From a virus: a stretch of DNA of 27,097 nucleotides. Below the pieces are notes generated by a model, which did not search any database, had not been told where the DNA came from, and saw only the letters and a list, made by a program, of their open reading frames with translations. The stretch covers positions 1 through 27,097 of IMG/VR virus record IMGVR_UViG_3300021085_000173; one strand, written 5' to 3'. Below, piece by piece: positions 1 through 27,097 of the stretch. Numbering within the stretch: position 1 is the first letter of the stretch; each line of letters starts with the position of its first letter. Position numbers and translations under genes: made by a program.

Positions 1-1
1 T

Positions 2-172
2 GGGTATCTTCGAGCAGTAGATGATGTTTACTGGTATGACAAGAAAGTATTTGAATTAATAGCAAAGGGAAAGAGTGTAGCTGAATTAAGTAGAGATACA
101 AAGATTGGTTACTATTCTCTTTACAATACATACAATAAAGTAAAGAATAAACTAAAAGACGATTTATTATGA
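2..172 (+). CDS. HTH-like small protein, 5' end outside window
   Basis: The frame is open from the window edge to a TGA at 170-172, giving 56 visible residues; the start lies upstream. The visible part reads as one basic helical domain with a segment like VAELSRDTKIGYYSLYNTYN, which has the length and pattern of a helix-turn-helix (small residue, turn, then a polar recognition helix). This suggests DNA binding, perhaps a small regulator or a sigma-like fragment, but no specific family can be assigned. The stop overlaps the start of the next gene (ATGA), so the two are probably translationally coupled within one early operon. Confidence 0.6.
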   Translation, partial: GYLRAVDDVYWYDKKVFELIAKGKSVAELSRDTKIGYYSLYNTYNKVKNKLKDDLL

Positions 173-300
173 AACTTGGAGATTTAATAGAACAGATCAC
201 AACATACACAGGTATTAAATGGCTTGTAAAAAAGATATGGGGAGATGATTGCGGATGCGATGATAGGAAGAATAAATTAAACGATGTAGAACTTTGGTAA
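169..300 (+). CDS. Small conserved phage protein (43 aa), unknown function
   Basis: ATG at 169 overlaps the preceding stop as ATGA, and the frame runs 43 residues to TAA at 298-300. The product begins MKLGDLIEQITTYTGIKWLV and ends in a charged stretch containing DDCGCDDRKNKLN. The N-terminal half is an amphipathic helix and the two cysteines (CGC) could bind a metal or form a disulphide. I have an impression of similar short proteins in flavobacterial phages but no functional assignment. Tight coupling on both sides is the main evidence that it is a real gene. Confidence 0.6.
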   Translation: MKLGDLIEQITTYTGIKWLVKKIWGDDCGCDDRKNKLNDVELW

Positions 301-302
301 TT

Positions 303-497
303 ATGACTTTAGAAGATAGAGCAACTTGGGAAGATTTTAAAGCGAATGTACACAATAGATTAACTCCAGAATATAGGAAAATACTTTGTACATTACACGC
401 ACAATATTATAATCACAGATACAACGAACCCTGCACTTGTAATGGAAAGATTTACAAGATGTGGATAGCAGATATGGATAGAGTTTATGGTGGGTAA
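303..497 (+). CDS. Hypothetical protein with CTC motif (64 aa)
   Basis: I chose ATG at 303, three bases after the previous stop. An in-frame TTG at 294 would overlap the upstream gene and looks less likely. The 64-residue product is helical, rich in charged and aromatic residues, and carries a short Cys pair (EPCTCNGKIYKMWI) that could be a partial metal site. Its end overlaps the next gene by 11 bases. No enzymatic motif is visible and the function is unknown. It belongs to the run of tiny early genes typical of phage accessory regions. Confidence 0.65.
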   Translation: MTLEDRATWEDFKANVHNRLTPEYRKILCTLHAQYYNHRYNEPCTCNGKIYKMWIADMDRVYGG

Positions 498-903
498 AAT
501 ACACAAGTTAGAACAAGCAATAGTACAAATATTAAATCTTGATGGATGGCAGCTTAAATGGACTGGAGAGGGTTCACAAAGTTGGGATGCAGAGGGATTA
601 ACTCCTAAAGGCAAGGAGTGTGTTATAGAGATGAAGTTTAGGAATAAACACTATGATACAAAAATGCTTGAGAAGTTTAAATATGACAAGCTAATAGCCA
701 CAGGTAAGGTTGCTTTATACTTTGTCAATGACCCAAAGGCAAACTATTTATTTTGGTTAAATGATATTGAATTGCCAACACCAGTAAAAAAGTATTGTCC
801 AGAAACTACAATGTGGGGAAATAAGAAAGTTTTAAAACCTTGTTACCTACTTGAAGAGAGTAAGGCGGTAATGATAAATAAAAATAATTCTGAAAATAAT
901 TAA
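487..903 (+). CDS. Putative PD-(D/E)XK-type nuclease
   Basis: 138 residues. The region 33-52 (WDAEGLTPKGKECVIEMKFR) has the arrangement of a PD-(D/E)XK nuclease core: an acidic residue in a turn (Asp34), a spacer, then a hydrophobic beta strand ending in E-x-K (Glu48, Lys50), with Glu9 in an N-terminal helix as a possible extra ligand. A helix rich in Lys follows. A second strand (VALYFVND, about 75-82) fits the fold. Phage proteins of this size and fold include resolvase-like and VRR-type nucleases acting on branched or single-stranded DNA, which suits its place near replication genes. The assignment rests on motif pattern only. The start overlaps the upstream gene by 11 bases. Confidence 0.55.
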   Translation: MVGKIHKLEQAIVQILNLDGWQLKWTGEGSQSWDAEGLTPKGKECVIEMKFRNKHYDTKMLEKFKYDKLIATGKVALYFVNDPKANYLFWLNDIELPTPVKKYCPETTMWGNKKVLKPCYLLEESKAVMINKNNSENN

Positions 904-908
904 CTTTT

Positions 909-942
909 TTTGTTAACATCTCAATTATTTGTTTTATATTTG
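909..942 (+). promoter_or_regulatory. Host-type Bacteroidota promoter upstream of the 967 operon
   Basis: TTTG at 909-912 and TATATTTG at 935-942 match the Bacteroidota primary-sigma consensus (-33 TTTG, -7 TAnnTTTG) with a 22-base spacer. The elements fall in the only real gap (904-966) among the leftmost genes. Transcription would start around 949-952, giving a leader of about 15 bases before the ATG at 967. A short inverted repeat, TTAAC/GTTAA around a T7 loop at 900-916, overlaps the upstream element. Confidence 0.55.
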
Positions 943-966
943 CTTAACTTTAAAAAACTAAACAAG

Positions 967-1092
967 ATGAAAAATTTAAGTAGAGCAGCGAAATTAGGAA
1001 AGCAAACTGAAAAGATTTGTATGTTATCATTAATTATTATTTTAGGTTACTTTGTAACAAGAACAATATCAACTTTAATATTTAGCATATAA
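967..1092 (+). CDS. Small single-span membrane protein (41 aa)
   Basis: ATG at 967 follows an A-rich leader and the predicted promoter. An upstream TTG extension (from 910) would run through that promoter, so I rejected it. The product has a basic N-terminus (MKNLSRAAKLGKQTEK) and one hydrophobic segment at residues 17-40 (ICMLSLIIILGYFVTRTIST), predicting an inner-membrane protein with a cytoplasmic basic tail. The stop overlaps the next start as TAATG. Function unknown. Small membrane proteins in phage early regions often alter host envelope or superinfection behaviour, but nothing here shows that directly. Confidence 0.6.
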   Translation: MKNLSRAAKLGKQTEKICMLSLIIILGYFVTRTISTLIFSI

Positions 1093-1295
1093 TGAGAAGT
1101 ACACAACCACATTACGACAATGGAAACTCCTACGATGTTATCGATGTTATTAATGATTATAACATAAACTTTTGTAGAGGTAACATAATAAAGTATGTTA
1201 TACGAGCAGGTAAGAAGAAAGATGAACTACAAGACCTGCTAAAAGCACAAGATTATTTAAATAGAGAAATAGAACTAATAAGACAAAGCAAATAG
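1092..1295 (+). CDS. DUF3310-like (SaV-type) phage protein
   Basis: 67 residues. The sequence HYDNGNSYDVIDVINDYNIN followed by FCRGNIIKYVIRAGKKKDEL is the signature of the DUF3310 family: an N-terminal HY motif, an aliphatic/acidic helix, then GNxIKYxxRAGKK. These proteins are common in phage replication regions and are sometimes labelled nucleotide kinase, but their biochemical role is not established. The helical C-terminus (LLKAQDYLNREIELI) is also typical. The start overlaps the upstream stop (TAATG), so translation is probably coupled to the membrane protein gene before it. Confidence 0.8.
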   Translation: MRSTQPHYDNGNSYDVIDVINDYNINFCRGNIIKYVIRAGKKKDELQDLLKAQDYLNREIELIRQSK

Positions 1296-1297
1296 AT

Positions 1298-1435
1298 ATG
1301 GAAAGATTTGATGACGAACTACACCACCATTTAAAAAGCGAAGAGGAAACTTTTGAATGCCAAGAGTGTGGAACACCAATAGAAAGAGAATACGGATATT
1401 GCAGTTGGGATTGTCATAAAGCATCAATGTTATAA
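1298..1435 (+). CDS. Small Cys/His-rich zinc-finger-like protein (45 aa)
   Basis: ATG at 1298 starts two bases after the previous stop; the frame ends with TAA at 1433-1435. The product has an acidic/His-rich N-terminus (MERFDDELHHHLKSEEE), then CQECGTPIEREYGYCSWDCH. The CxxC and CxxxC-H spacing looks like a treble-clef or zinc-ribbon type metal-binding unit. It could bind nucleic acid or a host protein. Size, spacing and the intact Cys pattern support a real gene. No family is assigned. Confidence 0.6.
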   Translation: MERFDDELHHHLKSEEETFECQECGTPIEREYGYCSWDCHKASML

Positions 1436-1446
1436 AACAAAAGACA

Positions 1447-1548
1447 ATGAAAATATTTTTATCAATAATTTTATGGATAGTAGTAGCCCGAGTATTTATG
1501 TGGGTTGGGAAAAGAATTTTTAAGGACAAAAATAAATTTTACGAATAA
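1447..1548 (+). CDS. Tiny membrane protein (33 aa)
   Basis: ATG at 1447 follows an A-rich leader (AAAAGACA). The product starts MKIFLSIILWIVVARVFMWV and ends in a basic tail (GKRIFKDKNKFYE), a one-span membrane protein with a positively charged cytoplasmic end. The stop overlaps the next gene's ATG as TAATG. The coding case rests on position, coupling and hydrophobic pattern; a chance ORF of this length is possible. Confidence 0.45.
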   Translation: MKIFLSIILWIVVARVFMWVGKRIFKDKNKFYE

Positions 1549-2261
1549 TGATTTTACTTGTAGATGCTGATAGCTTGATTTTCGCAAGTTGTTATAGGAA
1601 AAGACAAACACCAGATGATAGTCCTTATTACGAAAAACTATTAGATGCTACTGATAAGTTTGATGAGCAGTTAATGGGTATTGTAAATGATCTGGAGGAA
1701 CATTATGAAGTTGATAAGGTTCTTATATTTAGTGGTTCTTTAGGTAACTTTAGAAAGCTGATAACAAAGAAATACAAAGCCAATAGAACAAACCAACAAA
1801 AGCCACCATTATTAAACGAGGTACACGCATACGTTAAGGAAAAGCATAATTCTATTTATGGGTATGGTGTTGAAACAGATGATATGGTTTCAAGGTATTG
1901 GAATGATTTATCAAAAGAGTTTGGCAGAGATGAGGTTATGATTGTTTCAATAGATAAGGATTACAAACAGTTCCCTTGCTTGATGTACAACTACCATTAT
2001 AAACACAAGGTGGTTTATGATATTACAGAAGATGAGGCAATGTATAATTTCTACGAGCAAATGATTGTAGGGGATACTGCTGACAATGTAAACTACTTTA
2101 AAGGTAAAGGAAAGAAGTTTGCAGAAAAGTATTTAGCTGATTGCGATAGTCATTACCAATATACAAAAAAGATGTATCAACTTTTCAAAGAGGTACACAA
2201 AGGAAAAGCAAAACAAAGGTACATAGAGTGCTATAATTTATTAAAATTAAGAACAAATTAA
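1548..2261 (+). CDS. FEN/T5-type 5'-3' exonuclease (PIN-like, H3TH)
   Basis: 237 residues, normal size for a phage flap nuclease or RNase H-type enzyme. Metal-binding acids appear in the expected order: LLVDADSL (Asp6, Asp8), GVETDDMV (Glu109, Asp111, Asp112), SIDKDYKQF (Asp136, Asp138), then GDTADNVNYFKGKGKK (Asp176, Asp179), where the Gly/Lys-rich stretch is the helix-three-turn-helix DNA-binding motif. NFRKLITKKYKANR (67-80) matches the basic clamp region. It would remove RNA primers or flaps during phage DNA replication. The DnaA-like gene follows with a one-base gap, consistent with a replication cluster. Confidence 0.9.
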   Translation: MILLVDADSLIFASCYRKRQTPDDSPYYEKLLDATDKFDEQLMGIVNDLEEHYEVDKVLIFSGSLGNFRKLITKKYKANRTNQQKPPLLNEVHAYVKEKHNSIYGYGVETDDMVSRYWNDLSKEFGRDEVMIVSIDKDYKQFPCLMYNYHYKHKVVYDITEDEAMYNFYEQMIVGDTADNVNYFKGKGKKFAEKYLADCDSHYQYTKKMYQLFKEVHKGKAKQRYIECYNLLKLRTN

Positions 2262-2262
2262 T

Positions 2263-2772
2263 ATGGAAACATTAAACAGGATTTACGAATATGTAAATGA
2301 AAAATTAGAGATTGATATCAAAGAAGATACAAGAAAAAGAAAATACGCAGAGGGTAGAGCATTGTTCTATGGCTTGTCAAAGAGTTTGACAAAAGAAACT
2401 TTAGGTACAATAGGAAACTATTTAGGTCGTGACCACGCCACAGTGTTACACGGAATTAAAAATATCTTACCAATTATAGACAAGAATTTAGTTGCAAACG
2501 CATATACCTATTTCGAAAACACAGAAGCACTACCAGATAATTTCTTTAAGAAGTTACAGTTGGATAACAACAAACTAAAGTATAAACTTGAGAAAGCAGA
2601 AAAGGTAATTAAAAAGATGCCATCACTAATAAAGATTTCTGAACTATTAGAAGAACTTGATGACAACCAATGTGCTGCTTTAGTTGAGAGAATGGAAGCA
2701 TCTGCATATATGATTAAAAAAGAAAAGCATTACAATTTAGAACCTAAACAAATAGAGGGAGCATTAAGATAA
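2263..2772 (+). CDS. DnaA domain IV-like DNA-binding protein with coiled-coil tail
   Basis: 169 residues. Residues 29-68 carry the DnaA C-terminal signature: a helix (AEGRALFYGLSK) and LGRDHATVLHG (54-64), close to the canonical xDHTTVxxA that recognises DnaA boxes. The AAA+ ATPase part of DnaA is absent. After residue 95 the chain is a Lys/Glu-rich predicted coiled coil (NNKLKYKLEKAEKVIKK) and a helical end. It could direct replication to a phage origin or interfere with host DnaA binding. It is coupled to the exonuclease upstream and, by TAATG, to the gene downstream. Confidence 0.75.
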   Translation: METLNRIYEYVNEKLEIDIKEDTRKRKYAEGRALFYGLSKSLTKETLGTIGNYLGRDHATVLHGIKNILPIIDKNLVANAYTYFENTEALPDNFFKKLQLDNNKLKYKLEKAEKVIKKMPSLIKISELLEELDDNQCAALVERMEASAYMIKKEKHYNLEPKQIEGALR

Positions 2773-2924
2773 TGGAGAAACAAACATTAAGAGAGTTTAA
2801 AGACAAGCAATATAAATTTGTAAGAGATAACATTAACAACCATAAATTAAATTCATTAACAGGTTGGATAGATTTAGCTAAAGTAGATTTACAAAAAACA
2901 AGGAAAAAAAAGAAACGATACTAA
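2772..2924 (+). CDS. Small basic hypothetical protein (50 aa)
   Basis: The ATG overlaps the preceding stop (TAATG), and the frame ends with TAA at 2922-2924. The product starts MEKQTLREFKDKQYKFVRDN and ends RKKKKRY. It is strongly basic, mostly helical and has no cysteines. Charge and place in the replication cluster suggest nucleic-acid contact, but no motif supports a specific role. The A-rich tail makes the coding call less certain than for its neighbours. Confidence 0.55.
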   Translation: MEKQTLREFKDKQYKFVRDNINNHKLNSLTGWIDLAKVDLQKTRKKKKRY

Positions 2925-2941
2925 CATAAATTAAAGACAAG

Positions 2942-3688
2942 ATGAACACACAAGAAATTAAAAGAGGAGAGTACATTGCTTATTACCCAATAAGTAAATT
3001 AAAAATGGCAACAGTAAATAGAGATACTGTAACAAAACACGCATATAATTTTAAAGAAAAATTAAATGATTACGGATGGATGATGCCAATAATAGCATCT
3101 GCAAATGGAGATGTTATAGAGGGACATCATAGAATACATAGTGCTAAACTTTTAAAACAAAAAACTATACCTGCTTACATTGTTGATTGGGTTAATACAA
3201 ATAAAGAAGCAGATCATTTAAAAGCTATTATTAGTTTGAACAATGGAAATAAAGCGTGGACTACTGCTGATTATTTAAAATCATTTGCAAGGGATAATGA
3301 AAATTATAAAGTAGTTTATGAAGCACATCTAAAAAATATAAACAATATTTCTGTTGGTAATGTTGTAAATTGTTTCTTTGGAAAAACAAAAGGAGCTGGA
3401 TTTAAAAGAGGTACATCTAAAATAATAGATTTAAAATTCTCTTTATACCTTTTAGAAAAAATATCTTTTTTAGTTGCTAAACACGGAAAAAGAAAGATAC
3501 AGGCATACTGCGTTAGAGAAATGATTAATATCGGTTTTGTAGCAGCAAAAAGAAATATTAAAACAATGGATTTCTTATTTAATGAGTATGATAAAATGGC
3601 GATTGAAAACAATGGTGTTTTAACATCTATAACATCATTTAAACCAACTATGGAACTTTTCTTAAAATTAAGTCCTAAATCTAAATAA
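2942..3688 (+). CDS. ParB/Spo0J N-terminal domain protein
   Basis: 248 residues. Residues 13-82 match a ParB-like fold: YYPISKLKMATVNRD, then the box DVIEGHHRIHSAKLLKQKTI (58-77) containing the nucleotide-binding G-x-H-R motif (EGHHR, 60-64). The remaining 160 residues are helical and basic and do not resemble the usual ParB HTH. Phage members include CTP- or ATP-binding regulators and nucleases such as osmotically-induced nuclease-type proteins. The C5 methyltransferase follows after one base, so the two are probably co-expressed and may work together on DNA modification. Confidence 0.75.
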   Translation: MNTQEIKRGEYIAYYPISKLKMATVNRDTVTKHAYNFKEKLNDYGWMMPIIASANGDVIEGHHRIHSAKLLKQKTIPAYIVDWVNTNKEADHLKAIISLNNGNKAWTTADYLKSFARDNENYKVVYEAHLKNINNISVGNVVNCFFGKTKGAGFKRGTSKIIDLKFSLYLLEKISFLVAKHGKRKIQAYCVREMINIGFVAAKRNIKTMDFLFNEYDKMAIENNGVLTSITSFKPTMELFLKLSPKSK

Positions 3689-3689
3689 T

Positions 3690-4331
3690 ATGAAAATACT
3701 AAATCTATATGCTTGTTTAGGTGGTAACAGATACAAGTGGAACGAAGTAAAAGAAGATATAGAAGTAACAGCTATTGAACTTGACCCAGAAGCTGCAAGG
3801 TTGTACCAAGAACGTTTTCCGAATGACAAAGTAGTTGTAGCGGATGCACACCAATATTTACTTGACCATTATAAAGAATTTGATTTTATATGGAGTTCCC
3901 CTCCTTGTCCAACGCATAGCAGATCAAGATTTGCAAGGCACGAAACAACAACATCTGTTTATCCAGATATGAAGTTATACCAAGAAATACTATTATTGGA
4001 CAATTACTTTAAAGGAAAATATGTGGTTGAGAATGTTATCCCTTTTTATACTCCTTTAATACCTGCTAAAAAAAGAGGTCGGCATTTATATTGGACTAAC
4101 TTTAATTTACCTAATGATGTTGGAGAAAGAAAAGGTGGTATAATGGAGGGAAAAGATGAGGTTACCCAATGGTGTAAGTTTCATAACTACGACTTTAGAA
4201 AATACAAAGGAAAACAATCAACACAAAAAATGGCAAGAAACCTTGTGGATTATGAAGTTGGTAAAAAAATATTTGAAACAGCTTTAGGTATTATTAGAAA
4301 ACAAGACATTAAACAAACAGAATTATTTTAA
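3690..4331 (+). CDS. Compact C5-cytosine DNA methyltransferase
   Basis: 213 residues, clearly shorter than the 300-400 typical of Dcm-type enzymes. Motifs in order: I, LYACLGGNRYKW (7-17, SAM binding); II, AIELDPEAA (acid at 30); III, VVADAHQY (about 50-55); IV, SSPPCPTHSRSR (69-80) with catalytic Cys73; VI, VVENV (Glu114); VIII, KKRGRHLYW (127-135). Only about 75 residues remain for target recognition and motifs IX-X. It would methylate cytosine at C5, probably protecting phage DNA from host restriction; no cognate restriction gene is adjacent. It follows the ParB-like gene with a one-base gap. Confidence 0.85.
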   Translation: MKILNLYACLGGNRYKWNEVKEDIEVTAIELDPEAARLYQERFPNDKVVVADAHQYLLDHYKEFDFIWSSPPCPTHSRSRFARHETTTSVYPDMKLYQEILLLDNYFKGKYVVENVIPFYTPLIPAKKRGRHLYWTNFNLPNDVGERKGGIMEGKDEVTQWCKFHNYDFRKYKGKQSTQKMARNLVDYEVGKKIFETALGIIRKQDIKQTELF

Positions 4332-4332
4332 G

Positions 4333-4446
4333 ATGAAATCGTTTATGAAAATAATAAATATATTAAAACTCATATTTTATGGTGTTCTAATAGCTTTATT
4401 ATTAACTTTCATAAATGTATCAATAGCATTAATTTTTATAATATAA
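4333..4446 (+). CDS. Small hydrophobic membrane protein (37 aa)
   Basis: ATG at 4333 is one base after the methyltransferase stop; a second in-frame ATG lies at 4345. The 37-residue product is a short basic N-terminus (MKSFMKIINILK) and one long hydrophobic helix (LIFYGVLIALLLTFINVSIA), ending without a polar tail. It is probably a single-span inner-membrane peptide. Function unknown; a holin-like role cannot be argued from sequence alone. It ends with tandem stops (TAATAA) just before the next gene. Confidence 0.5.
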   Translation: MKSFMKIINILKLIFYGVLIALLLTFINVSIALIFII

Positions 4447-4449
4447 TAA

Positions 4450-4803
4450 ATGAAAAACGATAAGCAATTAGATTACTTAAAAGTAGTATTACTTGGTCAA
4501 CTTACTATTGAAGCAATAGAAGATTTACAAGGAACTAACAAATACAAACAGAACATAAAAAATCAAGGGAACAAGTTTCTAAATATGTTAGAGAGTTATG
4601 TACAAGATGACTACAATACCGTTTACCTAAACAACCAAGAGATGACCACAAACGTATTGAGAAAGATTACTACGTTAATGGACAAGATAAAGAACTCGGA
4701 CATAGATGAACTTGTAATGATTGATGCAATAATAGATAAATACATAGACAATCAAGAATGGTTTATGAAACACGCATCTGCTGACTTTTTAAAATTAGAT
4801 TAA
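4450..4803 (+). CDS. Hypothetical helical protein (117 aa)
   Basis: 117 residues beginning MKNDKQLDYLKVVLLGQLTI. The whole chain appears alpha-helical with acidic and basic faces, no cysteines, no membrane segment and no catalytic motif. It sits at the end of the early block, just before the first copy of the 17-bp late motif, so it may be the last gene of the early operon. Its family is unknown to me. Confidence 0.7.
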   Translation: MKNDKQLDYLKVVLLGQLTIEAIEDLQGTNKYKQNIKNQGNKFLNMLESYVQDDYNTVYLNNQEMTTNVLRKITTLMDKIKNSDIDELVMIDAIIDKYIDNQEWFMKHASADFLKLD

Positions 4804-4817
4804 AATAAATTAAAAAT

Positions 4818-4834
4818 AACTATATACTAATATG
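4818..4834 (+). promoter_or_regulatory. Late control motif, copy 1 (packaging operon)
   Basis: AACTATATACTAATATG; the last three bases are the start codon of the ParB-like gene at 4832. It is one of five copies of WACTATATAYWWATATG in the window, all with identical spacing to a start codon. It lies in the 28-base gap that separates the early genes from the terminase operon. It may be a phage-specific promoter with TATATA as the -10 element, or a translation signal. No conserved upstream element is obvious. Confidence 0.6.
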
Positions 4835-5284
4835 CAACTAATAAACATTCAAGAGGTTAGACCTAATGAAAACAATCCAAGATTTATAAAGGATTACAAA
4901 TTCAAGAAACTTGTAAAATCTATTAAGGAGTTCCCAGAGATGTTAAAGTTAAGACCTATCGTAGTAAATAAGGATATGGTTGTGCTTGGTGGGAATATGC
5001 GTTTAAAAGCGTGTAAGGAAGCAGGACTTAATGAAGTGTGGATTTTAATAGCTGATGAATTAACAACAGATCAAGAGAGAGAGTTTATAGTAAAAGACAA
5101 TGTAGGTTTTGGAGAATGGGATTGGGATGTATTAGCAAACGATTGGAATGGTCAGCAAGTAGACGATTGGGGATTAACAGTAGTACCATTTGAAGATAGT
5201 TTAGAAGAAGTATTAGAAAAACAAATAGCGAAACAAGATAAGGAAACAAACACTTGTGAAGTGTGTGGTAAAAATGTAATATGA
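4832..5284 (+). CDS. ParB-like protein preceding terminase
   Basis: 150 residues. The ParB-like domain spans about residues 1-75: LINIQEVRPNENNPRFI, then LRPIVVNKDMVVLGGNMRLKACKEAGL with the G-G-N-M-R box (53-57). Residues 80-115 (TDQEREFIVKDNVGFGEWDW, then DVLANDW) are typical of the ParB-like proteins found beside phage terminases and DNA methylases. The C-terminus ends in CEVCGKNVI, a CxxC that may be half a metal site. The stop overlaps the terminase small subunit start (ATGA). This position suggests a role in packaging or DNA recognition, but the biochemical activity is not known. Confidence 0.75.
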   Translation: MQLINIQEVRPNENNPRFIKDYKFKKLVKSIKEFPEMLKLRPIVVNKDMVVLGGNMRLKACKEAGLNEVWILIADELTTDQEREFIVKDNVGFGEWDWDVLANDWNGQQVDDWGLTVVPFEDSLEEVLEKQIAKQDKETNTCEVCGKNVI

Positions 5285-5646
5285 AAGAAAACCAAAACAG
5301 AACCGAACACCATAAAAAAGCAATCATAGAAGCGTTGGAAAAATCTTTAGGGGTTGTCACAACTGCTTGTAAGATAGCAGGTGTAGGTAGAACTCAATTT
5401 TATCAATGGTTAAAAGATGATGAAGTATTTGCAAGACAAGTAAAAGATGTAGAGAACATAGCTTTAGATTTTGTAGAGAGTAAGTTGTTTGAGAACATAA
5501 GAGATGGTAAAACATCTGAAACTATATTTTATTTAAAAACAAAAGGTAAGGGTAGAGGTTATGTAGAAAGACAAGAGATAACTGGAGCTGATGGAATGCC
5601 TACTAAATTTGAAATAGAAATAATAAAGCGTGAAGATAAAAACTAA
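5281..5646 (+). CDS. terS: Terminase small subunit
   Basis: 121 residues with an N-terminal helix-turn-helix at about 20-46 (GVVTTACKIAGVGRTQFYQW), followed by acidic helices (VKDVENIALDFVESKLFENI) that in terminase small subunits form the oligomerisation core. The C-terminal GADGMPTKFEIEIIKRED resembles the tail segment that contacts the large subunit in several phages. Start and stop overlap the ParB-like gene (ATGA) and the large terminase (17 bases). It would recognise phage DNA and load it onto the motor. Context and HTH make this secure, though the family is divergent. Confidence 0.85.
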   Translation: MKENQNRTEHHKKAIIEALEKSLGVVTTACKIAGVGRTQFYQWLKDDEVFARQVKDVENIALDFVESKLFENIRDGKTSETIFYLKTKGKGRGYVERQEITGADGMPTKFEIEIIKREDKN

Positions 5647-6784
5647 TGTTGTTTTCGAACATCTTTTAAATTCAGACAAGAAGATTACAATAGAGCAGGG
5701 AGGAACAAGAAGTGGAAAAACCTATAATGTTCTTTTATATATTATCTTTAAATACTGTTTAGAGAATACAGGTAAGACAGTTACAATATGTAGGAAAACA
5801 TTCCCAGCTGTTCGTAGTTCTGTTATGCGTGATTTTTTAGATATACTAAAGCAGTATAAATCATATTCAGAGTTAAGCCACAATAAGTCAAACCACGAGT
5901 ACAAACTAAACGGAAACCTTATTGAGTTTATTTCTTTAGACCAACCACAAAAGGTAAGAGGTAGGAAAAGAAACTTACTATTTATAAATGAAGCAAACGA
6001 ATTAGATTACGAAGATTGGCAGCAGTTAATCTTTAGAACAGAAGATAAAATAATTCTTGACTTTAATCCATCGGATGAATACCATTGGATATATGACAAG
6101 GTAATACCACGAGAAGATGCCGATTTCTATATTACTACTTATTTGGATAATAGCTTTCTTAATAAAAGCATTACTGAAGAAATAGAACGTTTAAAGGAAA
6201 CAGATGAAACCTATTGGCAAATTTATGGATTAGGTTTGAAAGGTGTTTCTAAAGCTACTATATTTAATTACACAGAAGTAAACCACATACCACACGATGC
6301 AGAGTTTATAAGCTATGGAGCAGATGCAGGGTACTCCAATGACCCAACTACTTTAGTTTCTGTTTATCGTAAAGACCACAACCTATATATCAAAGAACAT
6401 ATATACCAAACACAAATGACTACCTACGATATTAGCAGGAAGTGGAAAGATATAGGTATTGAAAGAGAATTGATTTACTTTGATAGTGCTGAACCAAGAT
6501 TAATCGAGGAGTTAAGAAGAATGGGTTTTAATGTACGACCAAGTTTAAAAGGTGCTGATAGTATCAACGCAGGGATAGACCTCTTAAAACGTTTTAAAAT
6601 ACATATAGAGAAAGACAGTCATAATTGCATACAAGAGTTTAGAAACTACAAATGGCAAGAGGACAGATCTGGAAAGATGATAAACAAACCAGTAGATAAA
6701 AATAACCACACAATCGATGCGGTCAGATACGCTACATATTCTGTATTAAGCAAACCTAACTTTGGAAGATACGCTATACAATAA
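5630..6784 (+). CDS. terL: Terminase large subunit (ATPase-nuclease packaging motor)
   Basis: 384 residues. The Walker A motif is GGTRSGKT (24-31). The Walker B motif with catalytic Glu is LLFINEANEL (116-125), and IILDFNPS (141-148) is the following coupling motif. The RNase H-like nuclease domain shows acids at Asp232 (GADAGYSNDPT), Asp285 (FDSAEPRLIEEL) and Asp363 (NHTIDAVRYA). This is the PBSX/Terminase_3 type. The only possible start in this frame is GTG at 5630, because a stop lies just upstream (TAA 5624-5626); the ATG at 5646 is out of frame. It translocates DNA into the prohead and cuts it. A hairpin terminator follows. Confidence 0.95.
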   Translation: MKIKTNVVFEHLLNSDKKITIEQGGTRSGKTYNVLLYIIFKYCLENTGKTVTICRKTFPAVRSSVMRDFLDILKQYKSYSELSHNKSNHEYKLNGNLIEFISLDQPQKVRGRKRNLLFINEANELDYEDWQQLIFRTEDKIILDFNPSDEYHWIYDKVIPREDADFYITTYLDNSFLNKSITEEIERLKETDETYWQIYGLGLKGVSKATIFNYTEVNHIPHDAEFISYGADAGYSNDPTTLVSVYRKDHNLYIKEHIYQTQMTTYDISRKWKDIGIERELIYFDSAEPRLIEELRRMGFNVRPSLKGADSINAGIDLLKRFKIHIEKDSHNCIQEFRNYKWQEDRSGKMINKPVDKNNHTIDAVRYATYSVLSKPNFGRYAIQ

Positions 6785-6795
6785 AAATAAACACG

Positions 6796-6824
6796 ACCTC
6801 TACATATTGTAAGGGTTTTTGTTT
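6796..6824 (+). terminator. Rho-independent terminator after terL
   Basis: ACCTCTACA (6796-6804), a TAT loop, then TGTAAGGGT (6808-6816) form a nine-pair stem with one wobble and one mismatch, followed by TTTTTGTTT. It lies 11 bases after the terminase stop and just before a copy of the late motif, so it marks an operon boundary. Confidence 0.65.
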
Positions 6825-6842
6825 CTAAAATATTTAAGAATT

Positions 6843-6859
6843 AACTATATACTTATATG
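6843..6859 (+). promoter_or_regulatory. Late control motif, copy 2 (tail operon)
   Basis: AACTATATACTTATATG ends in the ATG (6857) of the tail chaperone gene, 18 bases after the terL terminator. It differs from copy 1 at one position. The placement between a terminator and the first gene of the tail block is what a promoter would require. Confidence 0.65.
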
Positions 6860-7501
6860 AAAGTCGATTTAATAGTACCTAATAGTTTAAACGAAGTTAC
6901 TTTAGGACAATACCAAGAGTATTTAAAACTAAAGGATTTAACAGAAACACAACTATCATTCAAGATGATTGAAATATTTTGTGGGGTTAAAGCTGAATAC
7001 GTTAGGTTATTAAAAGCAAGTGATGTTACAGATATTGTAAATATAATGTCTGCAATGTTTGAAAGCAAACCAAGTTTAGTACACACCTTTAAAATGGGTG
7101 GTGTTGAGTATGGGTTTATTCCTAACCTTGATGAGATGAGTTTTGGAGAATATATTGACCTTGATACCAGTATAGGAGATTGGGATAATATGAACAAGGC
7201 AATGGGTGTGTTATACAGACCAATAGAAATGAGAAAAGGAAACAGGTACACTATAAAGGAGTACGATGCAGGAGATACAGAGCATTTAAAAGATATGCCA
7301 TTAGATGCTGTAATCAGTTCTATCCTTTTTTTTTATCATTTAGGGAACGAATTGTGTCAAATTACGATGAACTCTTTGGAGCAAACGGAGGAAACACTCT
7401 TACAAGAGTATCTCAATTCGGAACAAAGTGGGGTTGGTACTCAAGCGTTTATGCTCTCGCTCAATCAGATATTAGACGATTTGAAGATATCACTAAATTA
7501 A
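6857..7501 (+). CDS. Tail assembly chaperone, zero-frame product
   Basis: 214 residues. The N-terminal part (MKVDLIVPNSLNEVTLGQYQ) and central FIPNLDEMSFGEYIDLDTSI, then GVLYRPI, resemble a family I associate with the gene upstream of the tape measure in Bacteroidota phages. After residue 156 the frame passes through nine T (7326-7334) and continues to a stop at 7499-7501. An overlapping -1 frame encodes a better-looking C-terminal domain up to 7596. This is the layout of G/GT-type tail chaperones, in which a minority of ribosomes slip to make a longer protein. Both products would coat the tape measure during tail assembly. The preceding late motif fixes the start. Confidence 0.75.
   Translation: MKVDLIVPNSLNEVTLGQYQEYLKLKDLTETQLSFKMIEIFCGVKAEYVRLLKASDVTDIVNIMSAMFESKPSLVHTFKMGGVEYGFIPNLDEMSFGEYIDLDTSIGDWDNMNKAMGVLYRPIEMRKGNRYTIKEYDAGDTEHLKDMPLDAVISSILFFYHLGNELCQITMNSLEQTEETLLQEYLNSEQSGVGTQAFMLSLNQILDDLKISLN
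7327..7333 (+). promoter_or_regulatory. Candidate -1 ribosomal frameshift site (T TTT TTT)
   Basis: In the zero frame the codons are ATC CTT TTT TTT TAT from 7322. The heptamer T TTT TTT (7327-7333) lets both tRNAs re-pair after slipping back one base. The -1 frame is open from here to 7596. I see no convincing downstream stem-loop or pseudoknot. Confidence 0.55.
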
Positions 7502-7596
7502 AAATGCACGAATGTTTATTATTTCTAACGTTTGAAAAAGAGAAACAAGAAATAGAGGCAAGTAATATAAAAAATAAATTCAATGCAGGGAATTAG
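7333..7596 (+). CDS. Tail assembly chaperone, -1 frame C-terminal extension
   Basis: This is the -1 reading frame relative to 6857-7501. Read from the T-run it gives 87 residues, and a fusion of about 246 residues (159 from the zero frame plus 87). The only independent start is a GTG at 7354. The sequence contains FGTKWGWYSSVYALAQSDIR and LTFEKEKQEIEASNIKNKF, a Trp-rich, helical, compact domain like the T part of tail chaperones and clearly protein-like. It overlaps the zero frame by about 170 bases, too much for two independent genes of this size. It ends 14 bases inside the next gene. Confidence 0.65.
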   Translation, partial: LSFRERIVSNYDELFGANGGNTLTRVSQFGTKWGWYSSVYALAQSDIRRFEDITKLKMHECLLFLTFEKEKQEIEASNIKNKFNAGN

Positions 7597-8050
7597 AGGT
7601 TTTTACCAATTAACGGAAACAATAAAAGAGCAGCTACTAAATGATGTAAATGTCAATACTGTAACTACTGGAGATATAACAGAAATAGATTTATCTAAAC
7701 AAACTATATTCCCTTTAAGTCATATTATTGTAAACAACGTAATCACAGAAGAACAATATTTGTCTTTTAACATTACAGTTATGGCAATGGATATTGTAGA
7801 TGAAAGTAAAGAACCTACAACAGATATATTTAGAGGTAACGACAATGAGCAGGATGTACTGAATACTCAATTAGCAGTATTAAATAGATTGACAATGTTG
7901 TTAAGAAAAGGAAACTTGCATAGTGATTTATACCAGTTAGATGGTTCCCCTAATTGTGAGCCATTCTATGAAAGGTTTGAAAACAAGTTAGGTGGTTGGG
8001 CGTGTACCTTTGATGTATTTATTCAAAACGATATTAATATATGCAACTAA
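7583..8050 (+). CDS. Putative tail completion/terminator protein
   Basis: 155 residues, alpha/beta, starting MQGIRGFYQLTETIKEQLLN. The order helix, strands, FPLSHIIVNN..., then repeated strands (YLSFNITVMAMDIVDE; GGWACTFDVFIQND) resembles small tail-terminator or head-tail joining proteins (gpU/gp17-like), which share an initial helix and a five-strand sheet. It lies between the tail chaperone and an HK97 gp10-like gene, a usual place for such proteins. Its start overlaps the -1 extension and its stop overlaps the next gene by 10 bases. The name comes from context and fold pattern, not a clear family match. Confidence 0.55.
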   Translation: MQGIRGFYQLTETIKEQLLNDVNVNTVTTGDITEIDLSKQTIFPLSHIIVNNVITEEQYLSFNITVMAMDIVDESKEPTTDIFRGNDNEQDVLNTQLAVLNRLTMLLRKGNLHSDLYQLDGSPNCEPFYERFENKLGGWACTFDVFIQNDINICN

Positions 8051-8589
8051 AAGAAACGCAGATAGCTTTAAATAAGTTTGCTAAATATGTTATACAACAA
8101 AGTAGAAGCAGATTAACTAAAGGTAGAAAAAAATATGGTTCTTATAATGACACAAAGAAACTATATAACAGTTTAGATAGTGATATAAAAGTTTCTAAAA
8201 ATAGTTTTCAGTTAGAGTTTATGATGGAAAATTATGGTGTTTTTTTAGATAAAGGTGTAAAAGGTAAAACATCAAGTTCTAAAGCACCAAACAGTCCATT
8301 TAGGTTTGGTAGTGGTACAGGTAAAAAAGGTGGTTTAACAAATGGAATAAATAAATGGGTAAGAAGAAAAGGTTTTCAGTTTAGAGATAAGAAAGGTAGG
8401 TTTATGAGTTATGATAGTACCGCTTTTTTAATCAGTAGAAGCATATATAATAAAGGAACTAAACCAAGTTTATTCTTTACAAAACCATTTGAAAAAGCAT
8501 TTAAGAACTTGCCTAAAGAAATAGTTACAGCATACGCATTAGATGTAGAAAAACTTTTAGGTAATACAATAAAAGACAATTTAAAATAA
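8041..8589 (+). CDS. HK97 gp10-like neck/tail completion protein
   Basis: 182 residues, strongly basic (many Lys and Arg). The segment ENYGVFLDKGVKG (63-75) is the recognisable feature of HK97 gp10-like proteins (Y-x-x-x-L-(D/E)-x-G-T/V-K). A long loop follows, then ISRSIYNKGTKPSLFFTKPF and a C-terminal helix, also typical of family members with the long insert (GGLTNGINKWVRRKGFQFRD). Such proteins complete the neck or tail end during assembly. It overlaps the preceding gene by 10 bases. Confidence 0.7.
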   Translation: MQLKETQIALNKFAKYVIQQSRSRLTKGRKKYGSYNDTKKLYNSLDSDIKVSKNSFQLEFMMENYGVFLDKGVKGKTSSSKAPNSPFRFGSGTGKKGGLTNGINKWVRRKGFQFRDKKGRFMSYDSTAFLISRSIYNKGTKPSLFFTKPFEKAFKNLPKEIVTAYALDVEKLLGNTIKDNLK

Positions 8590-8595
8590 TATACA

Positions 8596-9726
8596 ATGGC
8601 AATAAATTTAAGAAGTCCGTATTATGTAAATTATGGGGATGATGAAATGGCTTATTCTATCCTTAAACTATATGTATGGACTGGTCCAACAGAAGATATT
8701 CCAGCTACACCTCAATACACTTTGAGAAAGAATGTAATTACTGGAGAAACAGAGAACTATTATGAGGTTTCAGAACTTATAAGGGATTATTTAGATTTAA
8801 CTTTTAATAATACATATGAAGACAACCAAGTGCTTTATGTAAAAACAGTTTTAACTGGGTACGAAAGTGATGGTTCAGAAATAACTACTGACGAATTAAC
8901 AAAATTTGCTTTTGATGGTTATTCTTATTTTGAGGAAAATGGTTTTGATGTAGAAGATAATCCATTGATGATTTCTAACAGACAAATATTCGCACTTGCT
9001 GACAACCTTGTTAGAGTTCCAATAAACACAAAAAACAACCCTACCATTACTTTTCTAAAAAATGGTGTTATAGTAGGTACATATAGTTACAATAGTAGTA
9101 CAGATACAGAAGACCAGATTAAATACATCACATTAGGTGGTACTACTGATGACGATAGTTATATAGATAGGATTTTAAATGATGGTGGAGTATATGAAGC
9201 TAATAAATGTATCGTAGCTTTCTTGGATGAATACGAGGTCGGAGAAGTTGATGAAATTAGAGTAAGCGATGACAATGTAGAACTTGAAACAGTAAAGGTT
9301 AAAACTTTAGAAGAATGCAAATACAGTCCAAAGAAAGTAACGTTTATAAATAAGTTTGGAGCATTACAAGATATGTATTTCTTTAAAAAGTCAGTTGAGA
9401 AAATGACTGTTAAAAAAGAAACTTACAAATCAAATATTTTAAGTGGTGGCACATACAATAGAACGCATCACGTTAACAGAGAATTTAATGTAGTTGGAAA
9501 AGAAAGCGTTACTTTTAGTAGTGGTTTTTTAAGTGAGGAATACAACGAAGTGTTTAAACAAATGATGTTGTCTGAAAAGGTTTGGTTTACAAATGAAAAA
9601 TCTGAAGCAATACCAATCAACGTTAAGACATCAAACATCACTTATAAGACATCTTTAAATGATAGGTTGGTAGAATACACTTTTGATTTTGATAATTCAT
9701 TTGACACGATAAACAACATTCGATAG
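8596..9726 (+). CDS. Phage tail/baseplate structural protein (376 aa)
   Basis: 376 residues, largely beta-sheet, with many Thr, Asn and aromatic residues and no catalytic motif. The N-terminus reads LRSPYYVNYGDDEMAYSILK then LYVWTG; the C-terminal third contains VTFINKFGALQDMYFFKKSV then VGKESVTFSSGFLSEEYNEV. I associate these with structural proteins encoded upstream of tape measures in flavobacterial phages. The likely role is distal tail or baseplate, by position and composition. The stop abuts the next ATG with no gap. Confidence 0.6.
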   Translation: MAINLRSPYYVNYGDDEMAYSILKLYVWTGPTEDIPATPQYTLRKNVITGETENYYEVSELIRDYLDLTFNNTYEDNQVLYVKTVLTGYESDGSEITTDELTKFAFDGYSYFEENGFDVEDNPLMISNRQIFALADNLVRVPINTKNNPTITFLKNGVIVGTYSYNSSTDTEDQIKYITLGGTTDDDSYIDRILNDGGVYEANKCIVAFLDEYEVGEVDEIRVSDDNVELETVKVKTLEECKYSPKKVTFINKFGALQDMYFFKKSVEKMTVKKETYKSNILSGGTYNRTHHVNREFNVVGKESVTFSSGFLSEEYNEVFKQMMLSEKVWFTNEKSEAIPINVKTSNITYKTSLNDRLVEYTFDFDNSFDTINNIR

Positions 9727-11793
9727 ATGCAGGTAATTCAGTTATACATAGGTGGGCAAAGAGTTGATATGTTCAAGGATGAGAGTGTAAGTATTACGCA
9801 ATCAATTCAAAACGTAAAAGATATCGGTAAGGTGTTTACTGACTTTTCAAAAACGTTTAGTTTACCAGCAAGTAAAACAAATAATAAAATATTTAAACAT
9901 TATTACAATTTTGATATCGTTGGAGGTTTTGATGCAAGATTTAAAGTTAATGCAACAATAGAATTAAATAATCTACCTTTTAAAAATGGTAAAATAAAAC
10001 TTGAAGGAGTAAGTTTAAAAAATAATAAACCACATACATACAAGGTTACTTTCTTTGGTGGAATTGTAACACTAAAAGATTTATTAGGGGAAGATAAATT
10101 GAGTGTTTTAGAAAGTTTAAATATATCTCCAAGTCCAATTTATGATGAAGATAATTTAAAAAGTCATTTAAGATTAAATCCAGCAACAAACGATTTAATA
10201 GTTCCGCTTATAACACATACGCAAAGATTGTATTATCACACATCACAAGACGTTGCTAATACTGGTAATTTACATTGGCACGGAGGTGGTGGTCAGCACG
10301 TTCACGGATTAGTATGGAGTGAATTAAAATACGCTTTAAGAATACATAATATAATTCAAGCAATACAAACTAAATACAATATAAACTTTTCAGATGATTT
10401 CTTTAACACTACCAATTCTGTTTACTATGATTTGTTTATGTGGTTGCATAGAAAAAAGGGAAACGTTACACAAGGAACTGAAACAACCTTTGTGCAGCAA
10501 ATAACTACTTTTCCAGATTTTACATCTGGAGAGTATTTAGAATGTAGTGACGATTTAGGTTTTTCAATAGTTGAATTAAAAGAAGATATTGATATTAATG
10601 AATTTTACTATAAAATTGTTAGAACAAGCACATCTCCTATAAGTGTACAAATATTAAGAAACGGTTTAGTTGTTGCTGAAGAAACAAATATAACAAGTAC
10701 AAATATAGATATTCAGATACCGCAATCAAGTTGGCAAACTGGAAACTTTACTGTTATTTTTGAATTTGAAGCATCTATGACATTAACATCAACTGGTTTT
10801 TATTTAAGAGCAAGGCAAGGGGATAGTGATGAAGTTAATGAAAACGTATTAGCTACAAATGTAGGTTTGACAGAAACCTTTGATTTTATTATCACACAAC
10901 AAATACCAGAAATAAAGGTTATTGATTTTTTAACCAACTTGTTTAAAATGTTCAATCTTACGTCTTATGTTGATGATAATGATGTAATACAAATTTTACC
11001 ATTAGATGATTATTATGCAGCTGGTGGTTCTTATGATATTACAAAATATATAGACGTAGAAAAAAGTCAAGTAAATATTGCATTGCCTTATAAACAAGTT
11101 TCTTTTTCTTATGAAGATACAGAAACAGTTTTTGCTGCTTTTCATAATCAACTAAACAATAATGAGTTTAGTAAAATAAGTTACACACAAACAGTAAATA
11201 ATGAACAAGTTGATGGTTCGTTATATGATATTAAACCGAGTTTTTCAGTTATGAAATACGAAAGGTTGATTGATGCAGATGATAATTCACAGACATCAAT
11301 ACAATGGGGTTTTTATGTAGATGATAATTTTGAACCTTATATTGGTAAACCTTTAATATTCTACCCAGTTCACACACAAATTAAAGATGGTACAACAAAT
11401 GAAGAAATAAGTTATGTAACCTCTTTAAATGCAGATGGTACTTTTGCAACACACGAAGATATAGTTGGAAGTATAAATATGCCATCTAATTACACATCTT
11501 TTTCAAGTGACACAACAACACCAACTTTGAATTTTAATGCAGAATTAAACGAGTATCATAACACTACATTTACATCAACATTGTTTAAAGAATATTATGA
11601 AGATTACATTCAAGGTGTTTTTAATTTAAAAAATAGGGTTTCAAAAGTAACTGCTTATCTACCATTAAAGGTATTGCTTAATTATTCATTAGCTGATAGG
11701 TTTGTAATAAATGGAAATAGCTATAAAATTAATTCAATAACAACTAATTTAGAAAGTGGCAAATCTGAATTAGAATTATTAAACGACCTATGA
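9727..11793 (+). CDS. Large tail/baseplate protein (688 aa)
   Basis: 688 residues with an N-terminal module MQVIQLYIGGQRVDMFKDES and TDFSKTFSLPASKTNNKIF that looks like the start of tail-hub or baseplate proteins in Bacteroidota phages. A His/Gly loop, NLHWHGGGGQHVHGLVW, falls at about residues 181-197 and could bind metal or sugar. The central region is beta-rich. The C-terminal part (IPEIKVIDFLTNLFKMFNLT, then ADRFVINGNSYKINSITTN) resembles hub-type domains. It probably forms the tail tip and may carry receptor contacts. It starts immediately after the previous stop. Confidence 0.6.
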   Translation: MQVIQLYIGGQRVDMFKDESVSITQSIQNVKDIGKVFTDFSKTFSLPASKTNNKIFKHYYNFDIVGGFDARFKVNATIELNNLPFKNGKIKLEGVSLKNNKPHTYKVTFFGGIVTLKDLLGEDKLSVLESLNISPSPIYDEDNLKSHLRLNPATNDLIVPLITHTQRLYYHTSQDVANTGNLHWHGGGGQHVHGLVWSELKYALRIHNIIQAIQTKYNINFSDDFFNTTNSVYYDLFMWLHRKKGNVTQGTETTFVQQITTFPDFTSGEYLECSDDLGFSIVELKEDIDINEFYYKIVRTSTSPISVQILRNGLVVAEETNITSTNIDIQIPQSSWQTGNFTVIFEFEASMTLTSTGFYLRARQGDSDEVNENVLATNVGLTETFDFIITQQIPEIKVIDFLTNLFKMFNLTSYVDDNDVIQILPLDDYYAAGGSYDITKYIDVEKSQVNIALPYKQVSFSYEDTETVFAAFHNQLNNNEFSKISYTQTVNNEQVDGSLYDIKPSFSVMKYERLIDADDNSQTSIQWGFYVDDNFEPYIGKPLIFYPVHTQIKDGTTNEEISYVTSLNADGTFATHEDIVGSINMPSNYTSFSSDTTTPTLNFNAELNEYHNTTFTSTLFKEYYEDYIQGVFNLKNRVSKVTAYLPLKVLLNYSLADRFVINGNSYKINSITTNLESGKSELELLNDL

Positions 11794-11936
11794 TAAAGAA
11801 TATATTAGATTTATTAAAGTTTGCAAAAGGAGAAACAGAGAGCATACAAATAGCACAGGGTAAATACAAGCTACCTATGACATTAAAAGAGGGGTACAAA
11901 GCAATAAAACAAGAAATAATATGGCAGAAAAAGTAG
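11790..11936 (+). CDS. Small conserved protein before tape measure (48 aa)
   Basis: ATG at 11790 overlaps the previous stop (ATGA) and TAG at 11934-11936 lies inside the tape measure start region, a 16-base overlap. The product begins MIKNILDLLKFAKGETESIQ and contains KYKLPMTLKEGYKAIKQE. It is helical and basic and has no known domain. Coding status is supported by double overlap and by the fact that it fills an otherwise empty 127-base gap between two large tail genes. Confidence 0.65.
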   Translation: MIKNILDLLKFAKGETESIQIAQGKYKLPMTLKEGYKAIKQEIIWQKK

Positions 11937-13780
11937 TAGTTGAATTAGAAGCTAAAACTGGTAAAGCAGAAGCAAGTTTACAAGACGTTGCTAATGCTAT
12001 TAAAGATATTGGTAAACAAAATGAAGAAGTAGTAAAAAGCCAATCTAAATTAGGTAAGGGCATTAAATCATTAGGTAAAGGTTTTAAAGGTTTAGGTCTT
12101 GCTATGAAAGCTGCTGGTTTTGCAATAATAATGAAAATTGTTGACAAACTTGGAGAAGCATTAATGAGAAACCAAGAAATTGCCGATACAGTTAATACTG
12201 TTTTTACTGCAATAGGGATTGTATTTAAACAAGTTTCTGATGTAATGTTAAATGTGTTTAAAAGCGTATCCGATGCTACTGGTGGTTTTGATGCTTTACA
12301 AAAAGTTTTAGGGGGTGCTTTAAGTATATCTATTAATCTTGTTGTAGGTGCTATTCAAGGTATGATGCTTGGAGTTAAGAAAGCACAATTAGCTTGGGAA
12401 GAGAGTTTTTTAGGAGATGGAGACCCAAAAACAATAAAGAGATTAAATTTAGAAATTGAAGAGGTTGGGAATAAGTTAGATGAAACTGGGGACAGAATTA
12501 AAAAAGCAGGTTCTGATATTTCTGATAATTTTATAGAAGCCGTAGGAGAAGTAGGGGAATTAGCCACAGGTGTTGCAGAGGGTGTTTCAAATGCTATTGA
12601 AAAAATAGATGTTAAATCTGCCTTTAGTCAAGCGAAAAGAGTTGTTCAAAACAAAAAGAATTATGGTTTATTAGAAGCACAAAGCCAAAGATTAATTGAG
12701 AAATATGATTTAGAAGCAGAAACACAAAGGCAAATAAGAGATGACGAAAGAAAGAGTGTAGCAGAAAGAATAAAGGCAAATGATGAATTGCTAAATGTTT
12801 TAAATAAACAAGCAAGTGAAGAAAAGAAAGCGATTGATATTCGTATTTCTGCATTACAAGAACAAGTAAGGTTAGAGGGAGAAAGTGCAGAATTAACTAA
12901 AGAGTTGTATGACCTTAATACTGAATTAATAGCTATTGATGCAAAGGTAGCAGGTTTTAAATCAGAACAATTAGTTAATGAGGCAGCTTTACAGAAAGAG
13001 AACATAGAACTTTTAAACACAAAAAAAGAGAGTGAAAATAAATTATCTTTAGAACAAAAAAGGTTTAATGCCGAGCAAATAGAAGATGAACTTTTAAGGT
13101 TAGAGAAATTAAAAGAGGTTGATGAATTAGAAGCTGAACAAGAAACTATTAGATTACAAGCAATAGTTGATAATGCAAATGCAGGGACACAAGCAAAGAT
13201 TGATGCCCAAATAGCATTAGATGAATTTACAAAACAATCAGAACAAACAAGTGTCACAAGGGCAAAAGAAATTTCAAAAGCAAAAATAGATATTGCTAAA
13301 AAAGAGGAAGATGCAAAAAAAGCATCTCTTAATGGTTATGCATCTGCTTTAAGCGAAATCTCTGGTGTTATTGGTCAAGAAACTGCTGCTGGTAAATCTA
13401 TTGCTATTGCATCATCTTTAGTGAATACTTATGCATCCATAAGTGGACAATTAAGTGCCTTTTCAAAAGTACCAGTGCCTGGTTATGCTATTGCACAAGC
13501 AATCGCTACTGGTGTTGTAGGTTTTGCGAATGTTAAAAAAATAGCAAGTGTAAAAATACCGAAATCAAGTGGTGGTGGTGGAGGTAGTGTTGGTTCTCCT
13601 CCATCTGCTACTGTGTCTACACCTCCTGCATTTAATGTTGTTGGTGCAAGTGATACAAACCAATTAGCGAGTGCAATAGGTAGCCAATCACAAGAGCCAA
13701 CAAGAGCATATGTGGTTTCTAATGATGTAACTACTGCACAATCAATGGATAGGAATATTGTAGATGGAGCATCTATTTAA
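11921..13780 (+). CDS. Tape measure protein
   Basis: 619 residues. An N-terminal helical region is followed by Gly/Lys repeats (LGKGIKSLGKGFKGLGLAMK) and a hydrophobic stretch (about 57-150) with AAGFAIIMKIVDKLGEAL and ISINLVVGAIQGMMLGV, which may cross the host membrane on ejection. A long Lys/Glu coiled coil occupies about 240-470. The end contains GKSIAIASSLVNTYASISGQ, VPGYAIAQAIATGVVGFANV and a GGGGGS linker. At the usual 1.5 Angstrom per residue it would set a tail of roughly 90 nm. It has no peptidase or transglycosylase motif. A short hairpin terminator follows. Confidence 0.85.
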   Translation: MAEKVVVELEAKTGKAEASLQDVANAIKDIGKQNEEVVKSQSKLGKGIKSLGKGFKGLGLAMKAAGFAIIMKIVDKLGEALMRNQEIADTVNTVFTAIGIVFKQVSDVMLNVFKSVSDATGGFDALQKVLGGALSISINLVVGAIQGMMLGVKKAQLAWEESFLGDGDPKTIKRLNLEIEEVGNKLDETGDRIKKAGSDISDNFIEAVGEVGELATGVAEGVSNAIEKIDVKSAFSQAKRVVQNKKNYGLLEAQSQRLIEKYDLEAETQRQIRDDERKSVAERIKANDELLNVLNKQASEEKKAIDIRISALQEQVRLEGESAELTKELYDLNTELIAIDAKVAGFKSEQLVNEAALQKENIELLNTKKESENKLSLEQKRFNAEQIEDELLRLEKLKEVDELEAEQETIRLQAIVDNANAGTQAKIDAQIALDEFTKQSEQTSVTRAKEISKAKIDIAKKEEDAKKASLNGYASALSEISGVIGQETAAGKSIAIASSLVNTYASISGQLSAFSKVPVPGYAIAQAIATGVVGFANVKKIASVKIPKSSGGGGGSVGSPPSATVSTPPAFNVVGASDTNQLASAIGSQSQEPTRAYVVSNDVTTAQSMDRNIVDGASI

Positions 13781-13796
13781 AACCTTTTGGTTTTGA
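13777..13796 (+). terminator. Short hairpin terminator after tape measure gene
   Basis: AAAACC (13779-13784), TTTT loop, GGTTTT (13789-13794) form a six-pair stem that extends by a wobble and one A-T pair. It overlaps the tape measure stop codon. Only a short T stretch follows (GATTTAAAA), so termination may be weak. It precedes copy 3 of the late motif. Confidence 0.45.
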
Positions 13797-13823
13797 TTTA
13801 AAAAGACAAAATAAAAACATTAT

Positions 13824-13840
13824 AACTATATACAAATATG
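13824..13840 (+). promoter_or_regulatory. Late control motif, copy 3 (head protease)
   Basis: AACTATATACAAATATG ends in the ATG of the protease gene at 13838. It shares 13 fixed positions with the other four copies and lies in the 57-base gap after the tape measure. Confidence 0.6.
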
Positions 13841-14791
13841 AATATAATAGAGTTAATATTAGACGAAGATAATAACGAAATTGGAATTGAAGCTATTAGC
13901 GTAGTTGAAAACCCTGCTATTGAAGAGGACTTTGTTGCTTTGAATAGTAATATTATAGAATTAAAAGAAGCTGATAAAGAAAAGAAGTTACTTGTTGGTG
14001 CTTTATTGATACCTAACAAACCTATATACAGAAGAAGTGGAGATGAGGAGTATTATATATACTTTTCAAAAGATACTGTTGTTAAAGCATCTCAAATGTA
14101 TTTAATGAATGGTAACCAAAGCAAAGCTACTTTAGAACACGAACACGATATAAATGGACTTACACTTGTTGAAAGTTGGATAGTTGAAGATGAGGTTCAC
14201 GATAAGTCAAGAAAGTTTGGTATGAATGTTCCAGTAGGAACTTGGATGGGTTCTGTTAAAGTAAATAATGATGAGGTTTGGAATGACTTTGTAAAAACTG
14301 GTAAGGTAAAAGGTTTTAGTATTGAGGGTTACTTTGCAGATAAAATGGAAAGACCTAAAGAACCGATTTCAGATCTGCAAGAAGAGTTAAAAGCGATAGA
14401 GGAAGCAGAAGCAGAATATATGTTATCTCAAATTAAGGCGGTTATTAAAAACGATAAACGACTTAAAAAAGGCAAGAGAACAGAAATGGAAAGTTTTTCT
14501 GACTATCCACAATCAGTAAGTAACAATGCTAAAAGAGGTATTGAATTAAATAAGAAAGTAAATAACAAGTGTGCTACACAAGTTGGCAAGGTAAGAGCAC
14601 AACAATTAGCAGACCGAAAACCTGTAAGTATGGAAACTATCAAACGTATGTTTTCATATTTAAGTAGAGCAGAGGAATACTACAAGACAGGAGATACCGA
14701 AGCGTGTGGTTATATATCTTATTTATTATGGGGTGGTAAATCGGCAAAGAGTTGGGCAGAGAGCAAAATAAAACAAGATGAGAAAAAATAA
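13838..14791 (+). CDS. XkdF-like prohead protease with C-terminal LLWGG domain
   Basis: 317 residues. Residues 17-36 (IEAISVVENPAIEEDFVAL) are the XkdF start. The protease part contains HEHD (101-104), LVESWIVEDEV (110-120), GMNVPVGTWMGSVKVNNDEV and GKVKGFSIEGYF (155-166); His101 or His103 and Ser161 are candidate catalytic residues. A helical acidic linker (180-200) leads to a separate domain, 218-312: FSDYPQSVSNNAKRGIELNK ... QVGKVRAQQLADR ... SYLLWGGKSAKSWAESKI. I associate that domain with phage head proteins; its role is unknown. The enzyme would mature scaffold and capsid. Its stop overlaps the next small gene by 14 bases. Confidence 0.75.
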   Translation: MNIIELILDEDNNEIGIEAISVVENPAIEEDFVALNSNIIELKEADKEKKLLVGALLIPNKPIYRRSGDEEYYIYFSKDTVVKASQMYLMNGNQSKATLEHEHDINGLTLVESWIVEDEVHDKSRKFGMNVPVGTWMGSVKVNNDEVWNDFVKTGKVKGFSIEGYFADKMERPKEPISDLQEELKAIEEAEAEYMLSQIKAVIKNDKRLKKGKRTEMESFSDYPQSVSNNAKRGIELNKKVNNKCATQVGKVRAQQLADRKPVSMETIKRMFSYLSRAEEYYKTGDTEACGYISYLLWGGKSAKSWAESKIKQDEKK

Positions 14792-14927
14792 CAATACCAC
14801 ACCAAGTAGAACAAGTCCTAAATCAAGCAAAAGAGGTTGTTTGTGTAAGAACAATACATACTCTAAAAAGTGTTGTGATGGTAGCTTACAAGCACAAGGA
14901 ATAGGTAGAACCTCGACTACTGTATAA
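14778..14927 (+). CDS. Cys-rich conserved microprotein (49 aa)
   Basis: ATG at 14778 overlaps the protease gene's end by 14 bases, in a different frame, and TAA is at 14925-14927. The product is a basic Ser/Asn-rich N-terminus (MRKNNNTTPSRTSPKSSKRG) followed by CLCKNNTYSKKCCDGSLQAQ. The compact C-x-C...C-C-x-G core looks like a small metal-binding or disulphide knot that I have the impression recurs in Bacteroidota phages. It fills most of the 176-base gap before the scaffold gene. It may be a minor head component. Function unknown. Confidence 0.65.
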   Translation: MRKNNNTTPSRTSPKSSKRGCLCKNNTYSKKCCDGSLQAQGIGRTSTTV

Positions 14928-14953
14928 ACGAAAATACAAATTAATTATTTTAA

Positions 14954-14970
14954 TACTATATATTTATATG
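14954..14970 (+). promoter_or_regulatory. Late control motif, copy 4 (scaffold/capsid)
   Basis: TACTATATATTTATATG ends in the ATG of the scaffold gene (14968). It is the most divergent copy (T at the tenth position) but keeps the ACTATATA core and the ATATG end. It follows the Cys-rich microprotein by 26 bases, with no clear terminator in front. Confidence 0.55.
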
Positions 14971-15585
14971 AAACCAAGTGAAATGTTAAGTCAAGTAAAA
15001 ACTCTTTTAGGAGTTGAGGTAAAACTTGAACAAATGAAATTAGAAAACGGAACTGTTTTAGAAGCAGATGCGTTTGCAGAGGGTAACGAAATCTTTATTG
15101 TAACCGAAGATGAGCGAGTAGCTTTACCAGTAGGGGAATACGTTTTAGAAGATGGTCAAACTTTAGTAATCGAAGAAGAAGGTCTTATTAAAGAATTGAA
15201 ATCTGAAAACGAAGAAGCTAAAGAAGAAGAGGTAGAAGTAGAAGCTGAAGAAGAAGAAAAAGAAGAAGAAATGGGTTACGCTACTAAAGAAGAACTTGCA
15301 GAGGTTAAATCAATGATTGAAGAAATCAAAGCAATGTTAGAACCTAAAGAGGAGATGAGTGAAGAGCCAAAAGAAGAATTAAAAGAGGAAGTAGAACTTT
15401 CTGAAGTTCCTCAAGAGGTTGTTAATGAAATCCCAGAAGAAGTAAAACAAGAATTATCTGAACCTGCTGCTGAACCAATTAACACAAACGCAGAAGTTTC
15501 AAAAACACAAGTAAAATTCAATATTGCATCTAAAAGAAAGATGTCTACATTGGATAGAGTAATGAGTAAAATGAATAAATTTTAA
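14968..15585 (+). CDS. Acidic scaffold-like protein
   Basis: 205 residues. The N-terminal 75 residues form a beta-rich domain (VKLEQMKLENGTVLEADAFA; EGNEIFIVTEDERVALPVGE). The middle, about 78-160, is an extreme Glu-rich low-complexity helix (EEAKEEEVEVEAEEEEKEEE), and the C-terminus is basic (KFNIASKRKMSTLDRVMSKM). Acidic helix plus basic tail, placed between protease and major capsid, fits a scaffolding protein whose tail contacts the capsid. A role as decoration or assembly chaperone is possible. No sequence motif proves it. Confidence 0.6.
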   Translation: MKPSEMLSQVKTLLGVEVKLEQMKLENGTVLEADAFAEGNEIFIVTEDERVALPVGEYVLEDGQTLVIEEEGLIKELKSENEEAKEEEVEVEAEEEEKEEEMGYATKEELAEVKSMIEEIKAMLEPKEEMSEEPKEELKEEVELSEVPQEVVNEIPEEVKQELSEPAAEPINTNAEVSKTQVKFNIASKRKMSTLDRVMSKMNKF

Positions 15586-15606
15586 TAACAAATAAATTAA
15601 ATAAAA

Positions 15607-16527
15607 ATGAGTGTATCTTTAACATCAAGCTATAACGGGGAATTCTCGGGTAAATTTATAGCGAGTGCATTATTATCAGCATCAACTTTAGATAGTGGTG
15701 CTATTTCAATTCTACCAAACGTAAAGTTTAAATCTGTTATCCAAAAAGGAGCAACTGATGACATCGTAAAAGATGCATCTTGTGACTTTGTAACTAATCA
15801 AGGAACTTTAACTTTAACGGAAGCAGTATTGCAACCAGAAGAGTTTCAAGTAAATTTAGAACTATGTAAGAAAGACCTACATAATTCGTGGCAGGCTGCC
15901 CAGATGGGGTACTCATCATTCGATAATTTAGCACCATCTTTTGCAGAATTTGTAATTGCTCACGTTGCTGCAAAGGTAGCTGATAGAACAGAGAAAAACA
16001 TTTGGAGTGGAGCAACTGCAACAAGTGGACAATTCGATGGATTTACTGCAAAGTTAACTGCTGATACAGATGTAATCGATGTAACTGCTGGAACTGTAAC
16101 TGCTGCAAACGTAATCGCTGAATTAGGAAAAGTAGTAGATGCTATTCCAACTGCTGTTTACGGACAAGAAGATTTAACATTATATGTATCTTCAAATGTA
16201 GCAAGAGCATACATTAGAGCATTAGGAGGTTTCGCTGCAACTATTGGAGCAAATGGTTCTGACAACAAAGGAACTCAATGGTACAACGGAGGAGAATTAT
16301 CTTTCGATGGTATCAACATTTTCGTAGCTAAAGGATTAGCTGATAACACAATGGTAGCTGCACAAAAATCAAACTTATATTTTGGAACTGGTTTATTAAA
16401 CGACCAAAACGAAGTAAAAGTAATTGATATGTCAGATATCGATGGTTCTCAAAATGTTAGAGTAATTATGAGATTTACCGCAGGTGTACAACACGTTTTC
16501 GGTGGAGATATCGTACTTTATTCTTAA
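15607..16527 (+). CDS. Major capsid protein (HK97 fold)
   Basis: 306 residues, starting MSVSLTSSYNGEFSGKFIAS. The pattern fits HK97-type shells without a long delta domain: N-arm, SILPNVKFKSVIQKGA (34-49), the long spine helix around FAEFVIAHVAAKVADRTEKN, an A-domain region LTLYVSSNVARAYIRALGG, and the final GVQHVFGGDIVLYS. Codon choice shifts visibly toward ATC, TTC and AAC compared with neighbouring tail and fibre genes, as expected for an abundant protein. It is flanked by the scaffold upstream and a terminator downstream. The family is divergent, so the name rests on size, fold pattern, position and codon use. Confidence 0.8.
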   Translation: MSVSLTSSYNGEFSGKFIASALLSASTLDSGAISILPNVKFKSVIQKGATDDIVKDASCDFVTNQGTLTLTEAVLQPEEFQVNLELCKKDLHNSWQAAQMGYSSFDNLAPSFAEFVIAHVAAKVADRTEKNIWSGATATSGQFDGFTAKLTADTDVIDVTAGTVTAANVIAELGKVVDAIPTAVYGQEDLTLYVSSNVARAYIRALGGFAATIGANGSDNKGTQWYNGGELSFDGINIFVAKGLADNTMVAAQKSNLYFGTGLLNDQNEVKVIDMSDIDGSQNVRVIMRFTAGVQHVFGGDIVLYS

Positions 16528-16554
16528 AATTAATTAATAATCATTAAAGGGGGT

Positions 16555-16586
16555 GGGTATGCGAAATGCACATCTACCCTTTTTTA
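16555..16586 (+). terminator. Terminator after major capsid gene
   Basis: GGGTA (16555-16559) pairs with TACCC (16575-16579), with an inner TGC/GCA helix and a bulge, followed by T6. It lies 27 bases after the capsid stop. No late motif follows before the next gene, so some readthrough must feed the tail-tube gene, lowering its level relative to capsid. Confidence 0.6.
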
Positions 16587-16606
16587 TTTAAAACAATATA
16601 AAAACT

Positions 16607-17134
16607 ATGGCTTGTTCATTAACAACTGGACGTAAAGTACCTTGTAAATCGGCAGTAGGTGGTATTAAAACTATTTACTTTGCTGACTATGGAACTTTAG
16701 GAGATGCTACTATCGTAGCAGGAGAGATTACTGGTTTAGCAGGAACTCCAGATTTTTTCCAATTTGATGTAAAAGGTAGTTCTGCTTTAGAAACTGCAAT
16801 TAATTCATCAAGAGAAAATGGAACAACTTTCTATGAAAGTACATTAACTATGTCTTTAACATTCCAAGACAAAGCAACTCAAGAAGAGTTGAAACTAATT
16901 GCACACGCAAGACCTCACGTTGCTATTGAAGATTATAATGGGAATTATTTCTTATTAGGATTGGAACACGGAGCAGAGGTAACAGGTGGTTCTATTACAA
17001 GTGGAGCAGCAATGGGAGATTTAAGTGGTTACTCTTTAACGATTGTAGCACAAGAAACTGCACCTCCTTACTTTGTAACATCAACAGTAATTACAGATGA
17101 TGCATCTGCGGTTCAAATTGACCCAACTGCATAA
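16607..17134 (+). CDS. Putative major tail (tube) protein
   Basis: 175 residues starting MACSLTTGRKVPCKSAVGGI. The chain is beta-rich with a central helix (STLTMSLTFQDKATQEELKLI), then VAIEDYNGNYFLLGLEHGAE and a terminal strand region. This strand-helix-strand layout, with a substitution-like N-terminus and a loop GGSITSGAAMGDLSGYSLTI, matches tail-tube proteins of Bacteroidota phages as I know them. It sits between two terminators, as highly expressed genes often do. Alternative: a head decoration protein. Start is ATG at 16607, preceded by an A-rich leader. Confidence 0.6.
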   Translation: MACSLTTGRKVPCKSAVGGIKTIYFADYGTLGDATIVAGEITGLAGTPDFFQFDVKGSSALETAINSSRENGTTFYESTLTMSLTFQDKATQEELKLIAHARPHVAIEDYNGNYFLLGLEHGAEVTGGSITSGAAMGDLSGYSLTIVAQETAPPYFVTSTVITDDASAVQIDPTA

Positions 17135-17157
17135 TTAAATTTAACTTTATATTAAAG

Positions 17158-17184
17158 GGGTATCTTAACGGATACCCTTTTTTT
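17158..17184 (+). terminator. Strong terminator after tail-tube gene
   Basis: GGGTATC (17158-17164) and GATACCC (17171-17177) are a perfect seven-pair stem with a TTAACG loop, followed by T7 (17178-17184). It is the clearest terminator in the window and lies 23 bases after the stop. Copy 5 of the late motif follows 29 bases later. Confidence 0.8.
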
Positions 17185-17213
17185 ATTTAATACATACAAA
17201 AAATAGTATTTGT

Positions 17214-17230
17214 TACTATATACTAATATG
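17214..17230 (+). promoter_or_regulatory. Late control motif, copy 5 (portal operon)
   Basis: TACTATATACTAATATG ends in the ATG at 17228. It directly follows a strong terminator, so transcription of the portal operon needs a new start here or readthrough. It also decides the start codon, since an in-frame TTG at 17210 would begin upstream of the motif. Confidence 0.65.
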
Positions 17231-17572
17231 AAAGTATTAACGACAAGTACAGATGCACAAACTTTAAAAGTAATACCACGAGAATATGTGGGTACAGTTA
17301 CTTTAAAATTAAGAGATGATAGCACCAATGAGGTTACTACTGCAAGTGTAAATACAGTTACCGATAAAGATTATTTAAGCGTTTCTTATGCCTTTAATCT
17401 AAAAGAGGGTAGATATTATGATTTAACTCTTTTAAATGGTTCTAATGTAGTTTATTTAGATAAAATATTCTGTACAGATCAAACAATAAACCAAGATACC
17501 AACGACTACTATTCAGTTAATAAAGATGAGTATGTAAGTAAAGATGGTAATAATGATTATATAGTTTTATAA
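17228..17572 (+). CDS. Small beta-rich structural protein before portal (114 aa)
   Basis: 114 residues from ATG 17228, chosen because of the late motif that ends in this codon. The sequence VGTVTLKLRDDSTNEVTTAS, then GRYYDLTLLNGSNVVYLDKI and DYYSVNKDEYVS, looks like a small beta-sandwich. It is a type of protein I associate with flavobacterial phage head regions. A neck, decoration or minor virion role is possible; nothing proves it. The portal follows after one base. Confidence 0.6.
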   Translation: MKVLTTSTDAQTLKVIPREYVGTVTLKLRDDSTNEVTTASVNTVTDKDYLSVSYAFNLKEGRYYDLTLLNGSNVVYLDKIFCTDQTINQDTNDYYSVNKDEYVSKDGNNDYIVL

Positions 17573-17573
17573 T

Positions 17574-19328
17574 ATGAATGATTTAAGAGTATTAAATTTA
17601 TCGACTTATACAAGTCCTAAAATAAAAGAAACAAAGACAGATAACTTTGTTGCTTATGGAGAGGACAATAACTACTTTCAGTTTTTAATTGATAGATATA
17701 ATGGTAGTGCTACAAACAATGCTATTATAAATGGAATGTCAGAGATGATATTTGGTAGAGGTTTAGATGCAACAGATAGCAATAGAAAGCCAGAGGCATA
17801 CGCACAAATGATTACTTTGTTTCACGATGATTGTGTAAGAAGATTGTCAAGTGATTTAAAACTAATGGGGCAATGTGCAATGCAAGTTATTTATTCAAAG
17901 GATAGAAAAACGATTGCAAGAGTTGAGCATATACCTGTTGAAACATTACGAGCAGAAAAGTGTAACGAAAAAGGGGAGATAGAAGCGTATTATATGCACC
18001 CAGATTGGGCGAACTATAAAAAGAATGATACTTTAAAAAGAATAGAAGCATTTGGTTATGGTAACGAGCCAATACAAATCTATTATGTAAAACCTTATAA
18101 GGCAGGATACAAATATTATTCTCCAGTAGATTATCAAGGTGGGATACAATATGCAGAATTAGAAGAAGAAATATCTAACTACCATATTAATAACATTATG
18201 AATGGGTTAGCACCAAGTATGTTAATTAACTTTAATAATGGTACACCAGACCCAGAACAAAGACAATTAATAGAAAACAGAATTTATCAAAAGTTTAGTG
18301 GTAGTTCTAATAGTGGTAAGTTTATTTTATCTTTTAACGATGATGCAAATACTGCTGCAAGTATAGAACCAATTCAATTAAGTGATGCACATAACCAATA
18401 CCAATTCCTTTCAGATGAAAGTATGCGTAAAATTATGGTAGCACACCGAGTTGTATCTCCAATGTTATTAGGTGTAAAAGATAGTAGTGGTTTAGGTAAT
18501 AATGCAGACGAATTAAAAACTGCATCTTTATTAATGGATAACACAGTTATTAGACCATTTCAGACACTTTTAATAAATGCCTTTGATGATATATTAGCTT
18601 ACAATGATATTAGCTTAAATCTATACTTTAAAACATTACAACCTTTAGAATTTAAAGAGTTAGATAATGTTGTAGATGGGGAAACAAGAGAAGAGGAAAC
18701 TGGTGTTAAGTTAGCAAAAGAAAACGAGGATTTCAATGACGAAGAAATGCTTAATGCTTTAGATGGAGAAGAAATATCTGACGAGTGGGAGCTTGTAGAG
18801 AAAAGAGAATATTCAGAAGATAACGAAAGCGTAGAAGATTGGGCAGGTAGTTTGGTAAAGGAAAAGAAAAGCACCTTAAATAAATTAGCTGACTTTATTA
18901 AATCAAAACCAAACGACAAAAGTAAATTAGATAAAAGTTTTTACAAGGTTAGATACGAGTATTCAGAAAAGTATTCAAGTGATAACTCAAGAAACTTTTG
19001 TACAACAATGATGGGTAGAACATCAAAGGGTGTTGTTTATAGAAAAGAAGATATAGACCAAGCAAGTTTTAGTGGTGTAAATAAATCATTCGGTCACAAA
19101 GGAAACAACTACTCACTTTTTAAATACAAGGGTGGAGTTAATTGTGGACATTATTGGTCTGAAAACCTTTATAGGTTAAAATCTAAAACTGAAAAGTATA
19201 TATCAAAGGGTAAGGAAGTTGATAGCATACCGAAGAGTTACACACCAAAAGGAGAAGAATATAGGACATCTGAAATAGCACCAAAGGATATGCCTAACAA
19301 TGGACATCACCCAAATTATAAAGGATAA
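17574..19328 (+). CDS. Portal protein with C-terminal Cys/His domain
   Basis: 584 residues. Residues 1-370 look like an HK97/SPP1-type portal: VAYGEDNNYFQFLIDRYNGS, GRGLDAT, the wing and stem (YYSPVDYQGGIQYAELEEEI, SNYHINNIMNGLAPSMLINF), and LLGVKDSSGLGNNADELKTA near the crown. An acidic linker follows (about 370-440). Residues 455-584 form a second domain with RNFCTTMMGRTSKGVVYRKE and FKYKGGVNCGHYWSENLYRL, where Cys476, Cys524, His526 and nearby residues may hold a metal. Portals dodecamerise at one capsid vertex. The fusion is unusual, and in other phages such a domain may be separate or part of a minor head protein. Confidence 0.85.
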   Translation: MNDLRVLNLSTYTSPKIKETKTDNFVAYGEDNNYFQFLIDRYNGSATNNAIINGMSEMIFGRGLDATDSNRKPEAYAQMITLFHDDCVRRLSSDLKLMGQCAMQVIYSKDRKTIARVEHIPVETLRAEKCNEKGEIEAYYMHPDWANYKKNDTLKRIEAFGYGNEPIQIYYVKPYKAGYKYYSPVDYQGGIQYAELEEEISNYHINNIMNGLAPSMLINFNNGTPDPEQRQLIENRIYQKFSGSSNSGKFILSFNDDANTAASIEPIQLSDAHNQYQFLSDESMRKIMVAHRVVSPMLLGVKDSSGLGNNADELKTASLLMDNTVIRPFQTLLINAFDDILAYNDISLNLYFKTLQPLEFKELDNVVDGETREEETGVKLAKENEDFNDEEMLNALDGEEISDEWELVEKREYSEDNESVEDWAGSLVKEKKSTLNKLADFIKSKPNDKSKLDKSFYKVRYEYSEKYSSDNSRNFCTTMMGRTSKGVVYRKEDIDQASFSGVNKSFGHKGNNYSLFKYKGGVNCGHYWSENLYRLKSKTEKYISKGKEVDSIPKSYTPKGEEYRTSEIAPKDMPNNGHHPNYKG

Positions 19329-19331
19329 AAT

Positions 19332-19832
19332 ATGGCAACTGCATTATTTATAAGTAGAACAGATTTAATAAAGAATAGCATCCTTGATGGGAATGTAGAT
19401 ACGGACAAGTTTATACAATTCATTAAGATAGCACAACAAATAGATATCCAAAATTATTTAGGTACTGATTTATACAACAAGATTAGTGCTGATATTATAG
19501 CAGATAATTTAACAGGTGCTTATTTAGATTTGGTAAATGATTATGTACAACCAATGCTAATCCACTATGCGATGATGCAATACCTACCTTTTGCAGCATA
19601 TCAAATTAAGAATGGCGGTATCAGTAAGCACAATTCAGAGAATGCAGAAAGTGTTTCAAAGGATGAGGTTGATTATTTAGTAAATAAGGAAAGAAACTTT
19701 GCAGAGTATTATACTCGTAGATTTATAGATTATATTAGTTTCCACGAAGAAGATTTTCCAGAGTACAATAGTAATAACAATGAGGACATAAGTCCCGATA
19801 CAAATGATTTATTCAATGGATGGGTGTTATAA
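19332..19832 (+). CDS. Head-tail connector-like protein
   Basis: 166 residues, mostly helical. It has the layout of gp6/gp15-type connectors: helix 1 (FISRTDLIKNSI), FIQFIKIAQQIDIQNYLG, the long helix YVQPMLIHYAMMQYLPFAAY, a loop with NGGISKHNSENAESVSKDEV, and a final helix EVDYLVNKERNFAEYYTRRF. The gene begins three bases after the portal stop, the standard position for the connector that binds the portal. The acidic, Asn-rich tail is disordered. Confidence 0.7.
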   Translation: MATALFISRTDLIKNSILDGNVDTDKFIQFIKIAQQIDIQNYLGTDLYNKISADIIADNLTGAYLDLVNDYVQPMLIHYAMMQYLPFAAYQIKNGGISKHNSENAESVSKDEVDYLVNKERNFAEYYTRRFIDYISFHEEDFPEYNSNNNEDISPDTNDLFNGWVL

Positions 19833-19894
19833 ACCAAAAAAAGAAAACATTGTTAAACTTAAAAAGTATTTAACAAAAGATAAAAAAGAAAAAG

Positions 19895-20470
19895 ATGGCA
19901 AACGAAATATACGATAGCACTTGGTGGGGTAATACGATTGATACTGCATCTTCTATTGGTACATCAACAGAGATGATACAAGGTCAGTTCAATCTTACGA
20001 AGTTAGGAGATGAATTAGTTACTAATGGAAGTTTTGCTACTGATAGTGATTGGATTAAACTTAATGGTACTACAATAAGTGGAGGTGTTGCGAGAGTTGT
20101 CGCTGATGGAAATATTGAAGCTGGTTCAAGTAACTGGACTTTAAAACAAACAGTATTTGAGGAAAATAAAACATACCAAGTAACATTTAGAGCAAGACAA
20201 GTATCTGGTAGTGGAACATTTCAAGTAGGTAGAGATTACTATTCTTTTGTAGACAAAGTTATAACCTCAAGTTTTGTAGAATATAGTTTTACAGTTAATT
20301 CTGAAAGTTTAAATTTTGATGGTTATTTAGTTTTTGGTGGAAGAACAAGTGGAGATGTGTTTGAAGTTGACAACGTATCAGTAAAAGAAGTAAGAGCAAC
20401 AACAGTAGAAGCTAAAAAATGTTTAGCTGATACAATTCATAGAATAGGATTACAAGACATACAAAACTAA
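19895..20470 (+). CDS. Small structural protein with carbohydrate-binding-like domain
   Basis: 191 residues. A conserved-looking head, MANEIYDSTWWGNTIDTASS, and tail, VEAKKCLADTIHRIGLQDIQ, flank a beta-sandwich insert at about 37-165: LGDELVTNGSFATDSDWIKL, ISGGVARVVAD, ending VFEVDNVSVKEV. This insert has the N-G-x-F...W and final V-D-N-V-S-V-(K) marks of CBM 4/9-type jelly-roll modules common in phage adhesins. It sits immediately before the fibre array and probably serves as an adaptor or adhesin. The 62-base gap upstream is A-rich with a weak GTTAAA/TTTAAC inverted repeat. Confidence 0.6.
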   Translation: MANEIYDSTWWGNTIDTASSIGTSTEMIQGQFNLTKLGDELVTNGSFATDSDWIKLNGTTISGGVARVVADGNIEAGSSNWTLKQTVFEENKTYQVTFRARQVSGSGTFQVGRDYYSFVDKVITSSFVEYSFTVNSESLNFDGYLVFGGRTSGDVFEVDNVSVKEVRATTVEAKKCLADTIHRIGLQDIQN

Positions 20471-20475
20471 AAACA

Positions 20476-21753
20476 ATGGCAAAACCAAAATTAGCATTAA
20501 TACCAGCTGCACAAGGCACAAGTTTATACTCCGTACTACCATCGAGTGGTGTGGGAGATTTCAGCTTTACTCGTAGCGGTTCGGCAACAAGAATAAACGC
20601 ACAAGGACTAATAGAAACAGTTGCAAGTGGTGTTTCAAGATTAAACTACCCATTGATTGATGGTGTTGTAAAAGGATGTCCACATCACATTTTAGAGCCA
20701 CAGAGATTGCAGTTAGTACAGTATTCAGAAGATTTTAGTAATTCTTATTGGGGTACAGCAAGAATAGAAACGCCTTATATTGCAGATGTTTTATCGCCAG
20801 ATGGAACTTTAAATGCATATACTTTAGAAATATCAAGCGGACAAACTGGTGGCGGTGGAGTTTTTAAAGGATTATCTGTTACTGGAGATAATAGTTTTTC
20901 TGTATTTGCAAAGAAAAAAACTGCTAATTATTTAGCTTTAGGAGATACTGGATTAACAACTAATGCTGTTTATTTTGATTTAGAAAATGGAGTTGTAGGA
21001 ACTACATATAACGCAACTGGAGAGATACAAGATTTTGGTAATGGGTGGTACAGATGCACAATGAAATACACTTTAACATCTACTGGTAATAAATTTATCT
21101 ATTTATCAAATATAGATGGAACAATAATTGGCGGTGTTGTTGGTGGCGATAGTATTTACATATACGGCGCACAAATTGAAAGTGGTTCTTTTCCAACCTC
21201 TTACATTCCCAACTACGGAACTGCTGCTGGTGTTACTCGTTCAGCTGAAACTGCTACTGGTTCTGGAGATGCAGATACTTTTAATGATAGTGAGGGTGTT
21301 TTGATGGCAGAGATAAGTGCATTAGCTAATGATGGAATAAGAGTAATTACATTATCTAATGGAAGTAATGCGGAAAGAATACTTTTATCTTATAACCAAA
21401 ATGGTAGATTAGATGTAAATATTATTGAAAACGACAGTTATCAAGCTGTTTTTAATTACACAAATATAAATTCAATTGAATTTAATAAAATATTGATTTC
21501 TTATAAGCAAAATGATTTTAAACTTTGGTTAAATGGTTTTCAAGTAGGTAGTGTTGAAAATGGAAACACTCCAGTAGGTCTAAATACATTAAATTTTGGT
21601 GCAACTTATAATGCGTCTGTTGAATCTTTCTACGGTAACACTAAACAACTTCAATACTTTGACACTGCATTAACAAATAGCGAATTAGAACAACTAACGT
21701 CTTGGGTATCTTTTCAAGAGATGGCTGAAGGACAATTATACACAATAGAATAG
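20476..21753 (+). CDS. Fibre/lectin-like protein, paralog 1
   Basis: 425 residues, first of five related genes. The N-terminus (MAKPKLALIPAAQGTSLYSV; FSFTRSGSATRINAQGLIET) differs from the other four before the shared SATRxNxxGLIE block. Then comes a CBM-like jelly roll starting at YSEDFSNSYW (about 83-92), a hinge (TSYIPNYGTAAGVTRSAETA, GSG) at about 240-263, and a LamG/concanavalin A-like domain from about 264 to 405 with KILISYKQNDFKLWLNGFQV. The first block resembles phage head-spike or fibre N-terminal domains. Likely role: an exposed fibre that binds host surface glycans. It follows the small adhesin by five bases. Confidence 0.7.
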   Translation: MAKPKLALIPAAQGTSLYSVLPSSGVGDFSFTRSGSATRINAQGLIETVASGVSRLNYPLIDGVVKGCPHHILEPQRLQLVQYSEDFSNSYWGTARIETPYIADVLSPDGTLNAYTLEISSGQTGGGGVFKGLSVTGDNSFSVFAKKKTANYLALGDTGLTTNAVYFDLENGVVGTTYNATGEIQDFGNGWYRCTMKYTLTSTGNKFIYLSNIDGTIIGGVVGGDSIYIYGAQIESGSFPTSYIPNYGTAAGVTRSAETATGSGDADTFNDSEGVLMAEISALANDGIRVITLSNGSNAERILLSYNQNGRLDVNIIENDSYQAVFNYTNINSIEFNKILISYKQNDFKLWLNGFQVGSVENGNTPVGLNTLNFGATYNASVESFYGNTKQLQYFDTALTNSELEQLTSWVSFQEMAEGQLYTIE

Positions 21754-21755
21754 AT

Positions 21756-22949
21756 ATGGCACAAACTTTAAAATTCGGTAACGGAACTTGGGCAACTAAA
21801 AAGGGTTCTACTCTTGCTTATAATGATGAGGATGGAAACTATAAACCATTACCATTTACATATACTGGTGCTGGTAAAGGTACAAGAGTTAACAAAGAGG
21901 GTTTAATTGAGGTTGTAGAAAACGACAGACCAAGAATAGATTATTTAGATAGCGAAGATGGTGTATTTCTTTTGGAAAAGGCATCGACAAATTTGGTTAC
22001 TTATTCAGAAGATTTTAGTAATGCTGCTTGGACTAAAACTGGAGCAACTACTGTTGCATCTAATACAGTTATTTCTCCAGATGGTAATTTAAATGGAAGC
22101 ACAATAAGCGGTTTAACTGGTAGTGGTAGTAATGATATTTATTTTATAACTGGAGTAAATCCAGCAAGTAAAACATATTGTGCATCGGTTTATTTAAAAG
22201 GAGAGGGTACGTTGCGACTACAAACATCAAACAACGTAAATCAAGGTATTTCTAAAACTATTACTCTAACAAGCAACTGGAAAAGACATTCAGTTATAGG
22301 AACTTTTAATTCTACATCTGGTAATTTATCAGTTACAATCGATGACACTACTGCAACTGCTACTCAATTTGATATTTGGGGAGCAATGCTTGAGGAAAAT
22401 TCAATAGCATCTTCATACATCCCAACACAAGGCACAATCCAAACTAGAGTGGCTGAAACTGCAAGTGGTTCTGGAAACTCGGAAGTATTTAATAGTTCAG
22501 AGGGGGTATTGTTTGTAGAAATGAGTGCTTCTGATAATAATTCAAGAATATCATTAAGTGATGGAAGTACAAGCAACAGAGTATCTTTTAAAATTACTGA
22601 TGATAATATAGATTTTCAATACAGAGTAGGAGGGAATTATTCATATAGAGTAAATGTGGATGTAAATAATTATTTAAATAATAAGATACTAATGTCATAT
22701 AATAATGGGTTATTTGTTGGTTATTTAAACGGATTTCCTATAAGTAATAAAATTAGTGGAGTTTCTTTAGCTGATGGGGTTGTAAATAGGTTAAATCTAA
22801 ATGATGGAGATGCTTCCGATGGTTTTAAAGGTAGGATAAAAGAAATTGGCTACTACGATGAAATTTTAACAGACGAAGAATTGGAGTATATGACAAGTTA
22901 TAGGTCATTATCAGCAATGTTAAAAGAATTAAATATAAAAGCATTATAA
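21756..22949 (+). CDS. Fibre/lectin-like protein, paralog 2
   Basis: 397 residues. It shares with paralogs 3-5 the start TLKFGNGTWATKKGSTLAYN and the block VNKEGLIEVV (46-54). The CBM-like domain is at about 82-215 (YSEDFSNAAWTKTG; VISPDGN), the hinge at 216-240 (IASSYIPTQGTIQTRVAETA) and the LamG-like domain at about 241-365. The C-terminal 35 residues (DEILTDEELEYMTSYRSLSA, then MLKELNIKAL) are nearly identical to those of paralog 3. The middle is divergent. The 3' end forms part of a direct repeat with the paralog 3/4 junction. Confidence 0.7.
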   Translation: MAQTLKFGNGTWATKKGSTLAYNDEDGNYKPLPFTYTGAGKGTRVNKEGLIEVVENDRPRIDYLDSEDGVFLLEKASTNLVTYSEDFSNAAWTKTGATTVASNTVISPDGNLNGSTISGLTGSGSNDIYFITGVNPASKTYCASVYLKGEGTLRLQTSNNVNQGISKTITLTSNWKRHSVIGTFNSTSGNLSVTIDDTTATATQFDIWGAMLEENSIASSYIPTQGTIQTRVAETASGSGNSEVFNSSEGVLFVEMSASDNNSRISLSDGSTSNRVSFKITDDNIDFQYRVGGNYSYRVNVDVNNYLNNKILMSYNNGLFVGYLNGFPISNKISGVSLADGVVNRLNLNDGDASDGFKGRIKEIGYYDEILTDEELEYMTSYRSLSAMLKELNIKAL

Positions 22950-23187
22950 AATGGCAAAACAATTAAAATTTGGTAATGGAGAATGGTATGGAGCAGATGG
23001 CTCTATCCTTGCATACAACGATTTAAACGATAACTATAAGCCACTTCCTTTCAAATTTGAGCGTGGAAGTTCAGCAACAAGAGTAAATAAAGAAGGGTTG
23101 ATTGAATTAGTTGGTAGTAATCAACCAAGAGTAGATTATAAAGACAGTAGTGATGGTGTGTTTCTTTTGGAGAAGGAAGCTACAAAT
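22857..23187 (+). repeat. Direct repeat copy A at the paralog 2/3 junction
   Basis: This covers the 3' end of paralog 2, the one-base gap and the first about 79 codons of paralog 3. It matches 24064-24394 at an offset of 1207 bases with about nine mismatches by eye. Similarity drops sharply beyond both ends, where the variable domains begin. Confidence 0.8.
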
Positions 23188-24156
23188 TTAGTTAATTATA
23201 GTAGTGATTTATCCGTTCTGTCTAAAGTATCAGTAGGAACTGCATCTTCCCCAGTTGCAACTGCAAATTACGATATTGCACCAGATGGAACAATGACTGC
23301 AACGAGAGTTGTTTTTGATTTAAACGGAGGCAATACATATAACGATAGAAGTATATTAAGACAAGCTATACCAGTAGGTAGTAATTATTACTTTTCTATT
23401 TATGTAAAAAGTACAAATGGAACAGAACAAAAAGTTTTTTGGCACGATGGAGGAGAAGTAACGCCAGTAACAGTAACTAATGAATGGAAAAGAATTACTT
23501 ATGACGCAAGAAGTAATGTATCTTATGGAGGAATTGCTTTAAATGGATTAGATGGTGTAGATACATCTGACATTTTAGTATGGGGTTTTCAAATAGAAAC
23601 TGGAAACGTAGCATCTTCCTACATCCCAACCTCTGGCTCAACAGTACAACGTGCTGCTGAAACCGCTTCTGGTTCTGGTAGTTCTGGAGTTTTTAATGAT
23701 AGTGAGGGAATTCTATATGCCAACATAGCTGCGAATGCTGATGATTCAACTTATAGAAGTATAAGTATCAATAATGGCTCAACATCAAACTATGTACAAA
23801 TAGGGTTTGACTCATCTGGTTCAAATAAAATATTTGGTAACATTAGACCAAGTGGTAGTTCTTTTTCAGTAACTACAAGTAATATAGTCAATTTTAATAA
23901 GGTTTTAATAAAATATAAAGTTAATGATTGCTCTCTTTGGATTAATGGATTCGAAGTTGGTATTGACTTAAACGGAGTAGTTCCTTCTGGATTAAATGAA
24001 TTAGGTTTTGATACTGGAGGTGTTGCAACTTGGTATGGTAAAGCAAAAGAAATAGCATACTATGATGAAATTTTGACAGATGAAGAATTGGAGTATATGA
24101 CAAGTTATAGGTCATTATCAGAAATGTTAAAAGAATTAAATATAAAAGCATTATAA
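22951..24156 (+). CDS. Fibre/lectin-like protein, paralog 3
   Basis: 401 residues with the same layout: anchor module (MAKQLKFGNGEWYGADGSIL ... SATRVNKEGLIELV), CBM-like domain, hinge (SSYIPTSGSTVQRAAETASG, SG) and LamG-like domain ending in VLIKYKVNDCSLWINGFEVG. Its first about 80 residues are nearly identical to paralog 4 and its last 35 to paralog 2, while the middle matches neither. It is therefore a cassette-like mosaic. It starts one base after the paralog 2 stop. Function as an adhesin or fibre is inferred from the domain types. Confidence 0.7.
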   Translation: MAKQLKFGNGEWYGADGSILAYNDLNDNYKPLPFKFERGSSATRVNKEGLIELVGSNQPRVDYKDSSDGVFLLEKEATNLVNYSSDLSVLSKVSVGTASSPVATANYDIAPDGTMTATRVVFDLNGGNTYNDRSILRQAIPVGSNYYFSIYVKSTNGTEQKVFWHDGGEVTPVTVTNEWKRITYDARSNVSYGGIALNGLDGVDTSDILVWGFQIETGNVASSYIPTSGSTVQRAAETASGSGSSGVFNDSEGILYANIAANADDSTYRSISINNGSTSNYVQIGFDSSGSNKIFGNIRPSGSSFSVTTSNIVNFNKVLIKYKVNDCSLWINGFEVGIDLNGVVPSGLNELGFDTGGVATWYGKAKEIAYYDEILTDEELEYMTSYRSLSEMLKELNIKAL

Positions 24157-24394
24157 AATGGCAAAACAATTAAAATTTGGTAATGGCGAATGGTATGGAG
24201 CAGATGGCTCTATCCTTGCATACAACGATTTAAACGATAACTATAAGCCGCTTCCTTTCAAATTTGAGCGTGGAAGTTCAGCAACAAGAGTAAATAAAGA
24301 AGGGTTGATTGAAGTAGTTGGTGGTAATCAACCAAGAATAGATTATAAAGACAGTAGTGATGGTGTGTTTCTTTTGGAGAAGGCAGCTACAAAT
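24064..24394 (+). repeat. Direct repeat copy B at the paralog 3/4 junction
   Basis: This covers the 3' end of paralog 3, the one-base gap and the 5' end of paralog 4, matching 22857-23187 almost base for base, including the intergenic AAATGGC context. Synonymous and conservative changes dominate the few differences, which implies a recent duplication or continuing recombination. Confidence 0.8.
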
Positions 24395-25441
24395 TCAATT
24401 ACTTATTCGGAAGATTTTAGTAATTCAGTATGGAGTACTTGGCAATCAACTAAAACATTATCAAATAACATTAATCCAAAAGGAACAAATGGTTACTACG
24501 AAATTTCACATACTGGAAGTTCATCAGATAATCCAAATACAAGATTAACAAATGTTTCTTTAAATGGTTCTTATACGTTAAGTTTCTTTATTAAAATAAA
24601 TCAGTCAAGGTATATTTCTTTATCAATAGAAGATTATAATGGAGATAGAGCAAGAGTGTACTTTGATACAATAAATAAAACATTTACAACAATTAGTAAT
24701 GTAGGTTCTCCTATAACTAATACATCTTATAGTGAATTTTCAAATGGTTGGATTAGAATATCACTATCAGTAAACTTATTAAATGCAGTTTACGATGAAG
24801 TAGGTATAGGTATATACAACCCAAGTGGTTCTTTTCCATCTGCAAGTGGAGAAGTTATTTCTGTTTTTGGAGCAATGATTGAACAAGGCAGTTACGCATC
24901 TTCATACATCCCAACACAAGGTTCTACTCAAACTCGTTTAGCTGAAACTGCTAATGGTTCTGGTAGTTCTGGAGCGTTTAATGATAGTGAAGGTGTACTA
25001 TTTGCTAATATACAAGGATTAAATGAAGTTTATAGATTAGGTATTTCAGAAAATGCATCAACCTCTAATAGAATTTTAATAGGTCAAAGTAGTAGCTTTT
25101 TATCATATGTAGTTACCTCTGGTTCAACACCAGTTGTAAATAATAATGTTAGTGGATATGGATTAAATCAAAAATTAAAAATAGCTGCTAAATACAAGCA
25201 GAACGATTTCGCTTTATGGGTAAATGGTTTTGAGGTTGTTACAGTTTCAAGTGGTAATACACCAACTAATTTAAACTCATTAGATTTTAAGGGTCAAGGG
25301 GCTAATGCTTACATAAAAACAAAAGAATTAGCATACTATGATGAAGTTTTGACAGACCTTGAATTAGAAACGCTTACATCTTACAGAACTTGGGAAGAAA
25401 TGGTAAACGAATTAAACTTAAATATTATACACAATGAGTAA
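24158..25441 (+). CDS. Fibre/lectin-like protein, paralog 4
   Basis: 427 residues. The anchor module is almost the same as in paralog 3. The CBM-like part begins YSEDFSNSVWSTWQ and is longer (about 25 residues more). The hinge (ASSYIPTQGSTQTRLAETAN) contains a 26-base stretch (24896-24921) identical to paralog 2. The LamG-like part includes LKIAAKYKQNDFALWVNGFE. The C-terminus (YYDEVLTDLELETLTSYRTW) has diverged from paralogs 2 and 3. The stop overlaps the next start by 8 bases. Confidence 0.7.
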   Translation: MAKQLKFGNGEWYGADGSILAYNDLNDNYKPLPFKFERGSSATRVNKEGLIEVVGGNQPRIDYKDSSDGVFLLEKAATNSITYSEDFSNSVWSTWQSTKTLSNNINPKGTNGYYEISHTGSSSDNPNTRLTNVSLNGSYTLSFFIKINQSRYISLSIEDYNGDRARVYFDTINKTFTTISNVGSPITNTSYSEFSNGWIRISLSVNLLNAVYDEVGIGIYNPSGSFPSASGEVISVFGAMIEQGSYASSYIPTQGSTQTRLAETANGSGSSGAFNDSEGVLFANIQGLNEVYRLGISENASTSNRILIGQSSSFLSYVVTSGSTPVVNNNVSGYGLNQKLKIAAKYKQNDFALWVNGFEVVTVSSGNTPTNLNSLDFKGQGANAYIKTKELAYYDEVLTDLELETLTSYRTWEEMVNELNLNIIHNE

Positions 25442-26618
25442 TACACTTAAACTGGGTAACGGACAATGGGCAACTGGTAAAGATACCTTGCTTGGGTACA
25501 ATTCAGAAAATAACAATATAAAGCCATTACCCTTTTCATTCAGCAGAGATAGTAGTGCTACTGTTGTAAACAAAGATGGTTTAATCGAAACTGTTGGTAG
25601 TGGAAAACCAAGAATAGATTTTAAGGATAATACTAAAGGTGCTTTGTTGTTAGAGCCAGAGAGGAGAAATATAGTTTTAACAAGTGCAAGTGGTACTTAT
25701 GGTAATAATCCAGCATCTGAAACAAATATAATTTCTCCAGATGGCACAAACAACGCAGTAATACCAACCCCCAATGGTAATTCTGATAGATACCAATACA
25801 CAATAAGCGGAGGAACATATTCTACAAACACAAAACTGGCTTATTCTTGGTATAGAAAAAGAATATCCACACCTATTGATGTTTCTAAAATAGGAGATTT
25901 ACTTTTAGCTTCTATACAAAACGCTACACAAGTAGGTTCAACAACTAAAATAGAAAGTGATGTAAATGGTTTTGATAGATTTCAAGCTATTTTTAATATA
26001 ACTGATGGTTCTGCTACAAGTATTATTAGAGGGTATTTTGGTTCAGTTTTAGGTATAGGTAATTCATCAGTTGCTTACTGGGGACACCAAGTCGAACAAG
26101 GCAGTTACGCTACATCGTATATTCCTACATCTGGAAGTGCAGTAACGAGGGTTGCAGATAGTTGTAGTAATGGTGCTAATGACCAAGTAATAAATTCAAC
26201 AGAGGGTGTATTGTATTATGAAGCAACTTATATTGATGGAAGTGATTATAATTCCATAACTGTTTCAAATTCATCTGGTTCTGAAAAATCAAGAACTTGG
26301 TATGATGATACTAATTTAATTTTTGCAAGTTATGTTAATAATGTTAATCAAACATTTATAGCATATCCTATTTTTAAAAATATAAATTATAAAATAGCTA
26401 TAAGATATAAGTTAAATGATTTTGCTTTGTATGTAAATGGAAATAAAGCAACAAATATAGTGGTAAATTTAGGTGGTGTTTCTCCACAAAATTCATACAA
26501 TAAATTAAGTTTTAATAGTGGAGATATTTATAGTAAATTCTTTGGAAACATAAAAGATTTAAAATTATACAACACCGCATTAACAGACCAAGAATTAATT
26601 GCATTAACAACAATTTAA
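25434..26618 (+). CDS. Fibre/lectin-like protein, paralog 5
   Basis: 394 residues and the most divergent of the anchor-sharing group: MSNTLKLGNGQWATGKDTLL, FSRDSSATVVNKDGLIETVG, CBM-like middle with SPDGTNNAV, hinge (YATSYIPTSGSAVTRVADSC, SNG) and LamG-like domain with IAIRYKLNDFALYVNGNKAT. It ends shortly after LYNTALTDQELIALTTI, lacking the extra 20-25 C-terminal residues of paralogs 2-4. The ATG overlaps the stop of paralog 4. It is the last member of the array. Confidence 0.7.
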   Translation: MSNTLKLGNGQWATGKDTLLGYNSENNNIKPLPFSFSRDSSATVVNKDGLIETVGSGKPRIDFKDNTKGALLLEPERRNIVLTSASGTYGNNPASETNIISPDGTNNAVIPTPNGNSDRYQYTISGGTYSTNTKLAYSWYRKRISTPIDVSKIGDLLLASIQNATQVGSTTKIESDVNGFDRFQAIFNITDGSATSIIRGYFGSVLGIGNSSVAYWGHQVEQGSYATSYIPTSGSAVTRVADSCSNGANDQVINSTEGVLYYEATYIDGSDYNSITVSNSSGSEKSRTWYDDTNLIFASYVNNVNQTFIAYPIFKNINYKIAIRYKLNDFALYVNGNKATNIVVNLGGVSPQNSYNKLSFNSGDIYSKFFGNIKDLKLYNTALTDQELIALTTI

Positions 26619-26657
26619 CAAGAGTAACAAATACACATATTAAACTAACAAGAGTAA
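26616..26657 (+). repeat. Two 12-base direct repeats upstream of 26669
   Basis: TAACAAGAGTAA occurs at 26616-26627, overlapping the paralog 5 stop, and again at 26646-26657, 30 bases apart, in the short gap before the next gene. It may be a small duplication or a protein-binding site. Confidence 0.5.
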
Positions 26658-26668
26658 ATTAATAAATT

Positions 26669-27019
26669 ATGAAAATCGGTAAATATCAATTCGACAGTAG
26701 AGAAGCAGCACAAACAAAGATTGATGCTTTAGGTACAGAAACAGATGAGGATGGAAACGAGTATCCAACTCACAAACACACAATCGTACATTTAGGAAAC
26801 ATTGTACTAACCCCAGCAGTAATTGACGAAGATGGAGAAGTAGAAACAGAAGCAGTATTATCTGACGATTGGCACGTTGATGTGTTATGGTCTGGATTAG
26901 AACCTGATGAAGATGGAACTATTAGCCACCCTTATGGATGGGCTGGTAAAGCAGTTGACATTGATGGGGATGGTGTACACGCTTTCTTTGGATTAAGCTA
27001 CGATGCTTTAAAATTCTAA
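26669..27019 (+). CDS. Small acidic hypothetical protein (116 aa)
   Basis: 116 residues starting MKIGKYQFDSREAAQTKIDA. It is acidic, with strands such as HKHTIVHLGNIVLTPAVIDE and DWHVDVLWSGLEPDEDGTIS, and it ends GVHAFFGLSYDALKF. Codon choice (ATC, TTC, AAC) resembles that of the major capsid more than that of the fibre genes, hinting at high expression. I have the impression of similar proteins downstream of phage fibre genes, but their function is unknown. It could be a minor virion protein. Confidence 0.65.
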   Translation: MKIGKYQFDSREAAQTKIDALGTETDEDGNEYPTHKHTIVHLGNIVLTPAVIDEDGEVETEAVLSDDWHVDVLWSGLEPDEDGTISHPYGWAGKAVDIDGDGVHAFFGLSYDALKF

Positions 27020-27029
27020 AAAATAAATA

Positions 27030-27097
27030 ATGAGCAAAAGCATAACCGAAAATACAGAACTCACTTTAGATGTAAAGACATTGGTTATTATTATATC
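27030..27097 (+). CDS. Start of a possible membrane protein gene, 3' end outside window
   Basis: ATG at 27030 opens a frame to the window edge: 22 codons, MSKSITENTELTLDVKTLVI followed by II. The hydrophobic turn at the end (TLVIII) suggests the start of a transmembrane segment. Position after the fibre block would suit a holin or a tail-associated membrane protein, but too little is visible to say more. Confidence 0.5.
   Translation, partial: MSKSITENTELTLDVKTLVIII

Follow-up and report, generated by a model that had tools for sequence, protein, structure and literature searches.

The window analyzed here, the whole stretch of 27,097 nt of the virus record IMGVR_UViG_3300021085_000173 (IMG/VR), carries five copies of a 17-bp motif ending in a start codon, and we consider it quite probable (roughly 80%) that each is the -10 half of a phage late promoter, read by a phage-encoded ECF-like sigma factor acting on the host RNA polymerase. 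The first-pass annotation had already suggested a phage late promoter, but had neither the upstream half of the sites nor the sigma-like gene at the left edge of the window; its suggestion gains support from that second block, from a joint change of the box and the sigma-like protein, from sites in the cultured phage P12024L, and from orthologous genes in which a leader separates promoter and start codon.

The exact copies lie at 4818-4834, 6843-6859, 13824-13840, 14954-14970, and 17214-17230, on the + strand only, and they vary at positions 1, 10, 11, and 12, the other 13 of 17 being invariant; coordinates and count both agree with the annotation on re-reading. First-order Markov simulation of the window (2000 runs, one strand each) never produced the exact pattern; with up to three mismatches there were 11 matches against 5.9 expected, and 3 of 100 shuffles reached 11, so that the looser matches are mostly chance. 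At four of the five copies no earlier start is available between an in-frame stop and the ATG; at gene 17228 the mechanically called ORF begins further back, with an in-frame TTG at 17210 that precedes most of the -10 box. The types of the served genes bear out the annotated opening of packaging, tail, protease, scaffold/capsid, and portal blocks (table 1); in the matrix scan of the window, neither the capsid candidate (15607) nor gene 16607 has a copy. All sites fall in the late block, and the early genes have, as had been claimed, a host-type site instead, early and late being judged from gene content rather than expression. The Bacteroidota sigma-A consensus is reported as TAnnTTTG (PMC9723704); the host-type pattern scan gave two other + strand matches, both within gene 9727-11793. 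A sigma-70 scan of the window returned fewer promoter-like sites than shuffles did (62 vs. 77.2), and its result was not used. Terminators had been annotated before copies 2, 5, and 3: the scan recovered that before copy 5 and found none before copy 2 in the window, and that before copy 3 is weak and judged by eye. Upstream of the place equivalent to copy 2, several relatives show, by eye, a hairpin and a T-run.

Table 1.— Putative late promoters, the genes that they precede, and other elements of the window.
Feature	Coordinates	Strand	Description	Support
Late promoter 1	4800..4834	+	TTAAAATA block, -10 CTATATAC, ATG 4832	PWM 34.7, rank 1; exact motif
Gene 4832			ParB-like; first of packaging block	
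Late promoter 2	6825..6859	+	CTAAAATA block, -10 CTATATAC, ATG 6857	PWM 33.8, rank 2; orthologous promoters in relatives
Gene 6857			First of tail block; function unknown	phrog_32199
Late promoter 3	13806..13840	+	ACAAAATA block, -10 CTATATAC, ATG 13838 (head maturation protease-like)	PWM 32.5, rank 3
Late promoter 4	14936..14970	+	ACAAATTA block, -10 CTATATAT, ATG 14968	PWM 18.4, rank 4
Gene 14968			Scaffold-like; then major capsid candidate at 15607	
Late promoter 5	17196..17230	+	ACAAAAAA block, -10 CTATATAC, ATG 17228	PWM 16.0, rank 5; terminator just upstream
Gene 17228			Small; ahead of portal gene 17574	
Sigma-like protein, C-terminal 56 residues (region-4-like part)	2..172	+	Cut by window start	
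Host-type (Bacteroidota sigma-A) promoter-like site	910..942	+	TTG...TATATTTG; ahead of early genes	Pattern scan
Intrinsic terminator	17154..17181	+	Between head block and late promoter 5	Terminator scan

The 17-mer is only half of a bipartite site. Counted from the A of the ATG, it holds a -10 element, CTATATA, at -12 to -6, and a second block, (T/C)AAAATA, lies at -31 to -25. Among 37 nonredundant sites (87 sites merged for near-identity, those too near contig ends being dropped), positions -30 to -27 are A in 36, 37, 36, and 35, compared with 85-90 of 182 control starts from the same loci; one of the 37, L160 at 5552, is probably a chance match. A weight matrix was built from 33 related phage sites, excluding the three window rows and L160 but retaining close orthologues of some window sites. 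In a scan of both strands, of the kind that the first-pass annotation had proposed, the five sites took the top five of all window positions (34.7 to 16.0; next best 3.5), the 26 other listed starts scored at most 0.3, the best score among 60 simulated windows was 12.5, and relatives proved to carry sites too. With +1 taken as the A of the ATG, the sites have the two elements, the fixed spacing, and the -10 core at -11 to -9 of an ECF promoter.

Across 81 related loci (L001 and L002, pieces of the window, were left out of the locus scans), the exact motif has 60 matches in 36, many of these contigs being near-identical, and all 60 are on the + strand; 54 open closed ORFs of at least 149 aa and six open ORFs that run off the contig. 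The shorter pattern [AT][AG]CTATATA occurs 111 times on the + and 9 times on the - strand of 55 clade-A loci (about 29 expected per strand), and [AT][ACT]CGTTATA 87 and 16 times in 43 clade-B loci (about 8 expected); in the leader scan, two of the 13 clade-B matches classed as inside ORFs are in fact promoters at an ATG. Between clades, the -10 box switches jointly at the tail, protease, and scaffold genes. The box-count, leader, and sigma-pairing scans omitted L085-L087, which are the same contigs as L014, L015, and L066. Repeated, conserved, intergenic sites can also be operators, bound by a phage repressor or some other DNA-binding protein and standing at gene starts by chance; we give this next to no credence in view of the strong strand bias along the direction of transcription and the asymmetric two-part form, operators usually being palindromic.

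The distance between promoter and start codon is variable among relatives. The ATG lies 12 nt past the reference base at the window sites and 20-33 nt past it in leadered orthologues of genes 4832 and 6857: for gene 4832 these are L010, L020, L023, L032, and L090 (65-87% identity; ATG 22-33 nt past the reference C), the window, L004, L005, L009, and L015 having no leader, and for gene 6857 they are L094 and L104 (24 nt) and L098 (20 nt). The L020 site was seen in the box scan and dropped from the aligned site sets as too near a contig end. Leadered clade-B sites (n = 20) keep the upstream A-block, with A in 17, 20, 13, and 20 of 20 at its four positions. A clade-B gene with its ATG at 22-23 nt was tried as an orthologue of gene 4832 and rejected, with 0 of 20 matching and a 52-aa ORF found in the seven inspected. 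Finding the same kind of promoter at variable distances from the ATG of orthologous genes argues against the alternative raised in the annotation, namely a dedicated translation-initiation signal, read on the mRNA by ribosomes and involving no promoter. Such a signal would suit the ending of all five window copies in a start codon, as well as hosts that lack Shine-Dalgarno sequences and rely on start-codon context (PMC6847099), but we regard it as very improbable, since there is also a second block at a fixed distance upstream, the motif changes along with a phage protein, and the capsid candidate has no copy.

That protein, the putative reader of the promoters, is about 165 aa long in relatives, and its predicted structure suggests the phage sigma factor that the annotation had advised looking for. 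Only its tail is in the window (2-172), and what connects the protein to this genome is therefore a 56-aa stretch with 98% identity to the proteins of L018, L005, and L004. The predicted fold matches sigma factors, mainly of the ECF type: in the modeled L018 protein, region 2 (residues 1-83) superposes at 2.9 A over 77 residues on sigmaE region 2 bound to the -10 strand, and region 4 (100-165) at 2.3 A over 66 residues on sigmaE region 4 bound to -35 DNA. The small size (165 aa), the presence of regions 2 and 4 only, and the predicted fold of each (2.3-2.9 A) are all ECF-like. Whole-protein superpositions have high rmsd and the pTM is 0.45, making the relative placing of the two domains uncertain. 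Foldseek returned no match at E <=0.001 (best 1.5e-3), and helical folds match readily. Among five full-length proteins, Pfam sigma region 2 scored above its cut-off only for P12024L gp35 (25.2 vs. 24), below it for L058 and L075, and not at all for L018 and L036; Pfam sigma region 4 matched none of the five, and the sigma factor family phrog_1740 weakly matched four. A sequence profile search of the PDB with the sigma-like protein found no sigma. By tblastn in cultured phages, gp35 retrieved only the P12024L and P12024S records and the clade B and E sigmas had no match, although a search of the P12024L genome alone aligned the clade B sigma at E 2.1e-6; in bacterial genomes, none of 51 pattern matches was a relative by tblastn. 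A3 comprises 40 of the 72 full-length sigmas.

Promoter type goes with the group of the sigma-like protein. Contig-by-type rows paired sigma group A with type A (12), B with B (16), C with C (1), F with B (3), and E with TTATATAT types (16 rows, 13 contigs), two further rows placing a T-type match with group B; thus 48 of 50 rows show one box type, or a spelling variant of it, per sigma group, with two weak exceptions, counts that are not independent because the contigs are related and the patterns, which required both A as the 12th base and an upstream stretch rich in A, were picked from the same data. The pairing falls short of one to one, since CGTTATA is shared by groups B and F, and under the patterns used a promoter was found in only 46 of 96 sigma-bearing loci.

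In the complete genome of the cultured Nonlabens phage P12024L, such sites stand before head, packaging, and tail-region genes: CGTTAATA/CGTTATTA, with C at -12, precedes gp01, gp05, gp08, gp42, gp45, and gp46, and gp37 has a near-match upstream with C at -11. None was seen upstream of gp09-gp36, so that here, as in the window, promoters precede late and not early genes of the same genome. The clade-B matrix placed only two of the seven P12024L sites among its best 14 matches. A late promoter served by another factor, either a host sigma helped by an activator from the phage or an RNA polymerase that the phage encodes off this fragment, seems improbable to us. The larger part of the sigma gene is beyond the window edge, about a quarter of the genome would be unseen if it is as long as that of P12024L (35.7 kb), and binding of the sigma to these promoters is our inference; against another factor stand the association of promoter type with sigma group and the absence of the host consensus TAnnTTTG from the five sites. 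A search for a single-subunit RNA polymerase detected the T7 positive control and none in P12024L, and PF00940, run without a positive control, found no T7-type polymerase in five fragments.

For promoters read by an ECF-like sigma, the geometry would likely place the transcript start at the A of the ATG. ECF sigmaH is described as reading G-11 T-10 T-9 (PMC6411747), and the CGTT of the clade-B box is in the sigmaH register if +1 is that A. Since the ATG occupies the position at which an ECF promoter begins its transcript, each block probably opens with an mRNA that has no leader, or one of about 2 nt. Under a pattern not demanding it, T was the base just before the ATG in all 23 clade-A and all 11 clade-B sites (34/34). 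We think it unlikely, though less so than a different reader, that transcription instead starts 1-4 nt to either side of the A, giving a very short leader. Position -2 is a purine in all 23 clade-A sites (again not demanded by the pattern), in L089 both elements are kept, T stands at the expected +1, and the ATG follows one base later (13 nt past the reference C), and in L126 and L160 the ATG is just 10 nt past it, showing that either distance can occur; yet the purine is present in only 7 of 11 clade-B sites, compared with the invariant T at -1, where both elements occur but the ATG is not at 12 nt the 12th base is A in 6 of 7 clade-A and 15 of 20 clade-B sites, and the ECF register agrees with a start at the A. 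Near one of the six clade-A sites with that A, L075 at 1258, no gene start was found.

In the mechanism that we propose, the sigma would be made early, from a host-type promoter, and would direct host RNA polymerase to the late promoters, with region 4 on the upstream element and region 2 on the -10, so switching on the packaging, tail, protease, scaffold/capsid, and portal blocks; as the ATG sits at the ECF start position, each block would begin with an mRNA that is leaderless or has about 2 nt of leader. More broadly, we lean toward the view that this marine phage group runs much of its late program leaderless, through an ECF-like sigma with +1 at the A of the start codon, and that sigma and promoter specificity have changed together several times. 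The group is large and mostly uncultured; one cultured relative infects a flavobacterium, and such hosts have few leaderless genes.

Phage late sigma factors are known; what is seen here is a fusion of promoter and start codon, at five of five blocks in the window and at many in relatives, by which one short element would set the start of both transcription and translation. If the reading is true, CTATATA, CGTTATA, CGTTAATA, and GTTTATATA would represent naturally occurring sigma-promoter pairs that may be orthogonal, and clade-specific pairs would show a sigma and its regulon changing specificity together. Flavobacterium mRNAs are reported to be without Shine-Dalgarno sequences (PMC6847099) and only 5.5% of those of F. 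psychrophilum to be leaderless (PMC9723704), which makes this a testable case for ribosomes on a 5'-terminal AUG, and P12024L and P12024S are cultured, so that the reading can be tested. One paper describes phage transcripts as often leaderless (PMC5312081), which tempers the surprise. Searches confined to open-licence PMC listed no paper on the late promoters or late sigma of this group.

Among the closest known parallels are phiEco32 and the Kuraviruses, in which a small phage-encoded ECF sigma (gp36; CDS32 in SU10) turns on middle and late genes from a motif, tAATGTATAtA, located 6-8 nt before the start point (PMC4281155); this type of sigma is labeled ECF and binds RNA polymerase (PMC7881722). 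These are phages of another type, infecting E. coli or other enterics, and the descriptions of that system drawn on here make no mention of a start codon at +1. For phage 7-11, sequence analysis much like the present one was used to infer the promoters of a phage sigma (PMC4331800). Flavobacterium ECF promoters of motif SM6 are described with CGT in the -10 region, where the window clade has CTATATA, and, unlike the window sites, serve host secretion-system genes. The phiKZ late promoter core contains TATG and overlaps the start point (PMC4666361), but there transcription begins on the G of TATG and is carried out by a multisubunit polymerase of the phage, so that no leaderless ATG results. 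TA-led leaderless bacterial genes are marked by a box resembling a -10 some 10 bp before the start codon and were found in 1 of 37 Bacteroidetes/Chlorobi genomes surveyed (PMC3160421). The box is near the start codon in both cases, the -10 box here being phage-specific. Phage T4 gp55 is likewise a small sigma, serving a short, -10-centred late promoter; to our knowledge T4 late promoters have no -35-like block and are not placed on an ATG.

All five copies of the 17-mer claimed by the first-pass annotation proved to be exact and correctly placed, each ending in the start codon of a gene (see table). The record, 27,097 bases from a virus, is classed as linear, and such records are often fragments; its PHROGs matches comprise a ParB-like protein, small and large terminase, a virion structural protein, a capsid candidate, portal, a tail protein, tail-block genes of unknown function, and protease-like and scaffold-like genes.

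Copies of the 17-mer in the window and the genes they precede
17-mer copy	Gene start	Gene (source)	Second codon
4818-4834	4832	ParB-like (PHROGs)	CAA
6843-6859	6857		AAA
13824-13840	13838	protease-like (PHROGs)	AAT
14954-14970	14968	scaffold-like (PHROGs)	AAA
17214-17230	17228	small gene, ahead of portal gene	AAA

None of 2000 windows simulated with a first-order Markov model contained the exact pattern, and in 36 of 81 related loci it was found 60 times, always on the plus strand and opening an ORF (60/60). The weight-matrix scan proposed by the annotation was performed on both strands with a matrix from 33 related sites (positions -32 to -1, ATG left out, window rows excluded). The five sites gave the five top scores (34.7, 33.8, 32.5, 18.4, and 16.0), the training set having retained close orthologues of some of them; the next-best window position reached 3.5, the highest score across 60 simulated windows was 12.5, and the other 26 of 31 chosen window gene starts scored at most 0.3. 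When 37 nonredundant sites were aligned by their ATG, a downstream element, TAACTATATAY, emerged at -15 to -5 and a second block, (T/C)AAAATA, at -31 to -25; this block was not part of the search pattern that gathered the sites and is absent from 182 control starts of the same loci. The motif as annotated captured the downstream half of the element and missed the upstream one. Directly after the ATG, (A/C)AA is favored in the aligned nonredundant sites, and all five promoter-linked window genes have an A-rich second codon.

The distance of the ATG, counted from the reference C of the -10 box, varies among orthologues. For gene 4832 it is 12 nt in L004, L005, L009, and L015, and 22-33 nt in five other loci (L010, L020, L023, L032, and L090; 65-87% identity), with CTATATACTAATA kept identical in L010, L023, L032, and L090; orthologues of gene 6857 start at 24 nt (L094, L104) or 20 nt (L098), behind their own clades' boxes. 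In clade B (box CGTTATA), 71 boxes have a nearby gene start, at 12 nt in 33, 22-23 nt in 20, and 15-16 nt in 6; the genes at 22-23 nt are a 52-aa ORF in the seven inspected, and those at 15-16 nt the scaffold gene. This conserved ORF (MELLRYEIKAGFFKG-like) is the first one after the CGTTATA promoter, with a leader of 10-11 nt (e.g., L058 7894, L045 4033, L068 8066). The upstream A-block persists in 20 nonredundant leadered clade-B sites (A in 17, 20, 13, and 20 of 20); of 13 matches assigned to ORF interiors, two of which are in fact promoters, no more than 9 have A at any of these positions. Requiring both elements and A at the 12th base, the ATG lies at 12 nt in 138 of 185 sites. The variable distance and the kept A-block argue, from sequence comparison, that the element is a promoter whose placing on the ATG is a preference and not a fixed feature. 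We put the probability that the five window sites are late promoters at about 0.93, a judgement and not a computed value.

Ahead of the relatives' tail, protease, and scaffold genes the box changes jointly, being CTATATA, GCTATATATAAGT, CGTTATA, or TTATATAT according to the clade, mostly without a shift in register. In the complete genome of the cultured Nonlabens phage P12024L, CGTTAATA/CGTTATTA with C at -12 and an AAACAAA-like upstream block precede gp01, gp05, gp08, gp42, gp45, and gp46, and gp37 follows a near-match; CGTTAAT is placed at -12 in 5 of 44 starts versus 0.004 expected. Sites of host type (TATATTTG or TACATTTG) lie ahead of gp16, gp25, and gp31, with further matches elsewhere, several within genes. 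Small minus-strand P12024L genes (2750-3031, 5123-5412, 25649-26011) start back to back with opposite-strand late promoters; by eye, a host-type TATATTTG box on the minus strand lies next to or overlaps the upstream block of the late promoter at the first two, the third being less clear.

Other features of the window were also observed. Genes 13838-14791 and 14968-15585 (the scaffold-like gene) correspond to two successive parts of phrog_24921 (positions 3-199 and 209-312 of 349), each behind its own putative late promoter; their P12024L counterpart is a single 349-codon gene, gp01. Five related tail-fibre-like genes in a row (20476-26618), with nearly identical starts at 22951 and 24158, look like a receptor-binding repertoire. 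A 169-aa protein (2263-2772) has a DnaA C-terminal DNA-binding domain (PF08299, E 3.7e-12), with no other DnaA domain listed.

The phage sigma factor that the annotation suggested seeking has a candidate: window 2-172 encodes the end of a sigma-like protein whose full-length relatives have ~165 aa. P12024L gp35, within the gp31-gp36 run, aligns with these (24% identity to L018; L058 vs P12024L, E 2.1e-6), and alone among five proteins tested passed the Pfam sigma region 2 cut-off. AlphaFold models the L018 protein as all helical (pLDDT 85.1, pTM 0.45); judged from their titles, the best 50 of its 245 Foldseek rows (E <=10) are sigma factors or transcription-initiation complex chains, led by one with E 1.5e-3 and probability 1.00. 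Compared with sigmaE, the part spanning residues 1-83 matches region 2 bound to its -10 strand (Z 8.2, 2.9 A, 77 residues), and the part spanning residues 100-165 matches region 4 bound to -35 DNA (Z 8.8, 2.3 A, 66 residues). Since Z below 13 can be common among helical folds, consistency across the listed rows and across both domains outweighs any single score. The sigma-like gene of L014 (2778-3275; L085 is the same contig) is interrupted by a stop once 58 codons have passed, either a sequencing error or a sign of a broken gene.

Sigma group and promoter type pair as A-A in 12 contig-by-type rows, B-B in 16, C-C in 1, and F-B in 3; group E accompanies the two TTATATAT spellings (16 rows, 13 contigs), and two group B rows with T-type matches, at 9 nt, are probably chance. 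At least two sites occur in 53 of 103 site-bearing loci; six are mixed, five solely between the two TTATATAT spellings and L119 via a weak T-type match. A promoter site was found in 46 of 96 sigma loci. The association is a pattern and not a p-value test, because the search patterns were taken from the same data and the contigs are related. That the late promoters are read by the ~165-aa protein is, in our uncomputed judgement, likely.

According to excerpts of PMC6411747, the M. tuberculosis ECF factor sigmaH reads G-11 T-10 T-9; with +1 at the A of the ATG, clades B and C have exactly these bases and clade A (CTATATA) has T-11 A-10 T-9. All 34 sites whose ATG lies at 12 nt have T at -1; among sites with the ATG at another distance, A is the 12th base in 6 of 7 from clade A and in 15 of 20 from clade B. 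Transcription most likely starts at the A of the ATG, and a leaderless start there appears likely, again by judgement and not computation. In flavobacteria that have been mapped, few mRNAs lack a leader: 5.5% are leaderless in F. psychrophilum (excerpts of PMC9723704), and in F. johnsoniae 87% have leaders >10 nt (excerpts of PMC6847099).

A phage sigma factor with its own late promoters is of an already known kind, given phiEco32, whose ECF sigma gp36 serves middle and late genes, with a motif lying 6-8 nt ahead of the transcription start (excerpts of PMC4281155; PMC7881722). In phiKZ, TATG is part of the late promoters, and transcription begins at its G (excerpts of PMC4666361). Relative to these systems, the placing at the start codon and the joint switching look new.

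Follow-up and report, generated by a model that had tools for sequence, protein, structure and literature searches.

Genes and reading frames at the locus

The DNA analyzed here (the window) was one strand of 27,097 nt, covering positions 1 to 27,097 of the IMG/VR virus record IMGVR_UViG_3300021085_000173. The features that concern the slip site and its surroundings are given below with the evidence for each.

5630..6784, + strand: terminase large subunit (terL), the conserved upstream neighbor (Pfam Terminase_3, 6e-26; synteny)
6857..7501, + strand: 0-frame ORF encoding the short product (G-like), 214 aa (PHROG 32199, E 2.5e-22; AlphaFold2 model)
7326..7334, + strand: T9 run, the slip site, codons CTT TTT TTT TAT (sequence and homologs)
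7327-7333, + strand: in-phase heptamer T_TTT_TTT inside T9 (sequence)
7333, + strand: doubly synonymous base (TTT>TTC in the 0 frame, TTA>CTA in the -1 frame), unchanged in all same-layout homologs
7327..7596, + strand: -1 frame from the slip site, an 87-89 aa domain predicted to be all helical, with a KWGWY motif; C-terminal part of the putative long product (GT-like)
7334..7501, + strand: overlap of 56 codons with selection on both frames (synonymous codon differences from ~0.5 to 0.09-0.37)
7583..8050, + strand: 155-aa protein, the conserved next gene, possibly a tail terminator (PHROG 30964; synteny)
8041..8589, + strand: 182-aa neck/tail-completion-like protein (PHROG 29822; weak PHROG 5, tail completion or Neck1)
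11921..13780, + strand: probable tape measure protein (PHROG 21537, virion structural, 5.7e-10; PHROG 9483, tape measure, 0.0026)

The T9 run lies in the zero frame of ORF 6857-7501, where the original prediction had placed it, and no other T run of eight or more was present in the 27-kb window (68% AT), which makes it unlikely to be a chance feature. The -1 frame was open from about 7189 and stopped at 7594-7596. It had been predicted to stay open to 7596 and to encode a tryptophan-rich domain; both were confirmed, and the predicted helical domain was conserved in homologs. The fused long product would be about 246 aa. The ORF listing of the window also agreed with the prediction that GTG at 7354 is the sole start for a separate -1 ORF. 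A detail absent from that prediction was that the 0 frame continues for 56 codons beyond the slip site, to 7501, and that this tail is conserved as well.

The recoded gene was located directly after terL and four genes before the tape measure gene, and this order was conserved in both the near and the far clades of homologs. Its predicted position beside terL is thus a property of the whole family. Unlike in the lambda-type arrangement, the gene is not located between the major tail protein and tape measure genes.

Other genes of the window were noted in passing. Five tandem paralogs of ~400 aa at 20476-26618 have a common N-terminus (...LKFGNG.W....LAYN....KPLPF.F.R...ATRVNKEGLIE) and probably encode tail fibres or adhesins. 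By the ORF text alone, two nearby ORFs (2942-3688 and 4832-5284) are ParB-like, and a cytosine methylase-like ORF (3690-4331) lies between them.

Conservation of the T run and of both frames

The first homolog set was obtained by a scan of viral contigs and confirmed by tblastn, which gave 80 relatives with 52-90% identity. For the close homologs that reached the site (n = 79), the run was intact in 79/79, and the site read NTT TTT TTT TAY in all but one, which had TTT TTT TTT TGG. The -1 frame was open wherever the sequence sufficed, the +1 frame was not open, and the 0-frame product was 213-217 aa long.

Further scans were then added. Two used a query ending before the site, so that the harvest had no site bias; one used a conserved-motif query, and one used a T8+ pattern. 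The enlarged set contained 287 unique near genes and 80 far-clade genes, with few common to both. Among distinct homologous genes reaching the site, with protein identities as low as about 27%, 362/362 had a T run of at least nine. Only T9, T10, or T12 were seen, and none of the 362 genes had a T7 or T8 site. The apparent exceptions (three near, one far) proved to be genes cut by a contig end; on re-reading, L106 and L118 both had T9, and L043 and L367 ended before the site. The near tree showed 14 changes in run layout, with no drop in run length below nine. The alignment of homologs that had been suggested as a check for a conserved slippery site thus gave a run kept in every gene.

The hosts of the homologs were Bacteroidota as far as they are known, on the evidence of the Nonlabens phages' own host and of MAG contigs from Winogradskyella and Flavobacteriaceae, in agreement with the Bacteroidota-type phage setting that had been proposed. 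One contig binned as a Euryarchaeota MAG (L208, PBGL02000003) bears this phage gene and is probably a misbinned phage of Bacteroidota.

The -1 frame was examined in 360 genes. It was open for 61-95 codons beyond the run in 347; the remaining 13 were open for <60 codons and were counted as cut by contig ends. Gene pairs with 50-75% identity were then compared at codons for the same residue. Upstream of the site, such codons differed in about half of the comparisons. At the L-F-F codons of the site, the synonymous differences were 0/982, 0/2336, and 0/2336, respectively. Same-residue codon differences fell to 0.09-0.37 in the overlap, and in the -1 frame they rose modestly beyond the 0-frame stop, from 0.25 to 0.32.

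We considered whether the -1 ORF is a separate gene, started independently at GTG 7354 by reinitiation or coupling. The window does contain this GTG, and phage P12024S was deposited with the parts annotated as two genes. However, no ATG, GTG, or TTG preceded the KWGW motif in the -1 frame of 252/347 genes, no ATG did so in 329/347, and the positions of the start codons were not conserved among homologs. In addition, a conserved LSFR(E/D) stretch follows directly after the run, upstream of the GTG. The original prediction had named frames that are always separate with good starts as an outcome that would count against it; the homologs had no good separate start. The independent start is largely refuted already, and we consider it very improbable.

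The other such outcome was a misread T10, a sequencing or assembly error that would turn the locus into one continuous gene. Homopolymers are error-prone in general, but T9 recurred, in a constant relation to both frames, in isolate phage records and in hundreds of contigs that had been assembled independently and came from different metagenomes. Moreover, the homologs with T10 or T12 runs were phased such that the 0 frame still yielded the short product, and the end of the 0 frame was conserved. An error is even harder to credit than an independent start.

The -1 frame open in 347 genes, 252 of them without a start, and the suppression of synonymous change at the site and in the overlap indicated that the two frames are joined. 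A joined product is almost certainly real, as judged from gene sequences. The comparison establishes, at that level, that the frame changes, that it does so at this site in the -1 direction, and that both products are under selection. The predicted programmed -1 frame change was therefore upheld by homolog conservation and synonymous suppression as real, selected, and in the -1 direction.

The T run together with the sequence TTTAGG was also considered as a terminator or packaging site. This candidate was rejected, as TTTAGG is free to vary wherever the -1 protein permits it (L209, far clade), whereas the T run does not vary.

Polymerase or ribosome slippage at the run

We propose that one gene gives two proteins with the first 156-159 residues in common. 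The 214-aa short product would come from ordinary reading, and in a minority of cases expression would enter the -1 frame at T9 and yield a product of ~246 aa with a helical C-terminal domain. The frame would be changed in transcription, with RNA polymerase inserting an extra U into the run (U9 to U10), and not by backward slippage of the ribosome on U_UUU_UUU. We give a two-product gene whose frame is changed by RNA polymerase slippage an even chance of being correct.

The same two-product chaperone gene could instead use classical -1 ribosomal frameshifting on U_UUU_UUU, as lambda G/GT or P2 E/E+E' do. The in-phase T_TTT_TTT is present in every gene, and a strict U_UUU_UUU requirement accounts for almost all observations; the two extra T's could come from the codons of hydrophobic residues preceding FF and of the Tyr or Trp that follows. 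In E. coli, U_UUU_UUU shifts at >0.1% without a stimulator (PMC4066793). The well studied TACs (tail assembly chaperones) shift at the ribosome, and known TACs use low-rate ribosomal shifts (PMC5009743), with 6-7% in an HK97-like cluster (PMC3711429). However, the heptamer follows from any run of at least nine, whereas a run of nine does not follow from the heptamer; the observed conservation therefore demands more than the heptamer. The absence of any T7 or T8 site speaks against ribosomal slippage in the same way.

Base 7333 was used as a test. T>C at this base is silent in both frames and leaves a U_UUU_UUC heptamer, which is grouped with U_UUU_UUU among the efficient motifs in E. coli (PMC4066793). 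In the near clade (tree of 214 same-layout genes), 0 changes were found, whereas six conserved Phe columns in these genes predicted 32.1 (P about 1e-14), and in the far clade 0 were found vs 9.2 expected (P 1e-4); with sites treated as independent and a FastTree topology, these P values indicate size and are not exact. Other doubly silent pyrimidine sites in the overlap were 32% C. TTC did occur at that codon in 8/47 near genes and in 6 genes of the far clade, all of which had an intact T10 immediately before it. The doubly silent change to the efficient U_UUU_UUC thus never occurs unless T10 is upstream, which argues against the ribosome. When 2.9 million viral contigs were searched for the T8-TTC form, there were only 2 matches, both unrelated terminator-like sequences, and no homolog; a narrower T9 pattern gave at least 119 matches in the same contigs.

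In a large fraction of bacterial genomes, nine is the length at which A or T runs are seen to be selected against (PMC1088944). Transcriptional realignment is known to occur at Tn with n>8 (PMC3711429), and transcriptional slippage makes use of T or A tracts this long (PMC5009743; PMC3711429). For the clade carrying TTT TTT TTT CTG, which might have separated polymerase slippage from a strict U_UUU_UUU requirement, a rate test was not significant (P 0.4) and is given no weight here, and an independent-pairs test on the layout of the run had two pairs only. RNAalifold analysis of 33 representatives detected no conserved RNA structure downstream of the site, a further point against ribosomal frameshifting. 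Lambda-type sites may not need a downstream stimulatory structure, which is optional in TACs.

The uninterrupted run of at least nine T's and a base 7333 that is never C in this layout favored polymerase slippage over a degenerate heptamer. We put ribosomal frameshifting somewhat below even. The original prediction had the T_TTT_TTT heptamer allow clean re-pairing. The heptamer itself stood, in phase in every gene; a ribosomal slip was not established, and the conservation exceeds what the heptamer needs. As a ribosomal -1 slip and an extra U would give the same junction peptide (...LFFLSFRE...), the mass spectrometry that had been suggested as a check cannot separate the two mechanisms. The wider claim, that a very widespread, so far unannotated family of marine phage TACs sets its short:long ratio by polymerase slippage on an obligatory T9+, falls only a little short of an even chance.

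Predicted folds, probable role, and known systems

The AlphaFold2 model of the short product was confident for residues ~1-165 (mean pLDDT 82.6). A long helix (149-190) spans the slip site, and the end is weakly ordered. The -1 domain was also modeled with confidence, as all helical (mean pLDDT 85.6). A search of the PDB for fold matches (Foldseek and a second look) gave nothing convincing for either the short product or the -1 domain. In BFVD, some 35 uncharacterized proteins of uncultured Caudovirales had the fold of the short product with 11-45% identity, and there was a weak match to one protein annotated as a TAC. For Phage_TAC_7 (Pfam), one member only was matched (E 0.01, 16.3 bits, under the cut-off of 25). 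PHROG 166 was matched weakly in 5/60 members, the best at 2.4e-4, and P2 gpE matches the same PHROG 166 at 4e-7. Comparisons by hhalign with individual TAC sequences from lambda, P2, HK97, and Mu were negative, and in the family searches none of the curated TAC families was matched significantly.

The TAC label of the original prediction was therefore retained in part. The weak Phage_TAC_7 and PHROG 166 matches and the two-product design agree with it, whereas the lack of a PDB fold match and the different gene position do not. On this evidence, with weak homology to known TACs, a TAC role is probable. Our best functional guess is that the gene works like a chaperone, with its membership of the G/GT family unproven. 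By analogy with lambda gpG/gpGT, many short copies would coat the tape measure protein, and few long copies would recruit the tail tube subunit.

A real two-product gene could also have another role, for example as a head-tail joining or packaging-linked factor. Its place after terL and away from the tape measure gene is conserved in the family, and the missing match to a curated TAC family would fit such a role. However, the gene has the weak PHROG 166 and Phage_TAC_7 links and heads an otherwise tail-like cluster that reaches the tape measure gene, and two products made by frameshift are widely conserved in the tail chaperones of long-tailed phages (PMC5009743). We regard another role as unlikely but worth keeping in mind; this estimate holds whichever of polymerase and ribosome does the slipping and does not sum with the other estimates.

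A fold-level relative was noticed in Flavobacterium phage 6H. Its gp10 (L438, 10047-10927) is located upstream of the tape measure gene and ends at TGT TTT TTC TAT. It is followed by an unannotated gap of 305 bases that is partly open in shifted frames. As a link to chaperones adjacent to the tape measure gene it was set aside, given a match at fold level only and ambiguous frames, although gp10 may itself be a further chaperone that is recoded.

Tail chaperones are well known to be made with programmed shifts, and transcriptional realignment on T9/A9 has been described for cellular and IS genes. In the literature searched (most subscription journals lay outside its scope), we found no report of a TAC made by transcriptional slippage and no paper on TAC frameshifting in flavobacterial phages. 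The present family adds a large unannotated group to the probable tail chaperones and corrects the annotation of phages whose records currently list two hypothetical ORFs at this locus. A base silent in both frames also lets ribosomal and transcriptional slippage be weighed against each other. If polymerase slippage is true, the best known frameshift of tailed phages would have been reached by a second, transcriptional route, and the product ratio would depend on the host polymerase, not on the ribosome.

The Nonlabens phages P12024S and P12024L have the same gene (genes 38/39 and 40/41) with the same neighbors, at about 30% identity (P12024S 31%). The P12024S site reads CTT TTT TTT TAT CAT TTA GGG AAC GA, the same nucleotides as the window over the slip site. 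A difference is that the 0 frame ends only about 20-25 codons past the site. In both records (JQ823122 23136-23830 for P12024S and JQ823123 23946-24640 for P12024L), the recoded gene was deposited as two unrelated hypothetical genes.

The systems of programmed transcriptional realignment (the Shigella mxiE T run, Thermus dnaX A9, and IS elements with A9; PMC1088944, PMC3711429, PMC5009743) are similar in that a homopolymer of at least nine A or T is kept among homologs and both frames are coding on either side. The present case differs in being a phage assembly gene known from gene sequences.

Similar to lambda gpG/gpGT, HK97 gp13/gp14, and P2 E/E+E', the two putative products here have a common N-terminus, with the longer form made by a low-level -1 shift near the 3' part of the first ORF and a small C-terminal domain coming from the second frame. 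P2 has a T-rich site as well, GGT TTT TTG. The gene here has no clear sequence or fold match to these TACs; theirs lies between the tube and tape measure genes, whereas the present one lies after terL. In P2, the first frame runs ~7 codons past the site, whereas here it mostly runs 28-60 codons and has a conserved end. A further difference is that the slip site here is an obligatory run of nine or more T.

Follow-up and report, generated by a model that had tools for sequence, protein, structure and literature searches.

A tandem block of five similar genes in an uncultured virus raises the questions of what the proteins do and how the block arose. The window, the whole stretch of 27,097 nucleotides that was analysed, has five intact and abutting open reading frames on the plus strand at positions 20476-26618 in its ORF list. 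These are g26 (20476-21753, 425 amino acids), g27 (21756-22949, 397), g28 (22951-24156, 401), g29 (24158-25441, 427) and g30 (25434-26618, 394), with intergenic gaps of 2, 1, 1 and -8 nt. The preliminary description held that they share one plan, and the alignments bear this out: the proteins can be aligned over their full length, with 51 columns invariant, showing that they are true paralogs, and all five match the GTA/phage head-spike fibre family NF048003 (E 3e-20 to 1e-34; 73.6-120.7 bits, with a model cut-off of 36 bits). All five also match phrog_5939, annotated as tail protein (E 1.9e-53 to 2.4e-29). The source of the window is probably a marine flavobacterial phage. A prophage origin was considered and rejected: no relative turned up when 84,980 species genomes were searched with the portal, and the sole match to the array profile there, a Flavobacteriaceae MAG contig (L164), is probably a binned phage contig. 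A literature search found no lectin-fibre arrays in flavobacterial phages.

Each protein consists of a short N-terminal segment, a jelly roll and a LamG-like domain. The jelly rolls, all on the plus strand like the other features given here, lie at 20692-21246 in g26 (E 5.0e-37 to NF048003, SYIPN included), 21969-22454 in g27 (E 5.7e-34), 23164-23658 in g28 (E 5.0e-32), 24371-24940 in g29 and 25647-26156 in g30 (E 1.2e-22). The LamG-like domains are at 21292-21630 in g26, 22500-22826 in g27, 23704-24033 in g28, 24989-25318 in g29 and 26202-26495 in g30. The Pfam family PF13385 is detected above cut-off in g26 (E 9.6e-7) and below it in g30 (E 6.6e-5), while the Pfam scan gave no match in g27-g29. 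The AlphaFold2 model of g29 (pLDDT 86.7, pTM 0.76) has a second beta-sandwich in this region, and g28 is assigned the fold by alignment to g29. The proposed LamG-like domain has profile support above cut-off in g26, and the model supports the fold in g29. The C-terminal part also has weak profile matches to sialidase and arabinanase chains.

Conservation is high at the ends and in one internal block, and low in the two predicted binding domains. Among the paralogs of the window identity is 16-23% in the jelly roll and 23-39% in the LamG-like domain, and 44-74% in the SYIPT block, the pattern first noted by eye. Residues 1-51 of g28 and g29 are 100% identical, and a C-terminal stretch of g27 and g28 is 97% identical. 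The SYIPT block had been called a hinge. The matches to NF048003 and to the head-spike fibre Rcc01080 of the gene transfer agent RcGTA extend through it, so it is the final portion of the jelly roll together with a short linker. The "anchor module" also needs revision. An N-terminal segment is present, but it is not of a single class, being type A in g26 (residues 1-30, 20476-20565, from the alignment) and type B in g27-g30, and from about residue 31 the sequence already belongs to the head-spike-fibre homology, as seen in g29. The nearest solved relative is Rcc01080 (profile match E 5.6e-53, residues 31-259), so the label tail fibre should not be assumed. Foldseek found no whole-chain match in the PDB (best TM 0.38-0.40), and the likeness there is limited to single domains of CBM40, galectins and laminin LG.

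The array is bordered by conserved genes, which makes it possible to compare the block among relatives. Upstream are the portal protein g23 (17574-19328; phrog_33693, E 6.6e-102), which serves as the gauge of virus relatedness and is 93-96% identical in the closest relatives, and g24 of the DUF6712 family (19332-19832; PF20459, E 1.3e-25), the left border. The right border is g31 (26669-27019; phrog_18574, E 4e-8), which also follows the array in relatives. Directly upstream of the array is g25 (19895-20470), which has short and long forms in relatives. The protein in this slot is usually about 60 amino acids; in the window it has 191, with a lectin-like insert (CBM4_9-like by eye) between a conserved WWG N-terminus and a C-terminal VEAxKCLAD motif. 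The model of the long form is beta-rich with a C-terminal helix and is of low confidence (pLDDT 60.8). With g25 counted in, the number of sugar-binding genes in the block is arguably six.

Copy number varies even among close relatives, and the order of gene types does not. The comparison set comprised 397 loci, and copy number was taken from the 91 arrays that have both g24 and g31 as borders; all relatives except Nonlabens phage P12024S are metagenome contigs, some of which may be chimeras from short-read strain mixing. Thirty bracketed arrays have one gene, 38 have two and 20 have three, and only the window has five intact ones, so that the high copy number singled out in the preliminary description is indeed unusual. 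Viruses with 95% identical portals have one copy (L008), two (L012), three (L009) or five (the window). Constant copy number and domain content without recombination at the conserved blocks, the outcome set beforehand as contrary to a changing repertoire, is contradicted by the 397 loci. The first gene in groups of at least two genes (n = 148) is type A in 128, unclassified in 19 and type B in one, while later genes are type B in 166 cases and type A in 26. In single-gene arrays the gene is type A in 30 of 30. The five-gene state itself was seen once, in the window. Candidates for four- and five-gene arrays (L179/L210 and L199/L213) were set aside; they have broken reading frames and are really shorter arrays. 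Two of them, L210 and L213, are the bracketed arrays with counts of four and five.

Both binding domains are swapped between viruses, and they move independently. Viruses that are 98-100% identical upstream of the array differ in its domains, and in pairs with near-identical flanks the break-points fall at the jelly-roll start, the SYIPT block, the gene end and the start of the next gene, the conserved blocks at which exchange had been suspected. Exchange was counted over 229 unique genes, with a jelly roll called common at 75% identity or more. In 54 of 62 pairs with a common jelly roll the LamG-like domains are less than 50% identical, showing that the two domains move separately; conversely, in 27 of 37 pairs with a common LamG-like domain the jelly rolls are less than 40% identical. 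The exchanged domains are below 97% identity in 45 of the 54 jelly-roll cases and 25 of the 27 LamG cases, so they are not a single assembled sequence counted twice. For example, the LamG-like domain of g27 is 97% identical in amino acids to that of the second gene of L086, which has an unrelated jelly roll. The jelly roll of g29 is 90% identical to that of a type B gene (gene 3 of L204) and 92% identical to that of the type A first gene of L202/L203, a move across types.

The window itself has what looks, from its sequence, like the scar of an unequal crossover. A repeat flanks the variable core of g28: copy 1 (22838-23199) covers the 3' end of g27 and the 5' end of g28, and copy 2 (24045-24406) the 3' end of g28 and the 5' end of g29. 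The copies are 95.6% identical over 362 bp, with 16 mismatches. A comparable junction repeat is absent from 40 other arrays of at least three genes.

Homing-endonuclease genes concentrate at the array junctions of relatives. In the relatives 12 of 16 distinct endonuclease ORFs lie within the block, although this first census is biased because its seeds came mostly from array gaps. A family profile run on 36 whole records gave five NUMOD4 matches, all inside the array block, which makes up 15% of the sequence (p ~9e-5). No homing endonuclease was found in the window itself. An ERF annealing recombinase is present in 11 of 38 records and was not found in the window fragment. A diversity-generating retroelement was considered and rejected, with RVT_1 in 0 of 38 records. 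The literature search gave no direct precedent for endonucleases driving fibre exchange.

The array probably encodes virion-attached, carbohydrate-binding fibres of the RcGTA head-spike-fibre type, extended and re-assorted by homologous recombination at the conserved blocks. The comparisons support its description as a variable, adhesin-like set. Since every gene is intact and abuts or overlaps its neighbour, several would be expected to be co-expressed and incorporated, and the array would then be polycistronic and encode a set of lectin fibres on the virion that may bind sugars and be displayed together. Each fibre would begin with a short segment for attachment, of type A in the first gene and of type B in later ones, followed by the head-spike-fibre jelly roll and the LamG-like lectin. 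During co-infection the gene end with the next gene start, the N-terminus ahead of the jelly-roll domain, and the SYIPT block could serve as patches of homology. An equal crossover or a gene-conversion event there would swap a jelly roll or LamG-like domain in frame, while unequal crossover at gene junctions would add or remove whole genes; the window may be a snapshot of a recent gain around g28. In some relatives the junction endonucleases may make recombination more frequent, and the reshuffling may affect host range.

Of the other explanations, the one that survives best, though it is unlikely, is that the proteins are general head decorations that aid adhesion to mucus or polysaccharide and do not determine host range. 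In its favour, the nearest relative of solved structure is a head-spike fibre, and RcGTA can transfer without its head spikes, although they help (PMC10218006). However, high turnover of both lectin domains beside structural genes about 95% conserved is typical of host recognition, and related proteins carry a tail protein annotation. An improbable alternative is assembly chimerism, with strains mis-joined through the conserved blocks giving the five-gene array and some of the apparent exchange. This is a metagenome contig with the sole five-gene array, the blocks are similar between strains, and a 58-kb contig with two arrays whose upstream flanks are 99.8% identical shows that strain mixing does occur. 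Within the junction repeat no exact run is longer than 64 bp, making a long-k mis-join there unlikely; moreover, exchanged domains are mostly 76-96% identical, and exchange is present across many contigs and samples. It is more doubtful still that one fibre is displayed per virion while the other copies are silent recombination donors. Conserved ends and hinge would fit such cassettes, but each copy is a complete reading frame that has its own start and abuts the preceding gene, single-gene arrays are never type B, so the types are not interchangeable slots, and RVT_1 is missing from the 38 records. Least probable is fourfold in-place duplication of one fibre gene, with domains diverged under selection and ends held by constraint or gene conversion: the paralogs are contiguous and share the near-identical termini around g28, but domain identity within arrays is not above that between arrays, single domains are near-identical to those of other viruses at other positions and behind other N-termini, and no array has two near-identical binding domains.

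Recombining fibres of the head-spike-fibre type remain the preferred reading, and they would form a host-recognition toolkit shuffled in nature, of a general kind already known but unusually elaborate here. This uncultured-virus group offers hundreds of natural alleles with directly readable exchange joints, which lets the evolution of host recognition be measured domain by domain and not merely inferred. The fixed A-then-B order yields a testable prediction on fibre assembly, and the junction endonucleases offer a way to ask whether selfish genes hasten the evolution of host recognition. A bolder and rather unlikely extension is that a type A fibre founds a complex to which any number of type B fibres can be added, each with two freely combinable lectin slots, and that junction homing endonucleases drive the exchange, and with it the change in host recognition, throughout a large group of marine flavobacterial phages.

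The closest known counterpart is the RcGTA spike. Rcc01080 (GhsB; NF048003, GTA_spike_fiber) attaches via N-terminal residues 2-10 and binds the capsule (PMC7296036, PMC10218006), and an N-terminal attachment segment combined with polysaccharide binding is what is proposed for the array proteins, which are homologous to it from residue 31 through the whole jelly roll. They differ from it in an additional C-terminal LamG-like domain and a different N-terminus. In RcGTA a pentameric spike base seats the fibres on the capsid vertices. A PDB sequence search identified no homolog of the spike base among g20, g21, g24, g25 and g31, and any base here may be of unrelated sequence. Rcc01080 (325 amino acids) is the sole fibre protein of its spike, whereas one to five tandem genes are present here. 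P12024S (Inhavirus) has the same neighbourhood of portal, DUF6712, fibre, g31-like gene and endolysin, and its gp10 is type A with the same jelly roll; unlike the window, it has one copy of 555 amino acids, and its portal is 34% identical. The baseplate proteins gp45 of Pseudomonas phage E217 and gp46 of Pa193, the top Foldseek matches, have only the jelly roll in common with the array proteins (E 2e-23 and 4e-23) and a structural role.

Multi-fibre phages provide a second comparison. In Klebsiella phage phiK64-1 and the Ackermannviridae (TSP1-4), receptor-binding proteins are clustered, one class of N-terminus provides the anchor and another attaches further proteins, and the tsp genes recombine upon acquisition (PMC6872550, PMC11414711). 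The array resembles these anchor/branched systems in having several clustered genes with a predicted receptor-binding role, and the putative anchoring type is present whenever the secondary type is, as judged from the 30 single-gene arrays and the first-gene counts above (A 128, B 1, unclassified 19). Those systems use depolymerases or tailspikes with T4gp10-like docking domains, none of which were seen in g25-g30 in Pfam, PHROG and NCBIfam scans, and their genes are not repeats of one plan. More generally, host-recognition genes in metaviromic islands are replaced between near-identical marine phages (PMC3909814), and the domains of phage receptor-binding proteins undergo shuffling (PMC10684548). 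Compared with these cases, the array has two independently moving binding domains per gene and a tandem arrangement of variable length with a fixed A-then-B order.

Comparison of array loci from related viruses, mostly metagenome contigs, argues that the fibre genes exchange domains. The LamG-like domain of g27, one of the five tandem genes at 20476-26618 on the plus strand, is 97% identical to that of gene 2 of locus L086, whereas their jelly rolls are unrelated; DNA identity rises from about 60-70% to 100% around codon 256. The jelly roll of g29 is 92% identical to that of gene 1 of L202 and L203 (type A) and 90% identical to that of gene 3 of L204 (type B), types A and B being two distinct groups separated by N-terminal profile scores. 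Outside the jelly roll, identity between L202 DNA and g29 drops to about 50%. Among 229 unique genes, the LamG-like domain falls below 50% in 54 of 62 pairs with a common jelly roll, and the jelly roll below 40% in 27 of 37 pairs with a common LamG-like domain; 15 of these 54 jelly-roll pairs and five of the 27 LamG pairs cross the A/B divide. Break-points fall where the jelly roll begins, within the SYIPT block, and where one gene ends and the next starts. Strains can be mixed in metagenome contigs, a probable example being the 58-kb contig of L179 and L191 with its two differing arrays, but most of the common domains are below 97% identity and were seen on different contigs, evidence that the exchange itself is real.

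The array proteins resemble known head-spike fibres. The five genes, g26-g30, are consecutive and spaced by 2, 1, 1, and -8 nt; their products have 394-427 aa and can all be aligned over their full length. Each scores above the cut-off for NF048003, a phage head-spike-fibre domain. A profile of 100 array members matched the RcGTA head-spike fibre (E 5.6e-53, profile positions 31-259), and in E217 gp45 and Pa193 gp46 it matched the jelly roll alone. The AlphaFold2 model of g29 (pLDDT 86.7) has beta-rich domains, with the N-terminal 40 residues less certain. The preliminary description took the SYIPT block for an independent hinge; the NF048003 and RcGTA matches and the g29 model place it instead within the jelly roll and at the exit from that domain.

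Array length varies between conserved borders, g24 on the left (19332-19832) and g31 on the right (26669-27019). The 91 arrays bracketed by both include 30 with one gene, 38 with two, and 20 with three, and only the window has five intact genes. Loci at 95% portal identity to the window have one (L008), two (L012), or three genes (L009), and phage P12024S has one. Arrays also differ downstream of DNA that is 98-99.8% identical (L025/L026, L165/L166, L165/L167, L179/L191). Domains within one array are no more similar than those of different arrays, indicating that arrays grow by acquisition of foreign units and not by copying of their own genes. L179 and L191 lie on a single 58,119-bp contig, IMGVR_UViG_3300046167_000289, whose two arrays differ in content but have 99.8% identical flanks upstream. 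The arrays, and likewise two ERF genes, are some 37 kb from each other, and the contig appears to be a concatemer or a strain mixture.

A junction repeat in the window is probably the mark of an unequal crossover. A 362-bp block spanning the end of g27 and the start of g28 recurs at the end of g28 and the start of g29 (95.6% identical, 16 mismatches, no exact run above 64 bp); a similar repeat was found in none of 40 other arrays with at least three genes. If two related viruses crossed over with their junctions out of register, one in-frame gene would be added and two non-identical junction copies left behind, exactly the pattern of the window's repeat. Recombination between the two copies would delete g28.

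The order of the N-terminal types is nearly fixed, with type A in position 1 and type B after it. In 279 virus groups with array genes, counted without regard to shared ancestry, the first gene of arrays with at least two genes is type A in 128, unclassified in 19, and type B in one, and later genes are type B in 166 cases and type A in 26. Each of the 30 arrays that have one gene and both borders present is type A. Type B therefore seems to depend on type A or on its position. Since the RcGTA fibre binds the base pentamer through its first ten residues (PMC7296036), the two types may represent two attachment signals.

Endonuclease genes are found at array joints. Gaps of 500-720 bp in or beside arrays carry HNH (NUMOD4-HNH_3) or GIY-YIG-like (NUMOD3/NUMOD1) genes. 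Free-standing homing-endonuclease-like genes at array junctions include those at L084:5328-5831, L118:7520-8017, L172:7456-7998, L181:7458-7994, L185:4847-5350, L191:5436-5978, L014:2864-3493, and L031:15584-16192. The commonest site is the gene 1/gene 2 junction, with eight of the 12 within the g24-g31 block. When a NUMOD4 family profile was run on 36 whole records, all five matches, with coordinates converted from locus ranges, fell in this block, which makes up 15% of the sequence. The endonucleases may either drive exchange or merely be sheltered at the joints. An ERF annealing recombinase is present in 11 of 38 records, and no reverse transcriptase was found in the 38.

The neighboring gene g25 (19895-20470) is a further candidate for variable sugar binding. 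Its counterpart in most relatives has about 60 aa, whereas the window and eight others keep the same two ends but have a lectin-like insert of about 120 aa between them. In other lineages the slot holds proteins of 200-850 aa with a similar C-terminal RVxxDGGxxExxxC-like motif. A sister lineage has a large protein of 567-854 aa there, ahead of the array genes (L063:12067-14631, L065:12341-14401, L058:3332-5317), and the two that were scanned had no Pfam match. The g25-type motif also occurs in P12024S gp09 (L163:5953-6552), a phrog_19091 protein of the same family as g21 of the window, which suggests a transferable tag carried by structural proteins.

The window, a virus record of 27,097 bases, encodes a 5'-3' exonuclease, ParB-like proteins, terminase, maturation protease, portal, and a DUF6712 protein, followed by the array and g31. 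By portal comparison, Nonlabens phages P12024S/L are its only isolated relatives (34% identity across the whole portal), so the host is likely a member of the Flavobacteriaceae. The Pfam match of a 213-aa C5 cytosine methylase-like ORF at 3690-4331 is confined to the model's N-terminal quarter, and the ORF may be truncated.

Shuffling of receptor-binding domains (PMC10684548), island-like variation in host-recognition genes of marine phages (PMC3909814), and multi-protein receptor-binding complexes (PMC6872550, PMC11414711) are all established. The literature searched did not contain the combination of tandem fibres of a common design, two domain slots that vary independently, a fixed A-then-B order, lengths of one to five genes, and endonucleases at the joints.
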